NCBI GenBank assembly: GCA_947176295.1
Contig: CAMWQB010000005.1
Location: 1 to 59,683, forward strand
Length of the DNA stretch: 59,683 nucleotides
Source of the DNA: an uncultured Porphyromonadaceae bacterium
GTDB taxonomy: Bacteria; Bacteroidota; Bacteroidia; Bacteroidales; Muribaculaceae
Reading direction: 5' to 3'
The notes under the pieces were generated by a model, which saw only the letters and a program-made list of their open reading frames with translations, was not told the DNA's origin and searched no databases. Position 1 is the stretch's first letter, and every line of letters begins with the position of its first letter. Of this stretch, positions 1 through 59,683 are shown in pieces. Made by a program: the position numbers and the translations under genes.

Positions 1-352
1 GTCCGAAGAGGTATTTGTTGATGTGGGGATTGAGGCATATCAGGCCGTGGATGCCTAAGGTGATGATGACGGAAAGGGTGAATGAACAGAAAGATACAGG
101 CGGGAACTAACAGCTGTCGTAACTTTTTATCAATCAACGAAAGCCCCTCCTATTGCAAAAGCTATAATACGCTCTAATGCAGGGTATAATACGAGGCCGG
201 ATATGAAATAAAATGCAGGCACTCGAAAGAGGACTATAAATCCGGAAATGAGCGGGCTCACGGCCAAGCTTCCTTCGGGGAAGCGATGAATAGAATGTGC
301 AAGCAACACACCAAGAGCTAAGAATGCCCTGAGAGCATCGATATGAAGCTTG
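1..352 (-). pseudogene. Degraded acyltransferase family 3 (OafA/WecH/NolL-like) fragment
   Basis: Read on the minus strand, roughly 350 down to 130 encodes HIDALRAFLALGVLLAHS followed by FRVPAFYFISGLVLYP. This matches the start of membrane O-acyltransferases (family pattern: IDALRG...GHS, then FHMPLFFFISGF). The frame stops at TGA 130-132. The similarity continues in the next frame (IDKKLRQLLVPACIFLF) and then in the third (LSVIITLGIHGLICLNPH, running off the window edge). No ATG precedes the conserved start; a stop lies about 9 codons upstream. Two frame changes and the missing start mark it as a decayed gene, or as two eroded pieces. The family call is good; the substrate is unknown, and the window edge hides the rest. 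Confidence 0.6.
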
Positions 353-441
353 CGTTTATCGGGGTTACATATAATATTTCAGAAGCGGATAATTCCGCGG
401 GGGTATACAATATTTTGGGGGATTTGGCGTTTTTGTTGGTG

Positions 442-1203
442 ATGAGTTTCGGATTTAGAAATATATTGAGCGTTGTGTGGACTGCTGCTGTGATTGCGGT
501 GGCTGCATTGGTATGCGCTCCTGAGGCCATGGGAGCGACCAAGGGACGGCGAGGGCTGAATGACAAGGTGCTGAACCGGCCGTATGCCGATATGCGGGCG
601 TGGCATCTTGGCTTTTCGGTCGGAATGCATGCTCAGGACCTGAAGCTTACCCACAATGGGTTTATTACAGCCGATGGGGAGGAGTGGAGGATGGAACAGC
701 CCAATTTCCAGCCGGGCTTCAATGTGAGCGGTCTTTTCGACCTGAGACTGAACAACTACTTTTCGCTTCGCTTTTCGCCGGGGATGTATTTCGGCAGCCG
801 CGATATAACGATGCGTGAGCTTGGGACGGGCTCTATCGAGCGCCAGAGCATAAAGAGCACTTACATTACCCTTCCTGTGGATTTGAAATTTGCGGCTCAA
901 CGGTGGCGGAATCTGCGGCCATACGTTGTTGGGGGTGTGATGGGGGCATTCGACGTTTCGAAAAAGCGTGCCGACTACCTGCGTCTGACAACGGGGGACG
1001 CTTACCTTACGGTGGGCTTCGGATGCGATTTTTACCTTCCGTACTTCAAGCTGATTCCCGAGCTGAAGTTCTGCTTCGGGCTGACGGATGTGCTTCAGCA
1101 CGACCGCCCGGACCTTGTGGACGACCCTGCGAGCCTTAAATTCACCCAGTCGCTGTCGAAGGCAACTTCGAAAATGATAGTACTTTCTTTCTATTTTGAA
1201 TAA
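442..1203 (+). CDS. porT: PorT/SprT family outer-membrane protein of the type IX secretion system
   Basis: Predicted beta-barrel of about 253 residues required in known T9SS for export and maturation of cargo. An upstream in-frame ATG at 343 exists, but ATG 442 gives a normal signal peptide (FRNILSVVWTAAVIAVAALV, then residues ending ...APEAMGA), so 442 is chosen. The mature part starts with the family pattern RPYADMRAWHLGFSVGMHAQDL, contains LRPYVVGGVMGAFD and FYLPYFKLIPELKFCFG, and ends with KMIVLSFYFE, an aromatic C-terminus typical of outer-membrane barrels. It overlaps porP by 8 nt and heads the T9SS operon. A weak box (TATTTTGG, about 411-418) lies just upstream. Confidence 0.88.
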   Translation: MSFGFRNILSVVWTAAVIAVAALVCAPEAMGATKGRRGLNDKVLNRPYADMRAWHLGFSVGMHAQDLKLTHNGFITADGEEWRMEQPNFQPGFNVSGLFDLRLNNYFSLRFSPGMYFGSRDITMRELGTGSIERQSIKSTYITLPVDLKFAAQRWRNLRPYVVGGVMGAFDVSKKRADYLRLTTGDAYLTVGFGCDFYLPYFKLIPELKFCFGLTDVLQHDRPDLVDDPASLKFTQSLSKATSKMIVLSFYFE

Positions 1204-2209
1204 GCTTATAAAACATATCATTCTTGTGGCCGGATGCGTGATGGCAGCTGCTCTGCAGCCTTTCGAGCTCCGAGGCCAGACGGACGGGCAGCTCTCGCAG
1301 TATTGGGCTGTGCCAACGCTCTACAATCCGGCGGCTGCCGGTTCGGGAGCGGGGGATGTGGTTCGAATGCGCGGCGGTGCGCGCCTCCAGTGGGTGGGTA
1401 TCGACAACGCGCCTATGAGCTTTGTTCTCACCGGCGACATGCCGTTCAAGATAGCGAACAAGCGAATAGGGCTGGGGGTTGTGGCGATGCAGGAGAGTGC
1501 CGGCCTATACAAGAGCCTCTCTGTGGGTGCCCAGATTTCATATAAGCTCCGGAAGCTCGGAGGCGAATGGTCGGGGGGCCTGCAGATAGGGATGTACGAC
1601 CAGTCGTTCAAGGGCTCGGAGGTCTATCTTCCCGGCGATGACGACTACCACGAGGGGGCTGACGAGGCTATCCCGACGCAGGACATCCACGGGACGGCGC
1701 TGGACCTTGCGGCCGGCTTGAGATATGAGCACAAATGGTTCCATGCCGGAATAGGATGCACGCATCTGACGTCTCCCACGATAACGATGAATGCGGGGGA
1801 TGCCGGGGGTGGCTCGGAGACCGCGGGGGGCCAGCGATATGAATTCAAGGCTTCGCGGACGCTATATTTTACGGCGGGGAGCAATATTCCGATAAAAAAT
1901 ACGTTATTTGAAATAATGCCATCAGTGCTTGTGAAGAGTGACTTTACGTTCACGACGGGTCAGCTCGACCTGCGCGGGCGCTGGAAGAAGTTTCTGAGTG
2001 CGGGCGTGGGCTACAGATGGAACGAGGGCGTGGTCATTTCCTTAGCGGCAGAAATCAAGGATTTCTACATAGGGTACAGCTACGATTACTCGACGAGCGC
2101 CATCCACAAAGCCTCCTCCGGGAGCCACGAGCTGTTTCTGGGCTATGCCCTGAAGCTGAATCTCTCGGACAAGAACCGGCACAGGCACAAGAGCATCCGA
2201 ATAATGTAA
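1196..2209 (+). CDS. porP: PorP/SprF family type IX secretion outer-membrane protein
   Basis: Outer-membrane barrel that in T9SS species joins the PorK-PorN ring and helps anchor attachment complexes. The signal peptide reads NKLIKHIILVAGCVMAAAL. The mature start carries the family hallmark DGQLSQYWAVPTLYNPAAAG, followed by RMRGGARLQWVGIDNAPMSF. The best start is TTG 1196, overlapping the porT stop by 8 nt; the first in-frame ATG (1241) would remove the positively charged signal-peptide start. The 337-residue length is usual. Overlap with porT and a 55-nt gap to porK place it inside the operon. Confidence 0.92.
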   Translation: MNKLIKHIILVAGCVMAAALQPFELRGQTDGQLSQYWAVPTLYNPAAAGSGAGDVVRMRGGARLQWVGIDNAPMSFVLTGDMPFKIANKRIGLGVVAMQESAGLYKSLSVGAQISYKLRKLGGEWSGGLQIGMYDQSFKGSEVYLPGDDDYHEGADEAIPTQDIHGTALDLAAGLRYEHKWFHAGIGCTHLTSPTITMNAGDAGGGSETAGGQRYEFKASRTLYFTAGSNIPIKNTLFEIMPSVLVKSDFTFTTGQLDLRGRWKKFLSAGVGYRWNEGVVISLAAEIKDFYIGYSYDYSTSAIHKASSGSHELFLGYALKLNLSDKNRHRHKSIRIM

Positions 2210-2264
2210 AGAAAACAATCCAAATACTACAAACGAACTACAGAAACCCCTCGAAGACTAAGAT

Positions 2265-3722
2265 ATGAAGATATTCAAGAACATACTACCGATCCTTGCG
2301 ATAGCTGCGGCCACAGCGGGCCTTGGGGGCTGCGCAGGGAGCGCACGCACAGGAGCCGGCGGCGAAGTAACGGGCGTCGGCGGGACGTCGTGGTCGGAAC
2401 CGACGCCATACGGCATGGTTCTTGTTGACCGCGGGTCGATGAAAGTGGGCGTGAAGGAGGCAGATTCGCTCTGGAACCTTCAGGCCAATGCTCGCGGCAT
2501 CTCGGTTGACGGCTTCTGGATGGATGAGACTGAAATCACGAATTCGAAGTACAAGCAGTTTGTGCTTTGGGTTCGCGACTCGATAATCCGCGAACGACTG
2601 GCCGACCCTGCCTACGGCGGGAACGAAGACTTCAAAATCGAGGAAGACCGCGAGGGCAATCCCGTGAAGCCTCATCTGAACTGGAATAAGGCTATCCCCT
2701 GGCGCAATCCTAACGAAGACGAGCTCCGTGCAATCGAGAGCGTGTATCGCACCAACCCCATTACGGGAGTTCGCGAGCTTGACGCCACGCAGATGAACTA
2801 TCGCTACGAGGTGTACAACCACACGGAGGCAGCCAAGCGCAAGAATCGTCTGGATGCCCGCCGCCGGGAATACAACACGGACCGCCCTACCCCGACGACC
2901 GCTCCGATGATAAGCAAGGATACGGCTTACTTCACAGAGGAGGGGGAGATCGTGCGGCAGACCATCTCGCGCGCACTGACGGGCGACTACGACTTCCTGA
3001 ACACGTATATCGTGAATGTATATCCCGACACGACGGCCTGGGTGAACGACTTCGAGAATGCCTACAACGAGCCTTACGTGCGGATGTATTTCGCTCACGG
3101 CGGCTATGCCGACTATCCCGTGGTGGGCGTGAGCTGGGAGCAGGCGAATGCTTTCGCCAACTGGCGCACGGACTACCTGCGGCGTTCGCTCGGACGCGAG
3201 GGCGTGTATGTGGAGCCTTACCGTCTCCCGACGGAAGCCGAATGGGAGTATGCAGCACGCGCCGGCAACGACGACAACATGTATCCCTGGGACGGCGACC
3301 TGGCTCTGAGCGATGACAAGGGCTGCTTCTACGCCAACTTCAAGCCTAACGAGGGCAACTACGTGAAGGACGGCCACTTGATAACTTCGCGTGTGGGAAC
3401 ATACGCGCCCAATGACTTCGGGCTTTACGACATGGCGGGCAACGTGAGCGAATGGACCTCGACGGCCTTTACCGAAAGCGTGGGACGGCTGACCAACGAC
3501 CTGAATCCGGAATACCGCTACGATGCGGCGAAGGAGGACCCCTACAAGATGAAGCGCAAAATCGTTCGCGGCGGTTCGTGGAAGGATGTGGCGCACAATA
3601 TCCGTTCGGACCTCCGGATGTGGGAGTATCAGAACGAGCAGCGGTCGTATATCGGCTTCCGATGCGTGCGTTCGCAGATAGGCTTCGCACGCGGCCAGAA
3701 GGCACCGGGAGCGAAGAAGTGA
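2265..3722 (+). CDS. porK: T9SS ring lipoprotein PorK/GldK (SUMF1-like fold)
   Basis: Periplasmic lipoprotein that forms the large T9SS ring with PorN under the outer membrane. The N-terminus is a lipoprotein signal ending GLGGC, with the acylated Cys at residue 23. The rest is a formylglycine-generating-enzyme-like domain: VDGFWMDETEITNSKYKQF early, YPVVGVSWEQANAFANWR and YRLPTEAEWEYAARAGND in the middle, and DMAGNVSEWT then IVRGGSWKD late. In this family the fold is structural and not enzymatic. It has 485 residues, normal for GldK. Followed by porL after 51 nt. Confidence 0.93.
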   Translation: MKIFKNILPILAIAAATAGLGGCAGSARTGAGGEVTGVGGTSWSEPTPYGMVLVDRGSMKVGVKEADSLWNLQANARGISVDGFWMDETEITNSKYKQFVLWVRDSIIRERLADPAYGGNEDFKIEEDREGNPVKPHLNWNKAIPWRNPNEDELRAIESVYRTNPITGVRELDATQMNYRYEVYNHTEAAKRKNRLDARRREYNTDRPTPTTAPMISKDTAYFTEEGEIVRQTISRALTGDYDFLNTYIVNVYPDTTAWVNDFENAYNEPYVRMYFAHGGYADYPVVGVSWEQANAFANWRTDYLRRSLGREGVYVEPYRLPTEAEWEYAARAGNDDNMYPWDGDLALSDDKGCFYANFKPNEGNYVKDGHLITSRVGTYAPNDFGLYDMAGNVSEWTSTAFTESVGRLTNDLNPEYRYDAAKEDPYKMKRKIVRGGSWKDVAHNIRSDLRMWEYQNEQRSYIGFRCVRSQIGFARGQKAPGAKK

Positions 3723-3773
3723 TAAGTACAGACAGATCGAACAGACAACAACACTACACGACAAACACCAGCC

Positions 3774-4724
3774 ATGGGCAAAGTGAACCAATATAAGAAC
3801 GTGATAAGCGCGTTCATCACGAGCGAGAGCGGTCAGCGTTTCTTCAATTTCGCATATTCAATCGGTGCGGCCATCGTCATCTGGGGCGCGCTATTCAAGA
3901 TTCTGCACCTTCCCGGGGGCAATACTCTCCTCTGCATAGGCATGGGCACGGAGGTGCTGATGTTCCTTCTGACGGCCTTCGACCGGCCTCCGAAGGAGTA
4001 TAAATGGGAAGAGGTCTTCCCGGTGCTTAACACGCACGACGAGGAAGACCGACCGGCCATGGGCGGCGGGGGCATCGTAGTTGCCGGAGGGGGCGCGAGC
4101 GGCTTCCCTGGGGTGAGTGGCGCGGAAGCGCGCCGTGCGGCAGGCCTTCCTGCCGGCATAGACCTGAGCGCCGAGGACACGCGCTCGCTGTCGGAATCGA
4201 TAGCCAAGATGAACGCCGCAGCCTCCGAGCTGTCGCGCATGGCAGAGCTGACGAGCGCCACGCAGCAGTATCTCGACCAGATGAGCGGGATAGCACAGGA
4301 AATGATGCGGCTGCGCGACACGACCGAGGCTCTGAACCGGGTGAGCGACGTGCTACTGAAGAGCTACGAGGCTATAACGCAGAACTCGGAAGCCATAACG
4401 CGGAGCTCGCAGGGCTATGTGGAGCAGATGCAGAATCTGGACCACAACATCAGCGGGCTGAATACGATATACGAAATCCAGCTCAAGAGCGTGAGCTCGC
4501 AGATCGACTCCATCGACCGCGTGAACCGCGGCATCAAGGATATCCGCGACATGTATGAGAAGAGCGCACAGGAAAGTGCTCGCTACTGCGAGGAGACCGA
4601 GAAGATGGCACGCTACATGCAGCAGCTCAACAGCGTGTACGAGAAGATGATCACGGCTATGACCGTGAATATGTACCGTCCCGGCGGGATGCCCGGCGCA
4701 GGGCTCCCGACGGAGGATAAGTAA
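3774..4724 (+). CDS. porL: T9SS inner-membrane motor protein PorL/GldL
   Basis: With PorM it forms the proton-driven motor that powers T9SS. Two N-terminal membrane helices (about residues 26-46 and 50-68) contain FNFAYSIGAAIVIWGALFKI and NTLLCIGMGTEVLMFLLTAF. Glu60 in the second helix is the position equivalent to the conserved motor glutamate of GldL. The remaining cytoplasmic part is Gly/Ala-rich (residues about 95-120) and then helical or coiled coil with Ser/Gln/Asn heptad-like spacing up to about 300. At 316 residues it is longer than the minimal motor because of this tail. Confidence 0.93.
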   Translation: MGKVNQYKNVISAFITSESGQRFFNFAYSIGAAIVIWGALFKILHLPGGNTLLCIGMGTEVLMFLLTAFDRPPKEYKWEEVFPVLNTHDEEDRPAMGGGGIVVAGGGASGFPGVSGAEARRAAGLPAGIDLSAEDTRSLSESIAKMNAAASELSRMAELTSATQQYLDQMSGIAQEMMRLRDTTEALNRVSDVLLKSYEAITQNSEAITRSSQGYVEQMQNLDHNISGLNTIYEIQLKSVSSQIDSIDRVNRGIKDIRDMYEKSAQESARYCEETEKMARYMQQLNSVYEKMITAMTVNMYRPGGMPGAGLPTEDK

Positions 4725-4768
4725 ACTGAAAACCAACAGAACAGGGATAAAACCGAAATAAAACGCAA

Positions 4769-6334
4769 ATGGCCTCAAATTCGAACCGACTGTCCCCGCG
4801 ACAGAAAATGATCAACCTGATGTACATCGTGCTGACGGCGATGCTCGCACTGAATGTGTCGAGCGACGTCCTGGACGGGTTCACGCAGGTGCATGACGGC
4901 CTGACGCGGACGAACACGAACGTAGGCCTCCGCAACGGAGCTATCTACAGCGAGCTGCAGGCCCTGACGGAGCAGAACCCCGACAAGGGCGGTCCGTGGC
5001 TTGAAAAGGCCACCGCACTGCGGGCTCACACGGATTCGCTGACGACGCTTATCGAGGCGCTGAAGCTTGAAATCGTGCGCGAGGCCGACGGCAAGAAGGG
5101 CGACGTGAACAACATCCAGAGCCGCGACGACCTTGAGGCAGCGGCCGTGGTGATGCTTGCTCCGGGTCGTAACCGGGGAGCCGAGCTCCGGAAGCAGCTT
5201 GATGCCTACCGCGAGCACGTGTGCGCGCTCCTGCCCGACACGGTGAAGCGCGGGAACATAGCCGAGGTGCTGTCGACGGAGAACATCCTGCGACGCGGCA
5301 CTCTGGCAGCGACGACCTGGGAGGAAAGCCGCTTCGAGCAGCAGCCTGTAGTGGCCGCCGTAACGCTTCTGGCGAAGCTTCAGAACGATGTGCTCTACGC
5401 CGAGGGCGAAGCGCTGACGTCGCTTCTGAGCCAGGTTGATGCGGGGGACGTGCGCGTGAATGAGCTCCATGCGCTTGTGCTTCCTCAGAGCCGCCTCGTG
5501 ATCCGCGGAGGAAAATACTCGGCCAACATAGTGCTTGCGGCAGTGGACACGACGCAGAGGCCGCAGGTGTATGTCGGCGGCAAGCCGCTGGGCAACGACC
5601 GCGGGCTATATGAATTCACGGCCGGCAACCCGGGGTCTTATACATACGAGGGCTACCTGGAGGTGCCTCTGAGCGACGGCACCACCGCCCGGCATCCCTT
5701 CACGTCGTCGTACACGGTGATGGAGCCTATGGCAACGGTGTCGGCCACGATGATGAACGTGCTCTACGCGGGCATCGAGAACCCGATAAGCATCTCGGTT
5801 CCGGGCGTGGCGATGAGTGAAATATCGGCCACGATGAGCAACGGCTCTCTGACGCGGCAAGGCGACCACTGGGTGGCAAAGCCGGGCACGGTGGGGCAGG
5901 ACGCCGTGATAAGCGTAACGGCTACGATAGACGGCAAGCCCGTGCCGGTGGCACAGACGAGCTTCCGAGTGCGGAAGCTTCCCGATCCTACCCCCTACAT
6001 AGCCTACCAGAACGCGCAGGGGCAGACCGAGCACTACAAGGGCTCGAAGCCGCTGGCCAAGGGAGCGCTCCTGGCAGCGGGAGGCCTTGGGGCCGCCATC
6101 GACGACGGCCTCCTGGACACACCGTTCAAGGTCCTTGGCTTCCAGACCATCATGTTTGACGGCTCGGGCAATGCCATGGCCGAGAACTCGGACGGAGCAA
6201 ACTTCTCGCAGCGTCAGAAGCAGCAATTCCAGCGACTGAGCCGCGGCAAACGCTTCTTCATCTCGAGAGTGAAGGCTGTGGGGCCTGACGGGATAACGCG
6301 CGACCTTTCGCCGATGGAAGTGATAGTGAACTGA
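4769..6334 (+). CDS. porM: T9SS motor-to-ring coupling protein PorM/GldM
   Basis: Single-pass inner-membrane protein whose long periplasmic stalk transmits PorL motor motion to the PorK/PorN ring. The N-terminus is the family signature SPRQKMINLMYIVLTAMLAL followed by NVSSDVLDGF, a membrane helix at about residues 13-30. A helical D1 region is followed by beta-rich Ig-like domains (about 220-520), including YSANIVLAAVDTTQRPQVYV and GLGAAIDDGLLDTPFKVLGF. It has 521 residues, normal for the family. Located 44 nt after porL and 45 nt before porN. Confidence 0.93.
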   Translation: MASNSNRLSPRQKMINLMYIVLTAMLALNVSSDVLDGFTQVHDGLTRTNTNVGLRNGAIYSELQALTEQNPDKGGPWLEKATALRAHTDSLTTLIEALKLEIVREADGKKGDVNNIQSRDDLEAAAVVMLAPGRNRGAELRKQLDAYREHVCALLPDTVKRGNIAEVLSTENILRRGTLAATTWEESRFEQQPVVAAVTLLAKLQNDVLYAEGEALTSLLSQVDAGDVRVNELHALVLPQSRLVIRGGKYSANIVLAAVDTTQRPQVYVGGKPLGNDRGLYEFTAGNPGSYTYEGYLEVPLSDGTTARHPFTSSYTVMEPMATVSATMMNVLYAGIENPISISVPGVAMSEISATMSNGSLTRQGDHWVAKPGTVGQDAVISVTATIDGKPVPVAQTSFRVRKLPDPTPYIAYQNAQGQTEHYKGSKPLAKGALLAAGGLGAAIDDGLLDTPFKVLGFQTIMFDGSGNAMAENSDGANFSQRQKQQFQRLSRGKRFFISRVKAVGPDGITRDLSPMEVIVN

Positions 6335-6379
6335 AATACAGCAAAAAGAACGACTATAAGCACAGAACATATACAGATT

Positions 6380-7546
6380 ATGACACTTAAACGCATAAGC
6401 CTCATAGCAGCAGCGGCCCTCCTTGCGGCCGGGAGTCTGATGGCCCAGGACGACAACGGGGGGAGCGTGCGCCGCCGGACCGGAGGACGCGACCGCCAGG
6501 AACGGACGCAGGACGGGACGGTCGTGACGGAGCGCATGCAGGCCTTCTACGGCGACGACAACAGCACGATAACGGATGCCGACCGGCAGTGGATGCGTGT
6601 GATCTATCGCTCTATCGACCTGGACAAGGACCGGAATGCCCCGCTCTACTTCCCTGAAGAGCCTGTGGAGGGGCAGGAAAATCTGTTCCGCATCATATTG
6701 AAGCAGCTCGCCGAGGGTCGGGTTCCGGCCTACGAATATCTCGACGGACGGGAGGTGTTCACGGACCAGTATAAGGTGAACCTGCGCGATGTGTTCGATC
6801 GCTTCGGCATTCCTTACACCTCGGCCAAGGGTTCGACGGAGAAGAATCCGAAATATAGCGTGGATGAGAATGATGTTCCGACGAACGAGGTTCTGAGCTA
6901 TTTCGTTGTCGAGCGTTGGGAGTTCGACACGCGCCGCAATAAGCTTCGCCCTGTTGTGGAGGCCATCTGCCCGGTGCTTCACCGCTCTGGCGACTTCGGC
7001 GGGGATGCTCTGAAGTATCCGATGTTCTGGGTAAAATTCTCGGATATCCGCCCCTATCTTGCCGCTCAGACAATCTTCGTGGATGATGACAACAATCTGC
7101 CGACGTGCTCGTATGACGATTTCTTCACGCTGAACATGTATGACGGCGAAATCTACAAGACGCGCAACCTTAAGAACCGGTCGATGGTGCAGATGTACAG
7201 CGACCCTGACGACCTGAAGCGTGCGCAGGACAGCATCCAGGGACGCCTGGACCACTTCGAGGACAAGCTTTGGGTTCCGACGCGCGAGGAGGTGCTTGCC
7301 GCCAAGGCCAAGAAGGATGCCAAAGCCGCTGCGAGCGAAGCAGCGACCGCATCTGAAGGTGATGTATCCGGGGCTGCTGCCTCCGTGGAGGAAAGCGCGG
7401 CTCCGGCAGAGAAGGAGCAGAAGGCCAAACGGAGCACGAAGCGCTCCGGAAAGACGAGCTCGAAAAAATATAAGGAGCAGAAGCCCAAGAGCAGTTCCGG
7501 AGGCTCGTCGAGCGCTGTCCGCTCGGTGCGCAATAGAAAGAAATAA
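6380..7546 (+). CDS. porN: T9SS ring protein PorN/GldN
   Basis: Periplasmic partner of PorK in the T9SS ring. The signal peptide reads LKRISLIAAAALLAAGSLMA and is cleaved before QDDNG. Family features include DRQWMRVIYRSIDLDKDRNA, PLYFPEEP and HRSGDFGGDALKYPMFWVKF. The core ends near residue 310. It is followed by a low-complexity Ala/Lys/Glu segment and a Lys/Ser-rich tail (about 335-388, including KRSTKRSGKTSSKKYKEQK), which is longer and more basic than the conserved part needs; such tails vary in the family. It is the last gene of the operon, followed after about 11 nt by a strong terminator. Confidence 0.92.
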   Translation: MTLKRISLIAAAALLAAGSLMAQDDNGGSVRRRTGGRDRQERTQDGTVVTERMQAFYGDDNSTITDADRQWMRVIYRSIDLDKDRNAPLYFPEEPVEGQENLFRIILKQLAEGRVPAYEYLDGREVFTDQYKVNLRDVFDRFGIPYTSAKGSTEKNPKYSVDENDVPTNEVLSYFVVERWEFDTRRNKLRPVVEAICPVLHRSGDFGGDALKYPMFWVKFSDIRPYLAAQTIFVDDDNNLPTCSYDDFFTLNMYDGEIYKTRNLKNRSMVQMYSDPDDLKRAQDSIQGRLDHFEDKLWVPTREEVLAAKAKKDAKAAASEAATASEGDVSGAAASVEESAAPAEKEQKAKRSTKRSGKTSSKKYKEQKPKSSSGGSSSAVRSVRNRKK

Positions 7547-7557
7547 GGAAATATTCC

Positions 7558-7592
7558 AAGAGAGCAGGCCTCGGGGCCTGCTCTCTTTTTTT
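7558..7592 (+). terminator. Rho-independent terminator of the T9SS operon
   Basis: A perfect 13-bp stem (7558-7570 pairs with 7575-7587) with a TCGG tetraloop runs directly into a T-run. It lies 11 nt after the porN stop codon. Confidence 0.95.
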
Positions 7593-7620
7593 GCGAAACG
7601 GGCGATTTTTTGTAATTTTG
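7590..7620 (+). promoter_or_regulatory. Bacteroidetes promoter for the TonB receptor gene
   Basis: TTTG (7590-7593), 19 nt, then TAATTTTG (7613-7620): a full match to the Bacteroidetes sigma-ABfr consensus. The -33 TTTG lies in the T-run of the upstream terminator, so the two signals share bases. Confidence 0.75.
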
Positions 7621-7707
7621 CGGGCGAAAGAGAATTTGCGAGGACGCCGCGAGGGCGCTTCCCGACGAAGGTTTCAATAACAAAGTACAATTAAAATCAT
7701 TGATACA

Positions 7708-10011
7708 TTGATTAAGACACTTTATTTTTTCGCTGTGGTGAGCGCGGTGATGATTCTTGCATGCCCACGCGCATTCTGCGCTCCGACGGATGCGAATATC
7801 GGAGGCCACGTGGTGGACGCCACAACCGGGGAACACATGCCGGGATGCCTTGTGCGCATCCTCGACACGAAGCTTGCAACGATGACCGACGGCTCGGGGC
7901 ACTACATGTTCCGCGACCTGCGTCCGGGGAGCTATACTCTGGAGGTGAGCTTCATGGGCTTCGCCCCCGCACGGAAGTCGACAGAGGTTGCCGAGGGCCA
8001 GACGGTGGAACTGAATTTTGAAATCGAAGACGATGCATTCATGCTCGACCGGGTGGTGGTAACGTCGTCGAAGACGGAGATAAAGCGGAGGGAAAGCCCG
8101 TCGTTGGTGAACATCGTGAGCGGGGCGACGCTTGCAACTGTGGGAGCGTGCTCGCTTGCCGACGGGCTGGACTTCCAGCCGGGCGTGAGAGTTGAGAACG
8201 ATTGCCAGAACTGCGGCTTCACGCAGGTGAGAATCAACGGTCTCGACGGCCACTATTCGCAGATACTGATGAATTCGCGGCCGGTCTTCTCGGCATTGAC
8301 GGGAGTGTACGGACTTGAGCAGATTCCGGCGAACATGATAGAGCGTATAGAGGTGATGCGAGGCGGGGGTTCGGCGCTTTTCGGGGCCTCAGCCGTGGGC
8401 GGAACTATCAATATCATCACCAAGGACCCGATGACGAATTCGGCCCAGGTGGGCCACACGCTGAGTTCGATAGGGATGAGCGGCTCGCTGGACAACAATA
8501 CGACGCTGAATGCGTCGATCGTAACGGACAACAACAAGGCGGGGGCCTTCATCTACGGGCAGAGCCGCTATCGCGACGGGTATGACAATAACGGGGACGA
8601 CTTTACGGATGTGGCTCAGCTGAAGAGCCAGACGATAGGGACGCGGACCTTTTTCCGGACGAGCGACGACACGAAGCTGACGGTGGAATACCACAACACG
8701 CATGAGTTCAGGCGCGGCGGCGACCAGCTGAATGTTCCGGCCCACCAGGCTATGATTGCCGAGCAGGTAGAGCACAATATCCATGCGGGGGAGGCGACGT
8801 TCGACCTGTGGATGCGGGAGCACCGCGACCACCTGGCGGTGTTTGCGGCTACGCAGGCCACGCGGCGACAGAGCTACTACGGAACGGACATGGACCCGAA
8901 CGCTTACGGGCGGACGTCGGACCTGGTGGTCACGGCGGGCAGCCAGTGGAGCCACCCGATGGATCGTTTCCTCTTCATGCCGGCTGAGCTTGTGGCCGGA
9001 GTTGAGTATTCGCACAACAGGCTCCACGACGTAACGGTGGGCTATGGCCACAACATCCTGCAGAGGGTGAACATCTACAGCGCCTATCTGCAGAATGAAT
9101 GGCGCAACGAGAAGTGGGGCTTCCTGGCGGGGGCGCGTCTTGACAAGCACTCGATGATTCATGGTCCTATCGTGTCGCCCCGCGTGAATGTGCGGTTCAA
9201 TCCGTCGAAGGCGTTCAATTTCCGGGCATCTTATTCGACGGGGTTCCGCTCGCCGCAGGCTTACGATGAGGACTTCCATGTGGCAATCGTGGGTGGGGAG
9301 CGCGTGGTAACGGTGCTTGCTCCGGGCCTGAAGCAGGAGAGCTCTCAGAGCGTGAGCGTGTCGGCTGATATGTACCGTACCTTCGGGAGCGTGCAGACCA
9401 ACCTGCTTGTGGAGGGCTTTTTCACGGACTTGCGCGATGTGTTTGCCTTGCGCCAGATCGGCACGGATGCGTCGGGGAACGATGTGCTCGAGCGCTACAA
9501 TGGCTCCGGGGCGCGGGTGATGGGCCTGAACATCGAGGCGAAGGCCTTCTTTACGAGCCGCTTTGACATCCAGGGGGGCATAACTCTGCAGCGGAGCCGC
9601 TACAAGGAGGCCGAAGCCTGGAGCGACAACCCGGATGTGGCGCCTGAGAAGCGGATGTTCCGCACGCCTGATGTCTACGGCTACTTTACGGCCAACTGGC
9701 AGATAACGCGGAAGTGGAAGGCGACCCTGACGGGGACGGGGACGAGCCCGATGCTTGTGCAGCATCTTGTGGGCTCGGGCACGGACGTGGACCTGGCGGT
9801 GAAGACGCAGTCGTTTTTCGACGCAACGGTGCGGGCCACTTATTGCCTGCGGCTCTTCGACCGCGTGGACATGGACCTGACTGCGGGGGTGAGCAATATT
9901 TTCAATTCGTATCAGAAGGATCTGGACGTCGGGCCACTGCGTGATTCGGGCTATGTGTACGGGCCGTCGCTTCCCCGGAGCGTGACAGTGGGTGTGTCGC
10001 TGAATATATAA
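7708..10011 (+). CDS. TonB-dependent receptor with N-terminal carboxypeptidase-like domain
   Basis: Outer-membrane active transporter of 767 residues. After the signal peptide (ending near CPRAFCA) comes a carboxypeptidase-regulatory-like domain (residues about 28-112: IGGHVVDATTGEHMPGCLVR). The plug follows, with RINGLDGHYSQILMNSRPVF, then IERIEVMRGGGSALFGASAV and GGTINIITKDP. A 22-strand barrel follows, ending LPRSVTVGVSLNI. The start is TTG 7708; the first in-frame ATG is at 7750, inside the signal peptide. No SusD partner is adjacent, so it is not a SusC-type system. The plug, with its Cys pair DCQNCGF, resembles vitamin/metal-chelate receptors, but the substrate cannot be read from sequence. 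Confidence 0.92.
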   Translation: MIKTLYFFAVVSAVMILACPRAFCAPTDANIGGHVVDATTGEHMPGCLVRILDTKLATMTDGSGHYMFRDLRPGSYTLEVSFMGFAPARKSTEVAEGQTVELNFEIEDDAFMLDRVVVTSSKTEIKRRESPSLVNIVSGATLATVGACSLADGLDFQPGVRVENDCQNCGFTQVRINGLDGHYSQILMNSRPVFSALTGVYGLEQIPANMIERIEVMRGGGSALFGASAVGGTINIITKDPMTNSAQVGHTLSSIGMSGSLDNNTTLNASIVTDNNKAGAFIYGQSRYRDGYDNNGDDFTDVAQLKSQTIGTRTFFRTSDDTKLTVEYHNTHEFRRGGDQLNVPAHQAMIAEQVEHNIHAGEATFDLWMREHRDHLAVFAATQATRRQSYYGTDMDPNAYGRTSDLVVTAGSQWSHPMDRFLFMPAELVAGVEYSHNRLHDVTVGYGHNILQRVNIYSAYLQNEWRNEKWGFLAGARLDKHSMIHGPIVSPRVNVRFNPSKAFNFRASYSTGFRSPQAYDEDFHVAIVGGERVVTVLAPGLKQESSQSVSVSADMYRTFGSVQTNLLVEGFFTDLRDVFALRQIGTDASGNDVLERYNGSGARVMGLNIEAKAFFTSRFDIQGGITLQRSRYKEAEAWSDNPDVAPEKRMFRTPDVYGYFTANWQITRKWKATLTGTGTSPMLVQHLVGSGTDVDLAVKTQSFFDATVRATYCLRLFDRVDMDLTAGVSNIFNSYQKDLDVGPLRDSGYVYGPSLPRSVTVGVSLNI

Positions 10012-10044
10012 CATTTTTTAAGTTAAGGCGACGAAATTTGTTCG

Positions 10045-10052
10045 TAACTTTG
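10045..10052 (+). promoter_or_regulatory. -7 box of the rubrerythrin promoter
   Basis: TAACTTTG matches TAnnTTTG and lies about 49 nt upstream of the rubrerythrin ATG. No clear TTTG sits 19-20 nt further upstream. Confidence 0.55.
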
Positions 10053-10100
10053 CGAAGAAAGGAATCCAAACCAAGATAAACCAAAACCGATTCAACTATT

Positions 10101-10652
10101 ATGAAAAAGAAATTTCTCTGCGTTGTCTGCGGATATATCCATGAAGGCGACGAAGCACCTGAAAAGTGCCCTGTGTGCAACGCTCCCCGTTCGAAATTCA
10201 AAGAAATCGACGATGAAGAAGTGCTGAAGTTCGTTACCGAACATGAAGTAGGCGTAGCCAAAGGTACTTCTGAAGAAATGATCAAGGACCTGAACGCACA
10301 CTTCCAGGGCGAATGCTCGGAGGTGGGTATGTATCTTGCGATGTCGCGTCAGGCCGACCGCGAGGGCTATCCTGAAATCGCGGAGGCTTTCAAGCGCTAT
10401 GCTTTCGAGGAGGCTGAACATGCATCGAAGTTTGCCGAGCTGCTTGGCGACTGCGTGTGGGACACGAAGACCAACCTCGAAAAGCGCATGCATGCTGAGG
10501 CAGGCGCCAACGAGGACAAAATGCGCATTGCCCGCAACGCCAAGGAGCAGGGTCTGGACGCTATCCACGACACTGTGCATGAAATGGCTAAGGACGAGGC
10601 ACGCCACGGCCGTGGCTTTGCCGGCCTCTACAAGCGCTACTTCGGCAAGTAA
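10101..10652 (+). CDS. rbr: Reverse-type rubrerythrin (rubredoxin domain first)
   Basis: Cytoplasmic non-haem di-iron peroxidase that detoxifies hydrogen peroxide in anaerobes. The rubredoxin iron site comes first ([10 protein letters not shown] and CPVCNAP, residues 7-28). The ferritin-like four-helix domain follows, with iron-ligand motifs [19 protein letters not shown] and [13 protein letters not shown]. Ordinary rubrerythrins have the rubredoxin domain last; this order matches the reverse rubrerythrins of clostridia and Bacteroidales. 183 residues, complete, own promoter and terminator, so probably monocistronic. Confidence 0.93.
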
Positions 10653-10674
10653 AAAAAAGAATCCATCATTTTCT

Positions 10675-10718
10675 CCCGGCTTGCGGCCAGTAAGGCTGCC
10701 GGCCGGGATTATTTTTTT
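10675..10718 (+). terminator. Rubrerythrin terminator
   Basis: GC-rich hairpin built on CCCGGC/GCCGGG arms with an inner GGCC/GGC pairing, followed by ATTATTTTTTT. It lies 22 nt after the stop. Confidence 0.8.
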
Positions 10719-10974
10719 GGGGGGGATTTGTCGGACTTTGGGGGCGGTGCAGGTTTATGTTATCGCCGCGAGGCGCTTGCGTTAACAAGACAAGCTGCTC
10801 TCCTTTGGCTTTATATTTTGGATAAATAATCTGCGCCCCGGATTCGCAATCGCTGCGGGTCCGGGGTTTTAAGATTAGTATAGCAAAGAGAGAAATTTTG
10901 AAAAGTTATGTCTTTTGGAAGCTGAAAAAGTATGTCTGTTTCTTGAGTTAAATCGAGTGGAGAGAGGGGGGGGC
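10719..10974. other. Intergenic stretch with an isolated terminator-like hairpin
   Basis: No gene-like ORF is seen here. A hairpin at about 10835-10868 (outer arms CCCCGGA/TCCGGGG, inner CGCA/TGCG) is followed by TTTT in the plus direction, although no plus-strand gene ends here. It could end a short RNA or be a relic. A run of 8 G lies just outside the stop codon of the minus-strand small protein. Confidence 0.4.
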
Positions 10975-11178
10975 TCAAAAGAGAGCCGGGAGGGAGGAGC
11001 CGGGCATGAGCGCCGGAGAAATGAATGCAGCAACGTCGGTGTTCCCGGTAAGGTCGGCGAATGTGAGCCAAAGTATGAGGAGAACAATCAGAAAGATTGC
11101 ACCGATGGCAACCCAGATGTTTATGCGGGTGCGCTTGCGCCGACTGTTTTCTTCTTTTCTGTAGTGATCGTTTGACAT
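10975..11178 (-). CDS. Small single-pass membrane protein, unknown function
   Basis: A 67-residue protein with a charged start (MSNDHYRKEENSRRKRTR), one clear membrane helix (NIWVAIGAIFLIVLLILWLT, about residues 20-39) and a short tail. The layout of basic N-terminus, one helix, then a W-L-T-x-A-D-like exit recalls short conserved proteins of Bacteroidales, but no function is known to me. It diverges from the rel gene, with about 100 nt between their starts. A longer minus ORF covering it (10811-11275) in another frame is not gene-like. Confidence 0.6.
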   Translation of the reverse strand: MSNDHYRKEENSRRKRTRINIWVAIGAIFLIVLLILWLTFADLTGNTDVAAFISPALMPGSSLPALF

Positions 11179-11259
11179 ATCTGTGATGTTTTATTGTTGT
11201 TCGTTTGAATAAAAAACACGAGCGGCGATAAATAAGTTCGCCAAGTAGAAAAAAAATTG

Positions 11260-11267
11260 TATATTTG
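11260..11267 (+). promoter_or_regulatory. -7 box of the rel promoter
   Basis: TATATTTG matches TAnnTTTG. It overlaps the in-frame TTG at 11265, which therefore cannot be the start of translation, and implies a leader of only about 5-15 nt before ATG 11280 or 11289. Confidence 0.65.
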
Positions 11268-11279
11268 TCGTTCAAAAAA

Positions 11280-13547
11280 ATGAAGTCTATGGAAAACGGA
11301 CAGAGCTATTTCACAGAAGCAGAGCTACATGAGGTGCGTTCGCTGGCGCGGGGCCTTGTGCGGCGTCTGTACGGGCGTATGAGTGGGGCTGAAATCCGGC
11401 GACTGCGCGGGAGGCTGGAGGCCTGCGCTTTGTCGGGGGGGCTGAATCCGACGCGCTTCGGTCTTAACCCTGTAGTGCATTCGCTGCGGACGGCAACGGA
11501 ACTCTGCGAGTCGCTTTCGCCTGACGCGTCGATGGCTACGGCGCTGCTTGTGGCTCCTATCTACTCTGAGGGCGAGATGCCGGAGGATGATGAGCTTATC
11601 GGGGCCTGGGGCGAGGATACCGCCGGGCTCGTGCGCGGGCTGCGGAAGGTGAATTCGATCTATGCGCATGCCGCGACGGTGCAGAGCGAGAATTTCAGGA
11701 AGTTGCTTCTGACGTTCGCGGAGGATATCCGCGTGATAATTCTGATGATTGTGGATCGCCTCGTGCTGATGCGTGCGGTGAACCACCATCCTGACGAGCG
11801 TGCCGTGAAGGAGCTGGCGCATGAGGCGAGCTACCTTTATGCGCCACTGGCCCACCGCCTTGGGCTCTACTCGATCAAGAGCCAACTGGAGGACATGGCG
11901 CTGAAATACAGCAACCGCGAGATTTTCTCGACGATTGCGCGTCAGCTGAACGAGACCAAGACAAAGCGCGACAAGTATATCGAGGCTTTTATCGACCCTA
12001 TCCGCAGGCGACTGAAGGCCGAGGGGCTGAACTTCGAGATAAAGGGACGCACGAAGAGCATTTCTTCGATCTGGAACAAGATGAAGAAGCAGCACAATTC
12101 GGTGGAGGATATTTTCGATCTCTTTGCTATCCGTGTGGTGCTGGACGTGCCGCCGGAGCGGGAGAAGAGCGCCTGCTGGCTTGTGTATTCGATAGTTACG
12201 GATATGTATCTTCCGAACCCTGAGCGCCTTAAGGACTGGATAAGCATCCCCAAGAGCAATGGCTACGAGAGCCTGCACATAACGGTGTACGGGCCGGATG
12301 AGCGCTGGGTGGAGGTGCAGATCCGCACGAAGCGCATGGATGAGATTGCGGAGAAGGGCCTTGCGGCGCACTGGAAATACAAGGGCATCAAGAGCGAGAG
12401 CAACCTGGACACGTGGATGACGAATATCCGCGACATCCTGGAGACGGCCGAAACGGGCCCGATGGAGCTGATAAAGAACGTGAAGATGGACGTCTACTCG
12501 CGTGAGGTGTTTGTGTTCACTCCCAAGGGGGATCTCTACAAGCTGCCGCAGGGGGCTTCGCTGCTGGACTTCGCGTTCAATATCCACACGAAGATAGGAG
12601 CGCAGTGTGTGGGCGGGCGAGTGAACGGAAAGAACCGCAAGCTGAACTACAAGCTCAATTCGGGCGACACGGTGGAAATCTTCACGTCGGCGCAGCAGGA
12701 GCCCAACCGCGACTGGCTGAACATCGTCGTAACGTCGAAGGCCAGGAATAAAATCCGGGCGATGCTGAAGGAGGCGGAGTCGAAGAATGCCGACATAGGC
12801 AAGGAGCTGCTGCAACGGAGGCTTAAGAACAGGAAGATAGACTTCGACGAGGCCACAATGTCGCGCACGCTTCCGCGGCTGGGGTATAAGAATTCGATAG
12901 AATTTTTCAGCGCCTTGGGCAAGGGTGATGTGGACATCAACAACGTGATCGAGGCATACACGGCGTCGGCCGATAACGGGCAGAACACGCCCGGGGGCGA
13001 GGGAGCGGAAAGAGTGTCGGCCAGCGAATTCACGATGCAGACGCCTGCCGGAACGGATAGTGCCGGCGACCAGACGACGGGCAAGGACGGCGCGGGGGCC
13101 GATGTGCTGGTGATAGGCGAGGGCATCAAGGGCATGAGCTACAAGATGGCCCGTTGCTGCAATCCGATCTACGGCGATGACGTGTTCGGCTTCGTGTCGG
13201 CCGAGGGGGTTATAAAAATCCACAGGACTGACTGCCCGAATGCGGCCCATATCCGGGAGCGCTATCCTTACCGACTGGTGCCAACGCGATGGAGCGGGAA
13301 GGTGGGCTCGCAGTTTGCGGCGACGCTGAGGGTTGTGGGCAAGGACGACCTGGGCATCGTGACGAACATATCGTCGATAATCAACAAAGAAAAGAACGTA
13401 ACGCTCCGCACTATCTCGATAGACTCGCACGACGGGCTGTTTCAGGGCATACTCGTGGTGGGAGTGGAGGATACGGGCGCATTGAACTCCCTGATTAAAA
13501 AGATAAAAACCGTAAAAGGCGTAAAAGATGTGCAACGAAGCAAATAA
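11280..13547 (+). CDS. rel: RelA/SpoT (p)ppGpp synthetase with degenerate hydrolase domain
   Basis: Makes the alarmone (p)ppGpp. Domains (residues from ATG 11280): an HD-type hydrolase region at about 30-190; synthetase at about 230-360 (GRTKSISSIWNKMKKQ, then SIPKSNGYESLH and EVQIRTKRMDEIAEKGLAAH); TGS at about 400-460; a Cys-containing zinc-finger-like region (MARCCNPIYGDD, HRTDCPNAAH); and ACT at the end. The HDxxED motif of the hydrolase is replaced by LLVAPIYSEG (89-98), so hydrolysis is probably lost. The synthetase keeps RLKD (316-319), the RxKD form typical of bifunctional enzymes and not the ExDD form of RelA. ATG 11289 is an alternative start. Confidence 0.9.
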   Translation: MKSMENGQSYFTEAELHEVRSLARGLVRRLYGRMSGAEIRRLRGRLEACALSGGLNPTRFGLNPVVHSLRTATELCESLSPDASMATALLVAPIYSEGEMPEDDELIGAWGEDTAGLVRGLRKVNSIYAHAATVQSENFRKLLLTFAEDIRVIILMIVDRLVLMRAVNHHPDERAVKELAHEASYLYAPLAHRLGLYSIKSQLEDMALKYSNREIFSTIARQLNETKTKRDKYIEAFIDPIRRRLKAEGLNFEIKGRTKSISSIWNKMKKQHNSVEDIFDLFAIRVVLDVPPEREKSACWLVYSIVTDMYLPNPERLKDWISIPKSNGYESLHITVYGPDERWVEVQIRTKRMDEIAEKGLAAHWKYKGIKSESNLDTWMTNIRDILETAETGPMELIKNVKMDVYSREVFVFTPKGDLYKLPQGASLLDFAFNIHTKIGAQCVGGRVNGKNRKLNYKLNSGDTVEIFTSAQQEPNRDWLNIVVTSKARNKIRAMLKEAESKNADIGKELLQRRLKNRKIDFDEATMSRTLPRLGYKNSIEFFSALGKGDVDINNVIEAYTASADNGQNTPGGEGAERVSASEFTMQTPAGTDSAGDQTTGKDGAGADVLVIGEGIKGMSYKMARCCNPIYGDDVFGFVSAEGVIKIHRTDCPNAAHIRERYPYRLVPTRWSGKVGSQFAATLRVVGKDDLGIVTNISSIINKEKNVTLRTISIDSHDGLFQGILVVGVEDTGALNSLIKKIKTVKGVKDVQRSK

Positions 13548-13548
13548 C

Positions 13549-14397
13549 ATGCGCAGGGCTCTGCGGAGCCTTGCAGCGGGAGCATGCGGAATGCTGCTTC
13601 TGTTCGGAACCGAAGGCTGCGGGCCGTCGGCTGAGGAGCGGGCTGCGGCCACCCTGGTGGGACAGGCCGAGGCTCTCTACGACATGGGCGACTACCGGGG
13701 GGCAATCGACTCGGTGAAGGCTCTAGACGAACGCTACCATTCGTTCACCGACCTGCGTCGTGGAGGTCTCCGCATCCGGGCGATGGCTACCGAGGGGCTG
13801 ATTCGCGACAGCATAGAGGCAATAGAGCCGGTGCTGGTGCAGTCGAAGCTTGCGGCCGACAGTCTGCGAAAATTCTTTGTGCATATAGAGCCTGCAGCCG
13901 AAGGGCTCGACGGCTACTATCTGGCCGCCACTATTCCGGCGTCGTCGGCTATGGAGACCACGACGATACAGCCGAGGGTGGATGAGGATGGCTATCTCTA
14001 CCTGACGGCGAACATCAGCGGGCGGAGCATCGGTCTGGACGGGCTGAAGATCGGAACAGGGAATGAGGCGTGGACCTCGGGGCAGATCAGCCCTTCGCGG
14101 GTGGCGAGCGTGGAAGGGTCGGACGTCGCGAGCTTCGCGCCCGAAGATCTCGAGGGGCTCGGGGCGTGGCTCACGGCACATGCCGGGGCGAAGCTGACGG
14201 GCACCCTAACGGGCACGCGCGGCATGGCCACATTCCAGATCTCCGCGATGTTGAGAGAGGCTATCGTGCGCAGCTATGAATTCTCGGAGGCGTGGCAGGC
14301 CGAAAGAAAGGCCTCGATCCAACGGGAGAAACTGGAGCGGAAGCTGCAGGCCGTGCGCGACCAACTGGCCAACATGCCTCTACCTTCGCAGGATTAG
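13549..14397 (+). CDS. Predicted lipoprotein, unknown function
   Basis: A 282-residue protein starting 1 nt after the rel stop, so probably co-transcribed with it. An alternative ATG at 13528 overlaps rel, but 13549 gives the better lipoprotein signal (MRRALRSLAAGACGMLLLFG, then TEGC with the lipid Cys). TPR-like helices follow (AEALYDMGDYRGAIDSVKAL), then a beta-rich central part with no recognised family. The C-terminus is a charged coiled coil (AWQAERKASIQREKLERKLQ). The end overlaps the convergent DUF6155 gene by 18 nt. No function can be assigned. Confidence 0.75.
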   Translation: MRRALRSLAAGACGMLLLFGTEGCGPSAEERAAATLVGQAEALYDMGDYRGAIDSVKALDERYHSFTDLRRGGLRIRAMATEGLIRDSIEAIEPVLVQSKLAADSLRKFFVHIEPAAEGLDGYYLAATIPASSAMETTTIQPRVDEDGYLYLTANISGRSIGLDGLKIGTGNEAWTSGQISPSRVASVEGSDVASFAPEDLEGLGAWLTAHAGAKLTGTLTGTRGMATFQISAMLREAIVRSYEFSEAWQAERKASIQREKLERKLQAVRDQLANMPLPSQD

Positions 14398-14871
14398 GGC
14401 ACGGAAAGAACGGGTGCCAAGGGTGCCGTCGGCGAGCTTCTGCAGAGCGTCGAGGGCGTGGGAGATGCACCCTGCGGTGTCGGCGGCGGCGACGTATTCG
14501 TCGACGAAGCGAGAGAATCCGCGGACGAGAGTGTCGCTCATGCGCTGTGAGGCGGAGGCCGACAGGAGACTGAAAATAACAAAGAACCTGAGGCGTAGCA
14601 CATAGTCGTCGCCCGGCTGGAATGAAGCGAAATCGGAGATAATCTTCCTGAGAACCGACACGCGAGTCTTCGAACGTCCCCACTTGCCGCGCCGACATTC
14701 CTTTTCGACTTCCTCGCGGGCTTTGTCGAGAAGCTTGTCGGGGTCGGGGGCAAGAAAATATTCGAGGTATTCCTTAATTTCCTTGCGGGCGGAATACGCT
14801 TCGAGAACGAGTTGCTCGAGCTGAGGCTTAGTCATCAGCGCGAGCTCTTTTTTGAGGGCAATCTTGGACAT
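14380..14871 (-). CDS. DUF6155 family protein
   Basis: A 163-residue cytoplasmic protein. The frame is open further upstream to 14997, but that extension would be an unlikely leader; ATG 14871 gives the natural start MSKIALKKELALMTKPQLEQ. It is helical and charged, with EVEKECRRGKWGRSKTRVSV in the middle and a helical C-terminal half. I recognise it as the Bacteroidota DUF6155 family from the N-terminal pattern; its function is unknown. It converges with the lipoprotein gene and shares the last 18 nt. Confidence 0.75.
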   Translation of the reverse strand: MSKIALKKELALMTKPQLEQLVLEAYSARKEIKEYLEYFLAPDPDKLLDKAREEVEKECRRGKWGRSKTRVSVLRKIISDFASFQPGDDYVLRLRFFVIFSLLSASASQRMSDTLVRGFSRFVDEYVAAADTAGCISHALDALQKLADGTLGTRSFRALILRR

Positions 14872-14976
14872 ATCGAGTGCAAAATAACAAATTTTCGGGG
14901 ACCCTGGCAAGAGATAAAGAATGCAAATTCTTGCGAAAATATCATTACAGGCGGGGCAATAGCGGAAATTTTTCCG

Positions 14977-14984
14977 TACTTTTG
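14977..14984 (+). promoter_or_regulatory. -7 box upstream of the small membrane protein gene
   Basis: TACTTTTG matches TAnnTTTG and lies 29 nt before ATG 15014. It argues against the in-frame GTG at 14984 as the start. Confidence 0.55.
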
Positions 14985-15013
14985 TGAAAGTATTCACTCA
15001 CATTCTACTGCGT

Positions 15014-15505
15014 ATGGACACATTGTCGATCATAGCCCTCATCTTAGCAACAACGGGCGCACTCCTGATGTATATCAACACTGTGGCGGCCACGATAGCG
15101 GCTTATGCATCGATAGTCTGCGCATGCTTCTGCGGAGCGGGAGGAGCAGTATCGGTGTCGGCCGACGGGCTTCTATTCTGGGGCGTGGCCGCTGTGATAG
15201 TGCTTGGTCTTCAGTATCTCAAGACAGACAATCCGTTTATATCGCGCCTGTCGCTGGCCTACGTCAGCAGCGGCGCACTTGTAGGGGCGCTGTTGGGGCT
15301 TGTGAGCTCGCATACCCCGGCGTATATCATCTGCGGCTCGGCGATAGGAGCGCTTTTAGGGGCCCTTGCCTTCACTCGGACGCCATCGGGGCGCGCGCTG
15401 GGCGGCAACCGCAGCGTGTTGCTGGACTTTATCGGTGCAGCAGCCCTTCCGGCGGTGGTGATAACGGGAATGAGCGCCGTGGCCACTTCTTCGATCCTAT
15501 ACTGA
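15014..15505 (+). CDS. Four- to five-helix membrane protein, unknown function
   Basis: A 163-residue hydrophobic protein starting MDTLSIIALILATTGALLMY. Several membrane helices are seen (about residues 3-20, 24-40, 52-66, 80-100, 104-120 and 142-160). Two glycine-rich helices, SSGALVGALLGLVSSH and ICGSAIGALLGALAF, resemble the packed glycine repeats of DUF456-like membrane proteins, though I cannot confirm that family. It has its own promoter box and is followed by a DUF4919 gene after 82 nt. Confidence 0.7.
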   Translation: MDTLSIIALILATTGALLMYINTVAATIAAYASIVCACFCGAGGAVSVSADGLLFWGVAAVIVLGLQYLKTDNPFISRLSLAYVSSGALVGALLGLVSSHTPAYIICGSAIGALLGALAFTRTPSGRALGGNRSVLLDFIGAAALPAVVITGMSAVATSSILY

Positions 15506-15587
15506 ACTGACAATTCCATCTTTCCTAAACGACACAGAGCATAAAACAATCATTCATTCAACATCTTCCATCCTTCTCTCTCCCAAG

Positions 15588-16316
15588 ATGAACCTCCGAC
15601 TAATCCTCCTTTCGATTCTTGCAACGTTGATTCTGGCCGTGAGTCCCTGCGCCTTCGGAGCGGATAAACGCTCGGCACTCGGCAAACCGGACCTTGAGAA
15701 AATTGCCCGCGAAAGCACCGACCCGGATTCGCCTCTGAACTACGGGAGGCTGCTTCAGGAGTTTTTGCGGAACGACACGACGATGACGCCTGAGGAGTTT
15801 CAGGCGTTCTACTACGGGACATTGTTTCAGGAAGATTACGATCCCTACCGCCCGGCGGTGAATCCGCGGCTTCTCGAGGAGCTGAAGCCCATCTACGCCA
15901 AAACGAAGCGGACGCGTGCCGACCGGCAGAAGATGCTGGACTATGCCATGCAGGTGATAGAAGATAATCCGGTTGACCTCCGCCAGCTCACGAACCGCAT
16001 CTATGTGTATGAGCAGAACGGGAAGTATGACCTTGCACGCATATGGCAATATAAACTGAACCACCTGCTGCTGGTGATAGCAGCCTCGGGAACGGGAGCG
16101 GATAAGGAAAATGCGTGGACTGTGGTGTATCCTCAGCATGAATATGATTTTCTGAATCTTTCGGGCACGACGGTTACGGATTCGCACTTCGACCCGGCCG
16201 GCTACGACGTGATAGTGGCAGGGAAAAAAGGAGCTTCGGGCACGGAGCATTTCTTTGATATTCGGGAACTTCTGCACCAATATTTTCTGAAACATCCGAA
16301 GGAAGCGGGAAAATAG
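15588..16316 (+). CDS. Secreted DUF4919 family protein
   Basis: A 242-residue protein with a signal peptide (LRLILLSILATLILAVSPC, cleaved near CAFGA). The mature part has the DUF4919 pattern MTPEEFQAFYYGTLFQEDYD followed by helical TPR-like pairs (MLDYAMQVIEDNPVDLRQL), then QHEYDFLNLSGTTVTDSHFD. It ends FFDIRELLHQYFLKHP. The function is unknown; DUF4919 is restricted to Bacteroidota as far as I know. An envelope location is inferred from the signal peptide. Confidence 0.8.
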   Translation: MNLRLILLSILATLILAVSPCAFGADKRSALGKPDLEKIARESTDPDSPLNYGRLLQEFLRNDTTMTPEEFQAFYYGTLFQEDYDPYRPAVNPRLLEELKPIYAKTKRTRADRQKMLDYAMQVIEDNPVDLRQLTNRIYVYEQNGKYDLARIWQYKLNHLLLVIAASGTGADKENAWTVVYPQHEYDFLNLSGTTVTDSHFDPAGYDVIVAGKKGASGTEHFFDIRELLHQYFLKHPKEAGK

Positions 16317-16348
16317 ATTGGAATTTCGGCTGCAAATTATTATCTTTG
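16317..16348 (+). promoter_or_regulatory. Promoter of the carbohydrate-binding protein gene
   Basis: TATCTTTG (16341-16348) matches the -7 consensus, and ATTG (16317-16320) sits 20 nt upstream as a one-mismatch -33 element. The ATG is 36 nt downstream. Confidence 0.65.
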
Positions 16349-16383
16349 CAACGTTATATCATACTTCATTCACATTTCTAATC

Positions 16384-17976
16384 ATGAAAACTATTACAAA
16401 ACTGGCCTTAGGGGCAGCCTTGGCTCTCCCTGCGGCTATGAACGCACAGGACCTTCCCGTGCTGATCGAGAATCGTGCCTATTATTCGACCAATGCAGAC
16501 GGGGCAGTCGGCAAAGCCGGCAACATCACTATCGACGGAAAGTTCGACGACTGGAGCGAAGACATGATTGTGGCTACCTGCGGCGCCAACGACATGGCCA
16601 CGGCCTTCAAGGGCTCGCATGAGAATTCGGTGCTGGACATCTATGCCATCTATGCCGCCTGGGACGACGCGAACCTCTACCTTGCATGGCAGATGTGCAA
16701 CACCGGCGACACGTGGGCTCGCCCTGGCGATGGCCCTCTGACCGACGGTGGCCGCATCGGCAATGTGCCTCTGGTGGTTACGCTTTCGATAGACCCCTCT
16801 ACTCCGGGGATGAACGGCAAGGTGAAGGACGGTCGATTTATCTGGGGCGAGGCCAAGAGCGGCGTAAGCTACTCGAGCCATGTGGATCACATCTTCATCA
16901 TGAGCGGCCAGGGCTATCAGGTGAATGCCGGCGCGTCGATGTTCACGGCTATAGATGCCAACGGCAATACGGAATATGACAATCCTTCGTGCTGCAAGAA
17001 TTTCAGCAGCCTCGGTGTGAAATATGCTTTCGGCGAAGGCTTCCAGCCCTCGCACCTGTGGCGCCAGAAAATGTATGCCGACTATGACGCCGGCGGCAAC
17101 CTGGTGTCGGACCCGAGCGTTCTCGAGAGCATCTACGACCCCGAATGCTACGACAATCTTCTGGGCTCGCCCTACCCTTCGAGCCTGAAGGCACACGACA
17201 AGAAATATGATACGTTCTATGAGATGGCCATCCCCTACACGGCTCTGGGCATCAACCGCAGCTGGCTGGAGGCAAACGGCATAGGCTTCCGCGTGGTGGC
17301 AACCCGCGGCGAGAGCGGCATCGACTGCTGCCCCTTCGACCCATCGATGGTGGACAACGTCTTCGAGTCTTATTCGGCCGACAAGTCGACTTCTCACGAG
17401 AAGGACGATATTGACGTAATCACCTACGAACTTGCTTCGGTAGGCCACATGCGCACCGGCTCGGTGGATCCCGTTCCGAACCCCAACCCGAACCCCAATC
17501 CCAATCCGAATCCTAATCCCGAACCCGAGCCTATCCCTGACGGAGCATGGGTCGCTTACTTCAACAATTCTTCGTCGAACTGGGGTAAGGTCTACGCATA
17601 CGTCTGGGACGACAACGCAGCAGGAAGCGACGCAAAATATCTTGGCTCATGGCCCGGCAAGGAGCTGAGCAAGGATGCCGCAACCGGCTACTACAAGGCT
17701 GCCGTGGAGGTGGACGACGCTGCCGGCAAGAAGATGATGATAATCTTCAACAATGGAAGCGGCACGCAGACAGGCGACCTTGAATTCAAGCACAATGGCA
17801 TCTACACTTCTGCAGGCCATACGGGCGAATACGTGAGCGGGGTGGCCGCTCCGGCGATAGCGGCAGAGGGCGAAACGCAGTATTTCAACCTTCAGGGAAT
17901 GCCTGTGGCAAATCCTTCGACGGGTGTCTACATCGTCCGGAAGGGCAATGCCATAAGCAAGGTGTACGTGAAATAA
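16384..17976 (+). CDS. Secreted multi-domain carbohydrate-binding protein with T9SS-like tail
   Basis: 530 residues from ATG 16384, which begins the signal peptide (MKTITKLALGAALALPAAMN, then AQ). Domain 1 (about 25-355) resembles CBM9/DOMON-like sugar or haem binders: ITIDGKFDDWSED, then YAAWDDANLYLAWQ. A linker of (Asn-Pro) repeats follows (about 366-380, NPNPNPNPNPNPNPEPEP). Domain 2 (about 385-480) looks like a starch-binding CBM26-type module: VYAYVWDD, YLGSWPGKEL, MMIIFNNGSG. The C-terminus YFNLQGMPVANPSTGVYIV with a final KVYVK is a short T9SS type A-like sorting tail. No catalytic domain is seen, so it is probably a surface glycan-capture protein. Monocistronic. Confidence 0.78.
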   Translation: MKTITKLALGAALALPAAMNAQDLPVLIENRAYYSTNADGAVGKAGNITIDGKFDDWSEDMIVATCGANDMATAFKGSHENSVLDIYAIYAAWDDANLYLAWQMCNTGDTWARPGDGPLTDGGRIGNVPLVVTLSIDPSTPGMNGKVKDGRFIWGEAKSGVSYSSHVDHIFIMSGQGYQVNAGASMFTAIDANGNTEYDNPSCCKNFSSLGVKYAFGEGFQPSHLWRQKMYADYDAGGNLVSDPSVLESIYDPECYDNLLGSPYPSSLKAHDKKYDTFYEMAIPYTALGINRSWLEANGIGFRVVATRGESGIDCCPFDPSMVDNVFESYSADKSTSHEKDDIDVITYELASVGHMRTGSVDPVPNPNPNPNPNPNPNPEPEPIPDGAWVAYFNNSSSNWGKVYAYVWDDNAAGSDAKYLGSWPGKELSKDAATGYYKAAVEVDDAAGKKMMIIFNNGSGTQTGDLEFKHNGIYTSAGHTGEYVSGVAAPAIAAEGETQYFNLQGMPVANPSTGVYIVRKGNAISKVYVK

Positions 17977-17993
17977 TTAGTATCCAATCTGAT

Positions 17994-18029
17994 AAAAAAG
18001 CACGATTCCCTGGGGATCGTGCTTTTTTT
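17994..18029 (+). terminator. Terminator of the carbohydrate-binding protein gene
   Basis: Long A-rich/GC stem (17994-18010 with 18012-18028, two wobble or mismatch positions), starting AAAAAAGCACGAT and ending ATCGTGCTTTTTTT. 17 nt after the stop. Confidence 0.9.
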
Positions 18030-18092
18030 GTCGGGTGTCGGGGGATGATGCAATTTTTGGGGCGAAATGTCGTTATTATTGAAAATATTTTG

Positions 18093-18100
18093 TATCTTTG
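18093..18100 (+). promoter_or_regulatory. -7 box of the M6 protease gene
   Basis: TATCTTTG matches TAnnTTTG, 62 nt before ATG 18163. No good -33 TTTG is seen at the usual distance. Confidence 0.55.
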
Positions 18101-18162
18101 CAAGCTATCCGCACATAAAAAAGGACAAAACATACACAAAACCATACACATTCGATTTATTC

Positions 18163-21000
18163 ATGAAAAAACAAGTACTCGCGCTCACAGTGGCCCTTGG
18201 TCTTGTCGGCAGCTTCACAGCCAATGCCGTTCCTGCCAAACGTGGCCTGAGAGACATAGCCCAACCGGATGGCACGACCGTGAAGGCCGAGCTGGTTGGC
18301 GATGAAAATTTCCACTATTTCCTGAGCGAAGACGGGCTGCCTCTGGTGCAGAAGACCGACGGTGCGCTCCATTACGTGAAACTGGGCATCAATGGCGAGC
18401 TGGTCTACAGCCCGATGACAGCGGAGAATGCAGTGCGCAGGAGCTCAGCGGCAAAAAGTTTTACAAGCGGTGTCAATCGCGAAGCCGTTGCTGAAGCCCT
18501 CTACAAAGAGCGTACGCAGGCTAAGGCCAAGAGTCCCCGTCGGACGATAGCTCAAAGCGGAATGGGACTGTTTTCGGGGAATTTCCCTCGCAAGGGCGAT
18601 ATACCCGCGCTGGTGATTCTCGTGGAGTATAAGGACGTGAAATTCACACATCCTAATCCTGCGCAGTATTTCGGGGATATGATCAACAAAGAAGGCTTCA
18701 ATGAATACGGCGGCACGGGTTGTGCGCGGGAGTATTTCCTGCAGCAGTCGGGAGGTCTTTTCCGCCCACAATTCGAGGTTTTCGGGCCCGTAACTCTTCC
18801 CGAGACGCAGGCATACTACGGAGGCAATGACTACTGGGGCAACGACATGTGTCCTGAGGATATGCTTGTTCATGCAGCCAAGATTCTCGACGATGAAATT
18901 GACTTTTCGAAATATGACCTCGACAACGACGGGCGCGTGGACAACGTGTTTATCTTCTATGCCGGTCAGGGCGAAGCTTCGTATGGGGCAGCCAACACGG
19001 TGTGGCCTCACTCCTGGGAGCTATCGAGCGGCGGCAAAGCCTTCTCGCTTGACGGAAAAATCTTGGACCGCTATGCCTGCACCAACGAATGGGAGCAGTC
19101 GCGCCCCGACGGTGTTGGAACGTTTATTCATGAGTTCTCGCACGTGATGGGTCTTCCGGACCTATACAACACCGTAAACGGCGCTGTGAATACGCCCGAC
19201 TCGTGGAGCGTGATGGACTACGGCCCATACAATAACGACGGCTGCACGCCTCCGAACTACTCGATCTACGAGCGCAATGCCATGGGCTGGATTGAGCCTA
19301 AAGTGCTGGATGGCCCCGATAGCGTGATCCTCAATGAAATCGGCGAGAGCAATGAGGGCTGCATCATCCTCACGGAGAAGCCGACGGAATTCTATCTGCT
19401 CGAGAACCGCCAGCAGAAGGGCTGGGACCAATACATTCCTGGCCACGGAATGCTGATCTGGCACATCGACTTTGTGCAGAGCGTCTTCGATCGCAATGTG
19501 GTGAACAACAGTGCGAGCCATCAATACGTAGACCTCGTGGAAGCAGGCGGGGTTGCCAATTCCACGAATCCCTCGACACTGGCCACCTACTCGTGGCCGG
19601 GCACGCGCAACAAGACGTCTTTCACGTCGTCGACATCGCCTGCTCTCAAAAGCTGGGCAGGTAAAGCCATCGACGTGCCTATCACAGAGATAAAGGAAAT
19701 CGACGGTGTGATAAGCTTCGATGTATGCGGCGGCCAGGTGGAACTGACCCAACCGACAAACGTAATGGCCGAAGGCCACGACAACGGCACGGCCAGCTTG
19801 AGCTGGGATGCTGTGGCTCAGGCCAAGGGCTACCGTCTGAATCTCTACACCAAGGACGCCTCGGGCGAAGCTGAGAATTACGCATTGAAGGACTACTACA
19901 CGACGTCCACGGAATATACGGCAGAGCGCCTTGCTTCCGGCGCCACATACTTCCTGACGGTGACGGCTGTTGCGGGTAACTACACGAGCGAGGAATCAGA
20001 GGAAACGGAATTCACGATGCCAGAACTGGCTTGGGACTACATGATTCCTCAGACAATGGAGTCATATGCCACCAACAACCTGGACGGCTTTACGGCATAC
20101 TGGAAGAAGGTGCCTGGCGCAGTGAGCTACATCCTTGATGTGGAAGTGGAAGCCGGCGACGGCGAAAAGACCGATGTGGCAAATTTCGGCAGCAACGAAA
20201 CCCTGGAGCTGCCCACGGGCTGGCTCTGGACCGGCTCGGGCGTATACAGTGGCGTGAGCGTAGGCTACTATGGCGAATCCGCTCCGGCCCTTAAGTTCTC
20301 CTCCACGGGCCACTCTCTCACCACGAGTTTCTTCGACTTCCCCATCTCGAAGGTTGAATGGTGGGAACGCGGGGCTTCGGCAGATGCAGGGAACAAGCTG
20401 AGCCTGCAAGGCCGTGCGGATACGTCGTCGGACTGGGAGATAATCTATGAAGTGAATCCCACTCTCGACAGCAAGGGCGAAACCGTGAGCGTAACGGAAA
20501 TTCCCGAACACGTGCGCCAGCTGCGCTTTGTCTTCAACAAGGTGCGCGGCAATCTTGCCTTCGACGATCTGGGTATCACGACAATAGCTTCGGTTGTGAA
20601 GCCTCTTGAGGGCTACACGGCCAAGAATGTAGGCGATACGGACCATTACCTTGTGAACCTCGGAACGGAGCTGCCCAAGTCTTGCTACTTTACGGTGAAG
20701 GCTGTGAATGCCGACGGAAAGGCTTCGATGGCTTCGGATAAGCGTAAGGTTTCTCTGGACAATACGTCGGGGATCGAAAGCCCTGTCTTCGGAGAAAGCG
20801 CCAATGCCTTTACTCTCTCGGGCCTTAATCTGAACTACTCGGGCGCTACCGACGAACTCGTGCAGGTATTTAACGCTTCGGGTATGCTCGTAGGCTCAGC
20901 ACGGACCGACAAGGACGGCAACGCCAGCATTCAGCTGCCTGCATCGGGGCTCTACGTGGCGGCTACCGCTTCGGGCGCCACGAAGCTCCTTGCCCGATAA
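18163..21000 (+). CDS. Secreted M6 family zinc metalloprotease with FnIII domains
   Basis: 945 residues from ATG 18163, which starts the signal peptide KKQVLALTVALGLVGSFTAN. An M6-type propeptide follows (about 28-80: QPDGTTVKAELVGDENFHYF). The catalytic domain (about 145-525) has HEFSHVMGLPD at 323-333, the HExxHxxGxxD zinc site, plus WSVMDYGPY and a Ca-binding-like DLDNDGRVDNV. After it come an FnIII domain and a second FnIII that seems split by a jelly-roll-like insert (about 665-800, ending FNKVRGNLAFDDLGI). The C-terminus, ASGLYVAATASGATKLLAR, resembles a T9SS tail. An upstream extension to 18067 overlaps the promoter and is rejected. Likely a surface or secreted peptidase. Confidence 0.92.
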   Translation: MKKQVLALTVALGLVGSFTANAVPAKRGLRDIAQPDGTTVKAELVGDENFHYFLSEDGLPLVQKTDGALHYVKLGINGELVYSPMTAENAVRRSSAAKSFTSGVNREAVAEALYKERTQAKAKSPRRTIAQSGMGLFSGNFPRKGDIPALVILVEYKDVKFTHPNPAQYFGDMINKEGFNEYGGTGCAREYFLQQSGGLFRPQFEVFGPVTLPETQAYYGGNDYWGNDMCPEDMLVHAAKILDDEIDFSKYDLDNDGRVDNVFIFYAGQGEASYGAANTVWPHSWELSSGGKAFSLDGKILDRYACTNEWEQSRPDGVGTFIHEFSHVMGLPDLYNTVNGAVNTPDSWSVMDYGPYNNDGCTPPNYSIYERNAMGWIEPKVLDGPDSVILNEIGESNEGCIILTEKPTEFYLLENRQQKGWDQYIPGHGMLIWHIDFVQSVFDRNVVNNSASHQYVDLVEAGGVANSTNPSTLATYSWPGTRNKTSFTSSTSPALKSWAGKAIDVPITEIKEIDGVISFDVCGGQVELTQPTNVMAEGHDNGTASLSWDAVAQAKGYRLNLYTKDASGEAENYALKDYYTTSTEYTAERLASGATYFLTVTAVAGNYTSEESEETEFTMPELAWDYMIPQTMESYATNNLDGFTAYWKKVPGAVSYILDVEVEAGDGEKTDVANFGSNETLELPTGWLWTGSGVYSGVSVGYYGESAPALKFSSTGHSLTTSFFDFPISKVEWWERGASADAGNKLSLQGRADTSSDWEIIYEVNPTLDSKGETVSVTEIPEHVRQLRFVFNKVRGNLAFDDLGITTIASVVKPLEGYTAKNVGDTDHYLVNLGTELPKSCYFTVKAVNADGKASMASDKRKVSLDNTSGIESPVFGESANAFTLSGLNLNYSGATDELVQVFNASGMLVGSARTDKDGNASIQLPASGLYVAATASGATKLLAR

Positions 21001-21007
21001 GATAATT

Positions 21008-21076
21008 GCACCCCCGCCCGGGCGGGGGTGCGTCCTTCTTGGCATTTCTTCTGTGGGAAACGTGCCGAAGGCACGT
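21008..21076 (+). terminator. Two hairpins after the M6 protease gene
   Basis: A perfect 24-nt palindrome at 21008-21031 (GC-rich), followed by a T-poor tail, and a second hairpin at 21060-21076 (ACGTGCC-GAA-GGCACGT). Probable termination or mRNA stabilisation between the two M6 paralogues; the lack of a long T-run makes read-through possible. Confidence 0.6.
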
Positions 21077-21166
21077 CAATAGAAACGGGGCGGGCACGGG
21101 TTTGGAGACGCGCGAGGGCACGTCGCTACTTAATTGAAATACAGATTATTGAACTAACTATTCCGG

Positions 21167-23671
21167 ATGATTAAAAATTTACTTCCTGCCTTGATTGTAT
21201 CCGCGTTGTTGACGGGGCCTGTCCAGTACATGTCTGCGGCCGACGGCCCGGGCTTGCCTCTTCGCGGGAGCATTCCTTCGATAAGCCCTTCTGATGAGGG
21301 GAGCCCGATCCTTGTGATACTTGTGCAATACAAGGACATAAAGTTCACTCACCTGAACCCGGCCCGATATTTCGGAGACATGATGAATGTGGAAGGGTTC
21401 TCGGAGCTCGGGGCACGAGCTTGTGTGCGGGAATATTTCGAGAGCCAGTCGGGAGGTAAGTTCCGTCCGGTATTTGAGGTCCAAGGGCCGGTTACGCTGT
21501 CGCAAAACCGCTCGTACTATGGCTCGAACAGCACGTCGGGTGCAGACAAGGCCCCGGAGGACATGTATTTGCACGGAGCGTCGGCCATCGACGCGAGCGT
21601 GGACTTCTCGCGCTTTGACAATGACGGAGACGGAAAGGTGGATAATGTGGTGATAATCTACGCCGGACCCTCGGAAGCGGACAGCGGCCTGACTTCGTGC
21701 GTGAAGCCTCATGCGGGGTCGTTGGCCGAAAAAAAGAAGAGCATGACCCTCGACGGGGTTTCGCTGGATAAATATATCTGCCTGAACGAATGGGATGGCG
21801 GTCATCCAACGGGTCAAGGGCCAATAGTCCGAGTGCTATGCGAGGCACTGGGACTTCCCGGTCTTGGGCACACTACCGAGGTCGGTGCTTCGTTCACACC
21901 CGGGCCATGGAGCGTTATGGACCGCGGCCACCTTGCAGCGGAAGGGATAGCCCCTGTGGGGATGTCGCTTTTCGAGCGTTATGCCCTCGGGTGGGCGCAA
22001 CCGCGGATAATCGACGGGCCGACAACGGCAAGTCTGGCACCGCTGGGCGAGAGCGGTGAAGGCTACTTGCTTCCGACCGAGCGCAAAAATGAGTTCTTCC
22101 TTCTCGAAAACCGCCAACAAACCGGCTATGATACCGAGCTTCCGGGCCATGGGCTGCTGATATGGCATGTGGACATGAACCGCCCCGAGGGTATGACGTC
22201 AGGAGTAAACGACATTGCCTCTCACCAGTATGTGGACATCGTCGAGGCCTGCGGGGAAGCGAATATGCACAGTCCTGAAATCGTGGAGGCTTACACCTGG
22301 CCACGGCCTGACTGCGCCGGCTTCGCTCCGATGAGTTGGGGCGGAATCGATACAGAACTGCCTATCACGGAAATCCAGGAAGACGAAAACGGCAGGGTGA
22401 GCTTCCTGGTGTGCGGTGGTGCCCGCGACCTTTCCACTCCCGGAAAGCCCGAAGTGGAGGTGTCGGCTAATGGTGAGGCACGTATAAGCTGGACGGCGAC
22501 GGAAAGCGCTGAAGGATACATCGTCGGGCTGTCGCATGCCGCCACAGGCGCTCTCAGCGAAACGGCATGCACAGAAACGAGCCTCACGATAGCGGGGCTC
22601 AAAAACGAAGAGAGCTACAGTGCGCGGGTGCGAGCCGTGCGCGACAATATTCTGAGCGAGTGGAGCGAGGCAACAACGTTTGCCATCCCTGCCGCAGGAT
22701 GGGCCCAGACGGCACCGGAAGCCGAAGCCGAAGCCGAATTTGAAGACTATCGCTTTGAAGCCAGATGGAAGCCTATGGCCGGAGCAGTGTCGTATCTTCT
22801 AACCATTGTAGGAGACCACGGGCGCGGCGAAGAGGAAACCTTTATAGATTTCGGATTCAGGAACACCACCTGCGTAGAGCTTCCGGCAGGCTGGGAATGG
22901 AGCGGCGATGAGGCCGACCTCTATTTCGGCAACTCCACGGGCTTCTATGGCGACAGCGCACCGGCCCTGAAGTTCGACAGCTTCGGCTCGAGACTTACTT
23001 CTCCGGGTAACCAAGGCACGAGGGTGAGCCGACTTGAGATGTGGGTTCGCGGAGCTCAAGGGGCCGAAGAAAGTGCGCTCGTCGTGGAAGGACTTGCCGG
23101 GGAAGCCCGCAAGCAGGTGGCACGCATCACTCCCCCGACGGAAGAGGGGAGCACAATCGTTATCGATAATTTTCCGACGGGCACAGAACGAGTGAGCCTC
23201 GTGTATGAAAAAATCGTGGGGAATCTTGCCATAGACGACCTGCGGCTGACCACGGTGCACACATTGCCTACGCCGCTCGAAGGCTATACGGAAAAGAACG
23301 TGGGCCTTTGCGAGAGCCACACTGTGGAGCTCAATCATCCTGTTGCACCGGTCTACCACTATTACGTCCAGGGAGTGGATGCGAACGGACTTGTAAGCGT
23401 GCGCTCCAATGCGGGCGTGGTCCTCGTTCCGGAGTGGGCAGGCATAGACGAGCCGGCTGTGGCGCCCGAAGGCGGAGAGCTACGTTTGACAGCCGGCGGC
23501 GTGGCGTATTCCGGCGGCCGCCGGGGCGATATCGTGCGCGCATACTCAACGACAGGCCTTCTCTGCGGAGAGGCGGCAGCGGATGCCAACGGAAATGCGG
23601 AGCTTAAGCTTCCCGCCGGGCTCTATGTAGTGGCGGCTCCCTGCGGAAGTGCGAAAGTGCTGGTGAAATAA
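21167..23671 (+). CDS. M6 peptidase-like secreted protein, predicted catalytically dead
   Basis: An 834-residue tandem paralogue of the preceding M6 protease. A signal peptide (NLLPALIVSALLTGPVQYMS) leads almost directly into the peptidase-like domain; the propeptide is missing. The fold is clearly retained: SPILVILVQYKDIKFTH, FDNDGDGKVDNVVIIYAG, WSVMDRG, ENRQQTGYDTELPGHGLLIW. But the zinc site HExxHxxGxxD is replaced by RVLCEALGLPG (222-232): both His, the Glu and the Asp are gone while the flanking G-L-P is kept. FnIII and jelly-roll regions follow, ending PAGLYVVAAPCGSAKVLVK, a T9SS-like tail. The frame is intact over 2.5 kb, so it is not a decaying gene. Probably a non-enzymatic binding or decoy protein. 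Confidence 0.88.
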   Translation: MIKNLLPALIVSALLTGPVQYMSAADGPGLPLRGSIPSISPSDEGSPILVILVQYKDIKFTHLNPARYFGDMMNVEGFSELGARACVREYFESQSGGKFRPVFEVQGPVTLSQNRSYYGSNSTSGADKAPEDMYLHGASAIDASVDFSRFDNDGDGKVDNVVIIYAGPSEADSGLTSCVKPHAGSLAEKKKSMTLDGVSLDKYICLNEWDGGHPTGQGPIVRVLCEALGLPGLGHTTEVGASFTPGPWSVMDRGHLAAEGIAPVGMSLFERYALGWAQPRIIDGPTTASLAPLGESGEGYLLPTERKNEFFLLENRQQTGYDTELPGHGLLIWHVDMNRPEGMTSGVNDIASHQYVDIVEACGEANMHSPEIVEAYTWPRPDCAGFAPMSWGGIDTELPITEIQEDENGRVSFLVCGGARDLSTPGKPEVEVSANGEARISWTATESAEGYIVGLSHAATGALSETACTETSLTIAGLKNEESYSARVRAVRDNILSEWSEATTFAIPAAGWAQTAPEAEAEAEFEDYRFEARWKPMAGAVSYLLTIVGDHGRGEEETFIDFGFRNTTCVELPAGWEWSGDEADLYFGNSTGFYGDSAPALKFDSFGSRLTSPGNQGTRVSRLEMWVRGAQGAEESALVVEGLAGEARKQVARITPPTEEGSTIVIDNFPTGTERVSLVYEKIVGNLAIDDLRLTTVHTLPTPLEGYTEKNVGLCESHTVELNHPVAPVYHYYVQGVDANGLVSVRSNAGVVLVPEWAGIDEPAVAPEGGELRLTAGGVAYSGGRRGDIVRAYSTTGLLCGEAAADANGNAELKLPAGLYVVAAPCGSAKVLVK

Positions 23672-23690
23672 GCGTCCTCGGAACATAACT

Positions 23691-23724
23691 ATCCCCGGCT
23701 TCTCCCGATGAGAGGCCGGGGATT
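23691..23724. terminator. Hairpin terminator between convergent genes
   Basis: 14-bp stem with one wobble pair, starting ATCCCCGG and ending CCGGGGAT, loop CCGATG-like, followed by TATTTATG. It sits between the M6-like gene and the convergent hdeD-like gene and may serve both. Confidence 0.7.
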
Positions 23725-23757
23725 ATTTATGCTTTGAAATTCAGATTCGATGCGGGA

Positions 23758-24309
23758 TTATTCGACAGGCTTCATTTCGTAAGAAGCAATTGCGATGGTG
23801 AATCCCCAGTAGATGAAAGCGATGGAGGTGAGGAACGAAACCATCATCATGTCGCTGACATAGCCGGCTTCGAGGAAGAAGCAGCCGATGAGGCAGAGGA
23901 GGATGCCGTTGATAAGGCCGAGCCACCAGAATCTACGCGAGGTGCGTGTGCAAGCCGAGATGAGCGCTTCGGCACCCCAGAAGATGAAGATGATGGCGAG
24001 GAAATAAGGCAGGACAGCCTCGCTGAGAATAATCGAACGGACGAGCATGAATCCGATGAACATGTCGATGATGCCACCGGCAAGCCACCAGCCCCAGCCT
24101 TTGCCATGATTAGGCCCTGCGGCCACGCACAGCTGAACGATGCCTGCGAGAACAAGCAGCCAGCCGAAAATCTGAGAAGCTACGGCATAACCTGCAGCGG
24201 GCCAGAACCAATAGGCGAATCCGCCGAGGACCATGAGAATGCCGACAATAAGGACAACCCACCATGCACGGGTACGTCCGAGATAGGAGAGATCAACAAT
24301 GGGTTTCAT
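23758..24309 (-). CDS. HdeD-like (DUF308) membrane protein
   Basis: 183 residues with six predicted membrane helices arranged as three similar hairpins, typical of HdeD/DUF308: WWVVLIVGILMVLGGFAYWF, IFGWLLVLAGIVQLCVAAG, WWLAGGIIDMFIGFMLVRSI, then YFLAIIFIFWGAEALISACT. The frame stays open to 24474, but ATG 24309 (MKPIVDLSYLGRTRAWW) is the natural start. In enterobacteria HdeD contributes to acid resistance at high cell density; the role here is unproven. No operon partner. Confidence 0.85.
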   Translation of the reverse strand: MKPIVDLSYLGRTRAWWVVLIVGILMVLGGFAYWFWPAAGYAVASQIFGWLLVLAGIVQLCVAAGPNHGKGWGWWLAGGIIDMFIGFMLVRSIILSEAVLPYFLAIIFIFWGAEALISACTRTSRRFWWLGLINGILLCLIGCFFLEAGYVSDMMMVSFLTSIAFIYWGFTIAIASYEMKPVE

Positions 24310-24504
24310 GATTGAATGTGTGTTTTTGAGGGTTATGTAATTAAAACGTTTGTATGTCTGATTTGGAAATATAACGCCGGGACGAGAAATTAAGTTCAGG
24401 GAAATTTTTATTTTGTATGGGCAAACAATATCGGGGAGTGTGCTGTTTATTAGGTACAAATTCACAGAACGCATACACGATTCAACTATTCACCGCATTA
24501 AATT

Positions 24505-25716
24505 ATGGAAAACTTCACTTACTATAGCCCCACCTTGATAGAATTCGGCCGCGGCGCCGAGGAAAAGACCGGCGTCCTCACCTTTATGATGGGCGCGTCG
24601 AAGGTGATGATAGTCTACGGGCAGAAATACGTAAAGAACAACGGCCTTCTCGGGCGCGTGGAAAACTCGCTGAACACTATCGGCATAGAATATGTGGAAC
24701 TCGGGGGCGTGCAGCCGAACCCGACTGATACTCTTGTCCGGGAAGGCATCCGCCTGGCTCGCGCCAAGGGCGTGGACGGGCTACTCGCAATCGGAGGAGG
24801 CTCGGTGATAGACACGGCCAAGGCCATAGCAGCCGGAGTGAAATACGAGGGCGATTTCCGCGATTTCTTCACCGGGAAGAAAGAAGTGCGCGAGGCGCTC
24901 CCTGTGGGCGTGGTGCTGACGGTTCCGGGCGCCGGCTCGGAAGGCTCGGGAAACACCGTGATAACCTTCGAGGTGCCCGAGGGCTCGGAAGAGGGATACA
25001 ACGTGAAGCTGAGCTTGCGCACCGATTCCATTCTTCGCCCACGCTTCGCGGTGATGAACCCAGAACTTACCTTCACCTTGTCGGCACGGCAGACCGCTAC
25101 CGGCATCGTGGACATGATGAGCCACATCATGGAACGGTACTTCACGAACTCGACCCAGGTGGAAGTGGGCGACCGTCTCGCCGAAGGCCTCCTGCAGGCA
25201 CTTATCAACGAAGCTCCCAAGGCAATGGGCGACCCGACAGACTATCACGCACGGGCCAACATTGAATGGGCCGGCACACTTGCCCACAACGGCCTCACGG
25301 GCTGCGGCCGCAAGGAAGACTGGACTTCGCATGCTATGGAGCACGAGCTGTCGGCAGCCTATCCCGAGGTTGCTCACGGGGCGGGTCTGGCGGTTGTTTT
25401 CCCCGCCTGGATGGCATACATCGCACACCACAAACCCTCGAAGGTGGCCCAGTTAGGACGTCGGGTCTTCGGCGTGGAAGCTAAGGACGACCGCACGGCG
25501 GCCATCGAGACTGTGGCTTCGCTGCGGGCATTCTTCGGCACAGTCCTGAAAATGCCGCTGACGCTCGAGGGGCTGGGCATCCATGATGCAGACCTGGACG
25601 AACTGACCCGCAGACTGCATGCCAACAAGGGCGAGACCATAGGCGGATACTACCGTCTGGGAGCCGAAGACACGCGCCAGATATATGAGCTGATGCTTGA
25701 AAAAAGTGTAAACTGA
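24505..25716 (+). CDS. Iron-containing alcohol dehydrogenase (YqhD/butanol dehydrogenase type)
   Basis: A 403-residue cytoplasmic NAD(P)H-dependent oxidoreductase that reduces aldehydes or oxidises alcohols. The N-terminus FTYYSPTLIEFGRGAEEK is typical of the BDH/YqhD branch. The nucleotide loop is IGGGSVIDTAKAI (about 96-108). Metal ligands are visible as D203 and H207 (IVDMMSHIME), H276/H280 (HAMEHEL) and H291 (YPEVAHGAGLA). It is the usual length and monocistronic, followed by a terminator. The substrate cannot be read from sequence; short-chain or glycation-type aldehydes are typical for YqhD relatives. Confidence 0.92.
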   Translation: MENFTYYSPTLIEFGRGAEEKTGVLTFMMGASKVMIVYGQKYVKNNGLLGRVENSLNTIGIEYVELGGVQPNPTDTLVREGIRLARAKGVDGLLAIGGGSVIDTAKAIAAGVKYEGDFRDFFTGKKEVREALPVGVVLTVPGAGSEGSGNTVITFEVPEGSEEGYNVKLSLRTDSILRPRFAVMNPELTFTLSARQTATGIVDMMSHIMERYFTNSTQVEVGDRLAEGLLQALINEAPKAMGDPTDYHARANIEWAGTLAHNGLTGCGRKEDWTSHAMEHELSAAYPEVAHGAGLAVVFPAWMAYIAHHKPSKVAQLGRRVFGVEAKDDRTAAIETVASLRAFFGTVLKMPLTLEGLGIHDADLDELTRRLHANKGETIGGYYRLGAEDTRQIYELMLEKSVN

Positions 25717-25735
25717 CAATAAGACTTACAAGATA

Positions 25736-25780
25736 ATAGCAGCCGCTTGGCCCGAAAGGACGAGGCGGCTGCTATATTTT
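25736..25780 (+). terminator. Terminator of the alcohol dehydrogenase gene
   Basis: Perfect 11-bp stem ATAGCAGCCGC (25736-25746) with its complement at 25765-25775, followed by ATTTT. 20 nt after the stop. Confidence 0.85.
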
Positions 25781-25790
25781 AGCGCAGGAA

Positions 25791-25822
25791 TTTGCAATTT
25801 GTCCGAAAAAAGTGTATCTTTG
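25791..25822 (+). promoter_or_regulatory. Consensus Bacteroidetes promoter
   Basis: TTTG (25791-25794), 20 nt, then TATCTTTG (25815-25822): a perfect consensus arrangement, 54 nt before the ATG of the 628-residue secreted protein. Confidence 0.85.
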
Positions 25823-25876
25823 CAGAACAAAAGGACAAGCTTCTACACATAGACCAATCATTTTAACAAGATTTAC

Positions 25877-27763
25877 ATGAAAAAACTTTTACTTCTGACA
25901 ATTCTCGCTCTAATCGGGCTTGTATCTCCGGCCACAATGAATGCGTCGAAGATTTATACGGTCGATATAGATGATGTGTCGCGCGTGGATGTGGACATCG
26001 ACGAAGTGATTGTGAATAATCTTCAGAACGGCGAAAACAAAATAGAAATGGGGAGCGCGCGCTATCTTCGCGTAAAGGCAAAGGATGGCGTGGTCTTCAC
26101 GGAGATAACATTTATAGACAATTACGACGGGACAGAATCGAGCTGGCTCGACCGGGTGCAGATGGACGGGAGCCGCCAGTACATCGACCTCTACAGCAGC
26201 TTCCCCGAGGATGAGGCCTTCAGAATCCGGACATCTTCGGCCACTGATGTGCGGACTGCGAGCTGCGCCGTAACGGTGGACGATCCGTCGATGGTGAAAC
26301 TTCTCCGCAAGAATTCGGAAGATGCCATCGAGCTCGAAGCGGGCAAAGCCACAATCGTGAAGTTCGATCCGAACAACGAAAACGAATTTATCCTCACTCC
26401 TACAGGAGAGAAACCTCTGTATAAGGTTGTTTGCGACGGCACGGAGGTAAAATCCGGCGGCTACAGCTACCACATCTCCGTGGCCGACGGTTCGAAGCTC
26501 GACATCCAGGCAATGTATCCTGATGTAGACTGCAGCCTCAAGCTTGTGTTCTTCGACGAGACTTCCTTCGACTTCCTGCAGAGCGTGAACATCGACGATC
26601 GCGCTCAGCTGAATCTGACGTACCCCGAGACGGTGATAACTACAAAGCTTGGTGCGGGCCTGGAGCTGAAGGGCGATACCGACCGCTATGAGCTGATAGG
26701 CTTCAAGGTGAACGGCGCGGACGTTGCTTTCTTCAATCCTTTCAGACTTCTGCTCGAAGGGGATACGGAAATCATCATTGCAGCGCAGAAATATGCGTCG
26801 TTCGACATGACGGTCGTGGTGGATGATCCTACGCGGGTGCATGTATACCAGGGCTACAGCTACAATGGGATTGAATATGAGCTGAAAGCCGGTGCAAACA
26901 CCGTGGAGGTGCACCGCGATACGCCTATCATAAGCCTCGTGGCTGCGGATGGATGCTACCTCGACGAGGTGAATATCTCGGGCTATGATTATGAAGCAGA
27001 AGATCTGGTGGTGGCACCGCTGATGATTGGTTCGCTCACGAGCAGCGACGTGCTGAGCGTGAAGACGGGTGTGATAAACCGCAACCTCACGGCAGCACTC
27101 TACGTGGAGGGGATGAGCCTTGCTCCCGACTTCATGAAGCTTCACCGAGCCGACCAGAGCATCGTGGAGGGCATGGGCGAAGGCTATAATACTTTTGCCT
27201 TCTACGAGCGGGACAATCGCTTCCGCCTCGAAACGGGAGCTCCCGTGGCCTCGTACGTATATCTCAATGACGAAGAAGTGGAGCCTGAGTTCCCTGAAAG
27301 CCCGAACTACCGCCCCACCCTCGCGGACGGCGATGTGCTGAAGGTGTTCTTCGGCAGCGCGCCTTCGAGACACACCCTCTCGATTGAAGTCGAGCCCGAA
27401 GCGGAAGGCGCATTCACGCTTGTCCGCGACCGCCTGCGCGACATCTCGGACACACGCGGCAGCCTCTCGGCGCTGCAGAACACAGAGTTGAGCGTGAAGC
27501 CTGCAGCTGACGCAACCCTCGAGGTGAAAGTAGACGGCGCTCCTGTGGCAGCCGGAGCTGAGGGAGCTTTCTCCTTTGCCGCCACCGGCAACCACAAAGT
27601 GGAGATTTCCGGCCACTCGGCAGGCATCGGCCAGCTTGACGCGGCAGAGAACAGCGAGGCACGATACTTCAACCTCCAAGGCATGCGCATAGAGACGCCT
27701 CGCCCCGGGCAGACGGCTATCGTGGTGCGCGGTGGGAAAGCCTCGAAATGCATAGTGAAGTAA
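25877..27763 (+). CDS. Large secreted protein with T9SS-like tail, unknown function
   Basis: 628 residues, signal peptide MKKLLLLTILALIGLVSPAT. The body is acidic and beta-rich, made of repeated sandwich-like segments such as CAVTVDDPSMVKLL, MTVVVDDPTRVHVYQGY and SIEVEPEAEGAFTL. The recurring VDDP-(S/T)-x-V pattern suggests several related Ig-like units of about 120-200 residues. No catalytic motif is recognised. The tail EARYFNLQGMRIETPRPGQT with final KCIVK matches the tails of the other exported proteins here. It is probably surface-exposed and delivered by T9SS. Strong promoter and terminator, monocistronic. Confidence 0.7.
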   Translation: MKKLLLLTILALIGLVSPATMNASKIYTVDIDDVSRVDVDIDEVIVNNLQNGENKIEMGSARYLRVKAKDGVVFTEITFIDNYDGTESSWLDRVQMDGSRQYIDLYSSFPEDEAFRIRTSSATDVRTASCAVTVDDPSMVKLLRKNSEDAIELEAGKATIVKFDPNNENEFILTPTGEKPLYKVVCDGTEVKSGGYSYHISVADGSKLDIQAMYPDVDCSLKLVFFDETSFDFLQSVNIDDRAQLNLTYPETVITTKLGAGLELKGDTDRYELIGFKVNGADVAFFNPFRLLLEGDTEIIIAAQKYASFDMTVVVDDPTRVHVYQGYSYNGIEYELKAGANTVEVHRDTPIISLVAADGCYLDEVNISGYDYEAEDLVVAPLMIGSLTSSDVLSVKTGVINRNLTAALYVEGMSLAPDFMKLHRADQSIVEGMGEGYNTFAFYERDNRFRLETGAPVASYVYLNDEEVEPEFPESPNYRPTLADGDVLKVFFGSAPSRHTLSIEVEPEAEGAFTLVRDRLRDISDTRGSLSALQNTELSVKPAADATLEVKVDGAPVAAGAEGAFSFAATGNHKVEISGHSAGIGQLDAAENSEARYFNLQGMRIETPRPGQTAIVVRGGKASKCIVK

Positions 27764-27785
27764 GCGACCGCACATTAGACTGATA

Positions 27786-27830
27786 CATAAGACCATATTG
27801 GACCCCTGAACCAATATGGTCTTATGTTTT
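27786..27830 (+). terminator. Terminator of the 628-residue secreted protein gene
   Basis: Perfect 16-bp stem (27786-27801 with 27811-27826), loop ACCCCTGAA, then TTTT. 22 nt after the stop. Confidence 0.9.
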
Positions 27831-27840
27831 AAAGCTGGAT

Positions 27841-27871
27841 TTTGTAAATTGGAGGAATTTGCGTAATTTTG
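27841..27871 (+). promoter_or_regulatory. Promoter of the panC block
   Basis: TTTG (27841-27844), 19 nt, then TAATTTTG (27864-27871). The leader to ATG 27912 is about 35 nt. Confidence 0.8.
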
Positions 27872-27911
27872 CACGGTTTATGCACGCGCCTGCGTGCGCA
27901 ACAGACTTAAA

Positions 27912-28760
27912 ATGGAAATAATCAACACAGTGGCATCTCTCAAAGAAAAGGTAGAGAAAGCCCGCAAAGAAGGTAAGACCATAGGCCTCGTGCCGACTAT
28001 GGGCGCGCTACATGCCGGCCACCGCTCGCTGGTGGAACGCGCCAGGAAGGAAAACGACATCGTGGTAGTGAGCGTGTTTGTGAATCCGACCCAATTCAAC
28101 AATCAGGACGATCTCAAAACCTATCCCCGCACAGAGGAGGCTGACGCCGAAATGCTGCGGGATTGTGGAGTGGACTATGCATTCATGCCTTCTGTTGCAG
28201 AGATGTACCCCGAAAAAGACACCCGGGTATTTGCGCTCGGGCCGGTTGCGGAAGTTATGGAGGGCGCCATGCGTCCAGGTCATTTCAACGGCGTGGCTCA
28301 GGTCGTGAGCAAACTCTTTGCGATGGCACAGCCTACCCGCGCCTATTTCGGGGAGAAGGACTTCCAGCAAATTGCAGTGATACGCAAGATGGCTGAGCTT
28401 GAAGGCTTCACGGAGCTTGAAATCGTGGATTGCCCGATAGTGCGCGAGCCCGACGGCCTTGCACTGAGCTCGCGCAACGTGCGTCTGACGCCAGAAGGGA
28501 GAAAGGCGGCTCCGAACATCCGACGGGTGCTTGTGGAAAGCCTTGATGAGAAAGCCCGAGGCATGAGCCCGGTAGAAGTGAAGGCGTCGGTGAAGGCAAA
28601 AATCGATGCTGTGGATGGCCTGACGACCGAATATTATGAAATCGTGGATGCACTGACGATGCAACCTGTGGCAACGTGGGCTGAGGCCGAGAACGGAGCT
28701 GTGGGCTGCGTTACGGTCTACGACGGCGACGTGCGACTCATCGACAACATACGCTACTAA
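27912..28760 (+). CDS. panC: Pantothenate synthetase
   Basis: Condenses pantoate with beta-alanine using ATP, the last step of vitamin B5 synthesis. 282 residues from ATG 27912; six extra codons upstream are open, but their start sits in the leader. Family motifs: LVPTMGALHAGHRSLV with the HxGH nucleotide site (H34-H37), VVSVFVNPTQFN, GHFNGVAQVVSKLF, YFGEKDFQQ and the KMSKS-like LALSSRNVRL. It is followed 21 nt later by panD, which supplies its beta-alanine, so substrate supply and use are co-transcribed. Confidence 0.97.
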   Translation: MEIINTVASLKEKVEKARKEGKTIGLVPTMGALHAGHRSLVERARKENDIVVVSVFVNPTQFNNQDDLKTYPRTEEADAEMLRDCGVDYAFMPSVAEMYPEKDTRVFALGPVAEVMEGAMRPGHFNGVAQVVSKLFAMAQPTRAYFGEKDFQQIAVIRKMAELEGFTELEIVDCPIVREPDGLALSSRNVRLTPEGRKAAPNIRRVLVESLDEKARGMSPVEVKASVKAKIDAVDGLTTEYYEIVDALTMQPVATWAEAENGAVGCVTVYDGDVRLIDNIRY

Positions 28761-28781
28761 CCGAACAACAGAGAGAGCGAT

Positions 28782-29141
28782 ATGCAACTCCAGATAATGA
28801 AATCGAAAATCCACCGCGTAACCGTAACCGAGGCGCGGCTGGACTATATAGGCAGCATCACGATAGATGCGGACTTGCTGGATGCGGCAAACATCCTTCC
28901 CGGCGAGCGGGTGTATATTGTGAACAACAACAATGGCGCCCGCCTCGACACGTACACCATAGCGGGCGAACGGGGCTCGGGTGTGATATGCCTCAACGGG
29001 GCGGCCGCGCGGCTGGTGCAACCCGGCGACATCGTGATAATAATGGCTTACGCCTTTATGACGCCCGAGGAGGCACGCGACTTCCGACCGGCCGTAATCT
29101 TCCCGGACACGGCCACCAATTCCTTAAAGACAACCGACTAA
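28782..29141 (+). CDS. panD: Aspartate 1-decarboxylase (pyruvoyl enzyme)
   Basis: Makes beta-alanine for PanC. Made as a 119-residue proenzyme that cuts itself between G24 and S25 in the motif [12 protein letters not shown], the serine becoming the pyruvoyl group. Other family features: [16 protein letters not shown] at the start, [20 protein letters not shown] and [12 protein letters not shown]. Start ATG 28782 puts the processing site at the usual position. It sits 3 nt before ffh. Confidence 0.97.
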
Positions 29142-29144
29142 GAG

Positions 29145-30479
29145 ATGTTTGAAAAACTAAGCGAAAGACTCGAACGCAGCTTCAAGCTGCTGAAAGGCGA
29201 AGGCCGCATCACGGAAATCAACGTTGCGGAAACGCTGAAGGACGTGCGCCGCGCGCTTATCGATGCGGACGTAAACTATAAGGTGGCCAAGACTTTTACG
29301 GATACCGTGAAGCAGAAGGCCCTGGGCCAGAACGTGCTTACGGCCGTGAAGCCCGGCGAAATGATGGTGAAGATAGTTCACGACGAGCTGACGGCGCTGA
29401 TGGGCGGAACGGCTTCGGCACTGAAGCTCGACGGAAAGCCGACGGTGATTCTGATGAGCGGCCTTCAGGGCTCGGGTAAGACTACCTTCACGGGCAAGCT
29501 TGCCAAGAAGCTGAAGAGCGAGAAGGGCATGCGTCCGCTGCTGATCGCGGGCGACGTCTACCGCCCTGCAGCTATCGACCAGCTGAAGGTGTTGGCCGAG
29601 AGTATCGGCGTGGACGTCTACACAGAGGATGGCGTAAAGGACCCGGTGGGAATAGCTACACGCGGTATCGAACAGGCCAAGCGCAACCACAATGACCTGG
29701 TGATCGTGGATACGGCGGGCCGTCTGGCCGTGGACGAGCAGATGATGGACGAAATCGAAGCCATCAAGAATGCCGTGAAGCCTACGGAAATCCTTTTTGT
29801 GGTGGATTCTATGACGGGTCAGGATGCCGTGAACACGGCGAAGACTTTCAACGACCGTCTGGATTTTGACGGCGTGGTGCTGACGAAACTCGACGGTGAT
29901 ACCCGCGGTGGCGCAGCGCTGACAATCCGTTCGGTTGTGGAGAAGCCTATCAAGTTTGTAGGCACGGGGGAAACTCTGGACGGCATCGATGTGTTCCACC
30001 CCAACCGAATGGCCGACCGTATTCTGGGCATGGGCGACATCGTGTCGCTTGTGGAAAGGGCACAGCAGCAGTTCGACGAAAAGGAGGCTGAGGAACTGGC
30101 ACGCAAGCTGCGCAAGAACCAGTTCACTTTCAACGACTTCTACAAGCAAATCCAGCAAATCAAGAAGATGGGCAACCTTAAGGACCTTGCGTCGATGATT
30201 CCCGGAATGGGCAAGGCTCTGAAGGATGTGGAAATAAGCAATGATGCCTTCAAGGGCATCGAAGCTATCATCAATTCGATGACGCCCCAGGAACGCGAGA
30301 ATCCTGAAATAATCCGCGGGTCGCGCGTGCAGCGCATCGCAAAGGGTTCGGGCATGAGCGTGCAGGAAGTGAATCGTGTGCTGAAGCAGTTCGAGCAGAC
30401 GAGAAAGATGATGCACATGGCCACGACCATGAAAAACCCGGCAGCGATGATGCGCCAAATGAAAGGACGCAGAAAATGA
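29145..30479 (+). CDS. ffh: Signal recognition particle GTPase Ffh
   Basis: Targets nascent membrane and some secreted proteins to the Sec translocon. NG domain with P-loop GLQGSGKT (106-113), [24 protein letters not shown] and [13 protein letters not shown]. The methionine-rich M domain starts near residue 325 and includes [20 protein letters not shown] and [20 protein letters not shown], the signal-sequence and SRP-RNA binding part. 444 residues, complete. It overlaps folD by 4 nt (ATGA), which implies translational coupling. Confidence 0.97.
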
Positions 30480-31363
30480 CCATAATCGACGGAAAAAAGG
30501 TATCGGCAGACATCAAGGCCGAGATAGCACGCGAGGTGGAAGCCCGCGTGGCTGAGGGCAAACGGCGCCCCCACCTTGCTGCGATACTTGTGGGACACGA
30601 CGGGGGCAGCGAAACTTACGTTGCCCATAAGGTGAAGGCCTGCGAGGAATGCGGCTTCAAGAGCACTCTTATACGCTTCGAGAGCACGGAGGATGCTCCG
30701 CTGGACCCGGCTGAACTGATGGCTACCATCGAGAAGCTGAATGCCGACCCTGATGTGGACGGATTTATCGTGCAGTTGCCTCTGCCTAAGCATATCGACG
30801 AACAGGCGGTGATTGAAGCTGTGCTTCCGGAAAAGGACGTGGACGGCTTCCATCCTGTGAACGTCGGGAAACAAAGCATCGGGCTTCCTTGCTTCCACTC
30901 GGCTACTCCTGCGGGCATCGTTGAGCTGCTGCGTCGCTACGACATCCCCACTCGCGGCAAACGGGTGGTGATTGTGGGGAGAAGCAACATCGTGGGCAAA
31001 CCTCTTGCGGCCATGCTGATGCAGAAAGCTCAGCCGGGCGACGCAACCGTAACCGTGTGCCACAGCGCGACGGAGGATCTGGCCGACATATGCCGGGAGG
31101 CCGACATACTTGTGGCCGCCTTGGGGCGTCCCGGATTCATAACGGCAGATATGGTGAAGCCGGGTGCGACTGTGATCGACGTGGGCACGACACGCGTGGC
31201 CGACGCTACACGGAAGAGTGGCTTCAGGCTGCGCGGGGATGTGGATTATGACGCTGTATCCCCCAAGTGCTCGTTCATCACTCCGGTGCCCGGCGGCGTT
31301 GGCCCCATGACTATCTGCTCGCTGATGCAAAACACTTTGCAAGCGGCCCGCGCCAAGGATTGA
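30476..31363 (+). CDS. folD: Bifunctional methylene-THF dehydrogenase/cyclohydrolase
   Basis: Interconverts methylene-, methenyl- and formyl-tetrahydrofolate in one-carbon metabolism. 295 residues. The catalytic motif Y48-V-A-H-K52 lies in [17 protein letters not shown]. Further motifs are [13 protein letters not shown], the NADP loop [18 protein letters not shown] and the C-terminal [16 protein letters not shown]. The start ATG lies in the ATGA overlap with ffh. A PGA_cap-type gene follows after 19 nt. Confidence 0.97.
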
Positions 31364-31382
31364 ATCTCATTTCTCCTCTGCC

Positions 31383-32453
31383 GTGATACTCGCATTTGTT
31401 CCGCTTATCGTACACCTGCTGTCGCTACTGCTGGGCTACGATGATGCGGAACTGCTGTTTGCGGGTGATGCGATGCAGCATCAAGCACAAATAGATGCGG
31501 CACGCCGGGCGGGAGGGACGTGGGACTACAGTTCGTGCTTCGAGGACCTGAAGCCGGCAATCGAGGATGCGGACTTCGCTGTGGTGAATCTCGAAACGCC
31601 TTTGGGAGAGCATCCTCACACGGGGTATCCATGTTTCAATGCTCCGGCGGCCTGGGCGGAGGCCCTTGCGGATGCGGGTTTCGATCTCTTGCTGACAGCA
31701 AACAACCATACGCTTGACCGCAGAGACAGGGGGCTCTTGGCCACGATTGACTCGCTTGACCGTCGAGACATCAGGCACATCGGAACATATAAAAACGCGG
31801 ATGAGCGTTCGCGGGCGCTTCCGGCGATATTCAACATCAACAACATCCGCGTGGGATTTCTGAACTATACGTATGGCACTAACGGGATTTCTCCGGGACC
31901 TGACGTGAGGGTGGACTATATTGACCGGCGACGGATTGCGGCAGACGTGGCTGCAACACGCAAGGCGGGGGCTGAAATCGTGTGCGTGTGCATGCACTGG
32001 GGCGACGAGTATCGCCTGAGGCCTAATGCGGCACAAGTGGCGGATGCGAAATTTCTGGAAGAGCTTGGGGTGGATATTATCGCGGGAGGACATCCGCACA
32101 CGATTCAGCCTCTCGAGTTCAGAGACAACCGTTATCATCCGCATAAGAAGGTGTTCATCATCTGGAGCCTGGGCAACTTCATTTCCAACATGAAGACGGC
32201 GGACACCCGCGGCGGCCTGATTGCGAGGGTGCGTCTGCACCGCGGGGAGGATGGTGTGGCGAGGGTTGAAGGCGGAGACTATGAGCCGATTTTCACTCTG
32301 CCGGCCGGGGCCGTGAAGGGGGCCGGCTTCAAGGTTGTTCCGGCTCGAAATGATTCGCTTGTTCCGGCCGGCTGGAGGGGGCGTCGGGACGAGTTTCTGC
32401 GCAGGGCCGACGCCGTGTTCGACAAATACAATATCGGAGTGAGCGAACGATGA
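31383..32453 (+). CDS. CapA/PgsA-family (PGA_cap domain) metallophosphatase-like protein
   Basis: 356 residues starting at GTG 31383 with one N-terminal hydrophobic helix (LAFVPLIVHLLSLLLGY), so membrane-anchored or exported. The PGA_cap calcineurin-like fold shows LLFAGDAMQHQAQ, FAVVNLETPLG, LLLTANNHTLDRRDRG, VCVCMHWGDEY, IIAGGHPHTIQPLE and FIIWSLGNFISN. These supply the metal-binding D, N, H, D and H-x-H set. Relatives take part in capsular poly-gamma-glutamate systems, but no other such gene is adjacent; the biological substrate here is unknown. Confidence 0.85.
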   Translation: MILAFVPLIVHLLSLLLGYDDAELLFAGDAMQHQAQIDAARRAGGTWDYSSCFEDLKPAIEDADFAVVNLETPLGEHPHTGYPCFNAPAAWAEALADAGFDLLLTANNHTLDRRDRGLLATIDSLDRRDIRHIGTYKNADERSRALPAIFNINNIRVGFLNYTYGTNGISPGPDVRVDYIDRRRIAADVAATRKAGAEIVCVCMHWGDEYRLRPNAAQVADAKFLEELGVDIIAGGHPHTIQPLEFRDNRYHPHKKVFIIWSLGNFISNMKTADTRGGLIARVRLHRGEDGVARVEGGDYEPIFTLPAGAVKGAGFKVVPARNDSLVPAGWRGRRDEFLRRADAVFDKYNIGVSER

Positions 32454-32516
32454 ACCGACGAGGACTTGCGGCCGTTATGTATTCATAACAACCTTTAATC
32501 AACAAGCACCTATGAT

Positions 32517-33176
32517 ATGAAAGCGCGATATTTACTCCCGGTTGTGGGGCTATGCCTGACTACACTCAGCTTATCGGCCCAGAATGATGCCCAGCCTTCG
32601 ATAGTGAGCTATGAGGCTCGCCTGGCTTTTGACGTGAGCTCTAATACGGGCGCATCGGCCTTCTATGACACGGGGGCCGGATTCACGGCCGGAGGGGTTG
32701 CACAGATCAGGATGCCACGGAATTTCTTTTTCATGCCCGGTGTGCTGTTCTACTACACGGCGTGGAGTATAGACAACGACCGGCTTGAGGCGCTGAAGCT
32801 CTACAGCGGCTCGGCCTCGAATTTCGGTATCCGTGTGCCTGTGAGCGTGGGTTATGACGTGCCTTTGCTTCCGAATCTTAGCCTTCAGGCTTACACGGGC
32901 CCGTGGCTGAATGTGAATCTGAGAGCGCGGCAAACGCTCTCGGCGGCTCCGGGCTCGCCCTTCGAGGATTTTTACGAAACAAATCTCTTCAAGGATGGCT
33001 TCCGAAGGGTTGACGCTCAATGGGGCTTCGGGCTAAACCTGACGTGGGAGGAGCACTATGTGTTGGGAGTAAGCTTCGGTGTAGGGATGACGCCTATGCG
33101 CAAGTTCAGCTCGCTGCACAATGAGATGACGCAGCGGAGAAATTCATTCCAGGTGAATCTGGGCTACAGATTCTGA
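32517..33176 (+). CDS. Outer-membrane beta-barrel protein
   Basis: 219 residues, signal peptide ending SLSLSAQ. Amphipathic strands and the closing RNSFQVNLGYRF, with a terminal Phe, show an outer-membrane barrel of the Bacteroidota PorT-like/OMP_b-brl type. Family patterns include FFFMPGVLFYYTAW, FGIRVPVSVGYDVPLLPNLS and AQWGFGLNLTWEEHYVLGV. No specific function is indicated; it is not the T9SS PorT, which is at 442-1203. A small hairpin (32474-32489) lies in its leader. Confidence 0.75.
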   Translation: MKARYLLPVVGLCLTTLSLSAQNDAQPSIVSYEARLAFDVSSNTGASAFYDTGAGFTAGGVAQIRMPRNFFFMPGVLFYYTAWSIDNDRLEALKLYSGSASNFGIRVPVSVGYDVPLLPNLSLQAYTGPWLNVNLRARQTLSAAPGSPFEDFYETNLFKDGFRRVDAQWGFGLNLTWEEHYVLGVSFGVGMTPMRKFSSLHNEMTQRRNSFQVNLGYRF

Positions 33177-33197
33177 GGCCGGACGGGATTTTTTCCG

Positions 33198-33205
33198 TAT
33201 ATTTG
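33198..33205 (+). promoter_or_regulatory. -7 box immediately upstream of recR
   Basis: TATATTTG ends only 4 nt before ATG 33210. Transcription starting about 5-8 nt after the box would begin at or next to the start codon, giving a leaderless or nearly leaderless mRNA. Confidence 0.6.
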
Positions 33206-33209
33206 CAGA

Positions 33210-33842
33210 ATGGACCAAGAATATTCTTCAACCCTTCTGGAAAATGCTGTAACGGCGCTTTCGCGACTACCGGGGGTGGGCCGCAAGACGGCCTTACGCC
33301 TTGCCTTGCATCTGCTGCGGCGGCCTGAGGATGAGGCTGTGGAAATCGGACAATCTCTGATTGACCTGCGGCGGAATATCCGATACTGCAGCGTGTGCCA
33401 CAACATAAGCGAGACGGAGGTGTGTCCGATATGCTCGTCGGGAAACCGTCGGCGGTCGACTGTGTGCGTGGTGGAAAACGTGAGGGATGTGATGAGCATC
33501 GAGGCTACCGGACAGTTTGACGGGCTTTACCATGTGCTTGGCGGCCTCGTGTCGCCGGTGGACGGCATCGGGCCTGATATGCTGGAAATCGAGTCGCTTG
33601 TGAAACGTGTCGGCTCGGGAGAAATAGATGAGGTGATTCTGGCGCTGAGCGCTACGATGGAGGGGGATACTACGAACTATTACATCTACCGCAGGCTGAC
33701 GGCCAAGGGTGTGTCGCCCAAGCCAATAAAAATCACGCAACTTGCCCGTGGTGTGTCGGTAGGCAATGAATTGGAATACACCGATGAGGTAACACTGGGC
33801 CGTTCGCTTCTGAATCGAACGCCTTTCGAGGATACATACTGA
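33210..33842 (+). CDS. recR: Recombination mediator RecR
   Basis: With RecO and RecF it loads RecA at gapped DNA. 210 residues. Helix-hairpin-helix [20 protein letters not shown] (about 17-36); a four-Cys zinc finger [16 protein letters not shown] (57-72); Toprim domain from [17 protein letters not shown] to [17 protein letters not shown]-terminal Walker-B-like end [20 protein letters not shown]. The TGA shares a base with the ATG of the next gene (TGATG), so the acetyltransferase is translationally coupled. Confidence 0.96.
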
Positions 33843-34366
33843 TGAAACTTACAGACGGAACCATAACCCTTCGAGCTCCCGAGCCGAGAGATCTGGATGC
33901 GCTTTTCCGGCATGAGAATGCTCCGGAAGCACCGGAAACCACTCGGGCAACGGCGCCGGTGTCGCGGCGGATGCTCGAAAAATATATTGAAGATTATGAA
34001 GCTACCCTATCGGACGGTGGGGGGCTGAGGCTGATGATAACTCTCGAAGAGACAGGAGAGGCAATTGGGTCGATAGACCTCTATGACTACAATGCCCGCG
34101 ACCGGCGGGCATACGTGTCGATATTCGTTGAGGAACGGATGAGGAGGCAGGGATATGCGGCCAAGGCGCTGGAGCTATTGTGCGGGTACGCATCCGGGAT
34201 ACTGGGGATGCACCAGTTAGCAGCAGAGGTCGCTGCGGATAATTCGGCGTCACGCCTGCTCTTTGAAGCTTGCGGATTCAAGACCTGCGGGCGCTTGCGC
34301 TCATGGATAAGGGTGGGACGAAGATACTTGGATGTACTTATATACCAACGCCTTTTCTTTAATTAA
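33842..34366 (+). CDS. GNAT family N-acetyltransferase
   Basis: 174 residues. Acetyl-CoA binding motif RRQGYAAKALELLCGYA (the R/Q-x-x-G-x-G/A site) and C-terminal ADNSASRLLFEACGFK mark a RimJ/SpeG-like GNAT. The N-terminus LTDGTITLRAPEPRDLDALF is typical of this branch. The acceptor, whether amine, protein terminus or antibiotic, cannot be told. Coupled to recR by a 1-nt overlap; its stop region overlaps the convergent yqgE-like gene by 8 nt. Confidence 0.88.
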   Translation: MKLTDGTITLRAPEPRDLDALFRHENAPEAPETTRATAPVSRRMLEKYIEDYEATLSDGGGLRLMITLEETGEAIGSIDLYDYNARDRRAYVSIFVEERMRRQGYAAKALELLCGYASGILGMHQLAAEVAADNSASRLLFEACGFKTCGRLRSWIRVGRRYLDVLIYQRLFFN

Positions 34367-34961
34367 GACAGGCCTTGAGCGGCAGGCGCTTCCAAAAGTC
34401 ATAGCGCTGGTCGAGACGAGCCACGGCTTGTTTCCACATATATGGACCACCATCGCCCATGATGTCATCGACGGGCAGCGATCCAATAGCCCAAGTGGCT
34501 TCGTCGAGTTCCCGACGCAACTGGCCACGGCTCCAGCCGGAATAACCGACTACGAACTTAAGCATCCCTTCCGTTTCTCCTCCGGCACGAACGTATTCTT
34601 GCACGGCCTCGAAATCGCCTCCAATATAAAGATCGTCGCCAAGCGGAATACTATCGGGGATTATCTCCGATCCAAGCCTATGGACAACGACAAGTCTGTC
34701 GTGGCCGACAGGACCGCCGAGATATAGCGGCGGATTGCCGGGAAGGTCGAGACCGCCAAGGGCATCGTTGATTCCGAGGTCAAGGGGACGGTTGAGTATA
34801 ATACCCAGAGCTTCGCCATGCGCTTCCTCGCAATCGACCATGAGGACAACACTGCGCGAGAAGTTGGTATCGTCGAGGAACGGACGTGAAATCAGGAGCG
34901 AACCGTTGACAGGCATTTCGGCTGTATGAATCTTAAGGAGGCGGTCGGAGAAGTATGACAT
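34359..34961 (-). CDS. YqgE/AlgH family protein
   Basis: 200 residues from ATG 34961. The frame stays open to 35453, but that stretch is antisense to the glycosylase gene and not conserved. Family hallmarks: GSLLISRPFLDDTNFSRSVV, ALGIILNRPLDL, PPLYLGGPVGHDRLVVVHRL, GEALG and VGYSGWSRGQLRRELDEATW. The biochemical role of YqgE is unsettled. It converges with the GNAT gene, overlapping 8 nt, and diverges from the glycosylase gene with 66 nt between starts. Confidence 0.93.
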   Translation of the reverse strand: MSYFSDRLLKIHTAEMPVNGSLLISRPFLDDTNFSRSVVLMVDCEEAHGEALGIILNRPLDLGINDALGGLDLPGNPPLYLGGPVGHDRLVVVHRLGSEIIPDSIPLGDDLYIGGDFEAVQEYVRAGGETEGMLKFVVGYSGWSRGQLRRELDEATWAIGSLPVDDIMGDGGPYMWKQAVARLDQRYDFWKRLPLKACLN

Positions 34962-35027
34962 TATATTCAGGGGATTGGAAGGGTGATTAGATAAATACAT
35001 AACAATTAAATCGAAAAATCGGACGAC

Positions 35028-35615
35028 ATGAACGAAAATATTTTGACAAATTTGAATAATGACATCGAGACGCACCCGTGGGAACCGTTTATCCCTGAAG
35101 GGGCAAAAGTGTTGATTATGGGGACATTCCCTCCGGGAGCACACCGGTGGAACATGAATTTTTACTATCCTAACCGAACTAATGATTTCTGGAAAATCAT
35201 AGGGCTGATATTCTATGACGACCCCGGAGCCCTTCTGATTCCGGGAAGCAAGGATTATGATCTCGACAAAATTATCTGTACACTGTCCGAGCACCATATC
35301 GCGATGAACGACACGGTGTACAAGGCGCGAAGACTTAAAGGAAATGCGTCGGATAAATTCCTGGAAATTATTGAACCTGTGGATTTGAAAGGACTGCTTG
35401 AACAAATGCCTGACTGTCGTACGGTAGCGACTACGGGCGAGAAGGCCGCCCAAGTGGTAGCATCACTGACTGATACACCATTACCAAAAATGGGGGAACA
35501 CCTGAAGTCGGCCAATGGACTTGAGATTTGGCGGATGCCCTCTACCAGCCGCGCATTCCCGATGTCACTTGAAAAGAAAGCGGAATACTACAGGCAATTA
35601 CTCTTGCAAATTTGA
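35028..35615 (+). CDS. Uracil-DNA glycosylase superfamily protein
   Basis: 195 residues, expected to excise uracil or another damaged base. Superfamily motif A-like VLIMGTFPPGAHRWNMNFYY, then NRTNDFWKIIG, AMNDTVYKARR, and motif B-like MPSTSRAFPMSLEKK near the C-terminus. The family branch is the Mug/UDG-like group often seen in Bacteroidota; the exact lesion is unknown. It begins the lower-GC stretch that continues to about 41.9 kb. Confidence 0.82.
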   Translation: MNENILTNLNNDIETHPWEPFIPEGAKVLIMGTFPPGAHRWNMNFYYPNRTNDFWKIIGLIFYDDPGALLIPGSKDYDLDKIICTLSEHHIAMNDTVYKARRLKGNASDKFLEIIEPVDLKGLLEQMPDCRTVATTGEKAAQVVASLTDTPLPKMGEHLKSANGLEIWRMPSTSRAFPMSLEKKAEYYRQLLLQI

Positions 35616-35634
35616 AGATTTTTAGCTACCTTTG
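35603..35634 (+). promoter_or_regulatory. Promoter of the wza/wzc pair
   Basis: TACCTTTG (35627-35634) with CTTG (35603-35606) 20 nt upstream. The -33 part lies inside the end of the glycosylase gene; the leader to ATG 35706 is about 65 nt. Confidence 0.65.
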
Positions 35635-35705
35635 CGTCGCTAAAAGAAGACGCTCCAAGTCTTTATACGACGAAAATCAATCCTATTATCACATAAACCC
35701 CTGCA

Positions 35706-36551
35706 ATGAAGAAGCTTGCACCATTTATTGCCATAATGTTAGCCATCTGCGTGGCCTCATGTTCCGCGCCCAAGCAGGTTGCCTACATCCAGAAAGTAGA
35801 TGAAATTCCTGTAGAAGTAATTCAGCAAATCCCAGCTCCGACAGACCCCATCCTTATGGCCGGCGATCTGTTGAACATTGATCTGCAAGGTGCTGATCCC
35901 GTGGCCTTGGCACCGTTTAATAAAGGCTCTTATGTCGACGCAGATGGGCGTTTTACTCGTATGTCCTCTTCTAATCAAATCTCCGGAGGAAGCGGAGCTG
36001 AATATAGTACCTTCTATTATCTGGTTGATTCCGAGGGTTATATTGATTTCCCTATGCTTGGGATGATACATGTTGCAGGCATGACAAAGAATCAACTTGC
36101 GCAAGAAATTACAAACGGAGTATATCCACGTTATGTAAAGGAGCGTCCAAGCGTAGATGTACGTCTCATGAACTTCCGTGTAACAATGCTTGGCGCCGTC
36201 CGAACAAATGGACAGATTCAATCAAAAAACGAACGCCTCAATATTCTCGAAGCTATTGCAATGGCGGGCGATCTCGACATTCAGGCTCAACGAACAAACG
36301 TTCTTCTTTATCGTCTAAATGCTGACGGGAAACGTGAATTGCACCGTATTGACCTTACGGACAAAAATCTGTTACTTTCTCCTTTATATAATCTCCAACA
36401 AAACGACATTATTTATATAGAGCCTAACAGTTCCCGAAAAAATAATGCCTGGACACTGAATCCTGCTGTTGGTGCCGTACTTACAGTCGTCGGCGGTTTA
36501 TCATCTATTGCAGGTCTCATAATCGGTATCGTTAACCTCACAAAGCTTTGA
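35706..36551 (+). CDS. wza: Polysaccharide export outer-membrane lipoprotein (Wza type)
   Basis: 281 residues. Lipoprotein signal LAPFIAIMLAICVASC with the lipid Cys at residue 19. A Poly_export (PES) domain follows: DPILMAGDLLNIDLQGADPV and STFYYLVDSEGYIDFPMLGM, then a SLBB domain MTKNQLAQEITNG...VDVRLMNFRVTMLGAV and ILEAIAMAGDLDIQAQRTNV. A C-terminal helix (GAVLTVVGGLSSIAGLIIGI) fits the outer-membrane exit helix of Wza. Forms the capsule or exopolysaccharide exit channel with the kinase that follows 6 nt later. Confidence 0.93.
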   Translation: MKKLAPFIAIMLAICVASCSAPKQVAYIQKVDEIPVEVIQQIPAPTDPILMAGDLLNIDLQGADPVALAPFNKGSYVDADGRFTRMSSSNQISGGSGAEYSTFYYLVDSEGYIDFPMLGMIHVAGMTKNQLAQEITNGVYPRYVKERPSVDVRLMNFRVTMLGAVRTNGQIQSKNERLNILEAIAMAGDLDIQAQRTNVLLYRLNADGKRELHRIDLTDKNLLLSPLYNLQQNDIIYIEPNSSRKNNAWTLNPAVGAVLTVVGGLSSIAGLIIGIVNLTKL

Positions 36552-36557
36552 TTTAAA

Positions 36558-38996
36558 ATGGCAGACGAACGAACAAAAGAAAGTAATACTTCTGTAAAAT
36601 CTGAAGGATTTGAAGAAGGCTTCGATGTGATGGGCCTTCTAATGGACTATCTGTCCCATTGGAAATGGTTTGTCATTTGCGGTGTCATCGCATTAGCTTG
36701 TGCGTATTATCATTACGCAACGATTATACCAACATACTCCGTCAGCGCTTCAATTTATCTCAGTGATGATAAGAATACGACGACGAAGGCAATGGCCATG
36801 ACCGGGTCGCTGGTCGACACTAAAAATTTCATCGACCAAACGGAATTGGAAATCCTCCGAAGCCGCAATTCGGTGATAAAGATTGTCGACTCCCTGAATT
36901 TAGCTTATAGCTATGCTTATAAAGGGCGCTTTCGTAACAGACCTATTTACGGATCCAATCCTGTTCAAATACGTCTTGACTCAGTATCCCTTCAAAATCT
37001 TCGCTCTCCCATTAAAGCTGAGATTGATCGGACCGGAGATAATAAATTCAGCATTAAAATAACGACCTATTATTCAGGCGAGAAAGAAGAAAAGACTTTC
37101 AAAGATGCAAGTTTGCCTTTAGAGGTTGAACTCTCTCAGGGTACACTTACAATTTCTAATACACCCGGAGCAGGAGTATTGAACAATACCCTTTATGCCA
37201 CGGTTAACAACCGCATGGCGGTTGCAAGCCGCATTTCAGGCTCCTTAAATCTTGCATTTAATTATAACGCATACAATATTATTAACATCACTTGTCGTAC
37301 CCCTGTAATCGAAGAAGGTGTTGATATTGTAAATGCCCTTATCGACTTCTATAATCGTCAGATCATCGAGGATAAAAATAAGTCTGCCATTCAGACAGAA
37401 GCATTTATTCTGGATCGACTTGTGATGATTTCAGGGGAACTACGTGATGTTGAAAACAGACTTCAGGAATACCGTCAGAAACATCAGATCGTAGACTTAG
37501 GAGCTCAGGCAAGCATGAATCTCAGTCAGAAAACGAGCTACCAGACAGAACTGACAAATATTGATGCCGAACTCCGGATGCTTGATGACATCGAGCGTAT
37601 GGTATCGACTGCTGATATATATGAGACCCTTCCGTCTGCCGTTTCCGACAACACTATCGGTTCGATGATCGAAGCATATAACCGTAAGGTGATTCAGTTG
37701 AATCGCACATTACAGGGTTCTACACCTGATAATCCTCTTGTTACGAAAATGCAGGAAGATCTGTCGCATGACAAGTATCGTCTTCTTTCAAATATTGCTT
37801 CGACGCGTAAAGTAATCAACACACGCCGCGGCACGATCCAATCTCTTGAGAACAGGAGTGAAGGGCAGCTTTCGTCCTTGCCGCCGATTGACAAGGGGCT
37901 TCAGGAGATTTTCCGCGAACAGCAGGTAAAGGTAAACATTTATACATTCCTTCTCCAGCGTCGTGAGGAAATTGCGCTCCAGAAAACACTTGCCACCAAT
38001 ACCGCACGCCTAATCGACAACCCCGTAGGATCCGGACCGGTTGCTCCCGACCGGAATCAGATTTTGCTGATGGGACTTATCATCGGATTGCTTATACCGG
38101 CAGTAATCATTTTCCTCCGTCGCCTTCTGTTCCCGATTTTCAAAGATCAGGAAGAACTGGAGCGTATTACTTCCGTTCCTATTCTCGGAGAAATATGCCG
38201 TGTTGGAGCATCCAAAGGCTCTGACGAGGTTATCATCGGAGAAAATGTTTCCACCCCGGCAGCAGAACTTTTCCGACTGCTGCGCAACAATATCGGGTTT
38301 ACCAAACACGGCACTGAAAATCAGGTAATCCTCATTACATCAGCCGTATCCGGTGAAGGTAAAACATTCGTGGCTGTAAATCTGGCAATGACTTATGCTT
38401 TAACGGGTAAAAAGACACTTGTAATCGGTCTTGATATCCGTCGGCCGGCGCTGGCGCACAGATTCCATCTCAACAATCAAAGAGGCGTAACGACCTATCT
38501 GTCCGGACAAGAGAAGGACATTAACAAACTCGTTCACCAGTCCACGATCAATCCGAATTTGTACATTCTCCCTGCCGGTCCTGTTGCTCCCAATCCCAAT
38601 GAGTTGCTGATGGCGCCGACAATGGATGAAATGATGAAACAGCTCCGGGAGGAATTCGATTATATCATTATTGACTCGGCTCCTGTGGGCATTGTCTCGG
38701 ATACGTTCCTCATTCTTCGCAATAGCGACCTACAGATATTCGTTACGCGAGCCAACTACTCGTCGAGACGTGGACTTCGCGTTCTGCACCAGGCCATCAA
38801 GCAGGATAAGTTCTCAAAAGTATATATCGTGCTTAACGGTGTGGATATGGGCTCGGGCTCTTATCTCTATCGTCGCTACGGGCAGTATCGTACATATGGC
38901 GCTCAGGGTCGCTCCTATGGATACGGATACAACTCCGAAAAAAACAAATCCGGCCATCACCACCATCACCACAATAGCGAAGAAAAGAAAGATTGA
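36558..38996 (+). CDS. wzc: Wzc-type chain-length regulator and BY-kinase
   Basis: 812 residues. Wzz domain with membrane helices at about 36-55 (WFVICGVIALACAYYHYATI) and about 505-525 (ILLMGLIIGLLIPAVIIFLR); periplasmic coiled coils in between, including DRLVMISGELRDVENRLQEY. The cytoplasmic bacterial tyrosine kinase has Walker A VSGEGKTFVAVNLA, Walker A' LVIGLDIRRPAL and Walker B YIIIDSAPVGIV. The C-terminal Tyr cluster (about 773-792, YLYRRYGQYRTYG...YGYGYN) is the autophosphorylation tail. It ends with a natural run of six His (800-805). It controls polymer length and export with Wza. Confidence 0.94.
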   Translation: MADERTKESNTSVKSEGFEEGFDVMGLLMDYLSHWKWFVICGVIALACAYYHYATIIPTYSVSASIYLSDDKNTTTKAMAMTGSLVDTKNFIDQTELEILRSRNSVIKIVDSLNLAYSYAYKGRFRNRPIYGSNPVQIRLDSVSLQNLRSPIKAEIDRTGDNKFSIKITTYYSGEKEEKTFKDASLPLEVELSQGTLTISNTPGAGVLNNTLYATVNNRMAVASRISGSLNLAFNYNAYNIINITCRTPVIEEGVDIVNALIDFYNRQIIEDKNKSAIQTEAFILDRLVMISGELRDVENRLQEYRQKHQIVDLGAQASMNLSQKTSYQTELTNIDAELRMLDDIERMVSTADIYETLPSAVSDNTIGSMIEAYNRKVIQLNRTLQGSTPDNPLVTKMQEDLSHDKYRLLSNIASTRKVINTRRGTIQSLENRSEGQLSSLPPIDKGLQEIFREQQVKVNIYTFLLQRREEIALQKTLATNTARLIDNPVGSGPVAPDRNQILLMGLIIGLLIPAVIIFLRRLLFPIFKDQEELERITSVPILGEICRVGASKGSDEVIIGENVSTPAAELFRLLRNNIGFTKHGTENQVILITSAVSGEGKTFVAVNLAMTYALTGKKTLVIGLDIRRPALAHRFHLNNQRGVTTYLSGQEKDINKLVHQSTINPNLYILPAGPVAPNPNELLMAPTMDEMMKQLREEFDYIIIDSAPVGIVSDTFLILRNSDLQIFVTRANYSSRRGLRVLHQAIKQDKFSKVYIVLNGVDMGSGSYLYRRYGQYRTYGAQGRSYGYGYNSEKNKSGHHHHHHNSEEKKD

Positions 38997-39037
38997 ACAT
39001 CAATAGGCTGAAGCACAGCTGAAACTGAAACATAGGA

Positions 39038-39084
39038 CTTTCCACCCTCGGGGCCACTACGAGTGGCTCCCGGGGTGGAAAATT
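39038..39084 (+). terminator. Terminator after wzc
   Basis: Long GC-rich hairpin, arms near 39040-39058 and 39062-39080 (TTCCACCC...GGGTGGAA), loop ACG, followed by AATTTATT. It closes the wza-wzc transcript. Confidence 0.85.
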
Positions 39085-39101
39085 TATTCTAAACACTATC
39101 C

Positions 39102-40337
39102 ATGCAAGCATCTGTCGGAAATCCACGCTCAATAGAGATTAAAGATTACAACTACCCTTTGCCTCAGGAACGTATTGCCATACATCCGCTGACCCAACGA
39201 GATGCATGCAAGCTTCTATTCAGAGACGCGGAAGGGAAGATACATGATGATATTTTTTCGGATTTACCGGACTTACTTCCGGGGAACTCGGTGTTGGTCT
39301 ATAACAACACCCGCGTAATAAATGCAAGGCTTAAGTTCCGAAAAGCCTCTGGAGCTCAGATCGAGATTTTTTGCCTCGAACCCACGGATCCATCGAATTA
39401 CGAACAGTCGTTTGCATCGACAAGTGAGTGCTCCTGGAGTTGCCTGATCGGAAACTCGAAAAGATGGAAAGAGGGCCCCTTATCGATGAAGGTATACCTG
39501 CAAGGTGGTAGAGAAATCCTCCTTCAAGCCACCCGAACCGGGCGAAACGGAACTGACGGCTCTCCGGAAGTAAAATTCTCCTGGGATGGAGATGTTTCTT
39601 TCAGCGAAATAATAGGTGCGGCAGGAGAAATACCTATTCCGCCATATCTCAATCGCGCTTCAGAGCATTCCGATAGTTCTGATTATCAGACTATCTTCTC
39701 CCATATAGAAGGCTCCGTAGCTGCGCCAACGGCCGGACTGCACTTTACTGATAAAGTCTTGGAGAGCATAGACAGAAAGGGCATTATCAGACGTGAAGTA
39801 ACACTACATGTGGGGGCCGGAACGTTCCGCCCGGTCAAAGCCGAGAATATCGGCGACCATGAAATGCACAGTGAGTTCATCACCGTGAGCAGAAAGCTGA
39901 TAGCAGAATTGCGTGATTTTCTAAATGAAGGTCGCCCTATTATTGCCGTAGGGACCACGAGTGTACGCACGCTTGAAAGTCTCTACCACATCGGATGTGC
40001 TATCGCAGAAGGAAGACCGTGCGACGAATTGTCTCAATGGTCGCCATACGAATTCCCGTCAAGCCTTTCGCCAGCGGATGCATTGGATGCGATAATCCGT
40101 AGGCTTGATAAAGTGGGTCTCGATACATTGAATGCATACACCCGAATCATCATCGCACCCGGGTATACATATAAAATCGTAAGCGGCATGATAACCAACT
40201 TTCATCAACCGCAATCTACCTTACTGCTCCTTGTGAGTGCATTCATAGGAGAAAGCTGGCGAGACGTATACCGGCACGCATTGGACAATAATTACCGATT
40301 CCTTAGCTACGGGGACGCGTGCCTGTTCATGCGATAG
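39102..40337 (+). CDS. queA: tRNA preQ1(34) S-adenosylmethionine ribosyltransferase-isomerase
   Basis: Transfers the ribosyl part of SAM to preQ1 in tRNA, a late step in queuosine synthesis. 411 residues, in the longer Bacteroidota form. Motifs: DYNYPLPQERIAIHPLTQRD, LPGNSVLVYNNTRVINARL, GEIPIPPYLNRASEHSDSSD, EGSVAAPTAGLHFT, LHVGAGTFRPVKAENIGDHE, MHSEF and AVGTTSVRTLESLY, with GMITNFHQPQSTLLLLVSAF at the end. Other queuosine genes are not in the window. Confidence 0.95.
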   Translation: MQASVGNPRSIEIKDYNYPLPQERIAIHPLTQRDACKLLFRDAEGKIHDDIFSDLPDLLPGNSVLVYNNTRVINARLKFRKASGAQIEIFCLEPTDPSNYEQSFASTSECSWSCLIGNSKRWKEGPLSMKVYLQGGREILLQATRTGRNGTDGSPEVKFSWDGDVSFSEIIGAAGEIPIPPYLNRASEHSDSSDYQTIFSHIEGSVAAPTAGLHFTDKVLESIDRKGIIRREVTLHVGAGTFRPVKAENIGDHEMHSEFITVSRKLIAELRDFLNEGRPIIAVGTTSVRTLESLYHIGCAIAEGRPCDELSQWSPYEFPSSLSPADALDAIIRRLDKVGLDTLNAYTRIIIAPGYTYKIVSGMITNFHQPQSTLLLLVSAFIGESWRDVYRHALDNNYRFLSYGDACLFMR

Positions 40338-40365
40338 ATTAGTCAGACCAATAGCAATTTACGAA

Positions 40366-40731
40366 ATGGACATAGCAATGGTTCGAGACTATTGTCTCAG
40401 CCTCCCCTTAGCAACCGAGGACACTGCATTTGGAGATGATATACTTCTTTTTAGAGTATGCGAAAAGATATTCACATGCATTTCGTTGGAGAGGCCGGAT
40501 TTATTTGTCGTGAAATGCGATCCGGACTACGCTATTGAGCTAAGGGACCGATACCACGAAATAGCACCTGCATGGCATTGGAATAAGAAATATTGGAACG
40601 AAGTGAGCCTGCGTGGAGAACTATCCGAAAATTTCATGCTTAGTCTTATCCGCCATAGCTATGCAGAGGTAGTGAAAAAACTTCCCCGCCGCATCCGCAA
40701 TGAGTATCCGGAAACAGGCATTATAAGCTGA
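40366..40731 (+). CDS. MmcQ/YjbR family protein
   Basis: 121 residues. The CyaY-like fold of the MmcQ/YjbR family is indicated by VRDYCLSLPLATEDTAFGDD, ILLFRVCEKIFTCISLE, LFVVKCDPDYAIELRDRY and WHWNKKYWNEVSLRGEL, ending SYAEVVKKLPRR. It is sometimes called DNA-binding, but the role is unproven. It lies 28 nt after queA and may be read with it. Confidence 0.9.
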   Translation: MDIAMVRDYCLSLPLATEDTAFGDDILLFRVCEKIFTCISLERPDLFVVKCDPDYAIELRDRYHEIAPAWHWNKKYWNEVSLRGELSENFMLSLIRHSYAEVVKKLPRRIRNEYPETGIIS

Positions 40732-40791
40732 GCCCACTTTAAGACCCTCTTATTATGATTGGCCCATATATGAGGAAGCACTAATTTTTTG

Positions 40792-40799
40792 TATCTATG
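40792..40799 (+). promoter_or_regulatory. Possible -7 box before the nuclease-like ORF
   Basis: TATCTATG, one mismatch to TAnnTTTG, 23 nt before ATG 40823, in an AT-rich leader. Confidence 0.35.
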
Positions 40800-40822
40800 T
40801 TAGGATTAATTGAGGATAATGT

Positions 40823-41650
40823 ATGGAAAATAACGGGAATAATAAATCGAGGAAAAAGTCCGGACGAGATGGGTATATATATTTCGGTTGTGTGGGGGGT
40901 GTGTATTTTTTTATTAAGGCTGACGGGGGATTGAAGGATCTTAATCTTGGGCAGCTTCACAATAACATGCCTAAGTATTTATGCACAGATGACTTTGGGC
41001 GTAATACGGGGAGCGGCCAGGCTTTCGAAGATGTTTTTTATAAAATCTGTAAGTCTGCAGGATCGGATATTTGCAAGGTTGAGGAGATGAAAAATGGTGT
41101 AGACTTCTACCTCGATGGAATTCCTTGCCAACTTAAATATGGTCGTTCGGCCAAGAGTGTATTTCAAAAAATGTTCGATAAAAAGACCGGGGAATACCGA
41201 TATCCAGGTCAGACAATAATAACAAATGTTGAAATCGAGGGGGAATTAAGAGAGCTAATTGAACTGAACCAGGACCGATTCAAGGGGGAACAGATAATTA
41301 TAAATCCTGCGGGGACGCCTAAAATAACAAGGAAAAAAGTTGACGAACAATTTCGCCGAGGCTTCGCTTCATTAAAACTTGACGCAAAGGATATTATTAC
41401 TGATTCTGGTTCGCAAAAGAAAATTGCAATCGGGATTTTAGTATCGTTTTGCACAATCATTGGATTGGGCGCGATTGTCGAGTACCGAAAAATTGAAAGT
41501 AGCGAGAAAGCTACGGTCAAAAAGATAGGGAAGGCGGTAAGAATATCGTTCCGAAAGCACTGGAAAAAGGGCTTGGCAGCATCTCTCGCTACTGCCGGGG
41601 TAATATTTTGCAAGCATCTCTATGGTCGTCAGATGCTACGCCCTAAATAA
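40823..41650 (+). CDS. Unfamiliar protein with PD-(D/E)xK-like motif and C-terminal membrane segments
   Basis: 275 residues; I do not recognise the family. The N-terminal 20 residues are basic/polar. A region at 60-110 reads GQAFEDVFYKICKSAG, then NGVDFYLDGIPCQLKYGRSA. The order E69, D94, Q103-x-K105 fits the PD-(D/E)xK nuclease core (helix E, strand D, strand Q/E-x-K). The C-terminal part has a membrane helix (about 200-221, KIAIGILVSFCTIIGLGAIV) and a second hydrophobic stretch (about 249-263) separated by a basic segment. Codon use is AT-richer than the chromosome average and a MITE-like element follows, suggesting acquisition. A membrane-linked nuclease or defence effector is one possibility only. 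Confidence 0.65.
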   Translation: MENNGNNKSRKKSGRDGYIYFGCVGGVYFFIKADGGLKDLNLGQLHNNMPKYLCTDDFGRNTGSGQAFEDVFYKICKSAGSDICKVEEMKNGVDFYLDGIPCQLKYGRSAKSVFQKMFDKKTGEYRYPGQTIITNVEIEGELRELIELNQDRFKGEQIIINPAGTPKITRKKVDEQFRRGFASLKLDAKDIITDSGSQKKIAIGILVSFCTIIGLGAIVEYRKIESSEKATVKKIGKAVRISFRKHWKKGLAASLATAGVIFCKHLYGRQMLRPK

Positions 41651-41730
41651 AGGGAAACTGTGTATGCACGATAATTCCGTAAGAACTTCGCGATTTTCTT
41701 TTCAGGGAGTGAAAATCCGGTCGAAATTTA

Positions 41731-41857
41731 AGGCTGTGTCAAATTTCGGGAGTATAAAATCATCTCATTTATAGGGCTACTAAAGCATTGCTGCTCAGCA
41801 AAACGCGCCTGAGGCACGTCCCTGCAAACGGGTGAATTCCCTAATTTGACACAGCCT
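41731..41857. mobile_element. MITE-like element with 15-bp perfect terminal inverted repeats
   Basis: AGGCTGTGTCAAATT at 41731-41745 is repeated inverted and exact at 41843-41857; just inside, TCGGGA and AGGGA (reverse read) continue the similarity. The length of 127 bp, the absence of coding capacity and the GGCTGTGTCAAA-type ends (as in several transposase families) fit a miniature inverted-repeat element. No clear target duplication is visible. It lies between two convergent genes and could also fold as a terminator. Confidence 0.65.
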
Positions 41858-41887
41858 CCTTGTTGTAGGATAAGTGGTATAAGTGAA

Positions 41888-44800
41888 TTATTTTATGCGG
41901 ATGCGGCAGGCGTGGCCGTCGGAGTGGCGGATGATGTATATGCCGGGGGTGAGACAGGATTCTGCCAAGGGGCCTTCATAGAGAATGACACCCTGCAAAT
42001 TGATTATCTGGACCGACACGGGAGCGTCCACGGCAACTCCTTCCACGCCGCTGCTGAGTTTCACATGGAGCTCGCAGGTGGCTGCCACGCCGCTGCCATC
42101 GGTCGCACGTGCCGTGATTACGGCAAGGCCCTCGGAAACGCATTCTACGAAGCCGTTTTCGTCAACAAGGGCGACGCCTTCGTCGGAGCTTGTCCATTCC
42201 AGAGTTTTGTTATCGGCTATCTCGGGAAGCACGGTTGCCACAAGCTGCACTGTTTCATCCAACCCGAGAGTGAGACTTGCCGGGTCGATTGCAATGCTCT
42301 CGACGGGCACTTCGGGATCCGTATCATTGTCAAGACCGGGTGCAGTCCAGCGCAGATAGGGCTTGCCGACATTGATGTCGGCGCGACGACCCCAAGTAGT
42401 CTCGAAATCAAAGCCGGTGAAAGAGGCCATTCTCGTCATTTCGAAAGAACTCAATGGCGAGCCCATGAGATAGGGATTTGTGCGCTCGGTCCATGAAGAA
42501 GAGACGGGCCCGAAGGCTTCGTCGAGCGAAGTCTTGTCGTAGAAGACGTTCTTGTTCTCGGCATTATAGTCGCCATAGGCAGCCCCACCGGGGATGGCGG
42601 ATACGCCTTCGGCCCACTTCCAGTCGATGGAGCTTTCGCACCACGAATTCGTAAGATGAGTAGGAGAGATGTACGGGTAATTCTGATTGCAAACGATGCC
42701 TCCAAACCGGCCGTAATCCTCCCACTGCACGTCTGTGCGTGCGAAGCAATTTTCGATATCGCCTTTGGTTAAATATACCAGTCCGCCGAATCCTTGCTTC
42801 TTGAGGGAAGCCTCGACAAGGGCATAACATTCGCTGAGAAGTGCCGTCTCACGGACATTCATCTCGCCGACGAGACCACCGACATATCCACCGTCCTGCG
42901 CAGCCCCTGTGATGAGGATTTTGCCTTCAGCGCCGCAGCGGTATACAGTGCCTTTCGAATACCCTACGAGGAGTGCGACTGTGGGATTATCCTGTGTGAA
43001 ACCAACTTCGACAAGAGCATTTTTCAGAACGACATTCTTAATAGAGCCGGCCTGATCGAGAGAGGTGAACATACCGAATGTAGAGCTGCCCATGGTTTCA
43101 TTGATGTATAGGCCGGAGATGGAGTAGCCCTGACCGTCGAATATGCCTGCAAAGCCAAAGGAGCCGTTGCCAATCGGGGAGAAAGGTTTAGGCCGGACAC
43201 TTTGGCCCCATGAATCGAAATCGTCGGAATCGTTGAGCTCGATGTCGTTCCCGAGGCGTATTGTGTAGCCATCGAAATAGGTCTGGTCCACTTCCTGCGA
43301 CTTGCCGTTCACTATATTGGCAAAGGCATAGAGCTGAGCGGGAGTTTTGATGGTGTAAGTCTTGGTGAACCGATTCTTGAAAGGCGTGTAATCAGGGACA
43401 ATCACTTCCTCCCACTTAGCCTCAAGAGCAATTGGGGCTTTTACGCGATTCAGGGCGAAATCGAATACCTTTCCTGTGGCAACATCATACCATCCTCTCA
43501 GAGAAAGGCCATCCGGAATCTGAACATCTGGAGCGACGATGAGACTTCCGGAAATCGCTTTGGTGGAGATGGTGGTTTCGCTGTCGACGACGAACATAAC
43601 ATCGACAGTGGGAGCAAGCCCGGAGAAGGAAGCGAGAGAGCCCTGCGTATATCTCCAAGGCGAAACATCAACGCCGGCCACGGAGGAGGCATAGGTGAGT
43701 TGGTTTACAAATTCCGGGCTCTTCATATAAGCCTCCGTGCGGCCCAGGGAATAATGCTCGTACAGGCCATCTGTGGGGAAGCCTTCGAAGGAGAAGTAGG
43801 AATTTTCCACGACACATTCATTGAAAGGATCGGGAATACGTCCATAGCCATTGGGGATGAACTTGCCTGCAAAGTAGCTTGCTGAGAGGTATATGGGCAT
43901 GTCGCCGACAATGCCTTGTGCAAAGAAAGCACCGCCATGGTCGGAACTCTGAATCTCGGCCGTGGTATAGCAGTTGGTGATATTTGTGCGTCCCCACTGG
44001 CTTCCGGAACCGAGAAGGCCGGATGTAGAGAAACCTTCGATATGTCCGGAGGTCCAACATTCAGAAAAGTTTCGCGTACCGTTGCTGGAGTCGTTCCACA
44101 GAGCTGCAGAACCTGCGAGAATGCCTGCATATCCGGAGTCCATGACAACGAAAGCATCCGTAACTCCAAGGCGCGAGATAGTTGCGCCATCGCCTATCAC
44201 GCCGAAGAAACCTGCATATTTCTTTACATTGTTGTCGAGATACATGTTGCTCACGGAGTGGTATCCACCATCGTAATTGCCGCAGAAACGGAATGAATTT
44301 CCGAAATCCGAAGGAAGGGCGATCGGTGTCCAGAGCTCAGGCATCTCTTCGCCCCACTCTTCCATAGGTGCATTCAGTGCAATATCGGCAGCCTGGAGGA
44401 AATATTGTCCTATGAAATCCCATCCGTGGTTGGTAATGTCGGCAAGATTCACGAGATGCTCTTTTTCAGACACGACGAAAGGGTCTGAAGCCGAGCCTGC
44501 ACCGCCGCCGAAAGGAGAGTCGGAGACTGAAGCGATCACACCCGTGGGCACGGGGTATTGGCCCGGACGATACTGCCATAGACTTGCTCCCATTACGGCG
44601 GCCATGCGGTTGAGCTCACTGACGAATGCCTCCGATTGCATGTAGGCCGTGGTAAGGCCGAACTCATTGGGGAGGGGCAATTCACCATCCTCGGCGGATG
44701 AAATCGTATTGATTCCTGTGGCTGTATCCGAATTGTAGAAGCAGTTGGCCGCCTGCGATGTTTCGCTTATCGAATTTGCAAAACCGCCGATGTGATTTCC

Positions 44801-46042
44801 GGTAGTCATCATGCCAGATGGAATAGGCTGATATGAGTAAGAGCTCACGCCGAAACAGTTGCGAACCCTGCCGGGCGTCCATTCCAGGTCACCCGGGTCA
44901 TAAGAGCCGATGTTGCCTACAAACGAAGCCATCCATACTTCATATCCGTCCTTGGAAATATTGCAGGTGGAGTATGACGACTCGATAAGTCCGTCCATCC
45001 ACACTGTTCCGCAGAAACCTGCGCCGTTGCCTGAAACGGTGAGCGAGCCGGAGGCGCTGCAGAGGCGCACAGTGCCACCACTGATGGTGCCCACAAAGCC
45101 GCCAATGTCAGATCCGGTCCTCTTACCGGAAAGCTGGACTACCGCCGAAGCAGCCGAGCAATTTTCGACCAGACTGCCATCGGAAACGAAGCCGACAAAG
45201 CCGCCGGCATTGCGGATAGCTGCGGCGCGCCCGGCAGCTGAACAATCGCGGACAGTGGTAGATGCTAACGAACCGGCCAGGACACCGGCTGACGAAACAG
45301 ACTTCACGGAAGCCGAAGAGGCGCATCCTGTGATAGTGGAGCCAGTGGCTTCGCAGACGATACCGCCGCCCTGTCCACCCATAGTCTCGCTTGAGCCACA
45401 GGCAATGCTTCCGCCTTCGACGGTGATACCCGAAAGCACAGAATTAATGGCTGTGCAGACGAGCGCGGCTCCCTTTGCCTCGCACTGAATCATGGGATTG
45501 ACCAATTTGAGGTTCGAGATAGTGGCGCCGTCTATGCTCCCGAAGAGCGCTTTATACCAGCCTTCGAAATCGTAGGTCGTGTCATTGAAAGGATCGTTGA
45601 AATTCTCCTCAAATTCCGAGTCATGCGCATACCAGAGGTCATGGATAGCAAATCCGGCACCATCGAAGTTGCCTTTGAACCAATGCTCATCATTATAGAA
45701 TCCGCCGGGATTTTCCTCGACATCTCCATTCTGAAGCGATTTCATGCCGATGGGCTCCCATAGCGGCTTCTTGTCATCGGCCATATCGGGGTTGCTGAGA
45801 TAGAGCTCCGCAGTGAGGCGGAAATAGACGCCTTCGAAAGTTTCACCGGCGTTCACACGCTTGGCCATGCCGGCGAGCTCGGCAGGTGTCGAGATGAGAT
45901 AAGGGTCGCCGGGGGTTCCCTCACCGCTCCAATCCATATCCGCCGTCCCGTCCCACACTGTGTGTGTCTGAGCAGACACACACGGCGAGGCCAGCCCGAC
46001 GCACAGAATCAGCAACAAAAAATGAATAAATCTTTTGTTCAT
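41888..46042 (-). CDS. Giant secreted repeat protein (GLUG-like repeats, BIG2 domain, T9SS-like tail)
   Basis: 1384 residues, signal peptide NKRFIHFLLLILCVGLASPC. Three blocks open with the same theme, for example YLISTPAELAGMAKRVNAGE, DPFVVSEKEHLVNLADITNH and YTIKTPAQLYAFANIVNGKS. Each is followed by nested GLUG-like beta-helical repeats (GGFVGTISGGTVRLCSASGS, GGLVGEMNVRETALLSECYA). One InlB-B/Listeria-Bacteroides-type repeat lies near residue 860-930 (LSLRGWYDVATGKVFDFALN). A BIG2 Ig-like domain is near 1240-1330 (SIAIDPASLTLGLDETVQLV). The tail VQIINLQGVILYEGPL...TPGIYIIRHSDG...IRIK resembles a T9SS sorting domain. Likely a surface adhesin; no catalytic motif seen. Confidence 0.82.
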   Translation of the reverse strand: MNKRFIHFLLLILCVGLASPCVSAQTHTVWDGTADMDWSGEGTPGDPYLISTPAELAGMAKRVNAGETFEGVYFRLTAELYLSNPDMADDKKPLWEPIGMKSLQNGDVEENPGGFYNDEHWFKGNFDGAGFAIHDLWYAHDSEFEENFNDPFNDTTYDFEGWYKALFGSIDGATISNLKLVNPMIQCEAKGAALVCTAINSVLSGITVEGGSIACGSSETMGGQGGGIVCEATGSTITGCASSASVKSVSSAGVLAGSLASTTVRDCSAAGRAAAIRNAGGFVGFVSDGSLVENCSAASAVVQLSGKRTGSDIGGFVGTISGGTVRLCSASGSLTVSGNGAGFCGTVWMDGLIESSYSTCNISKDGYEVWMASFVGNIGSYDPGDLEWTPGRVRNCFGVSSYSYQPIPSGMMTTGNHIGGFANSISETSQAANCFYNSDTATGINTISSAEDGELPLPNEFGLTTAYMQSEAFVSELNRMAAVMGASLWQYRPGQYPVPTGVIASVSDSPFGGGAGSASDPFVVSEKEHLVNLADITNHGWDFIGQYFLQAADIALNAPMEEWGEEMPELWTPIALPSDFGNSFRFCGNYDGGYHSVSNMYLDNNVKKYAGFFGVIGDGATISRLGVTDAFVVMDSGYAGILAGSAALWNDSSNGTRNFSECWTSGHIEGFSTSGLLGSGSQWGRTNITNCYTTAEIQSSDHGGAFFAQGIVGDMPIYLSASYFAGKFIPNGYGRIPDPFNECVVENSYFSFEGFPTDGLYEHYSLGRTEAYMKSPEFVNQLTYASSVAGVDVSPWRYTQGSLASFSGLAPTVDVMFVVDSETTISTKAISGSLIVAPDVQIPDGLSLRGWYDVATGKVFDFALNRVKAPIALEAKWEEVIVPDYTPFKNRFTKTYTIKTPAQLYAFANIVNGKSQEVDQTYFDGYTIRLGNDIELNDSDDFDSWGQSVRPKPFSPIGNGSFGFAGIFDGQGYSISGLYINETMGSSTFGMFTSLDQAGSIKNVVLKNALVEVGFTQDNPTVALLVGYSKGTVYRCGAEGKILITGAAQDGGYVGGLVGEMNVRETALLSECYALVEASLKKQGFGGLVYLTKGDIENCFARTDVQWEDYGRFGGIVCNQNYPYISPTHLTNSWCESSIDWKWAEGVSAIPGGAAYGDYNAENKNVFYDKTSLDEAFGPVSSSWTERTNPYLMGSPLSSFEMTRMASFTGFDFETTWGRRADINVGKPYLRWTAPGLDNDTDPEVPVESIAIDPASLTLGLDETVQLVATVLPEIADNKTLEWTSSDEGVALVDENGFVECVSEGLAVITARATDGSGVAATCELHVKLSSGVEGVAVDAPVSVQIINLQGVILYEGPLAESCLTPGIYIIRHSDGHACRIRIK

Positions 46043-46082
46043 GGTAATTATAGTTTATTGGGATAAAACGAATCCGGCAGTG

Positions 46083-46113
46083 CAAAGACACATCCATGCA
46101 CGGGCCGCTCAAA
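46083..46113 (-). promoter_or_regulatory. Promoter of the giant secreted protein gene
   Basis: On the minus strand TTTG (46113-46110), 19 nt, then TGTCTTTG (46090-46083), one mismatch to the -7 consensus. 41 nt before the ATG. Confidence 0.6.
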
Positions 46114-46138
46114 AATTTAGCAGATAAAGAAAAAGGGG

Positions 46139-46795
46139 TCAGCGCTTTACGCCGCTTTTCTTGAGATAGCCGCGCTCAATGGCCTTGACAACAAGGTCGG
46201 CCACATTTACGGCGCCGAGCTTGGAGAACAAGGCCTTCCGGTGGGCTTCGACTGTATTGTCGGTAACGAACATAGCAGCGGCAATCTCTCGCGAAGTCTT
46301 CCCTTGCGCAATCTGATACAGGACTTCGAGTTCGCGTGTAGAGGGGTGAATCGAGGTATCGGAGGCCGACTTCAAAGCCTCATATACAGCATCGCAATAG
46401 TAGCATTTCCCCTCCCGAATCTCGTTGATAGCTTTAATTACCTCGTCGCCCTTTCCGGACTTGTATATTATGGCATTAACTTCTCTTGCGAGCAGTTTCC
46501 GGAGGGTCCAAATCTCGTCGTGGACCGTGCTGACAATGACATTGGCAAAGGGATGGCGTGCCCGTATCATCTCGATAAGGACAAAACCGTCAAGATCGGG
46601 AAGTTCGAGATCTATAATATAAAAGTCGAACCGGCCTCCTGCATCGAGCCGAGCCACCAGCTCGGCACCGGCACAAAACTTTTCAACGTTGTCGGCGCCA
46701 TTCCGGTTCAGGACGGCATTCATGCCTTCCCTCACCAGATCGTGGTCGTCGACAACGGCGATTTTCATCTTAGATAAAACTGTACTATCAGTCAT
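46139..46795 (-). CDS. LuxR/NarL-family response regulator
   Basis: 218 residues from ATG 46795; a start at 46768 (MKIAVVDDH) is also possible, and the open frame further upstream overlaps a promoter box. Receiver domain: KIAVVDDHDLVREG, phospho-Asp D62 in YIIDLELPDLDG, Ser/Thr at IVSTVHD, Lys in AIIYKSGKGDE. The C-terminal LuxR helix-turn-helix is STRELEVLYQIAQGKTSREI followed by AAAMFVTDNTVEAHRKALFS. It is the partner of the histidine kinase immediately upstream in transcription (68-nt gap). The DNA target is unknown. Confidence 0.94.
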   Translation of the reverse strand: MTDSTVLSKMKIAVVDDHDLVREGMNAVLNRNGADNVEKFCAGAELVARLDAGGRFDFYIIDLELPDLDGFVLIEMIRARHPFANVIVSTVHDEIWTLRKLLAREVNAIIYKSGKGDEVIKAINEIREGKCYYCDAVYEALKSASDTSIHPSTRELEVLYQIAQGKTSREIAAAMFVTDNTVEAHRKALFSKLGAVNVADLVVKAIERGYLKKSGVKR

Positions 46796-46832
46796 TGCAA
46801 CACTGTATTTTTTAGCAGAATATTTGTATTTG

Positions 46833-46840
46833 CAAAAATA
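46833..46840 (-). promoter_or_regulatory. Possible internal -7 box before the response regulator
   Basis: Minus strand TATTTTTG matches TAnnTTTG and lies about 38 nt before ATG 46795, between kinase and regulator. It would allow regulator-only transcription. Confidence 0.45.
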
Positions 46841-46863
46841 CAGCAGCAGAAGCAATGTGTCAA

Positions 46864-48651
46864 TTACGGATTTCCGTAGATTTCGGCCGTGAGCAGGACT
46901 TTTGTGCCTCCGTCTTCTGGATGAAGAATTGTCGCGGAGCCACCAATCGAATTAGCCCTACGACGTATGGACTCCAAGCCAAGCCCCTTTTTTCCGGACG
47001 AATTATAGTGTCCGTTGTCGACAACAGAGGCTTCGAGACGCGTGCCCTCAAGCTTCAGAAGCACACGCACGGTGTCAGCCCCGGAATGCTTCACGGCATT
47101 TCCTACCGCCTCCTGAATGATGCGGTAAATTTCCAGAGCTGTCGCATCCGGAATGTTCTGCCAGTGGGCCGGAGAGGGGGCTTCCGAGGTATATGAAATG
47201 TGTATCTTGCCTGCGTTGGCCTGCACCTGCTTGGCAATGAAGAAGCGCACGACCTCGTCGAGCGAGGCATAGGAAAACTCCGGAGGCATAAGCTCATGGG
47301 AAATGCGGCGGACGGATTCGCGGCAGTTCTCAATCATCCGGGCAGTTTCCCCGGAAGATTTCCCTGCATCTATACTCATCCTTATGGCCATAAGATCGTT
47401 GCAAACACCATCGTGGAGCTCTCCGGCCATTCGGCGCCGCTCGTTTTCGAGCCCTTCGATATATTGCTGTGTGAGCTGACGGGCAGTATCGGCTTTCAAT
47501 CGGGCATACTCCATCTCCTTGCGCATGCGGCGGCGACGCTGGCGACCGACATAAACAACGAAAACAACCGCACCGGCGAGCAAAACACCTAATGCAGCAA
47601 AGAGCCACATCATGGTGCGAGCACGGCGTGCCTCGCTCTGAGCCAGGGCAAGCTGAGTTTCCTTTGTCTCGTACTTGATGGTGAGCTCGCGGAGGCTCTC
47701 TTCCTTATCGCTCGCCATAATGCTGTCGCGCAATTCGTTGTACACAATCAATGTGGAATATGCCTTTTCGAAATTTCCCAGGTCGGCATAGGTAGTATGC
47801 ATGTTGCCGTAGCAATCCAGCTTCACAAAGGGGAGATTGTCTATCCCTTCGAGCGCCAGCAGTTTGCCGAACCACTCCAATGCGCCGGCCTTGTCGTCGT
47901 TCTTGAGACAAATCGAGCACTCGGCTTGATAATAAGCGAGCTTCGACATCATGGAAGTAATTTCAGGGAACAGGGCCACACACTTTTGGCGCCATGCTGC
48001 AACGTCCCGTTTGTTTCCAAGCCTGTCGGACAAAAGCATCGTATACACGGCAGCGCGGAAGGCTGCGTCGCCGTTATGGGCCTCAATGGCATTTGAGTAT
48101 GCCAAGTCCTGATAGTGGGCCGCTTTCTCGTAAGCGCCACCGGCCATGAGCACGGAACCAACAACACCGAAGATAGTGCTCTTCAGAGGGGCATCATCGC
48201 TTTTGGCAATCCAGCCGGCGGAAAACTCGGCATTCCTTATCGCCTCATCCTTCTGCTGCATATCGAGATTGAGGACAGCAAGATTAATATAGAGCGAGGC
48301 AATCTCTTCGATGGCTTCCGTGTCGGGATTATTCCTGAACGCATCGGAGGTGGCAATTTCGAGCCCCGACTCGTAGCTTTTCAAGGCATCGTCCATCCGG
48401 CCGAGAGAACGGAGATACACGCCCTGAGAGCTGTAGGCTACAATGCGTTGCGAAGGCGAGCCGATTTTCTCAGCGAGCCTCACGGCATCTGCTCCGACGA
48501 TTGCCGCCGAGTCGGTGCGTCCGGCGGAGTGGAGACTGTCGGCGAGGTCTATCAATTGCTCGAGCGCGGAACCCGTCTGAGCTTCAACGCGTGTAGACGT
48601 GGAAAAAAGAATGAAGGCAAGGACGAAGACAAAGAGTGTGGTTTTCTTCAT
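46864..48651 (-). CDS. TPR-sensor histidine kinase (HisKA_3 type)
   Basis: 595 residues from ATG 48651; an open extension to 48768 lies inside the exchanger gene. The signal/anchor KKTTLFVFVLAFILFST is followed by a periplasmic TPR array (about 30-310, e.g. MDDALKSYESGLEIA). A membrane helix (about 348-368) and a coiled linker come next, then the phosphoacceptor site ERRRMAGELHDGVCNDLMAI with H413, and the ATPase domain (IIQEAVGNAVKHSGADTVRV, GKKGLGLESIRRRANSIGG). This layout is typical of Bacteroidota TPR kinases. It overlaps the exchanger gene by 4 nt (ATGA) and drives the regulator gene that follows. Confidence 0.94.
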   Translation of the reverse strand: MKKTTLFVFVLAFILFSTSTRVEAQTGSALEQLIDLADSLHSAGRTDSAAIVGADAVRLAEKIGSPSQRIVAYSSQGVYLRSLGRMDDALKSYESGLEIATSDAFRNNPDTEAIEEIASLYINLAVLNLDMQQKDEAIRNAEFSAGWIAKSDDAPLKSTIFGVVGSVLMAGGAYEKAAHYQDLAYSNAIEAHNGDAAFRAAVYTMLLSDRLGNKRDVAAWRQKCVALFPEITSMMSKLAYYQAECSICLKNDDKAGALEWFGKLLALEGIDNLPFVKLDCYGNMHTTYADLGNFEKAYSTLIVYNELRDSIMASDKEESLRELTIKYETKETQLALAQSEARRARTMMWLFAALGVLLAGAVVFVVYVGRQRRRRMRKEMEYARLKADTARQLTQQYIEGLENERRRMAGELHDGVCNDLMAIRMSIDAGKSSGETARMIENCRESVRRISHELMPPEFSYASLDEVVRFFIAKQVQANAGKIHISYTSEAPSPAHWQNIPDATALEIYRIIQEAVGNAVKHSGADTVRVLLKLEGTRLEASVVDNGHYNSSGKKGLGLESIRRRANSIGGSATILHPEDGGTKVLLTAEIYGNP

Positions 48652-49619
48652 GCTGAGGCGATGAGATATATGGTATAAGCTATATACGAGGCAGTGAGGA
48701 TGGCTCCTTCGGGGCGGGTGAAGGTGCGCTTGCGGAACACGGCGCCCGTGAGCCAGAAAAGGAAACAAGCCCCCGTGAGCACAAGGAGGTCGACCTCTCC
48801 GATTGTTCCGAATGAGAGCGGACGTACTGTGGCCGAGGCACCGAGTACAAGGAAGATATTGAATATATTGCTGCCTATGACATTTCCGACGGCCATTCCG
48901 GGCTTGCCCTTAATAGCAGAAACGACAGATGTGGCGAGCTCGGGAAGGGACGTGCCGGCTGCAACGATTGTGAGACCGATAATGGCATCGCTCACACCGA
49001 GGGAGCGGGCTATACCGGAGGCTCTGTCGACAAAGAGATTGCCTCCAAATATAAGCCCTGCAAGACCGAGAGCCACCCATAGGCATGCTTTCCACATGGG
49101 CATGGGTGCCGACTGAGGGGCATCACCGCCGCCTGAGGGAGCTTCGGCTCCTTCCTTCGCGCGGGCAAAGGTATATCGCATGAATATTGCGAAAAAGAGG
49201 AGGAGGACGATGCCGTCGGCCCGACTGAGGATGCGCGAGGCCGATCCGTCGCCAAGCCAAGGGCCGCTGCCCATTGCCAGGAGAGCAAGTGCGGAAACAA
49301 GCACGAGCGGGATGTCGGATGTGAGGATGCTGCGCTCGACTTTAATGGGGCGGACAAGCGCAGTGATGCCAATAATGACCAGGACGTTGAAGATGTTGCT
49401 ACCTACGACGTTGCCTATCGCAAGCTCCGCATTTCCGCGGACGGCGGAAAGAAGACTGATAACGAGTTCGGGAGCAGACGTGCCGAAGGCAACCACCGTG
49501 AGGCCAACTACAAGATCGGATACGCCCCAACGGCGAGCGAGAGCTGAGGCTCCGTCGGTGAGGAGCGAGGCTCCTGCAAGAATAAGGACGAGGCCAAGAA
49601 TAAGATAAACTATTGACAC
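48648..49619 (-). CDS. Calcium/sodium exchanger (CaCA family, YrbG-like)
   Basis: 323 residues, about ten membrane helices in two inverted repeats. The alpha-repeat signatures appear twice: VAFGTSAPELVISLLSAVRG with GNVVGSNIFNVL, and VAAGTSLPELATSVVSAIKG with GNVIGSNIFNIF. These form the cation-binding centre. The start is GTG 49619, sharing one base with the TAG of the beta-galactosidase gene (TAGTG), so coupling is likely. It exports Ca2+ against Na+ or H+; the ion here is not proven. Confidence 0.93.
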   Translation of the reverse strand: MSIVYLILGLVLILAGASLLTDGASALARRWGVSDLVVGLTVVAFGTSAPELVISLLSAVRGNAELAIGNVVGSNIFNVLVIIGITALVRPIKVERSILTSDIPLVLVSALALLAMGSGPWLGDGSASRILSRADGIVLLLFFAIFMRYTFARAKEGAEAPSGGGDAPQSAPMPMWKACLWVALGLAGLIFGGNLFVDRASGIARSLGVSDAIIGLTIVAAGTSLPELATSVVSAIKGKPGMAVGNVIGSNIFNIFLVLGASATVRPLSFGTIGEVDLLVLTGACFLFWLTGAVFRKRTFTRPEGAILTASYIAYTIYLIASA

Positions 49620-51940
49620 TATCGTATGCTGACTTTAAGATTTCTGATTGCTGCGGGTGCGCCGGGCTCCATCCGCGGAAGCAGGCGCAGGGCATTGAGG
49701 TCGTACTCGGCACCGAGGTCGATGACGAGTGTGTGGGGATATGCGGCATCCGGGGCCGAAGTCCAGGATGTGGATTCCTGCAGGTCGAAGGCCTTTTCGG
49801 GGGTGCGGTTTCGGCCGACTTCGGAGGATGATGCACTTGCACGCCAATTCTCCCTGGGGACGGTGAGGCCGCCGGGTGTGGAAATATATATTTCGGCAAT
49901 GGAAGCAATGTTGCCACCGTCGTGGGCTTCGAGGGCTTCGATCGCGACGTAGCGTCCCCGGCCGGGAGATGTGAACTCCAGGGTCTGCCATCCCGAGCAG
50001 GCCTGAGTGGGGCCTTCAAAGACTCTACGGAAAGAATCAAGAGCGGGCATCTCCGCTTGCTCATCCGGAAGGGATAGGCGTAAGTCGTCGAGAATCGGCT
50101 CGGCCACGCCTTCGGAAAGGGCTTCTGAAGGTCCGATGATATCAAGCACGAGAATTTCGTTGTCTCCTTCGTTGAGCCAGCAGGCGGGAGTGTAGAGGGT
50201 CTGTTGCGGGCCAATGTGCCAAATGCGTCCGAGTGGATGGCCATTCACATAGACGAGTCCTTTGCCCCAGGTGTCGAATCGCAGGAAGGTGTCGGCGGCC
50301 TTTTCGACAACAAAGGTGCCGCGATATATACCTGCCGGTAGACGTCCGTCGGAGCTACGCTGAACTGCACTATCGAGGGGGGCGAATGCTGTGGTCTCGT
50401 AAAACTCAAGATTATCGGGAAGGAGGTATACGTCCCAACCGGTAAGCTCCAATGACGGGAGGCCCGGAAGGGTGGCGTAGACGCCCGTTGTGATTCCTTT
50501 GTAGTCCTTTATGGCCCGTCCGAAATTGATGCGTCCTGTGGCCTCGACCAATATGTCGAGGCGCGAGCCTGCGGCGACGTCGGCGGGCACGCTGAGGGTG
50601 GTTTGGGCCATGCGCCTGTCGAGGCGCCCAATCTCGTCGCCGTCTATGAATACGCGGGCAAAATCGTGAGGCTCGTCGACGGTAAGCACCGTGCCTGCGG
50701 GGAGCTGAGGGAGCGTCGTGCTGTAGATTATGGAGCCGAATCCCTGGCCAAAGTATTCCATCGGCCGGATAAACACCTCTCGCTTAGGCTTGTAATGGAG
50801 CTGACCGAGGGGCGCATACTCCTTGAAAGCAAAGGGGCGCACCTCGCCTGAGGGTATGAGGTCGGGGAGCGGAGGCAGCTTTTCGCCGGCGGGAAGATAG
50901 CCGGCGAGGGTGTCGCGGAGAGCGAAATATTTGGCTGTCGGGCGGCCGGATTCGCTTATGGGCGCATCGTAGTCGTAGGACGTAACATCGGGCGCATAAC
51001 CCGGGGAGTTAGCACCGGCCCAATGCCCCCAGTTGGTGCCTCCATGGGTCATGTAGAGACTGAAGGAAATTTCGCGGGAGAGCATCTCGGCTATGCCGGC
51101 GGTCATGTCGGCGGCGGGGCGCGTTTCATGTTCGGCCCCCCACTTATCGAACCATCCGCTCCAGAACTCGGAGCACATCAGGGGCGAATCGGGACGAACT
51201 TCGACGAGTGGTTGGAACTGAGCCTGAATGTCGGCACCTGTCCCGAAATTGAGGGTCCAGACGAGGTCGTCGAGGCCATTATCAAGAAAATTGGAAGACC
51301 AGTCGCATTGGAACAACACCACATCCGGGCCGAAATTTTTGCGGAGCATATCGCGAATAGCGGCTACGTAAGGCTTGTTTTTGCCATAGGAGCCATACTC
51401 GTTTTCGACCTGAATCATGATGATGGGGCCTCCCTTATCGGCGGTCAGGTCCTGGAGCTGGGCGGCCAAGGCTTCCTGAAAGTGCCCTACCCTTTCGAGA
51501 AACAATGGGTCGTCCTCTCGCAGACGGATGTCATCCTTCCGTAGAAGCCACCACGGGAGGCCACCCATTTCCCACTCGGCGCACACGTAGGGACCCGGGC
51601 GAAGAATAACCTTGAGGCCTTCCTCCTGACAGAGTTCTATGAATGCCCGGATGTCGTTCTGCCCGGAAAAATCGAAAACGTCGGGGGCGGGTTCATGAGC
51701 GTTCCAGAATGTGTAAAGGCAGATGGTATTCATTCCCAATGCCTTGCACATTTCTATCCGCTGCTTCCAATAAGGGCGGGGAATGCGGGGATAGTGGAGC
51801 TCCGCGGCCTTGACCGTGAATGGCTCGCCGTCGAGGGTAAAGGCTCCCTTTCCGACTTCAAAGCCGGACTTTGCCGACGCCCGGCTGAAGGGCGACAGGA
51901 ACACAAGGATAAAAAGAAAGAGCCTCAAGGTGTTGTGCAT
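49619..51940 (-). CDS. GH35 beta-galactosidase with C-terminal F5/8-type domain
   Basis: 773 residues, signal peptide LRLFLFILVFLSPFSRASA, so periplasmic or surface. The GH35 catalytic barrel runs at about 28-340: AELHYPRIPRPYWKQRIEMC, LRPGPYVCAEWEMGGLPWWL, acid/base E181 in QVENEYGSYG, nucleophile E258 in MCSEFWSGWFDKWG. Beta-sandwich domains follow (FDTWGKGLVYVNGHPLGRIW). At the end (about 640-773) is a discoidin/F5-8 type C-like domain (ASASSSEVGRNRTPEKAFD). It removes terminal beta-galactose from glycans. It starts 3 nt after the glutamine synthetase stop. Confidence 0.94.
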   Translation of the reverse strand: MHNTLRLFLFILVFLSPFSRASAKSGFEVGKGAFTLDGEPFTVKAAELHYPRIPRPYWKQRIEMCKALGMNTICLYTFWNAHEPAPDVFDFSGQNDIRAFIELCQEEGLKVILRPGPYVCAEWEMGGLPWWLLRKDDIRLREDDPLFLERVGHFQEALAAQLQDLTADKGGPIIMIQVENEYGSYGKNKPYVAAIRDMLRKNFGPDVVLFQCDWSSNFLDNGLDDLVWTLNFGTGADIQAQFQPLVEVRPDSPLMCSEFWSGWFDKWGAEHETRPAADMTAGIAEMLSREISFSLYMTHGGTNWGHWAGANSPGYAPDVTSYDYDAPISESGRPTAKYFALRDTLAGYLPAGEKLPPLPDLIPSGEVRPFAFKEYAPLGQLHYKPKREVFIRPMEYFGQGFGSIIYSTTLPQLPAGTVLTVDEPHDFARVFIDGDEIGRLDRRMAQTTLSVPADVAAGSRLDILVEATGRINFGRAIKDYKGITTGVYATLPGLPSLELTGWDVYLLPDNLEFYETTAFAPLDSAVQRSSDGRLPAGIYRGTFVVEKAADTFLRFDTWGKGLVYVNGHPLGRIWHIGPQQTLYTPACWLNEGDNEILVLDIIGPSEALSEGVAEPILDDLRLSLPDEQAEMPALDSFRRVFEGPTQACSGWQTLEFTSPGRGRYVAIEALEAHDGGNIASIAEIYISTPGGLTVPRENWRASASSSEVGRNRTPEKAFDLQESTSWTSAPDAAYPHTLVIDLGAEYDLNALRLLPRMEPGAPAAIRNLKVSIR

Positions 51941-51943
51941 AAA

Positions 51944-53452
51944 TCAGCCGCAGTGGAAATGTTGTTTCACCATCTCGAGCATCTTGTCGGGGTCCTCGAG
52001 GGCAGAGCGGGCCTCGCGGTCGTTCTGGCTGCGGAGGCGTGCGCACACACCCTGTATCATCGCCGGGGAGAAGACATCCTTGTCGGTGAAGACCGAGGCG
52101 CGGTCTTCGAGACACGCGGCGGAGGCATGGCACGATACAGGCAGGGAGGCAAGGGCGCACAGGCGCGAAGCATTTTCGGCAGAATGTATGTTCACGTCGA
52201 CATACGTCTTGCGGGCAAGCTCGAGAGCATCGGGCATCTCGAAACCATGACGGACAGCCACGGCAAGACCGGCAAGGAGCTGATAAATATCAGCCGAGCC
52301 GTCGGCCGAACGGATTTCGAAGGTCTGCTTCCGTGAAGCGTCGATGTCGACAGGGGTGGGATTGCCCGGATTGGCGGCGAGACACATGTCGGCGGCGGCG
52401 GTCCAGCCGAGGGGCACACGGACGAGGACTGAGCGATTGCGGTCGCCCCAGCAAACATTCGTGGGGGCTTCCTGATGGGGCACGAGGCGGAAATAGCTCG
52501 TGGGGTTGGTATTTCCGAAGGCCGTGAGGGCGGGGGCGAGGTCCATTATTCCGGCTATTCCACGCACGGCATTGTCCGAGAGCTTGCGCTCTGGGGTGAG
52601 CATGGCCGTGCGGCCGTCAGGATGCATGAGCCGCATGTGGACATGGAGGCCTGAACCGGCCTTTCCGACGGTGATTTTCGGAGCGAAAGTAACGTTGAGG
52701 TCCATCTTCGCCGCCAGATTGCGGATCACCCACTTGGCGAGCATCAGCTGGTCGGCAGCCTCACGGGCATCTACGGGAAGGAATTCGATTTCGTTCTGTT
52801 CGTAGACGAGACCTCCGAGGGTGAAATTTCCCACTTCTGAATGGCCGTATTTTATTTGTCCGCCCGTCCGCGCGATGTAGCTCATCGCCAAAGTGCGGAA
52901 ATCGTTGAATTTTGCAAAGGGGCCGCTTTCGTGGTAGCCTCGCTGGTCTGTAGCAGGGAATGAGCCCGGGTCGGGAGCTATGACGTAGAATTCGAGTTCG
53001 CCCATGGCATGGAACTCCAGCCCGGTTTCTTCGGTGAAACGGCGGCAAGCCTTGTCGAGCGTTACCTCCGGCGACGAGGCGAGGGGATTGCCATCCTTAT
53101 CGAAGAAAGAGCAAAGCATCGTGAGTGTCTTGACGGGGGCAAAGGGATCGAGAAAGGCCGTTCGATAGCGCGGAATCACGTAAAGGTCGGAGGCTCCGGC
53201 GCTTATGAACGGGAAGAGAGAGGAGCCGTCGACGCGCTCGCCGAGGGTGAGAATAGTTTCGAGGTATTCGAGGGAATTTATTACGAAGTTGAGGGTCTTG
53301 AGGCGCCCGTCGGCGGCGGGATACATAAAGTTGACCATCTCGACGCCATTTTCGGAGATGAAGCGCACGATGTCCTCGCGCGAAAAATCGGCAGGACTCT
53401 TCCCGAGCCATGCGGCGACTTCGTTTTTTGTAAGACTAAGGTTCTTGTTCAT
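51944..53452 (-). CDS. Glutamine synthetase (GlnA-type catalytic fold)
   Basis: 502 residues; forms glutamine from glutamate and ammonia with ATP. N-terminal beta-grasp (VNFMYPAADGRLKTLNFVIN) and catalytic domain: MGELEFYVIAPDPGSF with metal Glu residues, EVGNFTLGGLVYEQNEIEFL, FAPKITVGKAGSGLHVHMRL (the H-x-H ammonium/ATP region) and NPTSYFRLVPHQEAPTNVCW followed by GDRNRSVLVRVP. It is the first gene of the minus-strand cluster with the GH35 enzyme. The exact GS subclass was not decided, so no symbol is given. Confidence 0.93.
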   Translation of the reverse strand: MNKNLSLTKNEVAAWLGKSPADFSREDIVRFISENGVEMVNFMYPAADGRLKTLNFVINSLEYLETILTLGERVDGSSLFPFISAGASDLYVIPRYRTAFLDPFAPVKTLTMLCSFFDKDGNPLASSPEVTLDKACRRFTEETGLEFHAMGELEFYVIAPDPGSFPATDQRGYHESGPFAKFNDFRTLAMSYIARTGGQIKYGHSEVGNFTLGGLVYEQNEIEFLPVDAREAADQLMLAKWVIRNLAAKMDLNVTFAPKITVGKAGSGLHVHMRLMHPDGRTAMLTPERKLSDNAVRGIAGIMDLAPALTAFGNTNPTSYFRLVPHQEAPTNVCWGDRNRSVLVRVPLGWTAAADMCLAANPGNPTPVDIDASRKQTFEIRSADGSADIYQLLAGLAVAVRHGFEMPDALELARKTYVDVNIHSAENASRLCALASLPVSCHASAACLEDRASVFTDKDVFSPAMIQGVCARLRSQNDREARSALEDPDKMLEMVKQHFHCG

Positions 53453-53487
53453 ATATTCGGATTTCAGTGGTATAGATTATCTACAGG

Positions 53488-53519
53488 CGAAGATACAACA
53501 AAAAACCGAAGCCTCCAAA
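53488..53519 (-). promoter_or_regulatory. Promoter of the glutamine synthetase cluster
   Basis: On the minus strand TTTG (53519-53516), 20 nt, then TATCTTCG (53495-53488), one mismatch to TAnnTTTG. About 35 nt before the ATG at 53452. Confidence 0.7.
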
Positions 53520-53550
53520 AAAACTCAAAACAACAACAAGCTGCAGGGGA

Positions 53551-55488
53551 TCAAAGCGAGGCGATGTAGGTGGCGAGGCGGGAGTAGAAGGGATGGGCGG
53601 AGGTGAGGGTGGGAACGTCGCCGATTATTATGAGTTTCATGCGAGCGCGGGTCATGGCAACGTTCATGCGACGGAGATCGCGGAGAAACCCGATCTGCGC
53701 CTGCGAATTGTTGCGGACAAGGGAAATGAGAATTACATCGCATTCGCGGCCTTGAAAGCCGTCGACGGTATTCACGGAGATAAGTCCGCGGAAGGGCTTC
53801 GCCCATGCCTCGCAGCGCAGGAGCGTGCGCAGATAGCGCACCTGCGCGCGGTAGGGAGATATTATGCCGACGTCTATGCGCTCGTCGAGAATACGGTCTT
53901 TTCCTATCCTGAGGAAATATTCTTTCAGGGTGGCGATGGTGAGGCGAGCCTCGGCTTTGTTGATTCGGCCGAAGGATTCTCCGGCGAGGGCTTCGCGGAA
54001 AGCAGTATCGGCATCGAGAGGGGCCTCTGCCGGCGCCTCCCCCTCCTGCTGCAAGGGCACGTCGATGAGCGATGTGTCGATCCACTCGATAGGCACGTCG
54101 AGGTCGAGAATTCCGCGGTGTTCCACCTCCGGGGCCGCTATCACGGCCGAGCCATAGAACCACTCGCTCGAGAAACGCATGATGTCTCGGTGCATGCGAT
54201 ACTGCACCGAGAGGAGCGAAAGGCACTCCGGATGGTTGGCGGCAATGCGCTCCATGAGCGAGCGGGCAAGGCCGCCACGGGCAGCCTCGACGTTCTTCAC
54301 CGTCGGGGGCAACTGACAATGGTCGCCTGCGAGAATCATCCGCCTTGCCCTGCGCATCGGAATCCACGAGGCAGGCTCGGATGCCTGAGCGGCCTCGTCG
54401 ATGAAGACAGTGGCGAAAGTCATGCCTTCGAGAATCTTGGAAGCGCTCCCCACAAGGGTGGAGGCAATGACGTTGGCGGAATCGAAAATTTCGGTGCGGA
54501 TTCGAATCTCGAGCTCCTGAGCGCGGGCGCGAAGACTGTCCATCTTCTGATGCCAGCTGTCGGAGCGACGCCGTGCGGCTCTGAGCTCGCGCATGGCCTT
54601 TCGGATGCTCCAGAGGTGAGGATATTCGGGATGTGCCTCGAAGCGTCGTTCGTATGTGAAGGCGAGCATGCGGTCGTTGACGCGCGAGGGATTTCCGATG
54701 CGCAGCACGCGGATGCCTCGGTCGAGGAGCTTCTCGCAAATCCAGTCGACGGCCATATTGCTCTGGGCACAAACGAGCACCTGGCTCTCGCGCCGGAGAG
54801 TTTCGTATATGGCTTCGACGAGCGTGGTGGTCTTACCCGTGCCGGGCGGCCCATGGACGACGGCTACTTCCTGAGCTCGAAGCACCTTGTTGACAGCCGC
54901 CTCCTGCGAGGAGTTGAGATACGGGAATCCGAGCGGAGGAAGCGATAATTCAGAGGCGCGGCGTGATGGCGCGGAGATAAAATCGTTCAATGCGCCCATC
55001 CGGCCTTTTCCTGCGGCCACGGCATCGAGGGCATCGAACATGGCGCGGAAGGAAGTTTCGTCGAAAAAGAGCATCACTCCTGCCCGGAGGCCCGGAGCTT
55101 CCAGAACGCTCAGCGACGCGCTTTCGGGCACGGCCACGAGCATACGGTCGCCGTCGACACAGTTTACCGTGCCTGTGAAAAGCAAGCGCGGGGCTGCGGC
55201 GGGGTCGCCGGAGAGGGTAAAAAACACGACGGGCTTGCCGTATTCAAACTCGTGGGAAATCTCGGAATCAGCGGCCGGCTCCGAGCGGAAAATCTCGACA
55301 ATCCTCGCGTCGAGGGAATTGATGAAGTCGGCTCCCGTCCGGATAGGAAACCACGCGCGGCCGCGCTCGATCAGCCGGCTCACGCCGGCGCGGTCGGCAA
55401 TTTTCAGGAACGATGCTTTTTCCTCCTCGTATTCGAGGCGGAGAAGGCGCCGGAGCCCGGCAATATGTGCCTGCGGGGAGAGGGACAT
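53551..55488 (-). CDS. SF1B DNA/RNA helicase (IGHMBP2/DNA2-NAM7 type)
   Basis: 645 residues. An N-terminal beta-barrel-like region (about 70-180) precedes the helicase core: Walker A VVHGPPGTGKTTTLVEAIYE, motif Ia VLVCAQSNMAVD, motif II FIDEAAQASEP, motif III LAGDHCQLPPTVKN, motif IV YRMHRDIMRFSSEWFYGS, motif V NTVDGFQGRECDVILISLVR and motif VI RRMNVAMTRARMKLIIIGD. All motifs are intact. Bacterial relatives are plain 5'-3' nucleic-acid translocases of uncertain role. It lies 18 nt after the miaB stop, so is probably co-transcribed with miaB. Confidence 0.94.
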   Translation of the reverse strand: MSLSPQAHIAGLRRLLRLEYEEEKASFLKIADRAGVSRLIERGRAWFPIRTGADFINSLDARIVEIFRSEPAADSEISHEFEYGKPVVFFTLSGDPAAAPRLLFTGTVNCVDGDRMLVAVPESASLSVLEAPGLRAGVMLFFDETSFRAMFDALDAVAAGKGRMGALNDFISAPSRRASELSLPPLGFPYLNSSQEAAVNKVLRAQEVAVVHGPPGTGKTTTLVEAIYETLRRESQVLVCAQSNMAVDWICEKLLDRGIRVLRIGNPSRVNDRMLAFTYERRFEAHPEYPHLWSIRKAMRELRAARRRSDSWHQKMDSLRARAQELEIRIRTEIFDSANVIASTLVGSASKILEGMTFATVFIDEAAQASEPASWIPMRRARRMILAGDHCQLPPTVKNVEAARGGLARSLMERIAANHPECLSLLSVQYRMHRDIMRFSSEWFYGSAVIAAPEVEHRGILDLDVPIEWIDTSLIDVPLQQEGEAPAEAPLDADTAFREALAGESFGRINKAEARLTIATLKEYFLRIGKDRILDERIDVGIISPYRAQVRYLRTLLRCEAWAKPFRGLISVNTVDGFQGRECDVILISLVRNNSQAQIGFLRDLRRMNVAMTRARMKLIIIGDVPTLTSAHPFYSRLATYIASL

Positions 55489-55506
55489 CGCTGACCGGGA
55501 AAAGGC

Positions 55507-56865
55507 TCAATCGTTGCAGACCTCGCAAAGAAGCGTGGCCGACGAAGCATCGAGCACACGCACCCTGACGGTGTCGCCCACGCGGATGCCCTCGCGACGA
55601 GGGAAAACGGCAGTCTTGTTCTGCGAAGTGCGACCCACCATCTGCTCCTTGCTCCGCTTGGCCACCCCTTCGACAAGGACCTCAAAGACCTTGCCGACAT
55701 CGCGGCGATTGGACTCGAGGGAGAGGCTGTTCTGAAGCGCAATCATGCGATTGAGTCTTTCGATTTTGACGTCTTCGGGAATATTGTCGGGCATCGTGCG
55801 CGAGGCCAGTGTGCCGGGGCGCTCGGAATACTTGAACATGAAGGCCGAGTCGAAGCCCACTTCCTCCATGAGTGAAAGCGTCTGCTGGAAATCTTCCTCC
55901 GTCTCGTCGTGGAAGCCAGTGAAGACGTCGGTGGATATTCCGCAGTCGGGGATGCGGCTGCGGATGGCAGCAATGCGTTCGAGATACCACGCGCGGGTGT
56001 ACTTGCGGTTCATCAGCCCGAGCACCTTATCGGAGCCGCTCTGAACGGGTAGATGAATCCAACGGCAGAGATTCGGATGGGCAGCGATTACATCGAGAGT
56101 CTCATCGCTCATATCCTTGGGATGGGAGGTGGTGAAGCGCACGCGCATATCAGGGGCAGCCTCGGCAACGGCGGCAAGCAATTTCGGGAAATCGACGGTC
56201 TCGCCTGTTTCGTCGTCGACATAAAGATAGCTGTTGACGTTCTGGCCCAGGAGCGTAACCTCCTTGAAGCCACGGTCGCGGAGGTCGGCGAGCTCGCGGA
56301 GGATACTTGCGAGGGGACGTGAGCGTTCGCGTCCGCGAGTATAAGGCACGATGCAATAGGAGCAGAAATTGTTGCAGCCTCGCATGATGCTGATCCACCC
56401 CGAGACGTTCTGGCCCGGAATACGAGCTGGCACGACGTCGCGGTATGTCTCCGTAGTGCTGAGTTCCACATTCACCGCCTTCTGCCCCATTTCGGCGGCA
56501 GCGAGCAGGGCGGGCAGATCGAGATATGAATCAGGGCCAGCCACAATGTCGACGCCATGCTTCTCGGTGAGCTCGTCCTTGACGCGCTCGGCCATGCAGC
56601 CTATGACGCCTATATACGTCAGGGGCGAATCCTTTCGTCGGCGCAAGGAGTTGAGAAACTGCAAGCGGCGGACAATCTTCTGCTCGGCATTGTCGCGGAT
56701 AGAGCAGGTGTTGAGCAGCACGGTGTGGGCTTCTTCGAGATTTTCGGCCAGCTCATATCCGGCCATGCCGGCTATGGATGCAACGACCTCAGAGTCGGCG
56801 ACATTCATCTGGCAGCCGTAGGTCTCGATATATATTTTTTTTTGAGAGTCAGAAATTTCAGCCAT
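55507..56865 (-). CDS. miaB: tRNA-2-methylthio-N6-isopentenyladenosine synthase MiaB
   Basis: Radical-SAM enzyme adding the methylthio group at A37 of tRNAs reading U-starting codons. 452 residues. The first Fe-S cluster Cys are in ETYGCQMNVADSE, LLNTCSIRDNAEQ and VIGCMAERVKDE; the radical-SAM Cys3 motif is MRGCNNFCSYCIVPYTRGRE. VTLLGQNVNSYLYVDDETGE and HLPVQSGSDKVLGLMNRKYT follow, then a C-terminal TRAM domain (about 380-450). Divergent from the plus-strand gene at 56933 with overlapping promoters. Confidence 0.96.
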   Translation of the reverse strand: MAEISDSQKKIYIETYGCQMNVADSEVVASIAGMAGYELAENLEEAHTVLLNTCSIRDNAEQKIVRRLQFLNSLRRRKDSPLTYIGVIGCMAERVKDELTEKHGVDIVAGPDSYLDLPALLAAAEMGQKAVNVELSTTETYRDVVPARIPGQNVSGWISIMRGCNNFCSYCIVPYTRGRERSRPLASILRELADLRDRGFKEVTLLGQNVNSYLYVDDETGETVDFPKLLAAVAEAAPDMRVRFTTSHPKDMSDETLDVIAAHPNLCRWIHLPVQSGSDKVLGLMNRKYTRAWYLERIAAIRSRIPDCGISTDVFTGFHDETEEDFQQTLSLMEEVGFDSAFMFKYSERPGTLASRTMPDNIPEDVKIERLNRMIALQNSLSLESNRRDVGKVFEVLVEGVAKRSKEQMVGRTSQNKTAVFPRREGIRVGDTVRVRVLDASSATLLCEVCND

Positions 56866-56881
56866 TTCTTAGATATAAAAA

Positions 56882-56923
56882 TTTGTGTCTTTGCACAAGA
56901 TTGCGTATTTTTGTGCAAAATTA
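56882..56923. promoter_or_regulatory. Overlapping divergent promoters
   Basis: Plus strand: TTTG (56882-56885), 20 nt, TATTTTTG (56906-56913) for the gene at 56933. Minus strand: TAATTTTG (56923-56916) for miaB. The two -7 boxes are 2 nt apart on opposite strands, so polymerase binding may be mutually exclusive. Confidence 0.65.
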
Positions 56924-56932
56924 CAAAAAAAA

Positions 56933-57394
56933 GTGGATTTCGGAGATATATCGGACATCATAGTTGGCCTCATCGTGGTAGGCTCCGGCATCTGGGGTAT
57001 TATCATCAAACCTTTGATGGAAGGACTGAAGAAGCAAAGCAAATCCGGAAACCTGCACCCCGGGCAGCCTAAGCGCCGGACAGCCCCCCGGCCCGCAACG
57101 GCACGGAGAAGTGCAGCCGAGGCCCATATCAGCGAGGAAGCTGCCTTCACACCCTGGGCCGCCGAACCGACGCGTGCGCGGCAGCCGCTTGCCGTGGAGA
57201 CCAAGCCCGCGCCCTTCATCAGCGGCGAAGAGGGCATCCGCTCCACAGTCGACGCCGATGCAGGGGCAGAAGCCGAGTTGGCGGCCATAAACGACAGCCC
57301 GATATACGCATCGGAGCTCTTGGGCTCGACACAGGAAGACTTGCGGCGAGGGGTAATCTGGGCCGAAATCCTCAAACCCAAATATCAGGATTGA
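56933..57394 (+). CDS. Small membrane-anchored protein, unknown function
   Basis: 153 residues. The start is placed at GTG 56933 (VDFGDISDIIVGLIVVGSGI), because the upstream in-frame ATG (56885) lies inside the promoter. One N-terminal membrane helix (about 8-26), a Lys/Arg/Pro/Ala-rich disordered middle, and a short conserved-looking end EDLRRGVIWAEILKPKYQD. The same end pattern (LRxAVIxSEIL-K/R-KY) occurs in small Bacteroidales proteins in my experience, but the function is unknown. It precedes the CoA-transferase gene by 84 nt and is probably co-transcribed. Confidence 0.7.
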   Translation: MDFGDISDIIVGLIVVGSGIWGIIIKPLMEGLKKQSKSGNLHPGQPKRRTAPRPATARRSAAEAHISEEAAFTPWAAEPTRARQPLAVETKPAPFISGEEGIRSTVDADAGAEAELAAINDSPIYASELLGSTQEDLRRGVIWAEILKPKYQD

Positions 57395-57478
57395 GCCCGC
57401 AGGGCATCTCCCGCACAAACTACACCAAAAGAAAACACAATACGAAAAAACATAACCAATCTCACACATTTCTCACAA

Positions 57479-58972
57479 ATGGCATTCAACTATATGACGG
57501 CTCAAGAAGCCGCAGAAATGATTAAGGATGGTGATACCATCGGCCTTTCGGGCTTCACCGCCCCCGGCACGCCTAAAGTGATAACAGACGCCCTGGCCGT
57601 GAAGGCCACCCGCGAGCATGAGGCCGGACGGCCCTTCAAAGTGAATCTTTTCACGGGTGCATCGACCAGCGACCACGTGGACGGCGCCCTCTCCCGCGCC
57701 AACGCCATCAACATGCGTGCGCCCTATCAGAACGTGCCCGACCTGCGCAAGCGCATCAACAGCCACGACGTACACTACTTCGACCGCCATCTTTCGGAAA
57801 TGGCACAGGAAGTGCGCTACGGCTTCTACGGCAAAATCGACTATGCTATAATCGAAGCCGCCGACATCACGCCCGACGGCGAAATAATCCTCGGCACCGG
57901 CGTGGGCAATGTGCCTACTTACGCCCGCCTGGCCGACAAAATTTTCATCGAGCTCAACGAGGCTCTGCCTTCGAGCCTCCTGGGCATGCACGACATCACG
58001 CTCCTCCAAGACCCTCCCTACCGTCGCGAGATACCCATCTACGCCGCCAACGACCGCATCGGCTCGCCCGTGCTGAAGGTGGATCCTTCGAAAATCGTGG
58101 GCATCGTCCGCAACAACATGCTCGACGGCGTGAAGCCTTTCACGGCTGTGGACGAAGTGAGCCAGCAGATTGGCTCGAACGTGGTGAACTTCCTCGTCGG
58201 CGAATACATGGCCGGCCGCCTGCCCAAGGAATTCCTGCCCCTGCAGAGCGGCGTGGGCAATGTGGCCAATGCCGTGCTCTACGACCTTGGCGAAAGCAAG
58301 GAGCTGCCCAACTTCATGATGTATACCGAGGTGATTCAGGACGCCGTGCTCGAGCTGCTGAAGAAAGGCAAGTGCACCTTCGCCTCGACCTGCTCGATGA
58401 CCTTCTCCGACGATACGGAAGAGAAGCTCTTCGCCGACATCGACTTCTTCCACGACAAGATCCTGATGCGCCCGGCAGAAATCTCGAACAACCCCGAGGT
58501 GATCCGCCGCATAGGCGTCATTGCCATGAACACGGCCCTCGAAGCCGACATCTTCGGTTCCGTAAACTCCACTCACGTGCTCGGCACGAAGATGATGAAC
58601 GGCATCGGCGGCTCGGGCGACTTCACCCGCAATGCCTATCTGTCGATATTCAGCTGCCCGTCCGTAACGAAGGGTGGCATGATTTCGAACATCGTGCCGA
58701 TGGTGGCTCACCCCGACCACAGCGAACACTCGGTCGACATCCTCGTAACGGACCAGGGCGTGGCCGATCTGCGCCACAAGGACCCCGAGGAACGCGCCAA
58801 GCTCATCATCGAAAAATGCGCACATCCGATGTACAAGGAGCTGCTCTGGGATTACCTCAAGCTCGGCAAGGGCGGCCAGACGCCTTGCACGCTCAAGGCT
58901 GCCTTCGAGTTCCACAACGCCTTCAACGAAACGGGCGACATGCGCAACTCCGATTTCGGCAAATATTGCTAA
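57479..58972 (+). CDS. Acetyl-CoA hydrolase/CoA-transferase (succinate:acetate type)
   Basis: 497 residues in the Cat1/AarC/YgfH family; moves CoA between acyl groups in fermentation (succinate, acetate or propionate). Motifs: GDTIGLSGFTAPGTPKVITD, LFTGASTSDHVDGAL, ILGTGVGNVPTYARLADKIF, the catalytic Glu E284 in FMMYTEVIQDAVLEL, FGSVNSTHVLGTKMMNGIGG and NIVPMVAHPDHSEHSVDILV. The exact acyl substrate is not certain. A terminator follows. Confidence 0.94.
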   Translation: MAFNYMTAQEAAEMIKDGDTIGLSGFTAPGTPKVITDALAVKATREHEAGRPFKVNLFTGASTSDHVDGALSRANAINMRAPYQNVPDLRKRINSHDVHYFDRHLSEMAQEVRYGFYGKIDYAIIEAADITPDGEIILGTGVGNVPTYARLADKIFIELNEALPSSLLGMHDITLLQDPPYRREIPIYAANDRIGSPVLKVDPSKIVGIVRNNMLDGVKPFTAVDEVSQQIGSNVVNFLVGEYMAGRLPKEFLPLQSGVGNVANAVLYDLGESKELPNFMMYTEVIQDAVLELLKKGKCTFASTCSMTFSDDTEEKLFADIDFFHDKILMRPAEISNNPEVIRRIGVIAMNTALEADIFGSVNSTHVLGTKMMNGIGGSGDFTRNAYLSIFSCPSVTKGGMISNIVPMVAHPDHSEHSVDILVTDQGVADLRHKDPEERAKLIIEKCAHPMYKELLWDYLKLGKGGQTPCTLKAAFEFHNAFNETGDMRNSDFGKYC

Positions 58973-59011
58973 ACGCGAGGCATCAGCTCTGAATTCAAGA
59001 ACAGACACTCA

Positions 59012-59035
59012 GGGGACGCGGCATGCCGCGTCCCC
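59012..59035 (+). terminator. Hairpin after the CoA-transferase gene
   Basis: A perfect 24-nt palindrome starting GGGGACGCGG; only weak T-richness follows (CTGCTTATA). 40 nt after the stop and 21 nt before ruvA. Confidence 0.6.
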
Positions 59036-59055
59036 CTGCTTATACAATAGAACTT

Positions 59056-59652
59056 ATGATAGAATATATCCGCGGCAGCATAGCAGCGCTGAATCCGGCG
59101 GCGGCCGTGCTCGAAACCGCCGGCGGCGTGGGCTACGTGCTGAACATTTCGCTTCTCACCTTCAGCGCCCTGGAGGGGAAGACGGAGGGGCGGCTGCTGG
59201 TGCATGAGGTGATACGCGAGGACGCATATCAGCTCTACGGCTTCGCGCAGGAACGCGAGCGCGAGCTCTTCCGGATGCTCATAGGCGTGAGCGGCGTCGG
59301 GGCCTCGACGGCACTGATCGTGCTTTCCTCCCTGGGACCTGCGGAGCTGGAAGGCGTCATAGCCTCGGGCGATGCCAAGAGGCTGAAGAGCGTGAAGGGG
59401 ATAGGCACAAAAACGGCAGAAAGAATAATTGTGGACCTCCGCGATAAAATAAAATCCGCAGGCTCTACGTTAATATTCCAGACCGGGGAGCAGAAGGCAA
59501 CGCAAAGCGAGGCTTTCGACGAGGCTCATGCTGCGCTCGTGATGCTCGGATTCGACCGGAAGGCAGCCGAAAAGGTGCTCACAGCGATCTTCAAAGACGA
59601 GCCCGCCATCAAGGTGGAGCAGGCCATAAAGAAGGCTCTGCCACGTCTCTAA
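59056..59652 (+). CDS. ruvA: Holliday junction branch-migration subunit RuvA
   Basis: 198 residues from ATG 59056 (MIEYIRGSIAALNPAAAVLE); the open frame upstream to 59023 runs through the palindrome and is rejected. N-terminal OB fold (GVGYVLNISLLTFSALEG, VHEVIREDAYQLYGF). Two helix-hairpin-helix motifs (LIGVSGVGASTALIVLSSLG, LKSVKGIGTKTAERIIVDLR). C-terminal domain III binds RuvB (AHAALVMLGFDRKAAEKVLT). With RuvB it moves Holliday junctions in recombination repair. RuvB is not in the window. Confidence 0.96.
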   Translation: MIEYIRGSIAALNPAAAVLETAGGVGYVLNISLLTFSALEGKTEGRLLVHEVIREDAYQLYGFAQERERELFRMLIGVSGVGASTALIVLSSLGPAELEGVIASGDAKRLKSVKGIGTKTAERIIVDLRDKIKSAGSTLIFQTGEQKATQSEAFDEAHAALVMLGFDRKAAEKVLTAIFKDEPAIKVEQAIKKALPRL

Positions 59653-59683
59653 GGCATCTTCTTCCATCCGGTCTCCCCCATGT

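What the first reader, a model, noticed from the sequence alone, without database searches (positions are those of the whole stretch)
18163..23671. Tandem M6 proteases, one active and one with all zinc ligands replaced
Seen: the first gene has HEFSHVMGLPD (323-333) and an N-terminal propeptide. The second keeps the fold motifs (WSVMD-x-G, DNDGDGKVDN, ENRQQ) and an intact 834-residue frame, but the aligned site reads RVLCEALGLPG (222-232) and the propeptide is gone. Known: M6 enzymes need HExxHxxGxxD. Inference: the second copy became a secreted pseudoprotease (binding protein, inhibitor decoy or chaperone), and loss of the propeptide fits because there is no activity left to hold in check.
Basis: partly seen in the sequence, partly recalled or inferred. 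Interest (0 to 1): 0.8.

Follow-up and report, generated by a model that had tools for sequence, protein, structure and literature searches.

The report
Dead M6 protease beside active parent
A gut-type bacterium carries two neighbouring genes for a secreted protein-cutting enzyme; in the second the metal-binding machinery has been replaced but the rest of the protein is kept, and a sister species has the same pair, so the second is probably a working non-enzyme rather than junk.

The parts
18163..21000 (+). Gene 1: active-type M6 metalloprotease, 945 aa
   Evidence: TIGR03296 M6 domain 198 bits, Pfam PF05547 53 bits; AlphaFold2 model mean pLDDT 89.6
18232..18540 (+). Propeptide region of gene 1 (about residues 24-126), absent from gene 2
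   Evidence: Folded in the model at about 30-123. By a loose regular expression, 119 of the 122 active-type homologues whose frame starts at least 280 residues before the site have an xDG-type motif there; 10 more frames start too late to tell
19129..19161 (+). HEFSHVMGLPD, residues 323-333: intact zinc site
21007..21032 (+). GC-rich hairpin between the two genes; by eye a hairpin followed by T also lies between them in G037
   Evidence: consensus match only (10 terminator-like sites found in the region against 6.1 expected), with a weak T tail in the window
21167..23671 (+). Gene 2: inactive M6 homologue, 834 aa
   Evidence: TIGR03296 130.7 bits against a cut-off of 110.8; model mean pLDDT 88.3; orthologue in G037 at 50% identity
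21284..22417 (+). M6 domain of gene 2 (residues 40-417)
21617..21646 (+). DNDGDGKVDN, acidic loop largely kept in gene 1 and in both G037 copies (calcium-site role recalled, not tested)
21830..21862 (+). RVLCEALGLPG, residues 222-232: former zinc site
   Evidence: overlaps predicted helix 217-227, which matches helix 318-328 of gene 1
21905..21928 (+). PWSVMDRG: Met-turn region with derived Arg, shared with the G037 inactive copy
   Evidence: The exact degenerate DNA pattern is found in 2 of 397 family genomes, these two
22421..23437 (+). Fibronectin type III domain, then a second fn3 interrupted by a jelly roll
23438..23668 (+). C-terminal domain resembling a type IX secretion signal
   Evidence: TIGR04183 below its cut-off of 23: 14 bits in gene 1, 21.3 in the G037 active copy; not listed for gene 2 or the G037 inactive copy; 6 of 6 columns conserved in at least 80% of homologues are kept; PorU-type sortase in the genome at 797 bits

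Best explanation
Gene 2 is a secreted pseudoprotease born by tandem duplication of gene 1 in the common ancestor of the window organism and G037. Read from the sequences: the propeptide is gone from both inactive copies; His1, Glu, the Asp ligand and the neighbouring Tyr and Trp are replaced in both, so most simply before the species split; the second His is replaced only in the window lineage. Inferred: without zinc ligands and catalytic base it cannot cut peptide bonds, and it works as a surface or secreted binding protein in which the M6 fold is a scaffold or peptide/protein-binding surface and the fn3/adhesin modules hold it on its target.
Against: Only two species; no more found in the 49 genomes of the genus or in 397 sampled of the family. 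The G037 inactive copy has a long branch (1.57) and keeps an elevated ratio (0.49), compatible with relaxed constraint in that lineage. Position 3 branches of the inactive copies are also about twice as long as those of the active copies in the M6 domain (0.91-0.93 against 0.38-0.46), so not all of the speed-up is replacement. In G037 alone, loss of at least 3 of the 4 catalytic columns is weak (p 0.097 in the 93-column set, 0.031 in the 54-column set). The first fn3 domain is also less conserved in the inactive pair (39% against 54%). dS is saturated, so dN/dS is only indicative. The model of gene 2 was made on an alignment mostly of active-type homologues and leans to their fold. Nothing here identifies a ligand.
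Confidence: 0.6

Rival explanations
1. Gene 2 is the dedicated partner of gene 1: a regulator, folding helper or inhibitor that pairs with the active protease.
For: Adjacent to gene 1 on one strand in both genomes in which gene 2 was found; pseudopeptidases that regulate active relatives are a known theme (PMC11266112, start of abstract and passages only).
Against: A hairpin lies between the genes in both species. The inactive catalytic region is far less conserved than the active one (53% against 80%), which is not what a conserved interface to gene 1 would predict. Adjacency is already explained by tandem duplication.
Confidence: 0.17
2. Gene 2 is a decoy that soaks up protease inhibitors or antibodies of the host or of competitors in place of gene 1.
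For: Keeps the M6 fold and lacks the propeptide, so the cleft would be open from the start.
Against: Conserved positions around the cleft are what changed most: W281, Y335, Y356, N358 and P364 are lost in both copies, so a mimic of the active cleft is unlikely.
Confidence: 0.08
3. Gene 2 is decaying under relaxed selection and is not functional.
For: Long branch and elevated replacement ratio in G037; narrow distribution.
Against: Intact frames in two species, dN well below dS, kept C-terminal region and adhesin module, active-like ratio on the window's branch.
Confidence: 0.09
4. Gene 2 has a new catalytic or metal-binding role with a relocated site.
For: The second-ligand position is Glu in the window and His in G037, both possible ligands, and His235 just after the site is shared.
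Against: No shared set of three candidate ligands in the site helix and the loop after it; His1 became Arg or Lys.
Confidence: 0.06

Closest known systems
NCBIfam NF052323, T9SS-dependent M6-like inactivated metalloprotease
   Same: M6-type domain in Bacteroidota with lost catalytic residues and, by its name, a T9SS signal; over cut-off in 109 of 296 sampled genomes of the phylum
   Different: Gene 2 scores 27.7 bits against a cut-off of 600, and gene 1 scores higher (55.1), so descent of gene 2 from it is unlikely. Aligned residues in eight loci are A, Q or S, S, D, with Asp kept; here R/K, V/L, E/H, G/M
[quoted passage not shown] PF05547, TIGR03296)
   Different: HExxHxxGxxD absent; no propeptide; Pfam score 21.8, just under the gathering score of 22
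Secreted M6 proteases of the Bacteroidales family S24-7 (PMC4936053, passages)
   Same: That paper reports an M6 protease in 20 of 30 S24-7 genomes and all ten T9SS components in 22; gene 1 looks like one of these (S24-7 placement of the window is my inference)
   Different: The passages seen mention no inactive copy
Metallopseudopeptidases reviewed in PMC11266112
   Same: Inactive metallopeptidase homologues with binding and regulatory roles (start of abstract)
   Different: The text has no hit for 'M6 family', 'family M6' or 'immune inhibitor'

Membership tests
Peptidase family M6, gene 1 | HExxHxxGxxD in an M6 domain | tested here: met
   HEFSHVMGLPD; TIGR03296 198.4 bits, PF05547 53.4 bits
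Peptidase family M6, gene 2 | M6 domain by curated model | tested here: met
   TIGR03296 130.7 against 110.8; PF05547 21.8 against 22, just short
Peptidase family M6, gene 2 | M6 fold | tested here: met
Peptidase family M6, gene 2 | HExxHxxGxxD zinc site (needed for a peptidase) | tested here: not met
   RVLCEALGLPG: a homologue of M6, not an M6 peptidase
NF052323 inactivated M6-like family, gene 2 | Score above the family cut-off | tested here: not met
   27.7 bits against 600; G037 copy 26.4
Pseudoprotease | Catalytic residues lost while the gene is kept by selection | tested here: met
   Two species, intact frames, dN below dS (dS saturated), site-centred losses
Pseudoprotease | No proteolytic activity | not testable with these tools
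   Needs an assay
T9SS cargo | Type A sorting domain TIGR04183 above cut-off | tested here: not met
   Gene 1 14 bits, G037 active copy 21.3, cut-off 23; gene 2 not listed at E up to 1, G037 inactive copy not listed at E up to 0.01. A variant C-terminal signal remains possible
T9SS cargo | T9SS present in the genome | tested here: inconclusive
   Two PorU-type sortase matches over cut-off, 797 and 453 bits; other components not searched

The most novel reading that the evidence does not exclude
The two genes are a matched protease/pseudoprotease system: the inactive twin, freed of its propeptide, guides, guards or restrains its active neighbour outside the cell, and the pair evolved recently enough that the steps of inactivation can still be read by comparing two species.
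Probability: 0.15. Interest if true: 0.6.

Novelty: new variant of a known kind. Interest (0 to 1): 0.42.

Why it matters
It is a case in which enzyme-to-non-enzyme conversion can be followed step by step: the active parent sits next door, one species has lost three of the four catalytic residues and the other all four, and the propeptide went too. Together with the NF052323 family it indicates that the M6 fold has been turned into a non-enzyme at least twice in Bacteroidota, which makes it testable whether secreted M6 folds have a useful binding function apart from proteolysis.

Tried and rejected
Assembly or annotation artefact: rejected, because an independent record carries the same pair in the same gene order. 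Descent from NF052323: rejected, because gene 1 scores higher on that model than gene 2 and the replaced residues differ. Random scattered loss in relatives: not seen in the census (split by group): 140 distinct M6 frames, of which 3 belong to NF052323 loci; of the other 137, 133 are H/E/H/D, 2 are the inactive pair and 2 are truncated or uncovered at the site. The census covers the M6-domain matches of the genus search, by my reading of its list, and 49 loci from other genomes of the family, taken from the strongest matches, whose list was itself capped; weaker or more distant inactive copies may have been missed. The pattern search finds only copies with the exact derived Met-turn, and the scan used two exact peptide patterns, so it reaches near relatives only.

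A first neutral simulation was run in the wrong reading frame and is void; it was redone. Two YN00 estimates failed with a math error; NG86 and ML values are used, and several NG86 dS values were undefined (-1) through saturation. The codon models ran but no omega was parsed from them, so I used ratios of position 1+2 to position 3 branch lengths; the branch leading to the active pair had almost no length at position 3 and gives no ratio. Sequence search of the single proteins against solved structures found only fn3-type matches; the profile found 4yu5 (best 60 of 173 shown). The M6 zymogen structure paper is not held, so ligand roles and the name Met-turn are recalled. Paper searches: searches found no paper; 23 (2 papers), 24 (5), 47 (7 listed of 9), 69 (8 listed of 304) and 70 (10 listed of 818) listed none that I recognised as being on an inactivated M6 protease; (8 listed of 30) sought the zymogen literature and listed nothing on M6. 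Apart from passages of PMC4936053 and PMC11266112 I saw listings only.

Full report
What is there. Two open frames lie on the + strand, 18163-21000 and 21167-23671. Both match the M6 protease domain model TIGR03296, at 198 and 131 bits against a cut-off of 111; Pfam's M6 model gives 53 and 21.8 bits against 22. They are 41% identical over 823 columns. Gene 1 carries HEFSHVMGLPD at 323-333; gene 2 reads RVLCEALGLPG at 222-232. Gene 2 has no propeptide: its frame opens three codons before the ATG, only 166 bases separate it from gene 1, and the gene 1 model has a folded region at about 30-123 that gene 2 lacks. These two are the only M6 matches in the held genome, which is about 94% complete.

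The same pair elsewhere. Of the 49 genomes searched of the genus (own included), 48 had matches. Gene order around the pair is shared. The two genes on either side are 77-92% identical; further upstream identity ranges from 55 to 86%, so the M6 pair (active copies 62-64%, inactive copies 50%) is among the fast genes of the block but not alone in that. The bases just before the inactive start codon are alike in both species, CTATTCCGGATG, which supports the start and so the missing propeptide. The G037 copy reads KLILHELGLPM: first His, Glu and Asp gone, second His kept. In the 397 genomes sampled from the family no other match came near it: G037's inactive copy scored 860 bits and the best match outside the two genomes 491. 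A DNA pattern for the derived PWSVMDRG is found in 2 of these 397, the same two. The one scan of the 84,980 named species, made with two exact peptide patterns, returned only the G037 locus; that tool may leave out the window's own genome.

History. A maximum-likelihood tree of 57 M6 domains puts the inactive copies together (100/100) and beside the two active copies (98/80), with a stem of 1.55, end branches of 0.28 (window) and 1.57 (G037), and about 0.2 for the active copies. The tool warns that the place of long rows such as the G037 copy is unsure. The simplest reading is tandem duplication in the common ancestor, rapid change and loss of most of the site, then the species split, then loss of the second His in the window lineage.

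Is it kept by selection? Of 54 M6 columns at least 95% conserved in 55 active-type homologues, the window copy keeps 43 and G037 keeps 42; both lose H323, E324, D333, Y335, W281, Y356, G145 and A238. In the larger set of 93 columns (at least 90%, 50 homologues), losses concentrate at 320-364: 13 of 23 against 11 of 70 elsewhere in the window copy (p 0.00026) and 13 of 23 against 17 of 70 in G037 (p 0.0052). The catalytic four alone give p 0.0036 for the window, 0.097 for G037 and 0.030 for losses common to both in this set, and 0.0010, 0.031 and 0.0084 in the 54-column set. I chose the range 320-364 after seeing the losses, so its p values are optimistic. Under neutral drift from 814 codons of gene 1, 0 of 200 simulated copies stayed free of stops at 0.05 changes per site, and none did at higher rates. 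Pairwise dN is well below dS, but dS is saturated. Taking codon positions 1+2 over 3 by branch in the M6 domain, I get 0.24 and 0.14 (active copies), 0.57 (inactive stem), 0.20 (window inactive) and 0.49 (G037 inactive); in the C-terminal half 0.45, 0.30, 0.48, 0.38 and 0.35 (ratios of branch lengths). So the burst was mainly in the protease domain, the window copy is again constrained, and G037's less so. Against a simple reading, position 3 branches are also about twice as long in the inactive copies in that domain. By region, identity between inactive copies against that between active copies is 53/80% (catalytic), 55/80% (rest of M6), 39/54% (first fn3), 49/50% (second fn3), 51/58% (adhesin jelly roll) and 44/46% (C-terminal domain).

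How rare. In the fetched loci 140 distinct M6 frames were compared at the site. Three belong to NF052323 loci; of the other 137, 133 have H, E, H and D, two are the inactive pair, and two are truncated or uncovered there. These are the M6-domain matches of the genus and 49 loci from other family genomes with strong matches, not every M6 gene of the family.

Secretion. A PorU-type T9SS sortase is in the genome (797 bits). The type A sorting domain falls short of its cut-off in gene 1 (14 against 23) and in the G037 active copy (21.3), and is not listed for gene 2, but all 6 C-terminal columns conserved in at least 80% of homologues are kept in both inactive copies. T9SS export is therefore probable, not shown; signal peptides were judged by eye only.

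Mechanism. The zinc ligands and general base are the chemistry of this enzyme class (recalled), so gene 2 should not cut peptides. What stays conserved is the fold, the C-terminal adhesin-like module and the C-terminal end. I therefore favour a secreted binding protein. A decoy that mimics the active cleft fits poorly, because conserved positions around the site changed most. A partner of gene 1 remains possible; against it are the hairpin between the genes in both species and the low conservation of the inactive M6 domain.

What is known. NCBIfam already names an inactivated M6-like family, NF052323; it is over cut-off in 109 of 296 sampled genomes of the phylum, and has no match in the window's genome at the E-value used (1e-60). 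Its residues at the site in eight loci are A, Q or S, S and D, a different pattern, and gene 2 scores 27.7 against 600. So the kind is known and this appears to be an independent case. M6 proteases in S24-7 gut bacteria were reported in 20 of 30 genomes (PMC4936053, passages). The metallopseudopeptidase review PMC11266112 has no hit for 'M6 family', 'family M6' or 'immune inhibitor'.

Noticed in passing
L062-L069 (genome search): The inactivated M6-like family NF052323 is over cut-off in 109 of 296 sampled genomes of the phylum, with one gene listed per genome (only two candidates per genome were scored). Such breadth suggests an important role; my paper searches listed nothing on it.
   Followed up: partly
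window 36001-42000: G+C falls to 0.42-0.48 against 0.50-0.62 in the other 2-kb steps; genes here include a polysaccharide export protein and a Wzz/tyrosine-kinase-like protein (35706-38996), a queuosine synthesis gene (39102-40337) and a 275-aa frame without Pfam match (40823-41650), as at an exchanged surface-polysaccharide locus.
   Followed up: partly
window 16387-17976: Secreted-looking protein with a starch-binding CBM26 module and a Pro-Asn repeat linker, just upstream of gene 1 and syntenic in G037.
   Followed up: no
L061 8488-10057 (also L004 3976-5472): G037 has about 1.5 kb of extra DNA between the inactive M6 gene and the DUF308 gene, with a small minus-strand frame (L004 4048-4635) that had no match among the window's frames.
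   Followed up: no
window 41888-46042, - strand: 1384-aa frame with GLUG and Big_2 matches and a weak List_Bact_rpt match, probably a large surface protein.
   Followed up: no
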